Shown here piece by piece: positions 1 through 64,000 of a DNA stretch of 64,000 nucleotides. The stretch is from Ricordea florida. Taxonomy: Eukaryota; Cnidaria; Anthozoa; Corallimorpharia; Ricordeidae. Location: assembly GCA_949710005.1 (NCBI GenBank), contig OX453279.1, positions 10,338,378 to 10,402,377 on the forward strand. Reading direction: 5' to 3'. Below the pieces are notes generated by a model that saw nothing but the letters and a program-made list of their open reading frames with translations, did not search any database and was not told the DNA's origin. The position numbers and the translations under genes were made by a program. The first letter of the stretch is position 1. Each line of letters begins with the position of its first letter.

Positions 1-1199
1 CTATAAGGCTGAGCTTCCTTGCAACCATCTCTTGGTATTGTATCTTGTCTTCAAAAATGACTACAATCACGACATAAAATGCATTTTAAATTACATATTA
101 AATGCTACAAGATGGTAAAAAGTGCATGTTTATCACTAATCTGTGTAATTAAGACTTATCAGATGAACTTTGGTGCTGTCTGAGCAGTATGCTATAGAAT
201 TAGCTGCCTTAAGAAAATATCTTGACAGCCAAAATACAATACGATTGCGAATTACTATCAATTTGATATTTTACCAAGATGTTGCTTTTTCGTAATTACT
301 ACGAATCTGCAAAGTTTTAGAATTGCAAAGATTCGGTAGGCCGACGTATGATAGAATATCTTTAATTTTAAGGCATATACGCAATTGGTAAGAGTGCGCA
401 TGCGTAGTAACTAAAAGTACTTTTCTTAAATCACATGGAAATCTAATTGCTGCAGTTAAAATTTTATTCGTCATCCAAAGCTAAGTCTATATCCTACTAT
501 AACATATAGATAAAACATGCAAAATGATTCGATAACTTACCCTCTTAGATGACGGTCCTTCTGCCCATACAATCTAATGTCTGGTTTTTTGCAAAAAATC
601 TATAAGGCTGAGCTTCGTTGCAACCATCTCTTGGTATTGTATCTTGTCTTCAAAAATGACTACAATCACGACATAAAATGCATTTTAAATTACATAATAA
701 ATGCTACAAGATGGTAAAAAGTGCATGTCTATCACTAATCTGTGTAATTAAGACTTATCAGATGAACTTTGGTGCTGTCTGAGCAGTATGCTATAGAATT
801 AGCTGCCTTAAGCAAATATCTTGACAGCCAAAATACAATACGATTGCGAATTACTATCAATTTGATATTTTACCAAGATGTTGCTTTTTCGTAATTACTA
901 AGAATCTGCAAAGTTTTAGAATTGCAAAGATTCGGTAGGCCGACGTATGATAGAATATCTTTCATTTTAAGGCATATAGGCAATTGGTCGAACTGCGCAT
1001 GCGTAGTAACTAAAAGTAGTTTTTCTAAATCACATGGAAATCTAATCGTTGCAATGAAAATTTTATTCGTCATCCAAAGCTAAGTCTATATCCTACTATA
1101 ACATATAGATAAAACATGCAAAATGATGCGATAACTTACCCTCTTAGATGACGGTCCTTCTGCCCATACAATCTCTTATCTGTTTTTTTTGCAAAAATT

Positions 1200-4100
1200 C
1201 TATAAGGCTTAGCTTTCTTGCAACCATCTCTTGGTGTTGTATCTTGTCTTAAAAAATAACTACAATCACGACATAAAATGCATTTTAAATTACATTTTAA
1301 ATGCTAAAAGATGGTAAAAATTGCATGTTCATCACTAATCTGTGTAATTAAGACTTATCAGATGAACTTTGGTACTGTCTGAGCAGTATGCTATAGAATT
1401 AGCTGCCTTAAGAAAATATCTTGACAGCCAAAATACAATACGATTACGAATTACTATGAATTTGATTTGTTACCTAGATATTGCCCTTTCGTAATTAGTA
1501 AAAATCTGCAAAGTTTTAGAATTGCAAAGATTCGGAAGGCCGACGTATGATAGACTATCTTTTATTTTAAGGCATATAGGCAATTGGTCGAAGTGCGCAT
1601 GCGTAGTAACTTAAAGTAGTTTCCTTAAATCACATGGAAATCTAATCGTTGCAATTAAAATTTTATTCGTCATCCAAAGCTGAGTCTATATCCTACTATA
1701 ACATATAGATAAAACATCCAAAATGATTCGATAACTTACCCTCCTAGATGACGGTCCTTCTGCCCATACAATCTCTTATATGGTTTTTGACAGAAATCTA
1801 TAAGGCTGAGCTTCCTTGCAACCATCTCTTGGTATTTGTTTCTTGTCTTCAAAAATGACTATAATCACGACATAAAATGCATTTTAAATTACATATTAAA
1901 TGCTACAAGATGGTAAAAATTGCATGTTCATAACTAATCTGTGTAATTAAGACTTATCAGAAGAACTTTGGTACTGTCTGAGCAGTATGCTATAGAGTTA
2001 GCTGCCTTAAGCAAATATCTTGACAGCCAAAATACAATACGATTGCGAATTACTATCAATTTGATTTCTTACCTAGATGTTGCCCTTTCGTAATTAGTAA
2101 AAATCTGCAAAGTTTTAGAATTGCAAAGATTCGGTAGGCCGACGTATGATAGAATATCTTTCATCTTAAGGCATATAGGCAATTGGTCGAAGTGCGCATG
2201 CGTAGTAACTAAAACTAGTTTTCTTACCTCACATGGAAATCTAATCGTTGCAATTAAAACTTTATTCGTCATCCAAAGCTGAGTCTATATCCTACTATAA
2301 CATAGAGATAAAACGTTCAAAATGATTCGATAACTTACCCTCTTAGATGACGGTCCTTCTGCCCATACAATCTCTTATATGGTTTTTTCACAAAAATCTA
2401 TAAGGCTGAGCTTCCTTGCAACCATCTCTTGGTATTTGTTTCTTGTCTTCAAAAATGACTATAATCACGACATAAAATGCATTTTAATTTACATATTAAA
2501 TGCTACAAGATGGTAAAAATTGCATGTTCATCACTAATCTGTGTAATTAAGACTGATCAGAAGAACTTTGGTACTGTCTGAGCAGTATGCTATAGAGTTA
2601 GCTGCCTTAAGCAAATATCTTAACAGCCAAAATACAATACGATTGCGATTTACTATCAATTTAATTTTTTACCTAGATGTTCCCTTTCGTAATTAGTAAA
2701 AATCTGCAAAGTTTTAGAATTGCAAAGATTCGGTAGGCCGACGTATGATAGAATATCTTTCATTTTAAGGCATATAGGCAATTGGTCGAAGTACGCATGC
2801 GTACTAACTAAAAGTAGTTTCCTTAAATCACTTGGAAATCTAATTGCTTTAGTTAAACTTTTATTCGTCATCCAAAGCTGAGTCTATATCCTACTATAAC
2901 ATATAGATAAAACATCCAAAATGATTCGATAACTTACCCTCTTAGATGACGGTCCTTCTGCCCATACAATCTCTTATATGTTTTTTGACAAAAATCTATA
3001 AGGCTGAGCTTCCTTGCAACCATCTCTTGGTATTTGTTTCTTGTCTTCAAAAATGACTATAATCACGACATAAAATGCATTTTAAATCGCATATTAAATG
3101 CTACAAGATGGTAAAAATTGCATGTTTATCACTAATCTGTGTAATTAAGACTTATCAGAAGAACTTTGGTACTGTCTGAGCAGTATGCTATAGAGTTAGC
3201 TGCCTTAAGCAAATATCTTAACAGCCAAGATACAATACGATTGCGAATTACTATCAATTTGATTTCTTACCTAGATGTTGCCCTTTCGTAATTAGTAAAA
3301 ATCTGCAAAGTTTTAGAATTGCAAAGATTCGGTAGGCCGACGTATGATAGAATATCTTTCATTTTAAGGCATATAGGCAATTGGTCGAAGTGCGCATGCG
3401 TAGTAACTAAAAGTACTTTCCTTAAATCACATGGAAATCTAATTGCTGCAGTTAAAATTTTATTCGTCATCCAAAGCTAAGTCTATATCCTACTATAACA
3501 TATAGATAAAACATGCAAAATGATTCGATAACTTACCCTCTTAGATGACGGTCCTTCTGCCCATACAATCTAATGTCTGGTTTTTTGCAAAAAATCTATA
3601 AGGCTGAGCTTCGTTGCAACCATCTCTTGGTATTGTATCTTGTCTTCAAAAATGACTACAATCACGACATAAAATGCATTTTAAATTACATAATAAATGC
3701 TACAAGATGGTAAAAAGTGCATGTCTATCACTAATCTGTGTAATTAAGACTTATCAGATGAACTTTGGTGCTGTCTGAGCAGTATGCTATAGAATTAGCT
3801 GCCTTAAGAAAATATCTTGACAGCCAAAATACAATACGATTGCGAATTACTATCAATTTGATATTTTACCAAGATGTTGCTTTTTCGTAATTACTAAGAA
3901 TCTGCAAAGTTTTAGAATTGCAAAGATTCGGTAGGCCGACGTATGATAGAATATCTTTCATTTTAAGGCATATAGGCAGTTGGTCGAATTGCGCATGCGT
4001 AGTAACTAAAAGTAGTTTTTCTAAATCACATGGAAATCTAATCGTTGCAATGAAAATTTTATTCGTCATTCAAAGCGGAGTCTATATCCTACTATAACAT

Positions 4101-7100
4101 ATAGATAAAACATTCAAAATGATGCGATAACTTACCCTCTTAGATGACGGTCCTTCTGCCCATACAATCTCTTATCTGTTTTTTTTGCAAAAATTCTATA
4201 AGGCTTAGCTTTCTTGCAACCATCTCTTGGTGTTGTATCTTGTCTTAAAAAATAACTACAATCACGACATAAAATGCATTTTAAATTACATTTTAAATGC
4301 TAAAAGATGCTAAAAATTGCATGTTCATCACTAATCTGTGTAATTAAGACTTATCAGATGAACTTTGGTACTGTCTGAGCAGTATGCTATAGAATTAGCT
4401 GCCTTAAGAAAATATCTTGACAGCCAAAATACAATACGATTACGAATTACTATGAATTTGATTTGTTACCTAGATATTGCCCTTTCGTAATTAGTAAAAA
4501 TCTGCAAAGTTTTAGAATTGCAAAGATTCGGAAGGCCGACGTATGATAGACTATCTTTCATTTTAAGGCATATAGGCAATTGGTCGAAGTGCGCATGCGT
4601 AGTAACTTAAAGTAGTTTCCTTAAAACACATGGAAATCTAATTGCTGCAGTTAAATATTTATTCGTCATCCAAAGCTGAGTCTATATCCTACTATAACAT
4701 ATAAATAAAACATTCAAAATGATGCGATAACTTACCCTCTTAGATGACGGTCCTTCTGCCCATACAATCTCTTATCTGTTTTTTTTGCAAAAATTCTATA
4801 AGGCTTAGCTTTCTTGCAACCATCTCTTGGTGTTGTATCTTGTCTTAAAAAATAACTACAATCACGACATAAAATGCATTTTAAATTACATTTTAAATGC
4901 TAAAAGATGGTAAAAATTGCATGTTCATCACTAATCTGTGTAATTAAGACTTATTAGATGAACTTTGGTACTGTCTGAGCAGTATGCTATAGAATTAGCT
5001 GCCTTAAGCAAATATCTTGACAGCCAAAATACAATACGATTACGAATTACTATCAATTTGATTTGTTACCTAGATATTGCCCTTTCGTAATTAGTAAAAA
5101 TCTGCAAAGTTTTAGAATTGCAAAGATTCGGAAGGCCGACGTATGATAGACTATCTTTTATTTTAAGGCATATAGGCAATTGGTCGAAGTGCGCATGCGT
5201 AGTAACTTAAAGTAGTTTCCTTAAATCACATGGAAATCTAATCGTTGCAATTAAAATTTTATTCGTCATCCAAAGCTGAGTCTATATCCTACTATAACAT
5301 ATAGATAAAACATCCAAAATGATTCGATAACTTACCCTCCTAGATGACGGTCCTTCTGCCCATACAATCTCTTATATGGTTTTTGACAGAAATCTATAAG
5401 GCTGAGCTTCCTTGCAACCATCTCTTGGTATTTGTTTCTTGTCTTCAAAAATGACTATAATCACGACATAAAATGCATTTTAAATTACATATTAAATGCT
5501 ACAAGATGGTAAAAATTGCATGTTCATCACTAATCTGTGTAATTAAGACTTATCAGAAGAACTTTGGTACTGTCTGAGCAGTATGCTATAGAGTTAGCTG
5601 CCTTAAGCAAATATCTTGACAGCCAAAATACAATACGATTGCGAATTACTATCAATTTGATTTCTTACCTAGATGTTGCCCTTTCGTAATTAGTAAAAAT
5701 CTGCAAAGTTTTAGAATTGCAAAGATTCGGTAGGGCGACGTATGATAGAATATCTTTCATCTTAAGGCATATAGGCAATTGGTCGAAGTGCGCATGCGTA
5801 GTAACTAAAACTAGTTTTCTTACCTCACATGGAAATCTAATCGTTGCAATTAAAACTTTATTCGTCATCCAAAGCTGAGTCTATATCCTACTATAACATA
5901 GAGATAAAACATTCAAAATGATTCGATAACTTACCCTCTTAGATGACGGTCCTTCTGCCCATACAATCTCTTATATGGTTTTTTCACAAAAATCTATAAG
6001 GCTGAGCTTCCTTGCAACCATCTCTTGGTATTTGTTTCTTGTCTTCAAAAATGACTATAATCACGACATAAAATGCATTTTAAATTACATATTAAATGCT
6101 ACAAGATGGTAAAAATTGCATGTTCATCACTAATCTGTGTAATTAAGACTTATCAGAAGAACTTTGGTACTGTCTGAGCAGTATGCTATAGAGTTAGCTG
6201 CCTTAAGCAAATATCTTAACAGCCAAAATACAATACGATTGCGATTTACTATCAATTTAATTTTTTACCTAGATGTTCCCTTTCGTAATTAGTAAAAATC
6301 TGCAAAGTTTTAGAATTGCAAAGATTCGGTAGGCCGACGTATGATAGAATATCTTTCATTTTAAGGCATATAGGCAATTGGTCGAAGTACGCATGCGTAC
6401 TAACTAAAAGTAGTTTCCTTAAATCACTTGGAAATCTAATTGCTTTAGTTAAACTTTTATTCGTCATCCAAAGCTGAGTCTATATCCTACTATAACATAT
6501 AGATAAAACATCCAAAATGATTCGATAACTTACCCTCTTAGATGACGGTCCTTCTGCCCATACAATCTCTTATATGTTTTTTGACAAAAATCTATAAGGC
6601 TGAGCTTCCTTGCAACCATCTCTTGGTATTTGTTTCTTCTCTTCAAAAATGACTATAATCACGACATAAAATGCATTTTAAATTGCATATTAAATGCTAC
6701 AAGATGGTAAAAATTGCATGTTTATCACTAATCTGTGTAATTAAGACTTATCAGAAGAACTTTGGTACTGTCTGAGCAGTATGCTATGGAGTTAGCTGCC
6801 TTAAGCAAATATCTTAACAGCCAAGATACAATACGATTGCGAATTACTATCAATTTGATTTCTTACCTAGATGTTGCCCTTTCGTAATTAGTAAAAATCT
6901 GCAAAGTTTTAGAATTGCAAAGATTCGGTAGGCCGACGTATGATAGAATATCTTTCATTTTAAGGCATATAGGCAATTGGTCGAAGTGCGCATGCGTAGT
7001 AACTAAAAGTACTTTCCTTAAATCACATGGAAATCTAATTGCTGCAGTTAAAATTTTATTCGTCATCCAAAGCTAAGTCTATATCCTACTATAACATATA

Positions 7101-7771
7101 GATAAAACATGCAAAATGATTCGATAACTTACCCTCTTAGATGACGGTCCTTCTGCCCATACAATCTAATGTCTGGTTTTTTGCAAAAAATCTATAAGGC
7201 TGAGCTTCGTTGCAACCATCTCTTGGTATTGTATCTTGTCTTCAAAAATGACTACAATCACGACATAAAATGCATTTTAAATTACATAATAAATGCTACA
7301 AGATGGTAAAAAGTGCATGTCTATCACTAATCTGTGTAATTAAGACTTATCAGATGAACTTTGGTGCTGTCTGAGCAGTATGCTATAGAATTAGCTGCCT
7401 TAAGAAAATATCTTGACAGCCAAAATACAATACGATTGCGAATTACTATCAATTTGATATTTTACCAAGATGTTGCTTTTTCGTAATTACTAAGAATCTG
7501 CAAAGTTTTAGAATTGCAAAGATTCGGTAGGCCGACGTATGATAGAATATCTTTCATTTTAAGGCATATAGGCAGTTGGTCGAATTGCGCATGCGTAGTA
7601 ACTAAAAGTAGTTTTTCTAAATCACATGGAAATCTAATCGTTGCAATGAAAATTTTATTCGTCATTCAAAGCGGAGTCTATATCCTACTATAACATATAG
7701 ATAAAACATTCAAAATGATGCGATAACTTACCCTCTTAGATGACGGTCCTTCTGCCCATACAATCTCTTAT
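1200..7771. repeat. Higher-order repeat, 6-monomer period (3596 bp)
   Basis: Positions 1200-4175 and 4796-7771 align at a constant offset of 3596 bp, including rare private variants. Examples are the GGTTTTTGACAGAAATC junction and the single-base deletion in GATGTTCCC at 2679 and 6275. The similarity stops abruptly at 4176/7772, where a different monomer type follows. A 3-monomer offset of about 1797 bp relates part of this block to about 7790-9560, as judged by the variants at 6252 and 8049. Confidence 0.85.
2790..2805. repeat. Perfect 16-bp palindrome in one monomer variant
   Basis: AGTACGCATGCGTACT is its own reverse complement. It replaces the usual AGTGCGCATGCGTAGT. The same perfect palindrome occurs at 6386-6401, 8183-8198, 12379-12394, 16574-16589 and 21066-21081, always in the variant whose frame contains HAYFDQL. 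Confidence 0.9.
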
Positions 7772-10188
7772 ATGGTTTTTTCACAAAAATCTATAAGGCT
7801 GAGCTTCCTTGCAACCATCTCTTGGTATTTGTTTCTTGTCTTCAAAAATGACTATAATCACGACATAAAATGCATTTTAAATTACATATTAAATGCTACA
7901 AGATGGTAAAAATTGCATGTTCATCACTAATCTGTGTAATTAAGACTTATCAGAAGAACTTTGGTACTGTCTGAGCAGTATGCTATAGAGTTAGCTGCCT
8001 TAAGCAAATATCTTAACAGCCAAAATACAATACGATTGCGATTTACTATCAATTTAATTTTTTACCTAGATGTTCCCTTTCGTAATTAGTAAAAATCTGC
8101 AAAGTTTTAGAATTGCAAAGATTCGGTAGGCCGACGTATGATAGAATATCTTTCATTTTAAGGCATATAGGCAATTGGTCGAAGTACGCATGCGTACTAA
8201 CTAAAAGTAGTTTCCTTAAATCACTTGGAAATCTAATTGCTTTAGTTAAACTTTTATTCGTCATCCAAAGCTGAGTCTATATCCTACTATAACATATAGA
8301 TAAAACATCCAAAATGATTCGATAACTTACCCTCTTAGATGACGGTCCTTCTGCCCATACAATCTCTTATATGTTTTTTGACAAAAATCTATAAGGCTGA
8401 GCTTCCTTGCAACCATCTCTTGGTATTTGTTTCTTGTCTTCAAAAATGACTATAATCACGACATAAAATGCATTTTAAATTGCATATTAAATGCTACAAG
8501 ATGGTAAAAATTGCATGTTTATCACTAATCTGTGTAATTAAGACTTATCAGAAGAACTTTGGTACTGTCTGAGCAGTATGCTATGGAGTTAGCTGCCTTA
8601 AGCAAATATCTTAACAGCCAAGATACAATACGATTGCGAATTACTATCAATTTGATTTCTTACCTAGATGTTGCCCTTTCGTAATTAGTAAAAATCTGCA
8701 AAGTTTTAGAATTGCAAAGATTCGGTAGGCCGACGTATGATAGAATATCTTTCATTTTAAGGCATATAGGCAATTGGTCGAAGTGCGCATGCGTAGTAAC
8801 TAAAAGTACTTTCCTTAAATCACATGGAAATCTAATTGCTGCAGTTAAAATTTTATTCGTCATCCAAAGCTAAGTCTATATCTTACTATAACATATAGAT
8901 AAAACATGCAAAATGATTCGATAACTTACCCTCTTAGATGACGGTCCTTCTGCCCATACAATCTAATGTCTGGTTTTTTGCAAAAAATCTATAAGGCTGA
9001 GCTTCGTTGCAACCATCTCTTGGTATTGTATCTTGTCTTCAAAAATGACTACAATCACGACATAAAATGCATTTTAAATTACATAATAAATGCTACAAGA
9101 TGGTAAAAAGTGCATGTCTATCACTAATCTGTGTAATTAAGACTTATCAGATGAACTTTGGTGCTGTCTGAGCAGTATGCTATAGAATTAGCTGCCTTAA
9201 GAAAATATCTTGACAGCCAAAATACAATACGATTGCGAATTACTATCAATTTGATATTTTACCAAGATGTTGCTTTTTCGTAATTACTAAGAATCTGCAA
9301 AGTTTTAGAATTGCAAAGATTCGGTAGGCCGACGTATGATAGAATATCTTTCATTTTAAGGCATATAGGCAGTTGGTCGAATTGCGCATGCGTAGTAACT
9401 AAAAGTAGTTTTTCTAAATCACATGGAAATCTAATCGTTGCAATGAAAATTTTATTCGTCATTCAAAGCGGAGTCTATATCCTACTATAACATATAGATA
9501 AAACATTCAAAATGATGCGATAACTTACCCTCTTAGATGACGGTCCTTCTGCCCATACAATCTCTTATCTGTTTTTTTTGCAAAAATTCTATAAGGCTTA
9601 GCTTTCTTGCAACCATCTCTTGGTGTTGTATCTTGTCTTAAAAAATAACTACAATCACGACATAAAATGCATTTTAAATTACATTTTAAATGCTAAAAGA
9701 TGCTAAAAATTGCATGTTCATCACTAATCTGTGTAATTAAGACTTATCAGATGAACTTTGGTACTGTCTGAGCAGTATGCTATAGAATTAGCTGCCTTAA
9801 GAAAATATCTTGACAGCCAAAATACAATACGATTACGAATTACTATGAATTTGATTTGTTACCTAGATATTGCCCTTTCGTAATTAGTAAAAATCTGCAA
9901 AGTTTTAGAATTGCAAAGATTCGGAAGGCCGACGTATGATAGACTATCTTTCATTTTAAGGCATATAGGCAATTGGTCGAAGTGCGCATGCGTAGTAACT
10001 TAAAGTAGTTTCCTTAAATCACATGGAAATCTAATTGCTGCAGTTAAAATTTTATTCGTCATCCAAAGCTGAGTCTATATCCTACTATAACATATAGATA
10101 AAACATTCAAAATGATGCGATAACTTACCCTCTTAGATGACGGTCCTTCTGCCCATACAATCTCTTATCTGTTTTTTTTGCAAAAATT

Positions 10189-13100
10189 CTATAAGGCTTA
10201 GCTTTCTTGCAACCATCTCTTGGTGTTGTATCTTGTCTTAAAAAATAACTACAATCACGACATAAAATGCATTTTAAATTACATTTTAAATGCTAAAAGA
10301 TGCTAAAAATTGCATGTTCATCACTAATCTGTGTAATTAAGACTTATCAGATGAACTTTGGTACTGTCTGAGCAGTATGCTATAGAATTAGCTGCCTTAA
10401 GAAAATATCTTGACAGCCAAAATACAATACGATTACGAATTACTATGAATTTGATTTGTTACCTAGATATTGCCCTTTCGTAATTAGTAAAAATCTGCAA
10501 AGTTTTAGAATTGCAAAGATTCGGAAGGCCGACGTATGATAGACTATCTTTCATTTTAAGGCATATAGGCAATTGGTCGAAGTGCGCATGCGTAGTAACT
10601 TAAAGTAGTTTCCTTAAATCACATGGAAATCTAATTGCTGCAGTTAAAATTTTATTCGTCATCCAAAGCTGAGTCTATATCCTACTATAACATATAGATA
10701 AAACATTCAAAATGATGCGATAACTTACCCTCTTAGATGACGGTCCTTCTGCCCATACAATCTCTTATCTGTTTTTTTTGCAAAAATTCTATAAGGCTTA
10801 GCTTTCTTGCAACCATCTCTTGGTGTTGTATCTTGTCTTAAAAAATAACTACAATCACGACATAAAATGCATTTTAAATTACATTTTAAATGCTAAAAGA
10901 TGGTAAAAATTGCATGTTCATCACTAATCTGTGTAATTAAGACTTATTAGATGAACTTTGGTACTGTCTGAGCAGTATGCTATAGAATTAGCTGCCTTAA
11001 GCAAATATCTTGACAGCCAAAATACAATACGATTACGAATTACTATCAATTTGATTTGTTACCTAGATATTGCCCTTTCGTAATTAGTAAAAATCTGCAA
11101 AGTTTTAGAATTGCAAAGATTCGGAAGGCCGACGTATGATAGACTATCTTTTATTTTAAGGCATATAGGCAATTGGTCGAAGTGCGCATGCGTAGTAACT
11201 TAAAGTAGTTTCCTTAAATCACATGGAAATCTAATCGTTGCAATTAAAATTTTATTCGTCATCCAAAGCTGAGTCTATATCCTACTATAACATATAGATA
11301 AAACATCCAAAATGATTCGATAACTTACCCTCCTAGATGACGGTCCTTCTGCCCATACAATCTCTTATATGGTTTTTGACAGAAATCTATAAGGCTGAGC
11401 TTCCTTGCAACCATCTCTTGGTATTTGTTTCTTGTCTTCAAAAATGACTATAATCACGACATAAAATGCATTTTAAATTACATATTAAATGCTACAAGAT
11501 GGTAAAAATTGCATGTTCATCACTAATCTGTGTAATTAAGACTTATCAGAAGAACTTTGGTACTGTCTGAGCAGTATGCTATAGAGTTAGCTGCCTTAAG
11601 CAAATATCTTGACAGCCAAAATACAATACGATTGCGAATTACTATCAATTTGATTTCTTACCTAGATGTTGCCCTTTCGTAATTAGTAAAAATCTGCAAA
11701 GTTTTAGAATTGCAAAGATTCGGTAGGCCGACGTATGATAGAATATCTTTCATCTTAAGGCATATAGGCAATTGGTCGAAGTGCGCATGCGTAGTAACTA
11801 AAACTAGTTTTCTTACCTCACATGGAAATCTAATCGTTGCAATTAAAACTTTATTCGTCATCCAAAGCTGAGTCTATATCCTACTATAACATAGAGATAA
11901 AACATTCAAAAGGATTCGATAACTTACCCTCTTAGATGACGGTCCTTCTGCCCATACAATCTCTTATATGGTTTTTTCACAAAAATCTATAAGGCTGAGC
12001 TTCCTTGCAACCATCTCTTGGTATTTGTTTCTTGTCTTCAAAAATGACTATAATCACGACATAAAATGCATTTTAAATTACATATTAAATGCTACAAGAT
12101 GGTAAAAATTGCATGTTCATCACTAATCTGTGTAATTAAGACTTATCAGAAGAACTTTGGTACTGTCTGAGCAGTATGCTATAGAGTTAGCTGCCTTAAG
12201 CAAATATCTTAACAGCCAAAATACAATACGATTGCGATTTACTATCAATTTAATTTTTTACCTAGATGTTCCCTTTCGTAATTAGTAAAAATCTGCAAAG
12301 TTTTAGAATTGCAAAGATTCGGTAGGCCGACGTATGATAGAATATCTTTCATTTTAAGGCATATAGGCAATTGGTCGAAGTACGCATGCGTACTAACTAA
12401 AAGTAGTTTCCTTAAATCACTTGGAAATCTAATTGCTTTAGTTAAACTTTTATTCGTCATCCAAAGCTGAGTCTATATCCTACTATAACATATAGATAAA
12501 ACATCCAAAATGATTCGATAACTTACCCTCTTAGATGACGGTCCTTCTGCCCATACAATCTCTTATATGTTTTTTGACAAAAATCTATAAGGCTGAGCTT
12601 CCTTGCAACCATCTCTTGGTATTTGTTTCTTGTCTTCAAAAATGACTATAATCACGACATAAAATGCATTTTAAATTGCATATTAAATGCTACAAGATGG
12701 TAAAAATTGCATGTTTATCACTAATCTGTGTAATTAAGACTTATCAGAAGAACTTTGGTACTGTCTGAGCAGTATGCTATGGAGTTAGCTGCCTTAAGCA
12801 AATATCTTAACAGCCAAGATACAATACGATTGCGAATTACTATCAATTTGATTTCTTACCTAGATGTTGCCCTTACGTAATTAGTAAAAATCTGCAAAGT
12901 TTTAGAATTGCAAAGATTCGGTAGGCCGACGTATGATAGAATATCTTTCATTTTAAGGCATATAGGCAATTGGTCGAAGTGCGCATGCGTAGTAACTAAA
13001 AGTACTTTCCTTAAATCACATGGAAATCTAATTGCTGCAGTTAAAATTTTATTCGTCATCCAAAGGTAAGTCTATATCCTACTATAACATATAGATAAAA

Positions 13101-16100
13101 CATGCAAAATGATTCGATAACTTACCCTCTTAGATGACGGTCCTTCTGCCCATACAATCTAATGTCTGGTTTTTTGCAAAAAATCTATAAGGCTGAGCTT
13201 CCTTGCAACCATCTCTTGGTATTGTATCTTGTCTTCAAAAATGACTACAATCACGACATAAAATGCATTTTAAATTACATATTAAATGCTACAAGATGGT
13301 AAAAAGTGCATGTTTATCACTAATCTGTGTAATTAAGACTTATCAGATGAACTTTGGTGCTGTCTGAGCAGTATGCTATAGAATTAGCTGCCTTAAGAAA
13401 ATATCTTGACAGCCAAAATACAATACGATTGCGAATTACTATCAATTTGATATTTTACCAAGATGTTGCTTTTTCGTAATTACTAAGAATCTGCAAAGTT
13501 TTAGAATAGCAAAGATTCGGTAGGCCGACGTATGATAGAATATCTTTAATTTTAAGGCATATACGCAATTGGTCCAAGTGCGCATGCGTAGTAACTAAAA
13601 GTACTTTTCTTAAATCACATGGAAATCTAATTGCTGCAGTTAAAATTTTATTCGTCATCCAAAGCTAAGTCTATATCCTACTATAACATATAGATAAAAC
13701 ATGCAAAATGATTCGATAACTTACCCTCTTAGATGACGGTCCTTCTGCCCATACAATCTAATGTCTGGTTTTTTGCAAAAAATCTATAAGGCTGAGCTTC
13801 GTTGCAACCATCTCTTGGTATTGTATCTTGTCTTCAAAAATGACTACAATCACGACATAAAATGCATTTTAAATTACATAATAAATGCTACAAGATGGTA
13901 AAAAGTGCATGTCTATCACTAATCTGTGTAATTAAGACTTATCAGATGAACTTTGGTGCTGTCTGAGCAGTATGCTATAGAATTAGCTGCCTTAAGAAAA
14001 TATCTTGACAGCCAAAATACAATACGATTGCGAATTACTATCAATTTGATATTTTACCAAGATGTTGCTTTTTCGTAATTACTAAGAATCTGCAAAGTTT
14101 TAGAATTGCAAAGATTCGGTAGGCCGACGTATGATAGAATATCTTTCATTTTAAGGCATATAGGCAGTTGGTCGAATTGCGCATGCGTAGTAACTAAAAG
14201 TAGTTTTTCTAAATCACATGGAAATCTAATCGTTGCAATGAAAATTTTATTCGTCATTCAAAGCGGAGTCTATATCCTACTATAACATATAGATAAAACA
14301 TTCAAAATGATGCGATAACTTAGCCTCTTAGATGACGGTCCTTCTGCCCATACAATCTCTTATCTGTTTTTTTTGCAAAAATTCTATAAGGCTTAGCTTT
14401 CTTGTAACCATCTCTTGGTGTTGTATCTTGTCTTAAAAAATAACTACAATCACGACATAAAATGCATTTTAAATTACATTTTAAATGCTAAAAGATGCTA
14501 AAAATTGCATGTTCATCACTAATCTGTGTAATTAAGACTTATCAGATGAACTTTGGTACTGTCTGAGCAGTATGCTATAGAATTAGCTGCCTTAAGAAAA
14601 TATCTTGACAGCCAAAATACAATACGATTACGAATTACTATGAATTTGATTTGTTACCTAGATATTGCCCTTTCGTAATTAGTAAAAATCTGCAAAGTTT
14701 TAGAATTGCAAAGATTCGGAAGGCCGACGTATGATAGACTATCTTTCATTTTAAGGCATATAGGCAATTGGTCGAAGTGCGCATGCGTAGTAACTTAAAG
14801 TAGTTTCCTTAAATCACATGGAAATCTAATTGCTGCAGTTAAAATTTTATTCGTCATCCAAAGCTGAGTCTATATCCTACTATAACATATAGATAAAACA
14901 TTCAAAATGATGCGATAACTTACCCTCTTAGATGACGGTCCTTCTGCCCATACAATCTCTTATCTGTTTTTTTTGCAAAAATTCTATAAGGCTTAGCTTT
15001 CTTGCAACCATCTCTTGGTGTTGTATCTTGTCTTAAAAAATAACTACAATCACGACATAAAATGCATTTTAAATTACATTTTAAATGCTAAAAGATGGTA
15101 AAAATTGCATGTTCATCACTAATCTGTGTAATTAAGACTTATTAGATGAACTTTGGTACTGTCTGAGCAGTATGCTATAGAATTAGCTGCCTTAAGCAAA
15201 TATCTTGACAGCCAAAATACAATACGATTACGAATTACTATCAATTTGATTTGTTACCTAGATATTGCCCTTTCGTAATTAGTAAAAATCTGCAAAGTTT
15301 TAGAATTGCAAAGATTCGGAAGGCCGACGTATGATAGACTATCTTTTATTTTAAGGCATATAGGCAATTGGTCGAAGTGCGCATGCGTAGTAACTTAAAG
15401 TAGTTTCCTTAAATCACATGGAAATCTAATCGTTGCAATTAAAATTTTATTCGTCATCCAAAGCTGAGTCTATATCCTACTATAACATATAGATAAAACA
15501 TCCAAAATGATTCGATAACTTACCCTCCTAGATGACGGTCCTTCTGCCCATACAATCTCTTATATGGTTTTTGACAGAAATCTATAAGGCTGAGCTTCCT
15601 TGCAACCATCTCTTGGTATTTGTTTCTTGTCTTCAAAAATGACTATAATCACGACATAAAATGCATTTTAAATTACATATTAAATGCTACAAGATGGTAA
15701 AAATTGCATGTTCATCACTAATCTGTGTAATTAAGACTTATCAGAAGAACTTTGGTACTGTCTGAGCAGTATGCTATAGAGTTAGCTGCCTTAAGCAAAT
15801 ATCTTGACAGCCAAAATACAATACGATTGCGAATTACTATCAATTTGATTTCTTACCTAGATGTTGCCCTTTCGTAATTAGTAAAAATCTGCAAAGTTTT
15901 AGAATTGCAAAGATTCGGTAGGCCGACGTATGATAGAATATCTTTCATCTTAAGGCATATAGGCAATTGGTCGAAGTGCGCATAAGTAGTAACTAAAACT
16001 AGTTTTCTTACCTCACATGGAAATCTAATCGTTGCAATTAAAACTTTATTCGTCATCCAAAGCGGAGTCTATATCCTACTATAACATAGAGATAAAACAT

Positions 16101-18578
16101 TCAAAATGATTCGATAACTTACCCTCTTAGATGACGGTCCTTCTGCCCATACAATCTCTTATATGGTTTTTTCACAAAAATCTATAAGGCTGAGCTTCCT
16201 TGCAACCATCTCTTGGTATTTGTTTCTTGTCTTCAAAAATGACTATAATCACGACATAAAATGCATTTTAAATTACATATTAAATGCTACAAGATGGTAA
16301 AAATTGCATGTTCATCACTAATCTGTGTAATTAAGACTTATCAGAAGAACTTTGGTACTGTCTGAGCAGTATGCTATAGAGTTAGCTGCCTTAAGCAAAT
16401 ATCTTAACAGCCAAAATACAATACGATTGCGATTTACTATCAATTTAATTTTTTACCTAGATGTTCCCTTTCGTAATTAGTAAAAATCTGCAAAGTTTTA
16501 GAATTGCAAAGATTCGGTAGGCCGACGTATGATAGAATATCTTTCATTTTAAGGCATATAGGCAATTGGTCGAAGTACGCATGCGTACTAACTAAAAGTA
16601 GTTTCCTTAAATCACTTGGAAATCTAATTGCTTTAGTTAAACTTTTATTCGTCATCCAAAGCTGAGTCTATATCCTACTATAACATATAGATAAAACATC
16701 CAAAATGATTCGATAACTTACCCTCTTAGATGACGGTCCTTCTGCCCATACAATCTCTTATATGTTTTTTGACAAAAATCTATAAGGCTGAGCTTCCTTG
16801 CAACCATCTCTTGGTATTTGTTTCTTGTCTTCAAAAATGACTATAATCACGACATAAAATGCATTTTAAATTGCATATTAAATGCTACAAGATGGTAAAA
16901 ATTGCATGTTTATCACTAATCTGTGTAATTAAGACTTATCAGAAGAACTTTGGTACTGTCTGAGCAGTATGCTATGGAGTTAGCTGCCTTAAGCAAATAT
17001 CTTAACAGCCAAGATACAATACGATTGCGAATTACTATCAATTTGATTTCTTACCTAGATGTTGCCCTTACGTAATTAGTAAAAATCGGCAAAGTTTTAG
17101 AATTGCAAAGATTCGGTAGGCCGACGTATGATAGAATATCGTTCATTTTAAGGCATATAGGCAATTGGTCGAAGTGCGCATGCGTAGTAACTAAAAGTAC
17201 TTTCCTTAAATCACATGGAAATCTAAATGCTGCAGTTAAAATTTTATTCGCCATCCAAAGCTAAGTCTATATCCTACTATAACATATAGATAAAACATGC
17301 AAAATGATTCGATAACTTACCCTCTTAGATGACGGTCCTTCTGCCCATACAATCTAATGTCTGGTTTTTTGCAAAAAATCTATAAGGCTGAGCTTCCTTG
17401 CAACCATCTCTTGGTATTGTATCTTGTCTTCAAAAATGACTACAATCACGACATAAAATGCATTTTAAATTACATATTAAATGCTACAAGATGGTAAAAA
17501 GTGCATGTTTATCACTAATCTGTGTAATTAAGACTTATCAGATGAACTTTGGTGCTGTCTGAGCAGTATGCTATAGAATTAGCTGCCTTAAGAAAATATC
17601 TTGACAGCCAAAATACAATACGATTGCGAATTACTATCAATTTGATATTTTACCAAGATGTTGCTTTTTCGTAATTACTAAGAATCTGCAAAGTTTTAGA
17701 ATTGCAAAGATTCGGTAGGCCGACGTATGATAGAATATCTTTAATTATAAGGCATATACGCAATTGGTCCAAGTGCGCATGCGTAGTAACTAAAAGTACT
17801 TTTCTTAAATGACATGGAAATCTAATTGCTGCAGTTAAAATTTTATTCGTCATCCAAAGCTAAGTCTATATCCTACTATAACATATAGATAAAACATGCA
17901 AAATGATTCGATAACTTACCCTCTTAGATGACGGTCCTTCTGCCCATACAATCTAATGTCTGGTTTTTTGCAAAAAATCTATAAGGCTGAGCTTCGTTGC
18001 AACCATCTCTTGGTATTGTATCTTGTCTTCAAAAATGACTACAATCACGACATAAAATGCATTTTAAATTACATAATAAATGCTACAAGATGGTAAAAAG
18101 TGCATGTCTATCACTAATCTGTGTAATTAAGACTTTTCAGATGAACTTTGGTGCTGTCTGAGCAGTATGCTATAGAATTAGCTGCCTTAAGCAAATATCT
18201 TGACAGCCAAAATACAATACGATTGCGAATTACTATCAATTTGATATTTTACCAAGATGTTGCTTTTTCGTAATTACTAAGAATCTGCAAAGTTTTAGAA
18301 TTGCAAAGATTCGGTAGGCCGACGTATGATAGAATATCTTTCAATTTAAGGCATATAGGCAATTGGTCGAATTGCGCATGCGTAGTAACTAAAGCTAGTT
18401 TCCTTAAATCACATGGAAATCTAATCGTTGCAATTAAAATTTTATTCGTCATCCAAAGCTGAGTCTATAACCTACTATAACATATAGATAAAACATCCAA
18501 AATGACTCGATAACTTAGCCTCTTAGATGACGGTCCTTCTGCCCATACAATCTCTTATCTGGGTTTTTGCAAAAAATC
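10189..18578. repeat. Higher-order repeat, 7-monomer period (4195 bp)
   Basis: Two adjacent blocks, about 10189-14383 and 14384-18578, align at an offset of 4195 bp. Seven monomer types appear in the same order in both blocks, for example the variant frames at 11658/15853, 12245/16440, 12856/17051, 13455/17650 and 14054/18249. The last monomer pair shows more differences than the rest, so the copy boundary there is less certain. Confidence 0.8.
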
Positions 18579-19715
18579 TATAAGGCTGAGCTTCCTTGCT
18601 ACAATCTCTTGGTATTGTATCTTGTCTTCAAAAACGACTACAATCACGACATAAAATGCATTCTAAATTACATATTAAATGCTACAAGATGGTAAAAATT
18701 GCATGTTCATCACTAATGTCTGTAATTAAGACTTATCAGAAGAACTTTGGTACTGTCTGAGCAGTATGCTATAGAATTAGATGCCTTAAGCAAATATCTT
18801 GACAGCCAAAATACAATACGATTGCGAAATACTATCAATTTGATTTTTTACCTAGATATTGCCCTTTCGTAATAAGTAAAAATCTTCAAAGGTTTAGAAT
18901 TGCAAAGATTCGGTAGGCCGACGTATGATAGAATATCTTTCATTTTAAGGCATATAGGCAATTGGCCGAAGTGCGCATGCGTAGTAACTAAAACTAGTTT
19001 CCTTAAATCACATTGAAATCTAATCGTTGCAATTAAAATTTTTTTCGTCGTCCAAAGCTGAGTCTATATCCTACTATAACATATAGATAAAACATCCAAA
19101 ATGATTCGATAACTTACCCTCCTAGATGACGGTCCTTCTGCCCATACAATCTCTTATATGGTTTTTGACAAAAATCTATAAGGCTGAGCTTCCTTGCAAC
19201 CATCTCTTGGTATTGTATCTTGTCTTCAAAAATGACTACAATCACGACATAAAATGCATTTTAAATTACATATTAAATGCTACAAGATGGTAAAAAGTGC
19301 ATGTTTATCACTAATCTGTGTAATTAAGACTTATCAGATGAACTTTGGTGCTGTCTGAGCAGTATGCTATAGAATTAGCTGCCTTAAGAAAATATCTTGA
19401 CAGCCAAAATACAATACGATTGCGAATTACTATCAATTTGATATTTTACCAAGATGTTGCTTTTTCGTAATTACTAAGAATCTGCAAAGTTTTAGAATTG
19501 CAAAGATTCGGTAGGCCGACGTATGATAGAATATCTTTAATTTTAAGGCATATACGCAATTGGTCCAAGTGCGCATGCGTAGTAACTAAAAGTACTTTTC
19601 TTAAATCACATGGAAATCTAATTGCTGCAGTTAAAATTTTATTCGTCATCCAAAGCTAAGTCTATATCCTACTATAACATATAGATAAAACATGCAAAAT
19701 GATTCGATAACTTAC

Positions 19716-19834
19716 CCTCTTAGATGACGGTCCTTCTGCCCATACAATCTCTTGTCTGGTTTTTTGCAAAAAATCTATAAGGCTGAGCTTCCTTGCAACC
19801 ATCTCTTGGTATTGTATCTTGTCTTCAAAAATGA
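19716..19834 (-). other. Exon-like segment of the satellite monomer, open in this copy
   Basis: Read on the minus strand, a TGTAG acceptor-like end is followed by an open stretch that includes EDKIQYQEMVARKLSLIDF and ends EGPSSKR at AGG/GTAAGTT, a consensus 5' splice site. The same segment exists in every monomer, but most copies have TAA (AGATAAGAG) or another change in the middle. The copies at about 19755 and 23645 read AGACAAGAG and stay open. The composition looks protein-like, but I recognise no family. It may be an exon of the gene from which the satellite was built. Confidence 0.3.
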
Positions 19835-20073
19835 CTACAATCACGACATAAAATGCGTGCGTCGAAGTGCGCATGCGTAGTAACTAAAAGTAGTTTCCTT
19901 AAATCACATGGAAATCCAATCGTTGCAATTAAAATTTTATTCGTCATCGAAAGCTGAGTCTATATCCTACTATAACGTATAGATAAAACATCCAAAATGA
20001 TTCCATAACTTACCCTCCTAGATGACGGTCCTTCTGCCCATACAATCTCTTATATGGTTTTTTGACAAAAAAT
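19775..20073. repeat. Half-length satellite monomer (299 bp), copy 1
   Basis: The unit starts normally at CTATAAGGCT. After ATAAAATGC it jumps, with an extra GTGC, to GTCGAAGTGCGCATGCG, so about 300 bp of the usual monomer are missing. The remainder and the next monomer start are normal. Confidence 0.85.
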
Positions 20074-23000
20074 CTATAAGGCTGAGCTTCCTTGCAACCA
20101 TCTCTTGATATTTGTTTCTTGTCTTCAAAAATGACTACAATCACGACATAAAATGCATTTTAAATTACATTTTAAATGCTACAAGATGGTAAAAATTGCA
20201 TGTTCATCACTAATCTGTGTAATTAAGATTTATCAGATGAACTTTGGTACTGTCTGAGCAGTATGCTATAGAATTAGCTGCCTTAAGCAAATATCTTGAC
20301 AGCCAAAATACAATACGATTGCCAATTACTATCAATTTGATTTCTTACCTAGATATTGCCCTTTTGTAATTAGTAAGAATCTGCAAAGTTTTAGAATTGC
20401 AAAGATTCGGTAGACCGACGTATGATAGAATATCTTTAATTTTAAGGCATATACGCAATTGGTCCAAGTGCGCATGCGTAGTAACTAAAAGTACTTTTCT
20501 TAAATCACATGGAAATCTAATTGCTGCAGTTAAACTTTTATTCGTCATCCAAAGCTAAGTCTATATCCTACTATAACATATAGATAAAACATGCAAAATG
20601 ATTCGATAACTTACCCTCTTAGATGACGGTCCTTCTGCCCATACAATCTAATGTCTGGTTTTTTGCAAAAAATCTATAAGGCTGAGCTTCGTTGCAACCA
20701 TCTCTTGGTATTGTATCTTGTCTTCAAAAATGACTACAATCACGACATAAAATGCATTTTAAATTACATAATAAATGCTACAAGATGGTAAAAAGTGCAT
20801 GTCTATCACTAATCTGTGTAATTAAGACTTATCAGATGAACTTTGGTGCTGTCTGAGCAGTATGCTATAGAATTAGCTGCCTTAAGCAAATATCTTGACA
20901 GCCAAAATACAATACGATTGCGAATTACTATCAATTTGATATTTTACCAAGATGTTGCTTTTTCGTAATTACTAAGAATCTGCAAAGTTTTAGAATTGCA
21001 AAGATTCGGTAGGCCGACGTATGATAGAATATCTTTCATTTTAAGGCATATAGGCAATTGGTCGAAGTACGCATGCGTACTAACTAAAAGTAGTTTCCTT
21101 AAATCACTTGGAAATCTAATTGCTTTAGTTAAACTTTTATTCGTCATCCAAAGCTGAGTCTATATCCTACTATAACATATAGATAAAACATCCAAAATGA
21201 TTCGATAACTTACCCTCTTAGATGACGGTCCTTCTGCCCATACAATCTCTTATATGTTTTTTGACAAAAATCTATAAGGCTGAGCTTCCTTGCAACCATC
21301 TCTTGGTATTTGTTTCTTGTCTTCAAAAATGACTACAATCACGACATAAAATGCATTTTAAATTGCATATTAAATGCTACAAGATGGTAAAAATTGCATG
21401 TTTATCACTAATCTGTGTAATTAAGACTTATCAGAAGAACTTTGGTACTGTCTGAGCAGTATGCTATAGAGTTAGCTGCCTTAAGCAAATATCTTAACAG
21501 CCAAGATACAATACGATTGCGAATTACTATCAATTTGATTTCTTACCTAGATGTTGCCCTTACGTAATTAGTAAAAATCTGCAAAGTTTTAGAATTGCAA
21601 AGATTCGGTAGGCCGACGTATGATAGAATATCTTTCATTTTAAGGCATATAGGCAATTGGTCGAAGTGCGCATGCGTAGTAACTAAAAGTACTTTCCTTA
21701 AATCACATGGAAATCTAATTGCTGCAGTTAAAATTTTATTCGTCATCCAAAGCTGAGTCTATATCCTACTATAACATATAGATAAAACATGCAAAATGAT
21801 TCGATAACTTACCCTCTTAGATGACGGTCCTTCTGCCCATACAATCTAATGTCTGGTTTTTTGCAAAAAATCTATAAGGCTGAGCTTCCTTGCAACCATC
21901 TCTTGGTATTGTATCTTGTCTTCAAAAATGACTACAATCACGACATAAAATGCATTTTAAATTACATATTAAATGCTACAAGATGGTAAAAAGTGCATGT
22001 TTATCACTAATCTGTGTAATTAAGACTTATCAGATGAACTTTGGTGCTGTCTGAGCAGTATGCTATAGAATTAGCTGCCTTAAGAAAATATCTTGACAGC
22101 CAAAAGACAATACGATTGCGAATTACTATCAATTTGATATTTTACCAAGATGTTGCTTTTTCGTAATTACTAAGAATCTGCAAAGTTTTAGAATTGCAAA
22201 GATTCGGTAGGCCGACGTATGATAGAATATCTTTAATTTTAAGGCATATACGCAATTGGTCCAAGTGCGCATGCGTAGTAACTAAAAGTACTTTTCTTAA
22301 ATCACATGGAAATCTAATTGCTGCAGTTAAAATTTTATTCGTCGTCCAAAGCTAAGTCTATATCCTACTATAACATATAGATAAAACATCCAAAATGACT
22401 CGATAACTTAGCCTCTTAGATGACGGTCCTTCTGCCCATACAATCTCTTATCTGGGTTTTTGCAAAAAATCTATTAGGCTGAGCTTTCTTGCTACAATCT
22501 CTTGGTATTGTATCTTGTCTTCAAAAACGACTACAATCACGACATAAAATGCATTCTAAATTACATATTAAATGCTACAAGATGGTAAAAATTGCATGTT
22601 CATCACTAATGTCTGTAATTAAGACTTATCAGAAGAACTTTGGTACTGTCTGAGCAGTATGCTATAGAATTAGATGCCTTAAGCAAATATCTTGACAGCC
22701 AAAATACAATACGATTGCGAAATACTATCAATTTGATTTTTTACCTAGATATTGCCCTTTCGTAATAAGTAAAAATCTTCAAAGGTTTAGAATTGCAAAG
22801 ATTCGGTAGGCCGACGTATGATAGAATATCTTTCATTTTAAGGCATATAGGCAATTGGCCGAAGTGCGCATGCGTAGTAACTAAAACTAGTTTCCTTAAA
22901 TCACATTGAAATCTAATCGTTGCAATTAAAATTTTTTTCGTCGTCCAAAGCTGAGTCTATATCCTACTATAACATATAGATAAAACATCCAAAATGATTC

Positions 23001-23667
23001 GATAACTTACCCTCCTAGATGACGGTCCTTCTGCCCATACAATCTCTTATATGGTTTTTGACAAAAATCTATAAGGCTGAGCTTCCTTGCAACCATCTCT
23101 TGGTATTTGTTTCTTGTCTTCAAAAATGACTATAATCACGACATAAAATGCATTTTAAATTACATATTAAATGCTACAAGATGGTAAAAATTGCATGTTT
23201 ATCACTAATCTGTGTAATTAAGACTTATCAGAAGAACTTTGGTACTGTTTGAGCAGTATGCTATAGAGTTAGCTGCCTTAAGCAAATATCTTAACAGCCA
23301 AAATACAATACGATTGCGAATTACTATCAATTTGATTTCTTACCTAGATGTTCCCTTTCGTAATTAGTAAAAATCTGCAAAGTTTTAGAATTGCAAAGAT
23401 TCGGTAGGCCGACGTATGATAAAATATCTTTCATTTTAAGGCATATAGGCAATTGGTCGAAGTACGCATGCGTAGTAACTAAAAGTAGTTTCCTTAAATC
23501 ACATGGAAATCTAATTGCTGCAGTTAAACTTTTATTCGTCATCCAAAGCTGAGTCTATATCCTACTATAACATATAGATAAAACATCCAAAATTATTCGA
23601 TAACTTACCCTCTTAGATTACGGTCCTTCTGCCCATACAATCTCTTGTCTGGTTTTTTGCAAAAAAT

Positions 23668-23966
23668 CTATAAGGCTGAGCTTCCTTGCAACCATCTCTT
23701 GGTATTGTATCTTGTCTTCAAAAATGACTACAATCACGACATAAAATGCGTGCGTCGAAGTGCGCATGCGTAGTAACTAAAAGTAGTTTCCTTAAATCAC
23801 ATGGAAATCCAATCGTTGCAATTAAAATTTTATTCGTCATCGAAAGCTGAGTCTATATCCTACTATAACGTATAGATAAAACATCCAAAATGATTCCATA
23901 ACTTACCCTCCTAGATGACCGTCCTTCTGCCCATACAATCTCTTATATGGTTTTTTGACAAAAAAT
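23668..23966. repeat. Half-length satellite monomer (299 bp), copy 2
   Basis: It has the same internal deletion and the same GTGC filler as the copy at 19775, so one deletion event was later duplicated. The unit is 299 bp, again exactly half the normal monomer. Confidence 0.85.
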
Positions 23967-26900
23967 CTATAAGGCTGAGCTTCCTTGCAACCATCTCTTG
24001 ATATTTGTTTCTTGTCTTCAAAAATGACTATAATCACGACATAAAATGCATTTTAAATTTTATATTAAATGCTACAAGATGGTAAAAATTGCATGTTCAT
24101 CACTAATCTGTGTAATTAAGATTTATCAGATGAACTTTGGTACTGTCTGAGCAGTATGCTATAGAATTAGCTGCCTTAAGCAAATATCTTGACAGCCAAA
24201 ATACAATACGATTGCCAATTACTATCAATTTGATTTCTTACCTAGATATTGCCCTTTTGTAATTAGTAAGAATCCTCAAAGTTTTAGAATTGCAAAGATT
24301 CGGTAGACCGACGTATGATAGAATATCTTTCATTTTAAGGCATATAGGCAATTTGTTGAAGTGCGCATGCGTAGTAACTAAAGCTAGTTTCCTTAAGTCA
24401 CATGGAAATCTAATCGGTTCAATTAAAATTTTATTCGTCATCCAAAGCTGAGTCTATATCCTACCATAACATATAGATAAAACATTGAAAATGATTCGAT
24501 AACTTACCCTCTTAGATGACGGTCCTTGTGACCATACAATCTCTTATCTGGTTTTTTGCAAAAAATCTATAAGGCTGAGCTTGCTTGCAACAATCTCTTG
24601 GTATTGTCTCTTGTCTTCAAAAATGACTATAATCACGATATAAAATGCATTTTAAATTACATATTAAATGCTACAAGATGGTCAAAATTGCATGTTCATC
24701 ACTAATCTGTGTAATTAAGACTTATCAGATGAACTTTGATACTGTCTGAGCAGTATGCTATAGAATTAGCTGCCTTAAGGAAATATCTTAAAAGCAAAAA
24801 TGCAATACGATTGCGAATTACTATCAATTTGATTTGTTACCTAGATATTGCCCTTTCGTAATTAGTAAAAATCTGCAAAGTTTTAGAATTGCAAAGATTC
24901 GGTAGGCCGACGTATGATAGTATATCTTTCATTTTAAGGCATATAGGCAATTGGTCGAAGTGCGCATGCGTAGTAACTAAAACTAGTTTCCTTACATCAC
25001 ATGGAAATCTAATCGTTGCAATTAAAATTTTATTCCTCATCCAAAGCTGAGTCTATATCCTACTATAACATAGAGATAAAACATTCAAAATGATTCGATA
25101 ACTTACCCTCCTAGATAACGGTCCTTTTGCCAATAGAATCTCTTATCTGGTTTTTTCCAAAAAAACTATAAGGCTTAGCTTCCTTCCAACCATCTCTTGG
25201 TATTGTATCTTGTCTTCAAAAATGACTACAATCACGACATAAAATGCATTTTAAATTACATTTTACATGTTACAAGATGGTAAAAATGGCATGTTCATCA
25301 CTAATCTGTGTAATAAAGACTTATCAGAAGAACTTTGGTATTGTCTGAGCAGTATGCTATAGAATTAGCTGCCTTAAGCAAATATCTTGACAGCCAAAAT
25401 ACAATACGATTGCGAATTACTATCAATCTGATTTCTTACCTAGATGTTGCCCTTTTGTAATTAGTAAAAATCTGCAAAGTTTTAGAATTGCCAAGATTCG
25501 GTAGGCCGACGTATGATACAATATCTTTTATTTTAGGGCATATAGGCAATTGGTCGAAGTGCGCATGCGTAGTAACTAAAAGTAGTTTCCTTAAATCACA
25601 TGGAAATCCAATCGTTGCAATTAAAATTTTATTCGTCATCGAAAGCTGAGTCTATATCCTACTATAACGTATAGATAAAACATCCAAAATGATTCCATAA
25701 CTTACCCTCCTAGATGACGGTCCTTCTGCCCATACAATCTCTTATATGGTTTTTTGACAAAAAATCTATAAGGCTGAGCTTCCTTGCAACCATCTCTTGA
25801 TATTTGTTTCTTGTCTTCAAAAATGACTATAATCACGACATAAAATGCATTTTAAATTTTATATTAAATGCTACAAGATGGTAAAAATTGCATGTTCATC
25901 ACTAATCTGTGTAATTAAGATTTATCAGATGAACTTTGGTACTGTCTGAGCAGTATGCTATAGAATTAGCTGCCTTAAGCAAATATCTTGACAGCCAAAA
26001 TACAATACGATTGCCAATTACTATCAATTTGATTTCTTACCTAGATATTGCCCTTTTGTAATTAGTAAGAATCTGCAAAGTTTTAGAATTGCAAAGATTC
26101 GGTAGACCGACGTATGATAGAATATCTTTCATTTTAAGGCATATAGGCAATTTGTTAAAGTGCGCATGCGTAGTAACTAAAGCTAGTTTCCTTAAGTCAC
26201 ATGGAAATCTAATCGTTGCAATTAAAATTTTATTCGTCATCCAAAGCTGAGTCTATATCCTACCATAACATATAGATAAAACATTGAAAATGATTCGATA
26301 ACTTACCCTCTTAGATGACGGTCCTTGTGACCATACAATCTCTTATCTGGTTTTTTGCAAAAAATCTATAAGGCTGAGCTTGCTTGCAACAATCTCTTGG
26401 TATTGTCTCTTGTCTTCAAAAATGACTATAATCACGATATAAAATGCATTTTAAATTACATATTAAATGCTACAAGATGGTCAAAATTGCATGTTCATCA
26501 CTAATCTGTGTAATTAAGACTTATCAGATGAACTTTGGTACTGTCTGAGCAGTATGCTATAGAATTAGCTGCCTTAAGGAAATATCTTAACAGCAAAAAT
26601 GCAATACGATTGCGAATTACTATCAATTTGATTTGTTACCTAGATATTGCCCTTTCGTAATTAGTAAAAATCTGCAAGGTTTTAGAATTGCAAAGATTCG
26701 GTAGGCCAACGTATGATAGACTATCTTTTATTTTAAAGCATATAGGCAACTGGTCGAAGTGCGCATGCGTAGTAACTTAAAGTAGTTTCCTTAAATCACA
26801 TGGAAATCTAATCGTTGCAATTAAAATTTTGTTTGTCATCCAAACCTGAGTCTATATCCTAATATAACATATAGATAAAACATCCAAAATGATTCCATAA

Positions 26901-28919
26901 CTTACCCTTATAGATGACGGTCCTTCTGCCCATACAATCTTTTATATGGTTTCTTAACAAAAATTTATAAGGCTAAGCTTCCTTGCAACCATCTCTTGGC
27001 ATTATGTTTCTTGTCTTCAAAAATGACTATAATCACGACATAAAATGGATTTTAAATTACATATTAAATGCTACAAGATGGTAAAAATTGCATGTTCATC
27101 ACTAATCTGTGTAATAAAGACTTATCAGAAGAACTTTGGTATTGTCTGAGCAGTATGCTATAGAATTAGCTGCCTTAAGCAAATATCTTGACAGCCAACA
27201 TACAATACGATTGCGAATTACTATCAATCTGATTTCTTACCTAGATGTTGCCCTTTTGTAATTAGTAAAAATCTGCAAAGTTTTAGAATTGCCAAGATTC
27301 GGTAGGCCGACGTATGATACAATATCTTTTATTTTAGGGCATATAGGCAATTGGTCGAAGTGCGCATGCGTAGTAACTAAAAGTAGTTTCCTTAAATCAC
27401 ATGGAAATCCAATCGTTGCAATTAAAATTTTATTCGTCATCGAAAGCTGAGTCTATATCCTACTATAACGTATAGATAAAACATCCAAAATGATTCCATA
27501 ACTTACCCTCCTAGATGACGGTCCTTCTGCCCATACAATCTCTTATATGGTTTTTTTGACAAAAAATCTATAAGGCTGAGCTTCCTTGCAACCATATCTT
27601 GATATTTGTTTCTTGTCTTCAAAAATGACTATAATCACGACATAAAATGCATTTTAAATTTTATATTAAATGCTACAAGATGGTAAAAATTGCATGTTCA
27701 TCACTAATCTGTGTAATTAAGATTTATCAGATGAACTTTGGTACTGTCTGAGCAGTATGCTATAGAATTAGCTGCCTTAAGCAAATATCTTGACAGCCAA
27801 AATACAATACGATTGCCAATTACTATCAATTTGATTTCTTACCTAGATATTGCCCTTTTGTAATTAGTAAGAATCTGCAAAGTTTTAGAATTGCAAAGAT
27901 TCGGTAGACCGACGTATGATAGAATATCTTTCATTTTAAGGCATATAGGCAATTTGTTGAAGTGCGCATGCGTAGTAACTAAAGCTAGTTTCCTTAAGTC
28001 ACATGGAAATCTAATCGTTGCAATTAAAATTTTATTCGTCATCCAAAGCTGAGTCTATATCCTACCATAACATATAGATAAAACATTGAAAATGATTCGA
28101 TAACTTACCCTCTTAGATGACGGTCCTTGTGACCATACAATCTCTTATCTGGTTTTTTGCAAAAAATCTATAAGGCTGAGCTTGCTTGCAACAATCTCTT
28201 GGTATTGTCTCTTGTCTTCAAAAATGACTATAATCACGATATAAAATGCATTTTAAATTACATATTAAATGCTACAAGATGGTCAAAATTGCATGTTCAT
28301 CACTAATCTGTGTAATTAAGACTTATCAGATGAACTTTGGTACTGTCTGAGCAGTATGCTATAGAATTAGCTGCCTTAAGGAAATATCTTAGCAGCAAAA
28401 ATGCAATACGATTGCGAATTACTATCAATTTGATTTGTTACCTAGATATTGCCCTTTCGTAATTAGTAAAAATCTGCAAAGTTTTAGAATTGCAAAGATT
28501 CGGTAGGCCGACGTATGATAGTATATCTTTCATTTTAAGGCATATAGGCAATTGGTCGAACTGCGCATGCGTAGTAACTAAAAGTAGTTTCCTTAAATCA
28601 CATGGAAATCTAATCGTTGCAATTAAAATTTTTTTTTTCATCCAAAGCTGAGTCTATATCCTACTATAACATATAGATAAAACATCCAAAATGATTCCAT
28701 AACTTACCCTCATAGATGACGGTCCTTCTCCCCATACAATCTTTTATATGGTTTCTTAACAAAAATTTATAAGGCTGAGCTTCCTTGCAACCATCTCTTG
28801 GTATTATGTTTCTTGTCTTCAAAAATGACTATAATCACGACATAAAATGCATTTTAAATTACATATTAAATGCTACAAGATGGTAAAAATTGCATGTTTA
28901 TCACTAATCTGTGTAATTA
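23967..28919. repeat. Higher-order repeat, 3-monomer period (~1800 bp)
   Basis: Variant frames at 24238, 26037 and 27839, and at 25436 and 27237, recur at 1799-1802 bp. They share private changes such as GGTAGACCGACG, AATTTGTT(G/A)AAG and the TTTTATATTAAATG substitution. The third copy is cut by the transposon at 28919. Confidence 0.8.
28916..28919. repeat. Left target-site duplication ATTA of the DNA transposon
   Basis: ATTA precedes the element and is repeated at 37873-37876. Intact monomers have one copy of this sequence, in CTGTGTAATTAAGACTT. The base before it differs between sides (A on the left, G on the right), so the duplication is 4 bp. Confidence 0.85.
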
Positions 28920-28955
28920 CACGCCGGGGATTTTGTTGCGTGATTTCGGCCACAT
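28920..28955 (+). repeat. Left terminal inverted repeat
   Basis: It matches the reverse complement of 37837-37872 at 26 of 36 positions. Fourteen of the first 15 match (CACGCCGGGGATTTT), and a second conserved block is CGGCCA at 28947-28952. These are the likely transposase binding and cleavage ends. Confidence 0.85.
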
Positions 28956-29245
28956 TTTTGTCCGCATATTTTTCCGCCGCCATGTTGGCCGCGCATAGGC
29001 CTGAGTTGGAGCCTGGAAATTAGAATAATTAAGGCCTCGCTGCGGCTCCTGGGTACCCGCCAGCGCGGCAAAAATAAAATCTTCGAACGCAGCAACAGTA
29101 GAGCTTTATTTTGGTACCAAACTTGAGGTAATTCGTTTAATTTTTCAATTTTTACGTCTCTCCAAAGAAGCAGTTGTTATGGCGGCGTGGAATTGAACGG
29201 ATTTTGGAGACGATCGTAGAAAGAAGTAAACGCAAAAACGGCAAC
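28956..29245 (+). promoter_or_regulatory. Left subterminal region / presumed promoter and 5' leader of the transposase gene
   Basis: This is 290 bp between the inverted repeat and the first plausible start codon. It is clearly more GC-rich than the satellite, with GCCGCCATGTTGG near 28976, a short inverted pair GCCGCGC / GCGCGGC, and ATGGCGGCGTGG at about 29179. That ATG opens a 5-codon frame only. I see no clear TATA box. A promoter role is inferred from position. Confidence 0.35.
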
Positions 29246-31092
29246 ATGTTAGAAAGCATACAAAATGAATACGAAAACCTGAATCCTTCGGTAAGAACTT
29301 CTTCGATTCCGATTTTTGATATTTCGCTTTAATTGAATAAAATTTCTACTTTTGTGCGGCCTACTGTCATCCGTTTGTCTGGTGCTTTGACTTGAAAAGG
29401 CTAAATGATTCTTAAAATATCAAAGAACGTGTTACCAAAATGATGCACATACTACTTGGAGATGGCTCCACGGAAAGGACAGAAACATCGCTTCCCTGTG
29501 AACACCTTTATGGCCTTAAAGCGGAACCAAGAAGTTCAACTCGCTTGTGCCCTTGCCAAGGACAAGCAATATGTCGCAAAAGCAAAGAAATTAAAGCGAC
29601 TGGAGGCAAAGGTAATATCAAGTATGAAATTCTCTTTACTGTTTAGTAGTAGATATTAGAACAAGGTCATGAGAAGTTCAGTTTTAATCACTTTTGATTT
29701 AAATTGCATTTTATTTCCATTTAGACTATCCCCAATAAATTTATATAAATTTTTGCAACACATTGACCTCCTGTTTTGATTATTCAGTGATTACAAAAGT
29801 AAAAATATTTCACTTTCAGGCAAGAGTGGTCAATGACAAAGAGAATGAAGGGATCCAAGAAAAGGCCAGTGTTATGTTTTGTAGCATTTCTAACTACAAA
29901 CTAACATTCTATTGCATTTCAGTAATTTAGTATCTCTATTGCTACATACATATACAAACCCAGAACACTATAAGAAATGAAAATATTGTCCTGAAATATT
30001 TATATGCATTTATGACCAAGTAAAGTTTGTGAATATGCAAGGAAAAATAATCTGTATTATAACTTGTCTGTGCGTTGTCATTCTATGTTATAGGCTTCAA
30101 TTAGTAAGAGGCTCATCACAAGTAGGCAACTTTCTCCTACGGCAATAAATAAACAGGGGCAGTTCTCTGGAAGTAACCGCAGTGGTCGGAGAAGACAACT
30201 GGAGACAATCCAGATGGCTAGGATGGTGCATGGAGGAACACTGCAAAACATGACACCTGCATATGAGGGTCTAGCAGCAGTTTTAAATAGTAAAGCTTCT
30301 GTTACAGAGATAACTAATATATTAAAAAAATGTACAAAGATTAGAGATAAAGCTATTCCAAGAATTGCCAAAGTAGAAATAGTGAATTTTGAAAAGAGCC
30401 ATGAAAATTTTGTAAGAAGTCTTAATACTCTTTATAGAGGTGGTATTGTAAGTAAGCAAAAGTACAATGCTATAAGGTCTGCATTGTCAATGTGCTCTGA
30501 TGCAACTGGTCTTCACAGAAAACATATTACATTTATGAAAAACATCCCAGTGCCAAAACTGTTTACTTATAAGAACTTATTACAGAGAATTAATCAAATT
30601 GACATGGGAGAATTGTGTGATGTGAGGGAAACACTTTGCCTTGGGCTTGATGAGGAACATCAAGTTGATGGAAAATATAGGGGCCTCCTCAAGCTGTTAA
30701 AGAGTATGGCCTTGTTTTATCTTAATGTTAATAAGCAAAGAAAAGATAAACTTGATTGGTTTGGGAAACAAGAGGGTTCATTTAGAGTAGCTATTGGTGG
30801 GGATGGGGCTCCCTTTGGGAAGGATGACCAGGCCTTAGCTTGGCTGGTCAGTTTTCTGAATTGTGGAAAGCGTGTATGTAGCTCTGGAGAAAATTTTCTC
30901 TTATTTGGAGCAAACTGCTCTGAAGACTGTGTACCTGTTCGCAGATATGTAGCAATGCTGAAAGAGCAAATGACTGAAATAGAGGGTAATATATATCCTA
31001 TTCAAGTTGATGGTAAGGAGACACTTTTGTCCTTTACATTTGAGCTACTGCCAAATTATATGAAATATTTGGCTTTCTTAGGAGGAGAACTT
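29246..31092 (+). pseudogene. Putative DDE-type transposase, 5' part (four predicted exons), interrupted by a retrotransposon
   Basis: The main exon runs from the TTATAG acceptor (exon start 30094) to 31092. Upstream, three short segments fit as exons with GT-AG borders, all phase 0: 29246-29290 (donor GTAAGA), 29462-29611 (donor GTAATA) and 29820-29870 (weak donor GTTATG, acceptor TTTCAG). Together they give about 415 residues. The short exons are basic (MAPRKGQKHRF, AKAKKLKRLEAK). The main exon has AIGGDGAPFGKDDQALAWLV with an Asp at 30802-30804 that could be the first catalytic acidic residue, then ENFLLFGANCSED, then FELLPNYMKYLAFLGGEL, where the reading stops making sense because a retrotransposon begins. 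I think I have seen this motif set in uncharacterised proteins of cnidarian genomes, but cannot name the family. The transposase call rests mainly on the inverted repeats and duplication around it. The weak third donor is the least certain part. Confidence 0.65.
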
Positions 31093-31093
31093 A
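31088..31093. repeat. Left target-site duplication AACTTA of the retrotransposon
   Basis: AACTTA lies in the transposase codons for Glu-Leu and is repeated at 34895-34900. Keeping one copy restores the transposase frame. Confidence 0.75.
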
Positions 31094-31133
31094 CCGCTGA
31101 CCGTCATGACCATCATCATCACCGCTGACCATC
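31094..31133 (+). promoter_or_regulatory. Short 5' leader of the retrotransposon with a 28-bp-spaced repeat
   Basis: CCGCTGACCGTCATG at 31094 and CCGCTGACCATCATG at 31122 are near-copies. The second runs into the start codon in CCATCATGGCG, a reasonable Kozak context. An upstream ATG at 31106 opens a 14-codon overlapping frame. Confidence 0.4.
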
Positions 31134-34100
31134 ATGGCGGTTGGTCGTAGGTTTTCCTGCTCTCCCAGGATTAATGTGTTTTTTATTTGTTGCGTAATTT
31201 CTAATGGTTTTCTAAATGAAAAGACATGTGTAAGAAATTCCAATATGCATCAGTATTCTGCTGGAGGCATCAAAGATCTCGAGAAGATTCAAAACCTTCG
31301 AGTTGTATCGTTACTACGTTTCCGCCATCTTGGTCTTGATTTTGGGACACGATTGAAAGGATACTTTACTGCGGGAGTGACTCGATATCCAAACTCTATT
31401 TCTACCTTTAATGTTTCAAGACTGGTACAGTGTGGAGATATTGAAATAAACCCCGGACCGGATCAATTGATTTCCACAATCCGCAAGAAACCCACATGGA
31501 AATTCCCTTGTGATGTGTGTACGAAACCTGTTCGCTCAAATCAGAAGGGCATTCTTTGTGACGGCTGCAACAAGTGGTTCCACTTCAAATGTGTTTCTAT
31601 GGACCTTAAGACCTATATTGATTTAGGTTCTTCCGATGAGCAGTGGCTTTGTGACAAAAACTGTGGCTGGCCTTTCAACTTCACTGATTCATTTTTCGAG
31701 TCGTCCCCTTTGTCAGAATCTAATCTGAATTTAAGCTCTTCTAGTACAGAAGTTTCGGTTGAATGTTCGTCTCGTTCCTCTAGTGGTTTCTCTAAGTGTT
31801 TATTGTTAAACACAAGGAGTGTTCGTAATAAGATTTTTGACTTGAATGCGCTATTGCTAATTGACTCCTTTGACATAGTCGCTTTGACTGAAACCTGGCT
31901 GGACAGTAATTTTGATGATCGTGAACTTCACCTTGAAGACTATAATATCTTTCGTCGAGATAGAAGCAATCAGTATGGTGGTGGTGTGTTGCTAGCAATA
32001 AAATCAGACCTACACTGTGTTCGCAGATATGATCTGGAAGTTAACACTGAGATGTTGGCTTGTGAATTAAGGATAAGTAACACTAGATGTCTGTTATTTG
32101 CAGTCTTCTATAGACCTCCTGGCATTGGAGAGGGATTCTTGGAAGAATTCAGGAAATTTCTCAATAATGCTTCCAAAACAGGAATAGCTGACCTAGTAAT
32201 CACTGGTGACTTTAACTTCCCTTATGTTGATTGGTCTACTTGCTCACCAACTACAGCTGGTTTCCTGACTGAAACTTTTTGTGAAATTCTTGATGACTAC
32301 TTTCTTACACAAACAAACTTCAATGTAACTCGTCCTAATGCCTCAGCATGTATTACGTCACATGGTAATATCTTGGATCTTGTCTTGACAAATAATGAAT
32401 CATTGATTGAAGGAACTACTACGTACCCAAATGGCTTTGACTCAGATCATTTTCCAGTCTGTTTTGCTATCAAAAAGAAGTTTAACAGGCTGAAAAACAG
32501 TCCAAGATCAGTATTTTGCTACCATAAAGCTGATTTTGATGGTCTTAGACACACCCTCTCTCATATTTTATGGGATTCTTTTATATCTTGTGATGACATT
32601 GACTCTAGTACAGCTAATTTTCAAGATCTCGTACTGGCAGCAGTCAATCAGCATGTCCCAACGGCAAGGCTCAGACGCAATTCTAGACCACCATGGATAG
32701 ACAATGATGTTTTGAAAATGGTAAAGAAAAAGAAAGTCCTGTGGAAACGGTTGAAGTCCAATGCTTCTGCTGATCTGACATCTAAATTCAAGCTACTTAG
32801 GAAGGAAACTAAGAGCCTTATTTCCTCCAAGTATCGTCAGTATTTAAAGTCTTTGTCAGAAAAATTGAAGTCAAATCCTAAAAAGTTTTGGTCCTTTCAT
32901 TCACTCAAGACTAAGACTAAAAGATTGCCTGAGGTTATCACATACAGAAGCAAAGCCAAGTCTGCTAAAAACCCCCTTGAGAAAGCTTCCTTGTTCAATG
33001 ACTTCTTTGGATCTGTGTTCTCCGCAAAAATATCAGACCTGAGCACCGTGGTCCCTCATGGTGATGTGGTCAATCCAGACCTTTTAATGGAAGTTTCAAC
33101 ATCCAATAATAGGGTCAAAGATATCATCAGTAAGTTGGATATTACCAAGGCTACTGGAATAGACGGTATATCTGCAAGGATTTTGAAAGAGTGTGCGGAG
33201 GAGCTATCATATCCTTTGACTCTGTTATTTAATCTGTCTTTTAGAAGTGGGAAGGTTCCTTCCTCATGGAAAAAGGCCCATGTCACTCCTGTACATAAAG
33301 CAGATGCCAAGGATGTCGTAGAGAATTATCGACCTATTTCCCTACTGTCCATACCAGGTAAATGCCAAGAGAAGATAGTACATAATGCCATATATTCTCA
33401 TGTGGCTCCCTATTTAACTGATTGGCAACATGGGTTTGTAAGAGGTCGCTCCTGTGCCACCCAGCTGGTACTTACACACCATCATTGGACCAAGGCCTTG
33501 GATGATGGATTACAGGTGGATGTAGTTTTCTTGGATTTCACTAAGGCCTTTGACAGAGTGTCACATGATATACTTTTGCAGAAACTGTGTAACTTTGGTA
33601 TCTCTGGTAGTCTGCTGAACTGGTGTAAGGATTACTTAACTAACAGAGAGCAAAGGGTTGTTATTGAGGGATTAAGTTCTTCCTGGACTGTCATCCCATC
33701 TGGTGTACCACAGGGTTCCTTGTTGGGCCCCCTGTTCTTTGTGATATTCATCAGTGATTTACCTGATGTAGTTATGGCTGGTAACACAATTGCCTTGTAT
33801 GCTGATGACTGTAAAACATCAAGAGTGATAAATTGTCCGTCCGACCACCAAGTTTTTCAATCTGATCTGGATAACCTGTACTCATGGAGTCAACAAAATC
33901 TTATGGACTTCAATGTGAAAAAATGTAAATTGATGCGTATCACCAAGAAGAAAATGCCTTTTCACGCTGACCTTCAGCTCAACAATAACACCTTGGAGGA
34001 AATATCGGAATTTCGTGATCTTGGTCTAGTCACTACTAGTAAGCTGTCTTGGAATGCCCATGTCGATAAATTATCAAGCAAGGCAAACAAAATTCTAGGC

Positions 34101-34622
34101 CTCATCAAAAGAACATGTAGGGGTCTGAATGACGTAGCCACCTTAAGAACCTTGTACTGTGCCTTGGTAAGATCCCAATTAGAGTACTGTACTGTTGTCT
34201 GGTCGCCTTATACAGCTAGGTGTGTTGACAAGTTGGAAAAAATTCAACGAAGAGCTACTAAGTTTATACTGAAGACTGATGACGAGTATGATACTAGAAG
34301 AGAAAGACTGAACTTGTTATCCTTGAAGGACAGACGCTTTTTGTTTGATGTTTTGTTTTTTTATAAAATTTTAAATGGGTATATCAACATAGATATCTCT
34401 TCGTATGTTGAATTTTATTCAGACTCTGAAAGGTACTCTCTAAGGGGAAGGGATGAACTTACCTTGAAGAAGAACTATGCAAGGACTAATACTTTTAAGT
34501 TTAGTTTTTTTAATAGAATAGTTGATATGTGGAATGCATTACCACCATCTGTGCGTCTCGCCTCAAGTATCTCTAGCTTTAAAAAGGGTGTAAGGGATTT
34601 CTTATTGTCTAGAATTAAGTAA
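31134..34622 (+). CDS. Retrotransposon polyprotein: 2A motif, PHD finger, APE endonuclease, reverse transcriptase
   Basis: The protein of 1162 residues should nick target DNA and copy its own RNA there. Residues 1-101 include a hydrophobic run (about 14-26, VFFICCV) that resembles a weak signal sequence. DIEINPGP at 102-109 is a 2A ribosome-skipping motif, with the break expected between Gly108 and Pro109. Residues 126-177 form a PHD-type zinc finger (Cys126, 129, 142, 145, His150, Cys153, 173, 177). Residues about 221-446 are an APE/EEP endonuclease with Asn226, Glu253 in LTETWLD, YRPP, GDFN (358-361), LDLVLTN and SDHFPV with His439. Residues about 660-960 are the reverse transcriptase, with FLDFTKAFD (Asp801), SGVPQGSLLGPLFF and YADD (889-892). 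The C-terminal part has EYCTVVWSP and WNALPPSVRLASSISSFK, usual in CR1/L2 proteins. All key residues are present and there is no stop or frameshift. No separate ORF1 is present. Confidence 0.93.
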   Translation: MAVGRRFSCSPRINVFFICCVISNGFLNEKTCVRNSNMHQYSAGGIKDLEKIQNLRVVSLLRFRHLGLDFGTRLKGYFTAGVTRYPNSISTFNVSRLVQCGDIEINPGPDQLISTIRKKPTWKFPCDVCTKPVRSNQKGILCDGCNKWFHFKCVSMDLKTYIDLGSSDEQWLCDKNCGWPFNFTDSFFESSPLSESNLNLSSSSTEVSVECSSRSSSGFSKCLLLNTRSVRNKIFDLNALLLIDSFDIVALTETWLDSNFDDRELHLEDYNIFRRDRSNQYGGGVLLAIKSDLHCVRRYDLEVNTEMLACELRISNTRCLLFAVFYRPPGIGEGFLEEFRKFLNNASKTGIADLVITGDFNFPYVDWSTCSPTTAGFLTETFCEILDDYFLTQTNFNVTRPNASACITSHGNILDLVLTNNESLIEGTTTYPNGFDSDHFPVCFAIKKKFNRLKNSPRSVFCYHKADFDGLRHTLSHILWDSFISCDDIDSSTANFQDLVLAAVNQHVPTARLRRNSRPPWIDNDVLKMVKKKKVLWKRLKSNASADLTSKFKLLRKETKSLISSKYRQYLKSLSEKLKSNPKKFWSFHSLKTKTKRLPEVITYRSKAKSAKNPLEKASLFNDFFGSVFSAKISDLSTVVPHGDVVNPDLLMEVSTSNNRVKDIISKLDITKATGIDGISARILKECAEELSYPLTLLFNLSFRSGKVPSSWKKAHVTPVHKADAKDVVENYRPISLLSIPGKCQEKIVHNAIYSHVAPYLTDWQHGFVRGRSCATQLVLTHHHWTKALDDGLQVDVVFLDFTKAFDRVSHDILLQKLCNFGISGSLLNWCKDYLTNREQRVVIEGLSSSWTVIPSGVPQGSLLGPLFFVIFISDLPDVVMAGNTIALYADDCKTSRVINCPSDHQVFQSDLDNLYSWSQQNLMDFNVKKCKLMRITKKKMPFHADLQLNNNTLEEISEFRDLGLVTTSKLSWNAHVDKLSSKANKILGLIKRTCRGLNDVATLRTLYCALVRSQLEYCTVVWSPYTARCVDKLEKIQRRATKFILKTDDEYDTRRERLNLLSLKDRRFLFDVLFFYKILNGYINIDISSYVEFYSDSERYSLRGRDELTLKKNYARTNTFKFSFFNRIVDMWNALPPSVRLASSISSFKKGVRDFLLSRIK
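31437..31460 (+). other. 2A-type ribosome-skipping motif (DIEINPGP)
   Basis: The codons read DIEINPGP, which fits the known core D(V/I)ExNPG followed by P. In this class translation releases the upstream peptide after Gly and continues from Pro. Here that would separate the first 108 residues from the PHD-endonuclease-RT protein. Similar motifs are known in non-LTR elements of sea urchins and other marine animals. Confidence 0.8.
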
Positions 34623-34894
34623 CGAATCTAATATTTCATTAGTTATTTTATTTATTTCTTTATGTTTGTAAATGGTTCTTAGGAGGGGTTTCTCAGGTGG
34701 TCCGCCTTGTATGGGGTCGTCGACTCTTTTGTGGACTATCCTAATGGCTCTGTTTTACTTTCTTTTATCTCTTATGTCACTCTTTCTCTCCTTTCCTCTT
34801 ATCTCCTCTTGCTTCCTCTTAATTCTTATAACTTATTTTTAGAGTACCATCTTTATTTTATTGTAGTGATTTTGCCATTAAATTGTAATAAATA
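34623..34894 (+). other. 3' UTR and 3' terminus of the retrotransposon
   Basis: This holds 272 bp after the stop codon. A pyrimidine-rich tract spans about 34755-34835, and the element ends in overlapping AATAAA units at 34887-34896, next to the AACTTA duplication. A 62-codon frame here (34707-34895) is not convincing as a gene. Confidence 0.6.
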
Positions 34895-34900
34895 AACTTA
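34895..34900. repeat. Right target-site duplication AACTTA of the retrotransposon
   Basis: This second copy is followed directly by the continuing transposase codons (the final A is the first base of AGT, Ser). Confidence 0.75.
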
Positions 34901-36081
34901 GTATATCAGCATCCTATTTTTCTCCCTTTGCAGATGTAATGAAAGCTGACATCAGCAATCTTCAAGGAAAGTTTGGCTCAGAGTCTCACAACAAGTGGCA
35001 TCCCTGGAAATATAATGATAGGGTAAGAGTAGCTGCTGCTGTTGAGAAGAAGAAATTACAGCTGAGTAAAACAGCATTGAAAGAGGCTACAAAAAGAGAT
35101 AAACTTACTTCCTTTATCTCACCGCAAAAATCTCGGCAAGAGTTTCCTCCTCTTGTTGGTAAGTTTATTGACAGAGCCAAAGTAGAGCCCCTGCATTTAA
35201 AGAACAATGCATGGCAACAGTGGAATGCATCTGTTTTGAAGTATGCGCTGTCCCGCAGTAACCTTGGAAACTGTCAGTCAATTTTTGATGTTTCTCAAAA
35301 CAGCTGCTTTGGTAAGTATTACCACTGCATACGCTTCATTGTTAAAGCAACACGCTTGGCAAAAAAGATCAGGAAGTGGTTTGCAGATGGTCGCCTCAAG
35401 AACAAGGTTTTGGAATATCGATTTACAGGTAAAGAATCTCGTTTTTTTTGCCACAACTTTATGTCCATTGTTCATAGTATCAAAATGGAAGCTGACGAGC
35501 GGTGTCACACATTCCTACTCCATATATATGCATATGCAGGTGTTAACTTAAGAGATTCAGTCTCTCTTTTCAGCAGGGTTTCACTTTCAAGCGAGCAGAT
35601 TCAGAGTCTCAGTGAAGTTTGTTCTAACTTTTTCCGAGTTACTGCACTCTTTCTACCTTGTACCCCAACAACCTGGACAATAGGTCATGTGGTGCCTGTT
35701 TATGCACGACAGATCCATGAATCACTGGGCATGGGTTTAGGGATAAACTCTATGGAGGGAAGGGAGGCAAAGCACATTGCTTTGGCCAAGTTCACCCACA
35801 ACACCCAGTTTAGTAACAGATGGGTACAGGTTTTTAAGCATGAGTATATGACTTTGCTCTGGTTGCAGGAGAATGGGTGTGATGAAACCGTTTACAAGGA
35901 GACTGCAGGAGTTTACATACCCAAGAGATGTTCTACTGCCCAGTTTTGCCACTGTGGGCTACCCAAAAATGCTGAAGATGGGAAATGCAACTTCTGTTCT
36001 GAGCAGTTGCGGCAGATATTAATTGGATGTGTGATTCAAGTAAAAATCACAAATGAAGCTAGAGCACTGGCAGTTAATTAA
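34900..36081 (+). pseudogene. Putative DDE-type transposase, 3' part, resumes after the retrotransposon
   Basis: After the right copy of AACTTA the frame reads SISASYFSPFADVMKADI and stays open for 393 codons to TAA at 36079-36081, in the frame left at 31092. The first ATG is at 34939, but that is not a real start. Visible blocks, counted from that Met, are KWHPWKYNDRVRVA (19-32), WTIGHVVPVYARQ (246-258), GLGINSMEGREAKHIAL (266-282), whose Glu 273 or 276 is a candidate last catalytic acid, and NRWVQVFKHEYMTLLWL (293-309). A C-terminal CHCG / CNFC cysteine cluster (337, 339, 350, 353) probably binds zinc. Apart from the insertion no frameshift or stop is visible, so the gene was intact when hit. 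An AATAAA at 36623-36628 could be its polyadenylation signal. Confidence 0.65.
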
Positions 36082-37156
36082 CTCAAGCCTAAGTGAACAA
36101 AAGATAGATATTAGAATTACGAAAGAACAGATAAATTTATTAAGTGATCCATTAACAAAGTGTATGTATTGCAAGCAGAGCTTATACTATGATCAGGCTC
36201 TCTTTCTAATCGGCTGTGGAAATGTCGGGTAATGTCAATCAACAGGTTATTTTCAGAAGTTCCTTAACCTGGACTATCTCGCTATACAAACTACTGATGC
36301 TTCCAAGGTTTCAATCATTTACCACTGCCATAAGAAGAACATGCAAAAGTGACCTTGTGCATTGATGTGACACATGGGTATGGGATAAAAACAAAATATA
36401 AATGCAGTCATATGTTCTTCTGATGACTATCCCTAATTGGACTGTGAAAGAGAACTGACCATAGTCTATAAGAGGCTATTTGTTATACAAAATAATAATC
36501 ACAAGTTTGTTTATTACATATTCCTGTACATATAAATGCTCTATTGTCATTGGTGAGACACAAGCAAAAACATGATCAAGGTTACCAAATTCAGAGAGAT
36601 ATAGCATTTACACATTCTATATAATAAAGAAACTAATTAAAAATTATGACTAGCAGATGCACAAAAATATATAATTAATTTAGTTCAAATTAGTAGCTTT
36701 TGACTTATTTCATTGCTAACTTTTAGAATAGACTTCAAAATTTAATATATGACTTTTTTGATTGACAAAGAAATATTTTGAAATTTCTATACAAATTTTC
36801 TTGCAAATTATCATATTACATTATATTAATATAGTATATTATTATGAGGTCAATCAAATTTTATCACAGAATATTATCAATAAAATATCAAATATCTCTC
36901 TTGACAGCAAAGGTTGAGCAGGTTATTTGTCATGGAAGTTATAGTGATAGATGAATGGTAACAGGGTTTTGTGTCATCCACTTCAGTCTAATCATACCAA
37001 TCATGACATCGTTTGAGCACCTTTTGTTTAATCATGAGCAAAACATCACAACTTACTGTCAGTAGAAGAATTTAACAGGAATTGTACAGAGATTTAAACA
37101 GCAAGATGTTTTTAATAAATGGATCTGGTTTTAAAAACTAACACTACCTTTATATT
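36082..37156. other. AT-rich spacer between the two convergent transposon genes
   Basis: About 1.1 kb lies between the stop codons of the two converging genes. It is very AT-rich around 36600-36900 and has an AATAAA at 36623-36628 for the plus-strand gene. TTTATT at about 36504 reads AATAAA for the minus-strand gene. I see no coding frame, RNA gene or repeat here. Confidence 0.6.
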
Positions 37157-37810
37157 TTACACATGCTGAGGCCAGCGATGCTCATTCCAAAATCCATAAT
37201 AAAAATCAAATGTTACTACTTCCTTCTTAAAAGAATATTTCACCCCAAACTGTTTAGTTTCATTGATGATACCTTCAACTCGCTTCCCTCCTTTCAATTT
37301 CCTTTTCAGAAACGTATCTTGCGTCAGAATTTCGTCCGTCAAAATTGAAAACACTCTTCTGACTCGATTGTAGTTTGTAAAAGCAAACACACAGTTTTTC
37401 TTGTTTTTTACAGTGACTAATCCGTAATTTGTTTTCGAAACAATCGCTTCCACTATATCGAAAAGTTCGCGGGCTAACCGCTCTTCAACAATGACCTGCC
37501 ACGGGTGCTTAACAGAACATCGTGGCAAAATTCGTCGCTGAAATTGTTGTATCCAGCACTTTGCCTGCCTTTGTAGCATGGGATAAGAATCCCCGACCTT
37601 ATGTTTGAAACCACTTCTCTCGAAATGGCGAAGTGATATTGGCCGCAACACAGATTTTACATCTTCCAAGGCATTTCGTACCTTCTCTCTATTAGCTCCA
37701 CCTTCTATGAGCTCTACTTCAGCGGAGGATAAAGTGTCTTCAACTGAATTGAAAAAAATTCCACACGCGTCCGCCATTTTGTTTAGTCTTAGGTGCCTGG
37801 TTGGTGACAA
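37157..37810 (-). CDS. Unrecognised 217-residue protein encoded by the DNA transposon
   Basis: This is an open frame on the minus strand that starts 62 bp inside the right end of the transposon and converges on the transposase gene. The first Met is at 37810. The Met at 37777 (MADACGIFF) sits in AAAATGGCGG, a better initiation context, and would give 206 residues. The protein is rich in Lys and Arg, has no obvious signal peptide or membrane segment, and shows no zinc finger or catalytic motif I can name. Segments worth searching are ANREKVRNALEDVKSVLR, HPWQVIVEERLARELFDIVE and FYYGFWNEHRWPQHV. The position suggests an accessory transposition protein or a regulator, as some two-gene DNA transposons carry, but that is inference. 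It could also be a captured host gene fragment. Confidence 0.6.
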   Translation of the reverse strand: MSPTRHLRLNKMADACGIFFNSVEDTLSSAEVELIEGGANREKVRNALEDVKSVLRPISLRHFERSGFKHKVGDSYPMLQRQAKCWIQQFQRRILPRCSVKHPWQVIVEERLARELFDIVEAIVSKTNYGLVTVKNKKNCVFAFTNYNRVRRVFSILTDEILTQDTFLKRKLKGGKRVEGIINETKQFGVKYSFKKEVVTFDFYYGFWNEHRWPQHV

Positions 37811-37836
37811 CCGCTGACGAGTTACCTGCGCCGGTC
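37778..37836 (-). promoter_or_regulatory. Right subterminal region / presumed leader of the minus-strand gene
   Basis: Only 95 bp separate the preferred start codon (37777) from the transposon end, so the promoter must lie within or overlap the inverted repeat, or outside the element. AAAATGGCGG at the start codon resembles a YY1-type element. No TATA box is evident. Confidence 0.3.
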
Positions 37837-37872
37837 ATCTGGCCGCTTTTGCCCCAAAAAATCCCCAGCGTG
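37837..37872 (-). repeat. Right terminal inverted repeat
   Basis: Read inward on the minus strand it begins CACGCTGGGGATTTT and includes CGGCCA, mirroring the left end. The satellite resumes immediately outside it after ATTA. Confidence 0.85.
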
Positions 37873-37876
37873 ATTA
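37873..37876. repeat. Right target-site duplication ATTA of the DNA transposon
   Basis: This second copy of the target sequence is followed by AGACTTATCAG, which continues the interrupted monomer without loss. Confidence 0.85.
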
Positions 37877-38459
37877 AGACTTATCAGATGAACTTTGGTA
37901 CTGTCTGAGCAGTATGCTATAGAATTAGCTGCCTTAAGCAAATATCTTGACAGCCAAAATACAATACGATTGCGAATTACTATCAATCTGATTTCTTACC
38001 TAGATGTTGCCCTTTCGTAATTAGTAAAAATCTGCAAAGTTTTAGAATTGCAAAGATTCGGTAGGCCGACGTATGATAGTATATCTTTCATTTTAAGGCA
38101 TATAGGCAATTGGTCGAAGTGCGCATGCGTAGTAACTAAAACTAGTTTCCTTAAGTCACATGGAAATCTAATCGCTGCAATTAAAATTTTACTCGTCATC
38201 CAAAGCTGAGTCTATATCCTACTATAACATATAGATAAAACATTGAAAATGATTCGATAACTTACCCTCTTAGATGACGGTCCTTCTGCCCATACAATCT
38301 TTTATATGGTTTCTTACCAAAACTTTTTTAAGGCTTAGCTTCCTTGCAACCATCTCTTGGCATTATGTTTCTTGTCTTCAAAAATGACTATAATCACGAC
38401 ATAAAATGCATTTTAAATTGCATATTAAATGCTACAAGATGGTAAAAATTGCATGTTTA

Positions 38460-41400
38460 TCACTAATCTGTGTAATTAAGACTTATCAGATGAACTTTGG
38501 TACTGTCTGAGCAGTATGCTATAGAATTAGCTGCCTTAAGCAAATATCTTGACAGCCAAAATACAATACGATTGCGAATTACTATCAATTTGATTTCTTA
38601 CCTAGATGTTGCCCTTTCGTAATTAGTAAAAATCTGCAAAGTTTCAGAATTGCAAAGATTCGGTAGGCCGACGTATGATAGAATATCTTTCATTTTAAGG
38701 CATATAGGCAATTGGTCGAAGTGCGCATGCGTAGTAACTAAAACTAGTTTCCTTACATCACATGGAAATCTAATCGTTGCAATTAAAATTTTATTTGTCA
38801 TCCAAAGCTGAGTCTATATCCTACTATAACATAGAGATAAAACATTGAAAATGATTCGATAACTTACCCTCCTAGATAACGGTCCTTTTGCCAATAGAAT
38901 CTCTTATCTGGTTTTTTCCAAAAAATCTATAAGGCTGAGCTTCCTTCCAACCATCTCTTGGTATTGTATCTTGTCTTCAAAAATGACTACAATCACGACA
39001 TAAAATGCATTTTAAATTACATATTAAATGTTACAAGATGGTAAAAATAGCATGTTCATCACTAATCTGTGTAATAAAGACTTATCAGAAGAACTTTGGT
39101 ATTGTCTGAGCAGTATGCTATAGAATTAGCTGCCTTAAGCAAATATCTTGAAAGCCAAAATACAATACGATTGCGAATAACTATCAATCTGATTTCTTAC
39201 CTAGATGTTGGCCTTTTGTAATTAGTAAAAATCTGCAAAGTTTTAGAATTGCAAAGATTCGGTAGGCCAACGTATGATAGACTATCTTTTATTTTAAGGC
39301 ATATAGGCAACTGGTCGAAGTGCGCATGCGTAGTAACTAAAAGTAGTTTCCTTAAGTCACATGGAAATCTAATCGTTGCAATTAAAATTTTGCTTGTCAT
39401 CCAAAGCTGAGTCTATATCCTACTATAACATATAGATAAAACATCAAAAATGATTCCATAACTTACCCTCCTAGATGACGGTCCTTCTGCCCATACAATC
39501 TCTTATATGGTTTTTTGACAAAAATCTATAAGGCTGAGCTTCCTTGCAACCATCTCTTGGTATTTGTTTCTTGTCTTGAAAAATGACTATAATCACGACA
39601 TAAAATGCATTTTAAATTACATATTAAATGCTACAAGATGGTAAAAATTGCATGTTCATCACTAATCTGTGTAATTAAGACTTCTCAGAAGAACTTTGGT
39701 ACTGTCTGAGCAGTATGCTATAGAGTTAGCTGCCTTAAGCAAATAACTTGACAGCCAAAATACAATACGATTGCGAATGACTATTAATTTGATTTCTTAC
39801 CTAGATGTTGCCCTTTCGTAATTAGTAAAAATCTGCAAAGTTTTAGAATTGCAAATATTCGGTAGGCCGACGTATGATAGAATATCTTTCATTTTAAGGC
39901 ATATAGTCAATTGGTCGAAGTGCGCATGCGTAGTAACTAAAACTAGTTTCCTTAAATCACATGGAAATCTAATCGCTGCAGTTAAAATTTTATTCGTCAT
40001 CAAAAGCTGAGTCTATATCCTACTATAACATATAGATAAAACATTTTAAATGATTCGATAACTTACCCTCGTAGATGACGGTCCTTCTGCCCATACAATC
40101 TCTTATATGGTTTTTTAACAAAATCTATAAGGCTGAGCTTCCTTGCAACCATCTCTTGGTATTTGTTTCTTGTCTTCAAAAATAACTATAATCACGATAT
40201 AAAATGCATTTTAAATTACACATTAAATGCTACAAGATGGTAAAAATTGCATGTTCATCACTAATCTGTGTAATTAAGACTTATTAGATGAACTTTGGTA
40301 CTGTCTGAGCAGTATGCTATAGAGTTAGCTGCCTTAAGCAAATATCTTAACAGCAAAAATACAATACGATTGCGAATTACTATCAATTTGATTTCTTACC
40401 TAGATGTTGCCCTTTCGTAATTAGTAAAAATCTGCAAAGTTTTAGAATTGCAAAGATTCGGTGGGCCGACGTCTGATAGAATATCTTTAATTTTAACGCA
40501 TATAGGCAATTGGTCGAAGTGCGCATGCGTAGTAACTAAAAGTAGTTTCCTTAAATCACATGGAAATCTAATTGCTGCAGTTAAAATTTTATTCGTCATT
40601 CAAAGCTGAGTCTATATCCTACTATAACATATAGATAAAACATTCAAAATGATGCGATAATTTACCCCCTTAGATGACGGTCCTTCTTCCTATACAATCT
40701 CTTATCTGGTTTTTTCCAAAATATCTATAAGGCTGAGCTTGCTTGCAACAACCTCTTGGTATTCTCTCTTGTCTTCAAAAATGACTATAATCACGATATA
40801 AAATGCATTTTAAATTACATATTAAATGCTACAAGATGGTCAAAATTGCATGTTCATCACTAATCTGTGTAATTAAGACTTATCAGATGAACTTTGGTAC
40901 TATCTGAGCAGTATGCTATAGAATTAGCTGCCTTAAGCAAATATCTTAACAGCCAAAATACAATACGATTGCGAATTACTATCAATTTGATTTGTTACCT
41001 AGATATTGCTCTTTTGTAATTAGTAAAAATCTGCAAAGTTTTAGAATTGCAAAGATTCGGTAGGCCAACGTATGATAGGCTATCTTTTATTTTAAGGCAT
41101 ATAGGCAACTGGTCGAAGTGCGCATGCGTAGTAACTAAAAGTAGTTTCCTTAAATCACATGGAAATCTAATCGTTGCAATTAAAATTTTGTTTCTCATCC
41201 AAAGCTGAGTCTATATCCTACTATAACATATAGATAAAACATCCAAAATGATTCCATAACTTACCCTCATAGATGACGGTCCTTCTCCCCATACAATCTT
41301 TTATATGGTTTCTTAACAAAAATTTATAAGGCTGAGCTTCCTTGCAACCATCTCTTGGTATTATGTTTCTTGTCTTCAAAAATGACTATAATCACGACAT

Positions 41401-44400
41401 AAAATGCATTTTAAATTACATATTAAATGCTACAAGATGGTAAAAATTGCATGTTTATCACTAATCTGTGTAATTAAGACTTATCAGATGAACTTTGGTA
41501 CTGTCTGAGCAGTATGCTATAAAATTAGCTGCCTTAAACAAATATCTTGACAGCCAAAATACAATACGATTGCGAATTACTATCAATTTGATTTCTTACC
41601 TAGATGTTGCCCTTTCGTAATTAGTAAAAATCTGCAAAGTTTTAGAATTGCAAAGATTCGGTAGGCCGACGTATGATAGAATATCTTTCATTTTAAGGCA
41701 TATAGGCAATTGGTCGAAGTGCGCATGCGTAGTAACTAAAACTAGTTTCCTTACATCACATGGAAATCTAATCGTTGCAATTAAAATTTTATTTGTCATC
41801 CAAAGCTGAGTCTATATCCTACTATAACATAGAGATAAAACATTGAAAATGATTCGATAACTTACCCTCCTAGATAACGGTCCTTTTGCCAATAGAATCT
41901 CTTATCTGGTTTTTTCCAAAAAATCTATAAGGCTGAGCTTCCTTCCAACCATCTCTTGGTATTGTATCTTGTCTTCAAAAATGACTACAATCACGACATA
42001 AAATGCATTTTAAATTACATATTAAATGTTACAAGATGGTAAAAATAGCATGTTCATCACTAATCTGTGTAATAAAGACTTATCAGAAGAACTTTGGTAT
42101 TGTCTGAGCAGTATGCTATAGAATTAGCTGCCTTAAGCAAATATCTTGAAAGCCAAAATACAATACGATTGCGAATAACTATCAATCTGATTTCTTACCT
42201 AGATGTTGGCCTTTTGTAATTAGTAAAAATCTGCAAAGTTTTAGAATTGCAAAGATTCGGTAGGCCAACGTATGATAGACTATCTTTTATTTTAAGGCAT
42301 ATAGGCAACTGGTCGAAGTGCGCATGCGTAGTAACTAAAAGTAGTTTCCTTAAGTCACATGGAAATCTAATCGTTGCAATTAAAATTTTGCTTGTCATCC
42401 AAAGCTGAGTCTATATCCTACTATAACATATAGATAAAACATCAAAAATGATTCCATAACTTACCCTCCTAGATGACGGTCCTTCTGCCCATACAATCTC
42501 TTATATGGTTTTTTGACAAAAATCTATAAGGCTGAGCTTCCTTGCAACCATCTCTTGGTATTTGTTTCTTGTCTTGAAAAATGACTATAATCACGACATA
42601 AAATGCATTTTAAATTACATATTAAATGCTACAAGATGGTAAAAATTGCATGTTCATCACTAATCTGTGTAATTAAGACTTCTCAGAAGAACTTTGGTAC
42701 TGTCTGAGCAGTATGCTATAGAGTTAGCTGCCTTAAGCAAATAACTTGACAGCCAAAATACAATACGATTGCGAATGACTATTAATTTGATTTCTTACCT
42801 AGATGTTGCCCTTTCGTAATTAGTAAAAATCTGCAAAGTTTTAGAATTGCAAATATTCGGTAGGCCGACGTATGATAGAATATCTTTCATTTTAAGGCAT
42901 ATAGTCAATTGGTCGAAGTGCGCATGCGTAGTAACTAAAACTAGTTTCCTTAAATCACATGGAAATCTAATCGCTGCAGTTAAAATTTTATTCGTCATCA
43001 AAAGCTGAGTCTATATCCTACTATAACATATAGATAAAACATTTTAAATGATTCGATAACTTACCCTCGTAGATGACGGTCCTTCTGCCCATACAATCTC
43101 TTATATGGTTTTTTAACAAAATCTATAAGGCTGAGCTTCCTTGCAACCATCTCTTGGTATTTGTTTCTTGTCTTCAAAAATAACTATAATCACGATATAA
43201 AATGCATTTTAAATTACACATTAAATGCTACAAGATGGTAAAAATTGCATGTTCATCACTAATCTGTGTAATTAAGACTTATTAGATGAACTTTGGTACT
43301 GTCTGAGCAGTATGCTATAGAGTTAGCTGCCTTAAGCAAATATCTTAACAGCAAAAATACAATACGATTGCGAATTACTATCAATTTGATTTCTTACCTA
43401 GATGTTGCCCTTTCGTAATTAGTAAAAATCTGCAAAGTTTTAGAATTGCAAAGATTCGGTGGGCCGACGTCTGATAGAATATCTTTAATTTTAACGCATA
43501 TAGGCAATTGGTCGAAGTGCGCATGCGTAGTAACTAAAAGTAGTTTCCTTAAATCACATGGAAATCTAATTGCTGCAGTTAAAATTTTATTCGTCATTCA
43601 AAGCTGAGTCTATATCCTACTATAACATATAGATAAAACATTCAAAATGATGCGATAATTTACCCCCTTAGATGACGGTCCTTCTTCCTATACAATCTCT
43701 TATCTGGTTTTTTCCAAAATATCTATAAGGCTGAGCTTGCTTGCAACAACCTCTTGGTATTCTCTCTTGTCTTCAAAAATGACTATAATCACGATATAAA
43801 ATGCATTTTAAATTACATATTAAATGCTACAAGATGGTCAAAATTGCATGTTCATCACTAATCTGTGTAATTAAGACTTATCAGATGAACTTTGGTACTA
43901 TCTGAGCAGTATGCTATAGAATTAGCTGCCTTAAGCAAATATCTTAACAGCCAAAATACAATACGATTGCGAATTACTATCAATTTGATTTGTTACCTAG
44001 ATATTGCTCTTTTGTAATTAGTAAAAATCTGCAAAGTTTTAGAATTGCAAAGATTCGGTAGGCCAACGTATGATAGGCTATCTTTTATTTTAAGGCATAT
44101 AGGCAACTGGTCGAAGTGCGCATGCGTAGTAACTAAAAGTAGTTTCCTTAAATCACATGGAAATCTAATCGTTGCAATTAAAATTTTGTTTCTCATCCAA
44201 AGCTGAGTCTATATCCTACTATAACATATAGATAAAACATCCAAAATGATTCCATAACTTACCCTCATAGATGACGGTCCTTCTCCCCATACAATCTTTT
44301 ATATGGTTTCTTAACAAAAATTTATAAGGCTGAGCTTCCTTGCAACCATCTCTTGGTATTATGTTTCTTGTCTTCAAAAATGACTATAATCACGACATAA

Positions 44401-44870
44401 AATGCATTTTAAATTACATATTAAATGCTACAAGATGGTCAAAATTGCATGTTCATCACTAATCTGTGTAATTAAGACTTATCAGATGAACTTTGGTACT
44501 GTCTGAGCAGTATGCTATAAAATTAGCTGCCTTAAACAAATATCTTGACAGCCAAAATACAATACGATTGCGAATTACTATCAATTTGATTTCTTACCTA
44601 GATGTTGCCCTTTCGTAATTAGTAAAAATCTGCAAAGTTTTAGAATTGCAAAGATTCGGTAGGCCGACGTATGATAGAATATCTTTCATTTTAAGGCATA
44701 TAGGCAATTGGTCGAAGTGCGCATGCGTAGTAACTAAAACTAGTTTCCTTACATCACATGGAAATCTAATCGTTGCAATTAAAATTTTATTTGTCATCCA
44801 AAGCTGAGTCTATATCCTACTATAACATAGAGATAAAACATTAAAAATGATTCGATAACTTACCCTCCTA
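38460..44870. repeat. Higher-order repeat, 5-monomer period (2998 bp), nearly identical copies
   Basis: Five consecutive monomer types recur at a constant 2998-bp offset (38598/41596/44594, 39197/42195, 39797/42795, 40396/43394, 40995/43993). The copies are almost identical, down to single private changes such as GAATGACTATTAATTTG at 39776 and 42774. This points to recent amplification of the block. Confidence 0.85.
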
Positions 44871-47800
44871 GATAACGGTCCTTTTGCCAATAGAATCTCT
44901 TATCTGGTTTTTTCCAAAAAATCTATAAGGCTGAGGTTCCTTCCAACCATCTCTTGGTATTGTATCTTGTCTTCAAAAATGACTACAATCACGACATAAA
45001 ATGCATTTTAAATTACATTTTAAATGTTACAAGATGGTAAAAATTGCATGTTCATCACTAATCTGTGTAATAAAGACTTATCAGAAGAACTTTGGTATTG
45101 TCTGAGCAGTATGCTATAGAATTAGCTGCCTTAAGCAAATATCTTGAAAGCCAAAATACAATACGATTGCGAATTACTATCAATCTGATTTCTTACCTAG
45201 ATGTTGCCCTTTTGTAGTTAGTAAAAATCTGCAAAGTTTTAGAATTGCAAAGATTCGGTAGGCCGACGTATGATACAATGTCTTTCATTTTAGGGCATAT
45301 AGGCAATTGGTCGAAGTGCGCATGCGTAGTAACTAAAAGTAGTTTCCTTAAATCACATGGAAATCCAATCGTTGCAATTAAAATTTTATTCGTCATCCAA
45401 AGCTGAGTCTATATCCTACTATAACATATAGATAAAACATCCAAAATGATTTCAAAACTTACCCTCCTAGATGAAGGTCCTTCTGCCCATACAATCTCTT
45501 ATATGGTTTTTTGACAAAAAATCTATAAGGCTGAGCTTCCTTGCAACCATGTCTTGGTATTTGTTTCTTGTCTTCAAAAATGACTATAATCACGACATAA
45601 AATGCATTTTAAATTACATATTAAATGCTACAAGATGGTAAAAATTGCATGTTCATCACTAATCTGTGTAATTAAGACTTATCAGAAGAACTTTGGTACT
45701 GTCTGAGCAGTATGCTATAGCATTAGCTGCCTTAAGCAAATATCTTGACAGCCAAAATACAATACGATTGCGAATTACTATCAATTTGATTTCTTACCAA
45801 GATGTTGCCCTTTCGTAATTAGTAAAAATCTGCAAAGTTTTAGAATTGCAAAGATTCGGTAGGCCAACGTATCATAGAATATCTTTCATTTTAAGGCATC
45901 TAGAGAATTGGTTGAAGTGCGCATGCGTAGTAACTAAAAGTACTTTCCTTAAATCACATGGAAATCTAATCGTTGCAATTAAAATTTTATTCGTCATCCA
46001 AAGCTGAGTCTATATCCTACTATAACATATAGATAAAACATCCAAAATGATTCAATAACTTACCCTCCTAGATGACGGTCCTTCTGCCCATACAATCTCT
46101 TATATGGTTTTTTGACAAAAATCTATAAGGCTGAGCTTCCTTGCAACCATCTCTTGGTATTTGTTTCTTGTCTTTAAATATGATTATAATCACGACATAA
46201 AATGCATTTTAAATTACATATTAAATGCTACAAGATGGTAAAAATTGCATGTTCATTACTAATCTGTGTAATTAAGACTTATCAGAAGAACTTTGGTACT
46301 GTCTGAGCAGTATGCTATAGAGTTAGCTGCCTTAAGCAAATATCTTAACAGCCAAAATACAATACGATTGCGAATTACTATCAATTTGATTTCTTACCAA
46401 GATGTTGCCCTTTCGTAATTAGTAAAAATCTGCAAAGTTTTAGAATTGCAAAGATTCGGTAGGCCGACGTATGATAGAATATCTCTTATTTTAAGGCATA
46501 TAGGCAATTGGTCGAAGTGCGCATGCGTAGTAACTAAAAGTAGTTTCCTTAAATCACTTGGAAATCTAATTGCTGCAGTTAAAATTTTATTCGTCATCCA
46601 AAGCTGAGTCTATATCCTACTATAACATATAGATAAAACATCCAAAATGATTCGATAACTTACCCTCTTAGATGACGGTCCTTCTGCCCATACAATCTCT
46701 TATATGGTTTTTGACAAAAATCTATAAGGCTGAGCTTCCTTGCAACCATATCTTGGTATTGTATCTTATCTTCAAAAATGACTACAATCACGACATAAAA
46801 TGCATTTTAAATTACATTTTAAATGTTACAAGATGGCAAAAATTGCATGTTCATCACTAATCTGTGTAATAAAGACTTATCAGAAGAACTTTGGTATTGT
46901 CTGAGCAGTATGCTATAGAATTAGCTGCCTTAAGCAAATATCTTGACAGCCAAAATACAATACGATTGCGAATTACTATCAATTTGATTTCTTACCTAGA
47001 TGTTGCCCTTTCGTAATTAGTAAAAATCTGCAAAGTTTCAGAATTGCAAAGATTCGGTAGGCCGACGTATGATAGAATATCTTTCATTTTAAGGCATATA
47101 GGCAATTGGTCGAAGTGCGCATGCGTAGTAACTAAAACTAGTTTCCTTAAATCACATGGAAATCTAATCGTTGTAATTAAAATTTTGTTTGTCATCCAAA
47201 ACTGAGTCTATATCCTACTATAACATATAGATAAAACATCCAAAATGATTCCATAACTTACCCTCATAGATGACGGTCCTTCTGCCCATACAATCTTTTA
47301 TATGGTTTCTTAACAAAAATTTATAAGGCTGAGTTTCCTTGCAACCATCTCTTGGCATTATGTTTCTTGTCTTCAAAAATGACTATAATCACGACATAAA
47401 ATGCATTTTAAATTGCATATTAAATGCTACAAGATGGTAAAATTTGCATGTTCATCACTAATCTGTGTAATTAAGACTTATCAGATGAACTTTGGTACTG
47501 TCTGAGCAGTATGCTTTAGAATTAGCTGCCTTAAGCAAATATCTTGACAGCCAAAATACAATACGATTGCGAATTACTATCAATTTGATTTATTACCTAG
47601 ATGTTGCCCTTTCGTAATTAGTAAAAATCTGCAAAGTTTCAGAATTGCAAAGATTCGGTAGGCCGACGTATGATAGAATATCTTTCATTTTAAGGCATAT
47701 AGGCAATTGGTCGAAGTGCGCATGCGTAGTAACTAAAACTAGTTTCCTTACATCACATGGAAATCTAATCGTTGCAATTAAAATTTTATTCGTCATCCAA

Positions 47801-50800
47801 AGCTGAGTCTATATCCTACTATAACATAGAGATAAAACATTCAAAATGATGCGATAACTTACCCTCCTAGATAACGGTCCTTTTGCCAATAGAATCTCTT
47901 ATCTGGTTTTTTCCAAAAAATCTATAAGGCTGAGCTTCCTTGCAACCATGTCTTGGTATTTGTTTCTTGTCTTCAAAAATTACTATAATCACGACATAAA
48001 ATGCATTATAAATTGCATATTAAATGCTACAAGATGGTAAAAATTGCATGTTTATCACTAATCTGTGTAATTAAGACTTATCAGATGAACTTTGGTACTG
48101 TCTGAGCAGTATGCTATAGAATTAGCTGCCTTAAGCAAATATCTTGACAGCCAAAATACAATACGATTGCGAATTACTATCAATTTGATTTCTTACCTAG
48201 ATGTTGCCCTTTCGTAATTAGTAAAAATCTGCAAAGTTTCAGAATTGCAAAGATTCGGTAGGCCGACGTATGATAGAATATTTTTCATTTTAAGGCATAT
48301 AGGCAATTGGTCGAAGTGCGCATGCGTAGTAACTAAAACTAGTTTCCTTACATCACATGGAAATCTAATCGTTGCAATTAAAATTTTATTCGTCATCCAA
48401 AGCTGAGTCTATATCCTACTATAATATAGACATAAAACATTCAAAATGATGCGATAACTTACCCTCCTAGATAACGGTCCTTTTGCCAATAGAATCTCTT
48501 ATCTGGTTTTTTCCAAAAAATCTATAAGGCTGAGCTTCCTTGCAACCATCTCTTGGTATTTGTTTCTTGTCTTCAAAAATGACTATAATCACGACATAAA
48601 ATGCATTTTAAATTGCATATTAAATGCTACAAGATGGTAAAAATTGCATGTTTATCACTAATCTGTGTAATTAAGACTTATCAGATGAACTTTGGTACTG
48701 TCTGAGCAGTATGCTATAGAATTAGCTGCCTTAAGCAAATATCTTGACAGCCAAAATACAATACGATTGCGAATTACTATCAATTTGATTTCTTACCTAG
48801 ATGTTGCCCTTTCGTAATTAGTAAGAATCTGCAAAGTTTTAGAATTGCAAAGATTCGGTAGGCCGACGTATGATAGAATATCTTTCATTTTAAGGCATAT
48901 AGGCAATTGGTCGAAGTGCGCATGCGTAGTAACTAAAACTAGTTTCCTTAAGTCACATGGAAATCTAATCGCTGCAATTAAAATTTTGCTTGTCATCCAA
49001 AGCTGAGTCTATATCCTACTATAACATATAGATAAAACATTGAAAATGATTCGATAACTTACCCTCTTAGATGACGGTCCTTCTGCCCATACAATCTCTT
49101 ATCTGGTTTTTTGCAAAAAATCTATAAGGCTGAGCTTCCTTGCAACCATCTCTTGGTATTTGTTTCTTGTCTTTAAAAATGACTATAATCACGACATAAA
49201 ATGAGTTTTAAATTACATATTAAATGCTACAAGATGGTAAAAATTGCATGTTTATCACTAATCTGTGTAATTAAGACTTACCAGAAGAACTTTGGTACTT
49301 TCTGAGCAGTATGCTACAGAGTTAGCTGCCTTAAGCAAATATCTTGACAGCCAAAATACAATACGATTGCGAATTACTATCAATTTGATTTCTTACCTAG
49401 ATGTTGCCCTTTCGTAATTAGTAAAAATCTGCAAAGTTTTAGAATTGCAAAGATTCGGTAGGCCAACGTATGATAGACTATCTTTTATTTTAAGGCATAT
49501 AGGCAATTGGTCGAAGTGCGCATGCGTAGTAACTAAAACTAGTTTCCTTAAATCACATGGAAATCTAATCGTTGCAATTAAAATTTTGTTTGTCATCCAA
49601 AGCTGAGTCTATATCCTACTATAACATATAGATAAAACATCCAAAATGATTCCATAACTTACCCTCATAGATGACGGTCCTTCTGCCCATACAATCTTTT
49701 ATATGGTTTCTTAACAAAAATTTATAAGGCTGAGTTTCCTTGCAACCATCTCTTGGCATTATGTTTCTTGTCTTTAAAAATGACTATAATCACGACATAA
49801 AATGAGTTTTAAATTACATATTAAATGCTACAAGATGGTAAAAATTGCATGTTTATCACTAATCTGTGTAATTAAGACTTACCAGAAGAACTTTGGTACT
49901 TTCTGAGCAGTATGCTACAGAGTTAGCTGCCTTAAGCAAATATCTTGACAGCCAAAATACAATACGATTGCGAATTACTATCAATTTGATTTATTACCTA
50001 GATGTTGCCCTTTCGTAATTAGTAAAAATCTGCAAAGTTTCAGAATTGCAAAGATTCAGTAGGCCGACGTATGATAGAATATCTTTCATTTTAAGGCATA
50101 TAGGCAATTGGTTGAAGTGCGCATGCGTAGTAACTAAAGCTAGTTTCCTTAAATCACATGGAAATCTAATCGTTGCAATTAAAATTTTATTCGTCATCCA
50201 AAGCTGAGTCTATATCCTACCATAACATATAGATAAGACATCCAAAATGATTCAATAACTTACCCTCCTAGATGACGGTCCTTCTGCCCATACAATCTCT
50301 TATATGGTTTTTTGACAAAAATCTATAAGGCTGAGCTTCCTTGCAACCATCTCTTGGTATTTGTTTCTTGTCTTTAAAAATGATTATAATCACGGCATAA
50401 AATGCATTTTAAATTACATATTAAATGCTACAAGATGGTAAAAATTGCATGTTCATCACTAATCTGTGTAATTAAGACTTATCAGAAGAACTTTGGTACT
50501 GTCTGAGCAGTATTCTATAGAGTTAGCTGCCTTAAGCAAATATCTTAACAGCCAAAATACAATACGATTGCGAATTACTATCAATTTGATTTCTTACCTA
50601 GATGTTCCCTTTCGTAATTAGTAAAAATCTGCAAAGTTTTAGAATTGCAAAGATTCGGTAGGCCGACGTATGACAGAATATCTTTCATTTTAAGGCATAT
50701 AAACAATTGGTCGAAGTGCGCATGCGTAGTAACTAAAAGTAGTTTCCTTAAATCACTTGGAAATCTAATTGCTGCAGTTAAAATTTTATTCGTCATCCAA

Positions 50801-53800
50801 AGCTGAGTCTATATCCTACTATAACATATAGATAAAACATCCAAAATGATTCGATAACTTACCCTCTTAGATGAAGGTCCTTCTGCCCATACAATCTCTT
50901 ATCTGGTTTTTTGCAAAAAATCTATAAGGCTGAGCTTCCTTGCAACCATATCTTGGTATTGTATCTTATCTTTAAAAATGACTACAATCACGACATAAAA
51001 TGCATTTTAAATTACATATTAAATGCTACAAGATGGTAAAAATTGCATGTTCATCACTAATCTGTGTAATTAAGACTTATCAGAAGAACTTTGGTACTGT
51101 CTGAGCAGTATGCTATAGAGTTAGCTGCCTTAAGCAAATATCTTGACAGCCAAAATACAATACGATTGCGAATTACTATCAATTTGATTTCTTACCTAGA
51201 TGTTGCCCTTTCGTAATTAGTAAAAATCTGCAAAGTTTTAGAATTGCAAAGATTCGGTAGGCCGACGTATGATAGTATATCTTTCATTTTAAGGCATATA
51301 GGCAATTGGTCGAAGTGCGCATGCGTACTAACGAAAACCAGTTTCCTTACATCACATGGAAATCTAATCGTTGCATTTAAAATTTTATTCGTCATCCAAA
51401 GCTGAGTCTATATCTTACTATAACATAGAGATAAAACATTCAAAATGATTCGATAACTTACCCTCCTAGATAACGGTCCTTTTGCCAATAGAATCTCTTA
51501 CCTGGTTTTTTCCAAAAAATCTATAAGGCTGAGCTTCATTCCAACCATCTCTTGCTATTGTATCTTGTCTTCAAAAATGACTACAATCACGACATAAAAT
51601 GCATTTTAAATTACATTTTAAATGTTACAAGATGGTAAACATTGCATGTTCATCACTAATCTGTGTAATAAAGACTTATCAGAAGAACTTTGGTATTGTC
51701 TGAGCAGTATGCTATAGAATTAGCTGCCTTAAGCAAATATCTTGAAAGCCAAAATACAATACGATTGCGAATTACTATCAATCTGATTTCTTACCTAGAT
51801 GTTGCCCTTTTGTAATTAGTAAAAATCTGCAAAGTTTTAGAATTGCAAAGATTCGGTAGGCCGACGTATGATACAATATCTTTTATTTTAGGGCATATAG
51901 GCAATTGGCCGAAGTGCGCATGCGTAGTAACTAAAAGTAGTTTCCTTAAATCACATGGAAATCCAATCATTGCAATTAAAATTTTATTCGTCATCCAAAG
52001 CTGAGTCTATATCCTACTATAACATATAGATAAAACATCCAAAATGATTCCATAACTTACCCTCCTGGATGACGGTCCTTCTGCCCATACAATCTCTTAT
52101 ATGGTTTTTTGACTAAAAATCTATAAGGCTGAGCTTCCTTGCAACCATCTCTTGGTATTTGTTTCTCATCTTCAAAAATGACTATAATCACGACATAAAA
52201 TGCATTTTAAATTACATATTAAATGCTACAAGATGGTAAAAATTGCATGTTCATCACTAATCTGTGTAATTAAGACTTATCAGATGAACTTTGGTACTGT
52301 CTGAGCAGTATGCTATAGAGTTAGCTGCCTTAAGCAAATATCTTAACAGCCAAAATACAATACGATTGCGAATTACTATCAATTTGATTTCTTACCTAGA
52401 TGTTTCCTTTCGTAATTAGTAAAAATCTGCAAAGTTTTAGAATTGCAAAGATTCGGTAGGCCGACGTATGATAGAATATCTTTCATTTTAAGGCACATAG
52501 GGAATTGGTCGAAGTGCGCATGCGTAGTAACTAAAAGTAGTTTCCTTAAATCACTTGGAAATCTAATTGCTGCAGTTAAAATTTTATTCGTCATCCAAAG
52601 CTGAGTCTATATCCTACTATAACATAAAGATAAAACATCCAAAATGATTCGATAACTTACCCTCTTAGATGAAGGTCCTTCTGCCCATACAATCTCTTAT
52701 CTGGTTTTTTGCAAAAAATCTATAAGGCTGATCTTCCTTGCAACCATATCTTAGTATTGTATCTTATCTTCAAAAATGACTACAATCACGACATAAAATG
52801 CATTTTAAATTACATATTAAATGCTACAAGATGGTAAAAATTGCATGTTCATCACTAATCTGTGTAATTAAGACTTATCAGAAGAACTTTGGTACTGTCT
52901 GAGCAGTATGCTATAGAGTTAGCTGCCTTAAGCAAATATATTGACAGCCAAAATACAATACGATTGCGAATTACTATCAATTTAATTTGTTACCAAGATG
53001 TTGCCCTTTTGTAATTAGTAAAAATCTGCAAAGTTTTAGAATTGCAAAGATTCGGTAGGCCAACCTATGATAGAATATCTTTCATTTTAAGGCATATAGG
53101 CAATTGGTCGAAGTGCGCATGCCTAGTAACTAAAAGTACTTTCCTTAAATCACATGGAAATCTAATCGTTGCAATTAAAATTTTATTCGTCATCCAAAGC
53201 TGAGTCTATATCCTACCATAACATATAGATAAAACATCCAAAATGATTCAATAACTTACCCTCCTAGATGACGGTCCTTCTGCATATACAATCTCGTATA
53301 TGGTTTTTTGACAAAAATCTATAAGGCTGAGCTTCCTTGCAACCATCTCTTGGTATTTGTTTCTTGTCTTTAAAAATGATTATAATCACGACATAAAATG
53401 CATTTTAAATTACATATTAAATGCTACAAGATGGTAAAAATTGCATGTTCATCACTAATCTGTGTAATTAAGACTTATCAGAAGAACTTTGGTACTATCT
53501 AAGCAGTATGCTATAGAGTTAGCTGCCTTAAGCAAATATCTTGACAGCCAAAATACAATACGATTGCGAATTACTATCAATTTAATTTCTTACCTAGATG
53601 TTGCCCTTTCGTAATTAGTAAAAATCTGCAAAGTTTTAGAATTGCAAAGATTTGGTAGGCCGACGTATGATAGTGTATCTTTCATTTTAAGGCATATAGG
53701 CATTTGGTCGAAGTGCGCATGCGTAGTAACTAAAACTAGTTTTCTTAAGTCACATGGAAATCTAATCGTTGCAATTAAAATTTTATTCGTCATCCAAAGC

Positions 53801-53806
53801 TGAGTC

Positions 53807-56800
53807 TATATCCTACTATAACATATAGATAAAACATTTAAAATGATTCGATAACTTACCCTCGTAGATGACGGTCCTTCTGCCCATACAATCTCTTATA
53901 TGGTTTTTGACAAAAATCTATAAGGCTGAGCGTCCTTGCAACCATCTCTTGGTATTGTCTCTTGTCTTCAAAAATGACTATAATCACGATATAAAATGCA
54001 TTTTAAATTACATATTAAATGCTACAAGATGGTAAAAATTGCATGTTCATCACTAATCTGTGTAAGTAAGACTTATCAGATGAACTTTGGTACTGTCTGA
54101 GCAGTATGCTATAGAGTTAGCTGCCTTAAGCAAATATCTTGACAGCCAAAATACAATACGATTGCGAATTACTATCAATTTGATTTCTTACCAAGATGTT
54201 GCCCTTTCGTAATTACTAAGAATCTGCAAAGTTTTAGAATTGCAAAGATTCGGTAGGCCGACGTATGATAAGATATCTTTTATTTTAGGGCATATAGGCA
54301 ATTGGTCGAGGTGCGCATGCGTAGTAACTAAAAGTAGTTTTCTTAAATCACATGGAAATCTAATCGTTGCAATTAAATTTTTATTCGTCATCCAAAGCTG
54401 AGTCTATATCCTACTATAACATATAGATAAAACATCCAAAATGATTCCATAACTTACCCTCCTAGATGACGGTCTTTCTGCCCATACAATCTCTTATATG
54501 GTTTTTTGACTAAAAATCTATAAGGCTGAGCTTCCTTGCAACCATCTCTTGGTATTTGTTTCTTGTCTTCAAAAATGACTATAATCACGACATAAAATGC
54601 ATTTTAAATTACATATTAAATGCTACAAGATGGTAAAAATTGCATGTTCATCACTACTCTGTGTAATTAAGACTTATCAGAAGAACTTTGGTACTGTCTG
54701 AGCAGTATGCTATAGAGTTAGCTGCCTTAAGCAAATATCTTAACAGCCAAAATACAATACGATATCGAATTACTATCAATTTGATTTCTTACCTAGATGT
54801 TGCCCTTTCGTAATTAGTAAAAATCTGCAAAGTTTTAGAATTGCAAAGATTCGGTAGGCCGACGTATGATAGAATATCTTTAATTTTAAGGCATATAGGC
54901 AATTGGTCGAAGTGCGCATGCGTAGTAACTAAAAGTAGTTTCCTTAAATCACATGGAAATCTAATTGCTGCAGTTAAAATTTTATTCGTCATTCAAAGCT
55001 GAGTCTATATCCTACTATAACATATAGATAAAACATTCAAAATGATGCGATAACTTACCCCCTTAGATGACGGTCCTTCTGCCCATACAATCTCTTATCT
55101 GTTTTTTTTGCAAAAATTCTATAAGGCTTAGCTTTCTTGCAACCATCTCTTGGCATTGTCTCTTGTCTTAAAAAATGACTACAATCACGAGATAAAATGC
55201 ATTTTAAATTACATTTTAAATGCTACAAGATGGTAAAAATTGCATGTTCATCACTAATCTGTGTAATAAAGACTTATCAGATGAACTTTGGTACTGTCTA
55301 AGCAGTATGCTATAGAATTAGCTGCCTTAAGCAAATATCTTGACAGCCAAAATACAATACGATTGCGAATTACTATCAATTTGATTTCTTACCTAGATGT
55401 TGCCCTTTCGTAATTAGTAAAAATCTGCAAAGTTTCAGAATTGCAAAGATTCGGTAGGCCGACGTATGATAGAATATCTTTCATTTTAAGGCATATAGGC
55501 AATTGGTCGAAGTGCGCATGCGTAGTAACTAAAACTAGTTTCCTTAAATCACATGGAAATCTAATCGTTGCAATTCAAATTTTATTCGTCATCCAAAGCT
55601 GAGTCTATATCCTACTATAACACATAGATAAAACATCCAAAAATATTCGATAACTTACCCTCCTAGATGATGGTCCTTCTGCCCATAAAATCTCTTATAT
55701 GGTTTTTGACAAAAATCTATAAGGCTGAGCTTCCTTGCAACCATCTCTTGGTATTTGTTTCTTGTCTTCAAAAATGACTATAATCACGACATAAAATGCA
55801 TTTTAAATTACATATTAAATGCTACAAGATGGTAAAAATTGCATGTTCATCACTAATCTGTGTAATTAAGAGTTATCAGAAGAACTTTGGTACTGTCTGA
55901 GCAGTATGCTATAGAGTTAGCTGCCTTAAGCAAATATCTTAACAGCCAAAATACAATACGATATCGAATTACTATCAATTTGATTTCTTACCTAGATGTT
56001 GCCCTTTCGTAATTAGTAAAAATCTGCAAAGTTTTAGAATTGCAAAGATTCGGTAGGCCGACGTATGATAGAATATCTTTAATTTTAAGGCATATAGGCA
56101 ATTGGTCGAAGTGCGCATGCGTAGTAACTAAAAGTAGTTTCCTTAAATCACATGGAAATCTAATTGCTGCAGTTAAAATTTTATTCGTCATTTAAAGCTG
56201 AGTCTATATCCTAGTATAACATATAGATAAAACATTCAAAATGATGCGATAACTTAACCCCTTAGATGACGGTCCTTCTGCCCATACAATCTCTTATCTG
56301 TTTTTTTTGCAAAAATTCTATAAGGCTTAGCTTTCTTGCAACCATCTCTTGGTATTGTCTCTTGTCTTAAAAAATGACTACAATCACGAGATAAAATGCA
56401 TTTTAAATTACATTTTAAATGCTACAAGATGGTAAAAATTGCATGTTCATCACTAATCTGTGTAATAAAGACTTATCAGATGAACTTTGGTACTGTCTCA
56501 GCAGTATGCTATAGAATTAGCTGCCTTAAGCAAATATCTTGACAGCCAAAATACAATACGATTGCGAATTACTATCAATTTGATTTCTTACCTAGATGTT
56601 GCCCTTTCGTAATTAGTAAAAATCTGCAAAGTTTCAGAATTGCAAAGATTCGGTAGGCCGACGTATGATAGAATATCTTTCATTTTAAGGCATATAGGCA
56701 ATTGGTCGAAGAGCGCATGCGTAGTAACTAAAACTAGTTTCCTTAAATCACATGGAAATCTAATCGCTGCAGTTAAAATTTTATTCGTCATCCAAAGCTG

Positions 56801-59800
56801 AGTCTATATCCTACTATAACATATAGATAAAACATTTAAAATGATTCGATAACTTACCCTCGTAGATGACGGTCCTTCTGCCCATACAATCTCTTATATG
56901 GTTTTTGACAAAAATCTATAAGGCTGAGCGTCCTTGCAACCATCTCTTGGTATTGTCTCTTGTCTTCAAAAATGACTATAATCACGATATAAAATGCATT
57001 TTAAATTACATATTAAATGCTACAAGATGGTAAAAATTGCATGTTCATCACTAATCTGTGTAAGTAAGACTTATCAGATGAACTTTGGTACTGTCTGAGC
57101 AGTATGCTATAGAGTTAGCTGCCTTAAGCAAATATCTTGACAGCCAAAATACAATACGATTGCGAATTACTATCAATTTGATTTCTTACCAAGATGTTGC
57201 CCTTTCGTAATTACTAAGAATCTGCAAAGTTTTAGAATTGCAAAGATTCGGTAGGCCGACGTATGATAAGATATCTTTTATTTTAGGGCATATAGGCAAT
57301 TGGTCGAGGTGCGCATGCGTAGTAACTAAAAGTAGTTTTCTTAAATCACATGGAAATCTAATCGTTGCAATTAAATTTTTATTCGTCATCCAAAGCTGAG
57401 TCTATATCCTACTATAACATATAGATAAAACATCCAAAATGATTCCATAACTTACCCTCCTAGATGACGGTCTTTCTGCCCATACAATCTCTTATATGGT
57501 TTTTTGACTAAAAATCTATAAGGCTGAGCTTCCTTGCAACCATCTCTTGGTATTTGTTTCTTGTCTTCAAAAATGACTATAATCACGACATAAAATGCAT
57601 TTTAAATTACATATTAAATGCTACAAGATGGTAAAAATTGCATGTTCATCACTACTCTGTGTAATTAAGACTTATCAGAAGAACTTTGGTACTGTCTGAG
57701 CAGTATGCTATAGAGTTAGCTGCCTTAAGCAAATATCTTAACAGCCAAAATACAATACGATATCGAATTACTATCAATTTGATTTCTTACCTAGATGTTG
57801 CCCTTTCGTAATTAGTAAAAATCTGCAAAGTTTTAGAATTGCAAAGATTCGGTAGGCCGACGTATGATAGAATATCTTTAATTTTAAGGCATATAGGCAA
57901 TTGGTCGAAGTGCGCATGCGTAGTAACTAAAAGTAGTTTCCTTAAATCACATGGAAATCTAATTGCTGCAGTTAAAATTTTATTCGTCATTCAAAGCTGA
58001 GTCTATATCCTACTATAACATATAGATAAAACATTCAAAATGATGCGATAACTTACCCCCTTAGATGACGGTCCTTCTGCCCATACAATCTCTTATCTGT
58101 TTTTTTTGCAAAAATTCTATAAGGCTTAGCTTTCTTGCAACCATCTCTTGGCATTGTCTCTTGTCTTAAAAAATGACTACAATCACGAGATAAAATGCAT
58201 TTTAAATTACATTTTAAATGCTACAAGATGGTAAAAATTGCATGTTCATCACTAATCTGTGTAATAAAGACTTATCAGATGAACTTTGGTACTGTCTAAG
58301 CAGTATGCTATAGAATTAGCTGCCTTAAGCAAATATCTTGACAGCCAAAATACAATACGATTGCGAATTACTATCAATTTGATTTCTTACCTAGATGTTG
58401 CCCTTTCGTAATTAGTAAAAATCTGCAAAGTTTCAGAATTGCAAAGATTCGGTAGGCCGACGTATGATAGAATATCTTTCATTTTAAGGCATATAGGCAA
58501 TTGGTCGAAGTGCGCATGCGTAGTAACTAAAACTAGTTTCCTTAAATCACATGGAAATCTAATCGTTGCAATTCAAATTTTATTCGTCATCCAAAGCTGA
58601 GTCTATATCCTACTATAACACATAGATAAAACATCCAAAAATATTCGATAACTTACCCTCCTAGATGATGGTCCTTCTGCCCATAAAATCTCTTATATGG
58701 TTTTTGACAAAAATCTATAAGGCTGAGCTTCCTTGCAACCATCTCTTGGTATTTGTTTCTTGTCTTCAAAAATGACTATAATCACGACATAAAATGCATT
58801 TTAAATTACATATTAAATGCTACAAGATGGTAAAAATTGCATGTTCATCACTAATCTGTGTAATTAAGAGTTATCAGAAGAACTTTGGTACTGTCTGAGC
58901 AGTATGCTATAGAGTTAGCTGCCTTAAGCAAATATCTTAACAGCCAAAATACAATACGATATCGAATTACTATCAATTTGATTTCTTACCTAGATGTTGC
59001 CCTTTCGTAATTAGTAAAAATCTGCAAAGTTTTAGAATTGCAAAGATTCGGTAGGCCGACGTATGATAGAATATCTTTAATTTTAAGGCATATAGGCAAT
59101 TGGTCGAAGTGCGCATGCGTAGTAACTAAAAGTAGTTTCCTTAAATCACATGGAAATCTAATTGCTGCAGTTAAAATTTTATTCGTCATTTAAAGCTGAG
59201 TCTATATCCTAGTATAACATATAGATAAAACATTCAAAATGATGCGATAACTTAACCCCTTAGATGACGGTCCTTCTGCCCATACAATCTCTTATCTGTT
59301 TTTTTTGCAAAAATTCTATAAGGCTTAGCTTTCTTGCAACCATCTCTTGGTATTGTCTCTTGTCTTAAAAAATGACTACAATCACGAGATAAAATGCATT
59401 TTAAATTACATTTTAAAGGCTACAAGATGGTAAAAATTGCATGTTCATCACTAATCTGTGTAATAAAGACTTATCAGATGAACTTTGGTACTGTCTAAGC
59501 AGTATGCTATAGAATTAGCTGCCTTAAGCAAATATCTTGACAGCCAAAATACAATACGATTGCGAATTACTATCAATTTGATTTCTTACCTAGATGTTGC
59601 CCTTTCGTAATTAGTAAAAATCTGCAAAGTTTCAGAATTGCAAAGATTCGGTAGGCCGACGTATGATAGAATATCTTTCATTTTAAGGCATATAGGCAAT
59701 TGGTCAAAGTGCGCATGCGTAGTAACTAAAACTAGTTTCCTTAAATTACATGGAAATCTAATCGTTGCAATTCAAATTTTATTCGTCATCCAAAGCTGAG

Positions 59801-61130
59801 TCTATATCCTACTATAACACATAGATAAAACATCCAAAATTATTCGATAACTTACCCTCCTAGATGATGGTCCTTCTGCCCATAAAATCTCTTATATGGT
59901 TTTTGACAAAAATCTATAAGGCTGAGCTTCCTTGCAACCATCTCTTGGTATTTGTTTCTTGTCTTCAAAAATGACTATAATCACGACATAAAATGCATTT
60001 TAAATTACATATTAAATGCTACAAGATGGTAAAAATTGCATGTTCATCACTAATCTGTGTAATTAAGAGTTATCAGAAGAACTTTGGTACTGTCTGAGCA
60101 GTATGCTATAGAGTTAGCTGCCTTAAGCAAATATCTTAACAGCCAAAATACAATACGATATCGAATTACTATCAATTTGATTTCTTACCTAGATGTTGCC
60201 CTTTCGTAATTAGTAAAAATCTGCAAAGTTTTAGAATTGCAAAGATTCGGTAGGCCGACGTATGATAGAATATCTTTAATTTTAAGGCATATAGGCAATT
60301 GGTCGAAGTGCGCATGCGTAGTAACTAAAAGTAGTTTCCTTAAATCACATGGAAATCTAATTGCTGCAGTTAAAATTTTATTCGTCATTCAAAGCTGAGT
60401 CTATATCCTAGTATAACATATAGATAAAACATTCAAAATGATGCGATAACTTACCCCCTTAGATGACGGTCCTTCTGCCCATACAATCTCTTATCTGTTT
60501 TTTTTGCAAAAATTCTATAAGGCTTAGCTTTCTTGCAACCATCTCTTGGTATTGTCTCTTGTCTTAAAAAATGACTACAATCACGAGATAAAATGCATTT
60601 TAAATTACATTTTAAAGGCTACAAGATGGTAAAAATTGCATGTTCATCACTAATCTGTGTAATAAAGACTTATCAGATGAACTTTGGTACTGTCTAAGCA
60701 GTATGCTATAGAATTAGCTGCCTTAAGCAAATATCTTGACAGCCAAAATACAATACGATTGCGAATTACTATCAATTTGATTTCTTACCTAGATGTTGCC
60801 CTTTCGTAATTAGTAAAAATCTGCAAAGTTTCAGAATTGCAAAGATTCGGTAGGCCGACGTATGATAGAATATCTTTCATTTTAAGGCATATAGGCAATT
60901 GGTCAAAGTGCGCATGCGTAGTAACTAAAACTAGTTTCCTTAAATCACATGGAAATCTAATCGTTGCAATTCAAATTTTATTCGTCATCCAAAGCTGAGT
61001 CTATATCCTACTATAACACATAGATAAAACATCCAAAATTATTCGATAACTTACCCTCCTAGATGATGGTCCTTCTGCCCATAAAATCTCTTATATGGTT
61101 TTTGACAAAAATCTATAAGGCTGAGCTTCC
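53807..61130. repeat. Mixed higher-order repeat: 2998-bp and 1199-bp periods
   Basis: The block that begins near 53807 is repeated 2998 bp downstream (54188/57186 and 54789/57787 variants, ACTACTCTGTG at about 54654 and 57652). Inside it, a dimer of about 1199 bp is repeated (54789/55988 and 57787/58986/60185), marked by ACGATATCGAATTAC, which is rare elsewhere in the window. Two nested amplification scales are therefore visible. Confidence 0.8.
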
Positions 61131-61137
61131 TTGCAAC

Positions 61138-64000
61138 CATCTCTTGGTATTTGTTTCTTGTCTTCAAAAATGACTATAATCACGACATAAAATGCATTTT
61201 AAATTACATATTAAATGCTACAAGATGGTAAAAATTGCATGTTCATCACTAATCTGTGTAATTAAGACTTATCAGAAGAACTTTGCTACTGTCTGAGCAG
61301 TATGCTATAGAGTTAGCTGCCTTAAGCAAATATCTTAAAAGCCAAAATACAATACGATTGCGAATTACTATCAATTTGATTTCTTACCTAGATGTTGCCC
61401 TTTCGTAATTAGTAAAAATCTGCAAAGTTTTAGAATTGCAAAGATTCGGTAGGTCGACGTATGATAGAATATCTTTCATTTTAAGGCATATAGGCAATTG
61501 GTCGAAGTGCGCATGCGTAGTAACTTAAACTAGTTTCCTTAAATCACATGGAAATCTAATCGCTGCAGTTAAAGTTTTATTCGTCATCCAAAGCTGAGTC
61601 TATATCCTACTATAACATATAGATAAATCATTCAAAATGATTCGATAACTTACCCTCTTAGATGACGGTCCTTCTGCCCATACAATCTCTTATCTGGTTT
61701 TTTGCAAAAAATCTATAAGGCTGAGCGTCCTTGCAACCATCTCCTTGTATTGTATCTTGTCTTCAAAAACGACTACAATCACGACATAAAATGCATTTTA
61801 AATTACATATTAAATGCTACAAGATGGTAAAAATTGCATGTTCATCACTAATCTGTGTAAGTAAGACTTATCAGATGAACTTTGGTACTGTCTGAGCAGT
61901 ATGCTATAGAATTAGCTCCCTTAAGCAAATATCTTGACAGCCAAAATACAATACGATTGCGAATTACTATCAATTTGATTTCTTACCAAGATGTTGCCCT
62001 TTCGTAATTTTTAAGAATCTGCAAAGTTTTAGAATTGCAAAGATTCGGTAGGCCGACGTATGATAGAATATCTTTAATTTTAAGGCATATAGGCAATTGG
62101 TCGAAGTGCGCATGCGTAGTAACTAAAACTAGTTTCCTTAAATTACATGGAAATCTAATCGTTGCAATTAAAATTTTATTCGTCATCCAAAGCTGAGTCT
62201 ATATCCTACTATAACTTATAGATAAAACATCCAAAAATATTCGATAACTTTTCCTCCTAGATGATGGTCCTTCTGCCCATAAAATCTCTTATATGGTTTT
62301 TGACAAAAATCTATAAGGCTGAGCTTCCTTGCAACCATCTCTTGGTATTTGTTTCTTGTCTTCAAAAATGACTATAATCACGACATAAAATGCATTTTAA
62401 ATTACATATTAAATGCTACAAGATGGTAAAAATTGCATGTTCATCACTAATCTGTGTAATTAAGACTTATCAGAAGAACTTTGCTACTGTCTGAGCAGTA
62501 TGCTATAGAGTTAGCTGCCTTAAGCAAATATCTTAAAAGCCAAAATACAATACGATTGCGAATTACTATCAATTTGATTTCTTACCTAGATGTTGCCCTT
62601 TCGTAATTAGTAAAAATCTGCAAAGTTTTAGAATTGCAAAGATTCGGTAGGTCGACGTATGATAGAATATCTTTCATTTTAAGGCATATAGGCAATTGGT
62701 CGAAGTGCGCATGCGTAGTAACTAAAACTAGTTTCCTTAAATCACATGGAAATCTAATCGCTGCAGTTAAAGTTTTATTCGTCATCCAAAGCTGAGTCTA
62801 TATCCTACTATAACATATAGATAAATCATTCAAAATGATTCGATAACTTACCCTCTTAGATGACGGTCCTTCTGCCCATACAATCTCTTATCTGGTTTTT
62901 TGCAAAAAATCTATAAGGCTGAGCGTCCTTGCAACCATCTCCTTGTATTGTATCTTGTCTTCAAAAACGACTACAATCACGACATAAAATGCATTTTAAA
63001 TTACATATTAAATGCTACAAGATGGTAAAAATTGCATGTTCATCACTAATCTGTGTAAGTAAGACTTATCAGATGAACTTTGGTACTGTCTGAGCAGTAT
63101 GCTATAGAATTAGCTGCCTTAAGCAAATATCTTGACAGCCAAAATACAACACGATTGCGAATTACTATCAATTTGATTTCTTACCAAGATGTTGCCCTTT
63201 CGTAATTACTAAGAATCTGCAAAGTTTTAGAATTGCAAAGATTCAATAGGCCGACGTATGATAAGATATCTTTTATTTTAGGGCATATAGGCAATTGGTC
63301 GAGGTGCGCATGCGTAGTAACTAAAAGTAGTTTCCTTAAATCACATGGAAATCTAATCGTTGCAATTAAAATTTTATTCGTCATCCAAAGCTGAGTCTAT
63401 ATCCTACTATAACATATAGATAAAACATCCAAAATGATTCCATAACTTACCCTCCTAGATGACGGTCTTTCTGCCCATACAATCTCTTATATGGTTTTTT
63501 GACAAAAAATCTATAAGGCTGAGCTTCCTTGCAACCATCTCTTGGTATTTGTTTCTTGTCTTCAAAAATGACTATAATCACGACATAAAATGCATTTTAA
63601 ATTACATATTAAATGCTACAAGATGGTAAAAATTGCATGTTCATCAATAATCTGTGTAATTAAGACTTATCAGAAGAACTTTGGTACTGTCTGAGCAGTA
63701 TGCTATAGAGTTAGCTGCCTTAAGCAAATATCTTAACAGCCAAAATACAATACGATATCGAATTACTATCAATTTGATTTCTTACCTAGATGTTGCCCTT
63801 TCGTAATTAGTAAAAATCTGCAAAGTTTTAGAATTGCAAAGATTCGGTAGGCCGACGTATGATAGAATATCTTTAATTTTAAGGCATATAGGCAATTGGT
63901 CGAAGTGCGCATGCGTAGTAACTAAAAGTAGTTTCCTTAAATCACATGGAAATCTAATTGCTGCAGTTAAAATTTTATTCGTCATTCAAAGCAGAGTCTA
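61138..64000. repeat. Higher-order repeat, dimer period (~1199 bp)
   Basis: Private variants TTTGCTACTGTC (about 61283 and 62483), AGGTCGACG (about 61452 and 62651) and CTCCTTGTATTG (about 61742 and 62940) recur at about 1199 bp. The region is therefore a two-monomer repeat that continues to the window end. Confidence 0.7.
63782..63985 (-). other. Representative of the conserved minus-strand satellite frame (67 codons)
   Basis: About 72 of the roughly 92 monomers keep this frame open. It starts MTNK, continues IRFPCDLRK, LPICLK, ILSYVGLPNLC and NSKTLQI, and usually ends NYERATSR. The stop lies in TAGGTAAGA, so the frame ends at a good splice-donor sequence. A TGCAG just after the start could serve as an acceptor. 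Variant copies carry many amino-acid changes, a 1-bp deletion shifts the end to YEREHLGKK in some, and a T substitution (CTTTAA) stops others early. I recognise no domain. I treat it as a relic of coding sequence inside a satellite, not as a gene, and do not list the other copies separately. Confidence 0.4.

Follow-up and report, generated by a model that had tools for sequence, protein, structure and literature searches.

The locus studied here raises the question of the order in which a satellite array, a DNA transposon and a LINE came to lie within one another, and of whether the transposase gene was still working when the LINE interrupted it. The window, that is, the whole stretch of 64,000 nucleotides that was analysed (C8:10338378-10402377), was compared with a genome of 537.8 Mb in 48 contigs, and the features found are collected in the table. 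Three stacked events very probably account for the locus, namely a satellite array, the insertion of a transposon into one monomer and that of a LINE into the transposase gene, with the transposon copy probably having been impaired before the LINE arrived.

Table. Features of the nested block and of the surrounding satellite array, in positions of the window.
Feature	Position	Strand	Remarks
Satellite array, left arm, 599-bp monomers	1..28919	+	monomers in one orientation
Host monomer, left portion	28600..28919	+	ends with the ATTA target-site copy
ATTA target-site duplication, left copy	28916..28919	.
Outer two-gene DNA transposon	28920..37872	+	8,953 bp including the LINE and one AACTTA
Left terminal inverted repeat	28920..28955	+	begins CACGCCGGGGATTTT
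Putative 5' transposase exons	29246-29290, 29462-29611, 29820-29864 (span 29246..29864)	+	splice sites inferred by eye
Transposase part 1	30094..31093	+	open to the LINE; GGDGAPFGK and LPNYMK
AACTTA target-site duplication, left copy	31088..31093	.
Inner LINE (non-LTR) retrotransposon	31094..34894	+	near full length
Filler at the LINE 5' junction	31094..31120	+	27 bp; resembles imperfect repeats of the LINE's own 5' end
LINE open frame	31110..34622	+	PHD finger, endonuclease, reverse transcriptase
AACTTA target-site duplication, right copy	34895..34900	.
Transposase part 2	34900..36081	+	EPLHLKNN, GHVVPVY, SMEGREAKH, C-terminal Cys motifs
Convergent second gene of the transposon	37157..37834	-	relatives in other elements
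Right terminal inverted repeat	37837..37872	-
ATTA target-site duplication, right copy	37873..37876	.
Satellite array, right arm	37877..64000	+	monomer at 41157 is the host's closest empty paralogue

Outside the nested block, the whole window consisted of tandem 599-bp monomers in a single orientation. The outer transposon had CACGC...GCGTG inverted ends flanked on both sides by ATTA, and its in silico excision together with one ATTA left a unit of 601 bp, to which 89 other alignments of more than 560 bp were 92.2-99.0% identical. Of the other monomers in the window, 90 had a readable insertion site, with ATTA in 74, ATAA in 12 and AGTA in 4, and none was interrupted. Moreover, the left half of the joined unit found its top match in the monomer at 41157 (99.4%), which ranked third for the right half (98.6%), and since both halves match this monomer, the two flanks most probably represent one original monomer. 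A 28-bp word of the empty site occurred 628 times in the genome, always on a single strand (its backwards control, 0 times), and among the places listed one was on C6 and the rest on C8. The array itself is observed, and the 599-bp satellite has expanded on C8. Dating by satellite variants was tried and given up as uninformative, the host monomer having 1 unique variant where the mean was 1.17.

The inverted ends of the outer transposon were 72% identical over 36 nt, with a single mismatch in the first 15 nt. The termini CACGCC...GCGTG were common to the window copy, to its nearest sibling (L039) and to L041, and L047, which had both genes and inverted repeats at its ends, showed CACGCC...GGCGTG. 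Target duplications of 3 bp were found in L041 (CAA) and in L047 (GCT on either side), and the flanks of L039 (TCAT and ATTA) presented no matching 4-bp pair; a 4-bp duplication is not uniform across this transposon family. When the genome was searched with each transposase piece, 112 and 122 match rows were obtained, some copies having several rows, and relatives of the transposase were located in at least 61 other places, some of them with long open frames.

Both coding pieces of the transposase were open, with no stop. To describe its conserved residues, relatives were tallied by place after removal of duplicate loci, giving 19 distinct places. The position corresponding to LPNDMK was readable in 16 of these, being D in 15 and H in one, and it was Y in the window copy. 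Likewise, the second H of the motif GHxxPxH was present in 15 of 15 readable relatives and the first in 14 of 15, and the window copy carried Y at the second. To judge from their order with respect to GGDGAP and SMEGREAKH, the changed residues would correspond to the second Asp of the catalytic site and to a metal-binding His. The LH motif ([ED]PLHLKNN) was found in the window copy and in the six relatives aligned there. As for the second gene, open convergent relatives appeared in five of the 12 loci examined (L039, L041, L046, L047 and L050), with E-values from 2e-138 to 3e-7 against the window protein in a comparison of six proteins in which the latter was 15 codons short. In L040 and L044 the DNA match was kept but no frame stayed open over 150 codons, and none of that length was recognised in the remaining five loci. 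Neither transposon gene gave a Pfam match over the cut-off. Furthermore, a PDB search with the right transposase piece and the family alignment yielded nothing that was taken as a relative, the best matches of the family alignment being three designed knot proteins (E 5e-4 to 0.01 over 35 residues) that looked chance-like. To look for relatives in other genomes, patterns of the right piece, which would reveal close relatives only, were used; they had no match in viral_contigs and matched 7 stretches in genome_contigs, none of which was confirmed.

The open frame of the inner element was recognised by Pfam as carrying a PHD finger, an APE endonuclease (PF03372, 6.1e-14) and a reverse transcriptase (PF00078, 2.6e-30), and no long terminal repeats were detected as direct self-matches within 31094-34894. 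Its 3' tail was a short AATA, the copies of this LINE ending in AATA or in A-rich tails. The last 395 bases had at least 40 other match rows in the genome, at least 20 of them at 99-100%, and the LINE is young and recently active. In 8 out of 20 copies the 5' end lay where it was predicted, and the remaining 12 were either truncated or displaced by more than 201 bases. Other full-length copies started at ACCGCTGACCATCATGG (31121 in the window) or a few bases inside, and the LINE start ACCGCTGACCATCATGGCGGTTGG appeared in six genome places including the window. The first 24 bases of the 27-bp filler had a single genome occurrence. In the seven other full-length copies whose flanks allowed a comparison, the longest word common to both flanks measured 4-7 bp and did not exceed what was seen with flanks taken from different copies (mean 5.0, range 3-8); what can be said of the duplication habit of this LINE comes from the window copy. 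The AACTTA of the window is better supported, as it adjoins both LINE ends to the base and is single in L039.

The latter, located on C12, was the closest uninterrupted copy of the transposon. Its left piece stopped at base 2765 and its right piece followed directly at 2766, both being about 98% identical to the window copy, and the join held one AACTTA and no LINE. With the LINE removed, the transposase join read GGEL followed by SISASYFSPFADV in the window and GGEL followed by SISASYF in L039, and the six relatives spanning the join in the protein alignment had GEL and then SISASYF or its equivalent. The join was also read through in the siblings L040, L043 and L048 and in the copies of about 70% identity (L041, L042, L044 and L049). 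Genome-wide, 61 left-piece matches reached the join (the window excluded), 41 of which were strictly paired with a right piece no more than 3 bp off the expected distance. From the other 20, 12 paired within 20 bp once later-starting right pieces were admitted, one overlapped, six were without a listed partner and one (C5:13330477) had about 2.6 kb extra, where no LINE match was present among those listed. The 29 other LINE copies examined all lacked the transposon in their flanks, and no LINE lay inside any of the 19 transposon loci examined (12 distinct places).

Several claims of the initial annotation are upheld by these results. It had described a three-layer nesting with both insertion scars readable, and the ATTA and AACTTA duplications, the empty monomers and the LINE-free sibling agree with this. 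It had also held that excision would restore an ordinary monomer on the outside and a continuous transposase frame on the inside, as is seen in the 601-bp unit and in L039. Regarding the join, given as 31092/34900, the left coordinate was one base off. The uninterrupted relatives that it proposed to look for exist and run through the join, and the observation that would have spoken against it, a LINE common to the same site in other copies, was made in none of the 29 LINE copies.

The order of events was addressed through private substitutions. For the LINE, 30 alignments from 29 copies covered positions 33000-34894, of which the 22 at ≥98.2% were used for private changes and eight were dropped, and five copies were compared in the 5' half. 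The transposon had accumulated 33/4,679 private substitutions and the LINE 3/3,773 (P = 4e-6), and under a stricter polarisation the private changes of the transposon were 18/2,998 (P = 2e-4). The private load of the LINE thus amounted to about 11% of that of the transposon copy (2-33%, Poisson limits of 3). The LINE postdates the transposon copy and, judging from the private substitutions, also the split of that copy from L039. Assuming one neutral rate for the LINE and the transposon, about 11% (2-33%) of the private changes of the transposon would be younger than the LINE, and for both damaging changes to be so the chance would be about 1% (0.1-11%). At least one of the two conserved-residue changes is likely to be older than the LINE on this reckoning. 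Taken together, the two private changes at conserved residues and the substitution clock, which places most private changes before the LINE, indicate that the transposase was probably not intact when it was disrupted, contrary to what had been claimed from its open frame. The LINE, as far as these substitutions can tell, was probably not the killer of a working transposase, the copy being already impaired. The further claim that the relative ages are fixed survives in part: the LINE is the younger of the two elements, while the presence of the transposon in the satellite before the LINE is unproven and does not follow from nesting alone. If this clock is combined with a flat prior, the probability that the transposon moved after the LINE had arrived is about 11%, so this order is unlikely.

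Such an order would have resulted if the LINE had joined the transposon elsewhere and a related transposase, acting in trans, had later carried the composite into the satellite. Both inverted ends needed for the move are present, and the relatives of the transposase in at least 61 other places, some with long open frames, could have provided the enzyme; however, no second composite was found in the sample of 29 LINE and 12 transposon places, and a private load of the LINE of about 11% (2-33%) of that of the transposon allows for a short interval, so that we regard this course of events as improbable. A misjoined nested block is a more general concern, as satellite arrays are difficult to assemble and the junctions were read from the assembly. 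Nevertheless, an assembly artefact is highly improbable in view of the base-exact duplications at both scars, the agreement of the empty monomer sites, the match of L039 to both transposon pieces at about 98% and the match of the two halves of the host monomer to the same paralogue (41157).

The third alternative concerns the state of the gene, in that the transposase could have been fully functional until the LINE was inserted. The coding pieces are open and without a stop, and the 15 private coding changes of the transposase comprise 8 replacements and 7 silent changes, which does not look like the excess of replacements expected of long neglect. These observations have to be set against D to Y and H to Y, two changes private to this copy at strongly conserved positions, and against the small chance, at equal rates, that both of them postdate the LINE, and persistence of full function up to the insertion appears quite improbable.

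The reading that we favour, in which the three events were stacked and the copy was impaired before the last of them, would have begun with the expansion of the 599-bp satellite array on C8. The transposon would then have entered one monomer, with duplication of ATTA, presumably by DDE-type cut and paste, because conserved D, D and E residues are present. Finally, the LINE would have entered the transposase gene at AACTTA, presumably by target-primed reverse transcription with duplication of this hexamer, and the 27-bp filler may have originated if the reverse transcriptase re-copied the 5' end of the RNA during integration. The products of insertion are observed in this scheme, and the mechanism of LINE integration is inferred. 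Nested repeats such as these are ordinary biology, well preserved. The locus is a clean stratified repeat, with outer empty sites in its own array and an inner empty site in a sibling of 98% identity. Two lessons can be drawn from it: an open frame says little about whether a transposase still functions, and nesting gives the order of two events, not of three. Most worthy of specialist attention is the two-gene transposon, which is unrecognised by Pfam yet has transposase relatives in at least 61 other places.

That mobile elements occur within satellite arrays and insert into one another has long been known; the present case differs in that the outer empty site and the LINE-free sibling are both readable in one genome. 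The LINE of the window may belong to a CR1/L2-like clade. A 2A-like motif, D[V/I]ExNPGP, is described for non-LTR retrotransposons of the sea urchin and others (PMC4981915), and the window LINE is similar in having an endonuclease-reverse transcriptase frame with GDIEINPGP (31434-31460), as judged from its sequence.

The outer element appears to behave like a DDE cut-and-paste transposon, and it is assigned here to no family. The first-Asp motif DGxPFG of its transposase resembles the DG..PF motif of CACTA. An hhalign comparison with four CACTA-type proteins encoded in this genome gave probabilities below 1%, both profiles being shallow (Neff about 2), so that the lack of a match carries little weight. 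The ends and motifs of the element appear to differ from those of PIF/Harbinger. PIF/Harbinger elements encode two proteins (PMC2836001), and the outer transposon, compared by description only, is also a two-gene element, although its second gene has no Pfam match over the cut-off. With respect to Chapaev and the CMC (CACTA-Mirage-Chapaev) group, the features considered were those given in PMC4079192: CAC...GTG ends, duplications of 3-4 bp, and the LH, H(4)H and C(2)C motifs. The outer transposon is similar in its CAC...GTG ends, in its target duplications (ATTA in the window, CAA in L041 and GCT in L047) and in its LH motif. GHxxPxH, located 18 residues before the conserved E, may be equivalent to H(4)H, and its second H is Y in the window. 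In contrast, no C(2)C follows the second Asp, where YFSPF or YFSSF is found, and the element carries a convergent second gene, a feature for which no description in Chapaev-type elements appeared among the titles and opening lines of abstracts listed in a literature search. Membership of Chapaev/CMC was dropped, since C(2)C is absent and profile support was lacking despite the suggestive ends, duplications and motifs. It is conceivable, albeit on balance doubtful, that the outer element represents a putative undescribed DDE lineage, common in this genome and distantly akin to CMC/RAG-type elements, with convergent genes for a transposase (D-D-LH-H(4)H-E, no C(2)C) and for a protein of about 210 aa.

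The LINE is preceded by a 27-bp filler upstream of its usual start, which looks like imperfect copies of its own 5′ end, and the first 24 bases of this filler occurred only once in the genome. AATA or AAATA was found immediately 5′ of the LINE start in four of eight full-length copies (L054, L057, L061 and L069, the 5′ ends of L013, L016, L020 and L028, respectively); comparison of the flanks in seven full-length copies detected no duplication beyond chance.

Coordinates of the features in the window and elsewhere in the genome
Feature	Position	Strand
Half-length array unit	19608-19905	
Half-length array unit	23501-23798	
LINE 5′ filler	31094-31120	
2A-like motif	31434-31460	
Second transposon gene	37157-37834	-
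Five-monomer block repeat	38760-44755	
Transposase relative L050	G000:C1:9272022-9274181	
RAG1-family match	G000:C15:3041933-3043807	
RAG1-family match	C5:18269945-18271819	

In the transposon family, a second gene in convergent orientation, also present at the related loci L039, L041, L046, L047 and L050, had no Pfam match above the cut-off. The transposase relative at L050 had an open frame of 818 codons, with SMQGRGAKH in place of the SMEGREAKH or TMEGREAKH of most other relatives, and may be inactive or repurposed. Two RAG1-family matches in open frames of 969 codons appeared in the genome, possibly representing RAG-like transposons.

Regarding the satellite array, a block of five monomers formed a tandem repeat in which four of the monomers were 100% identical and the fifth showed 99.67% identity, and different higher-order patterns (e.g. 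period three) appeared left of the insertion. Two units were only 298 bp long, suggesting loss of about half a monomer by deletion.

Finally, GDIEINPGP, close to the N-terminus of the LINE frame, was identified as a putative 2A-like ribosome-skipping motif, and such motifs have already been reported in further non-LTR elements (PMC4981915).
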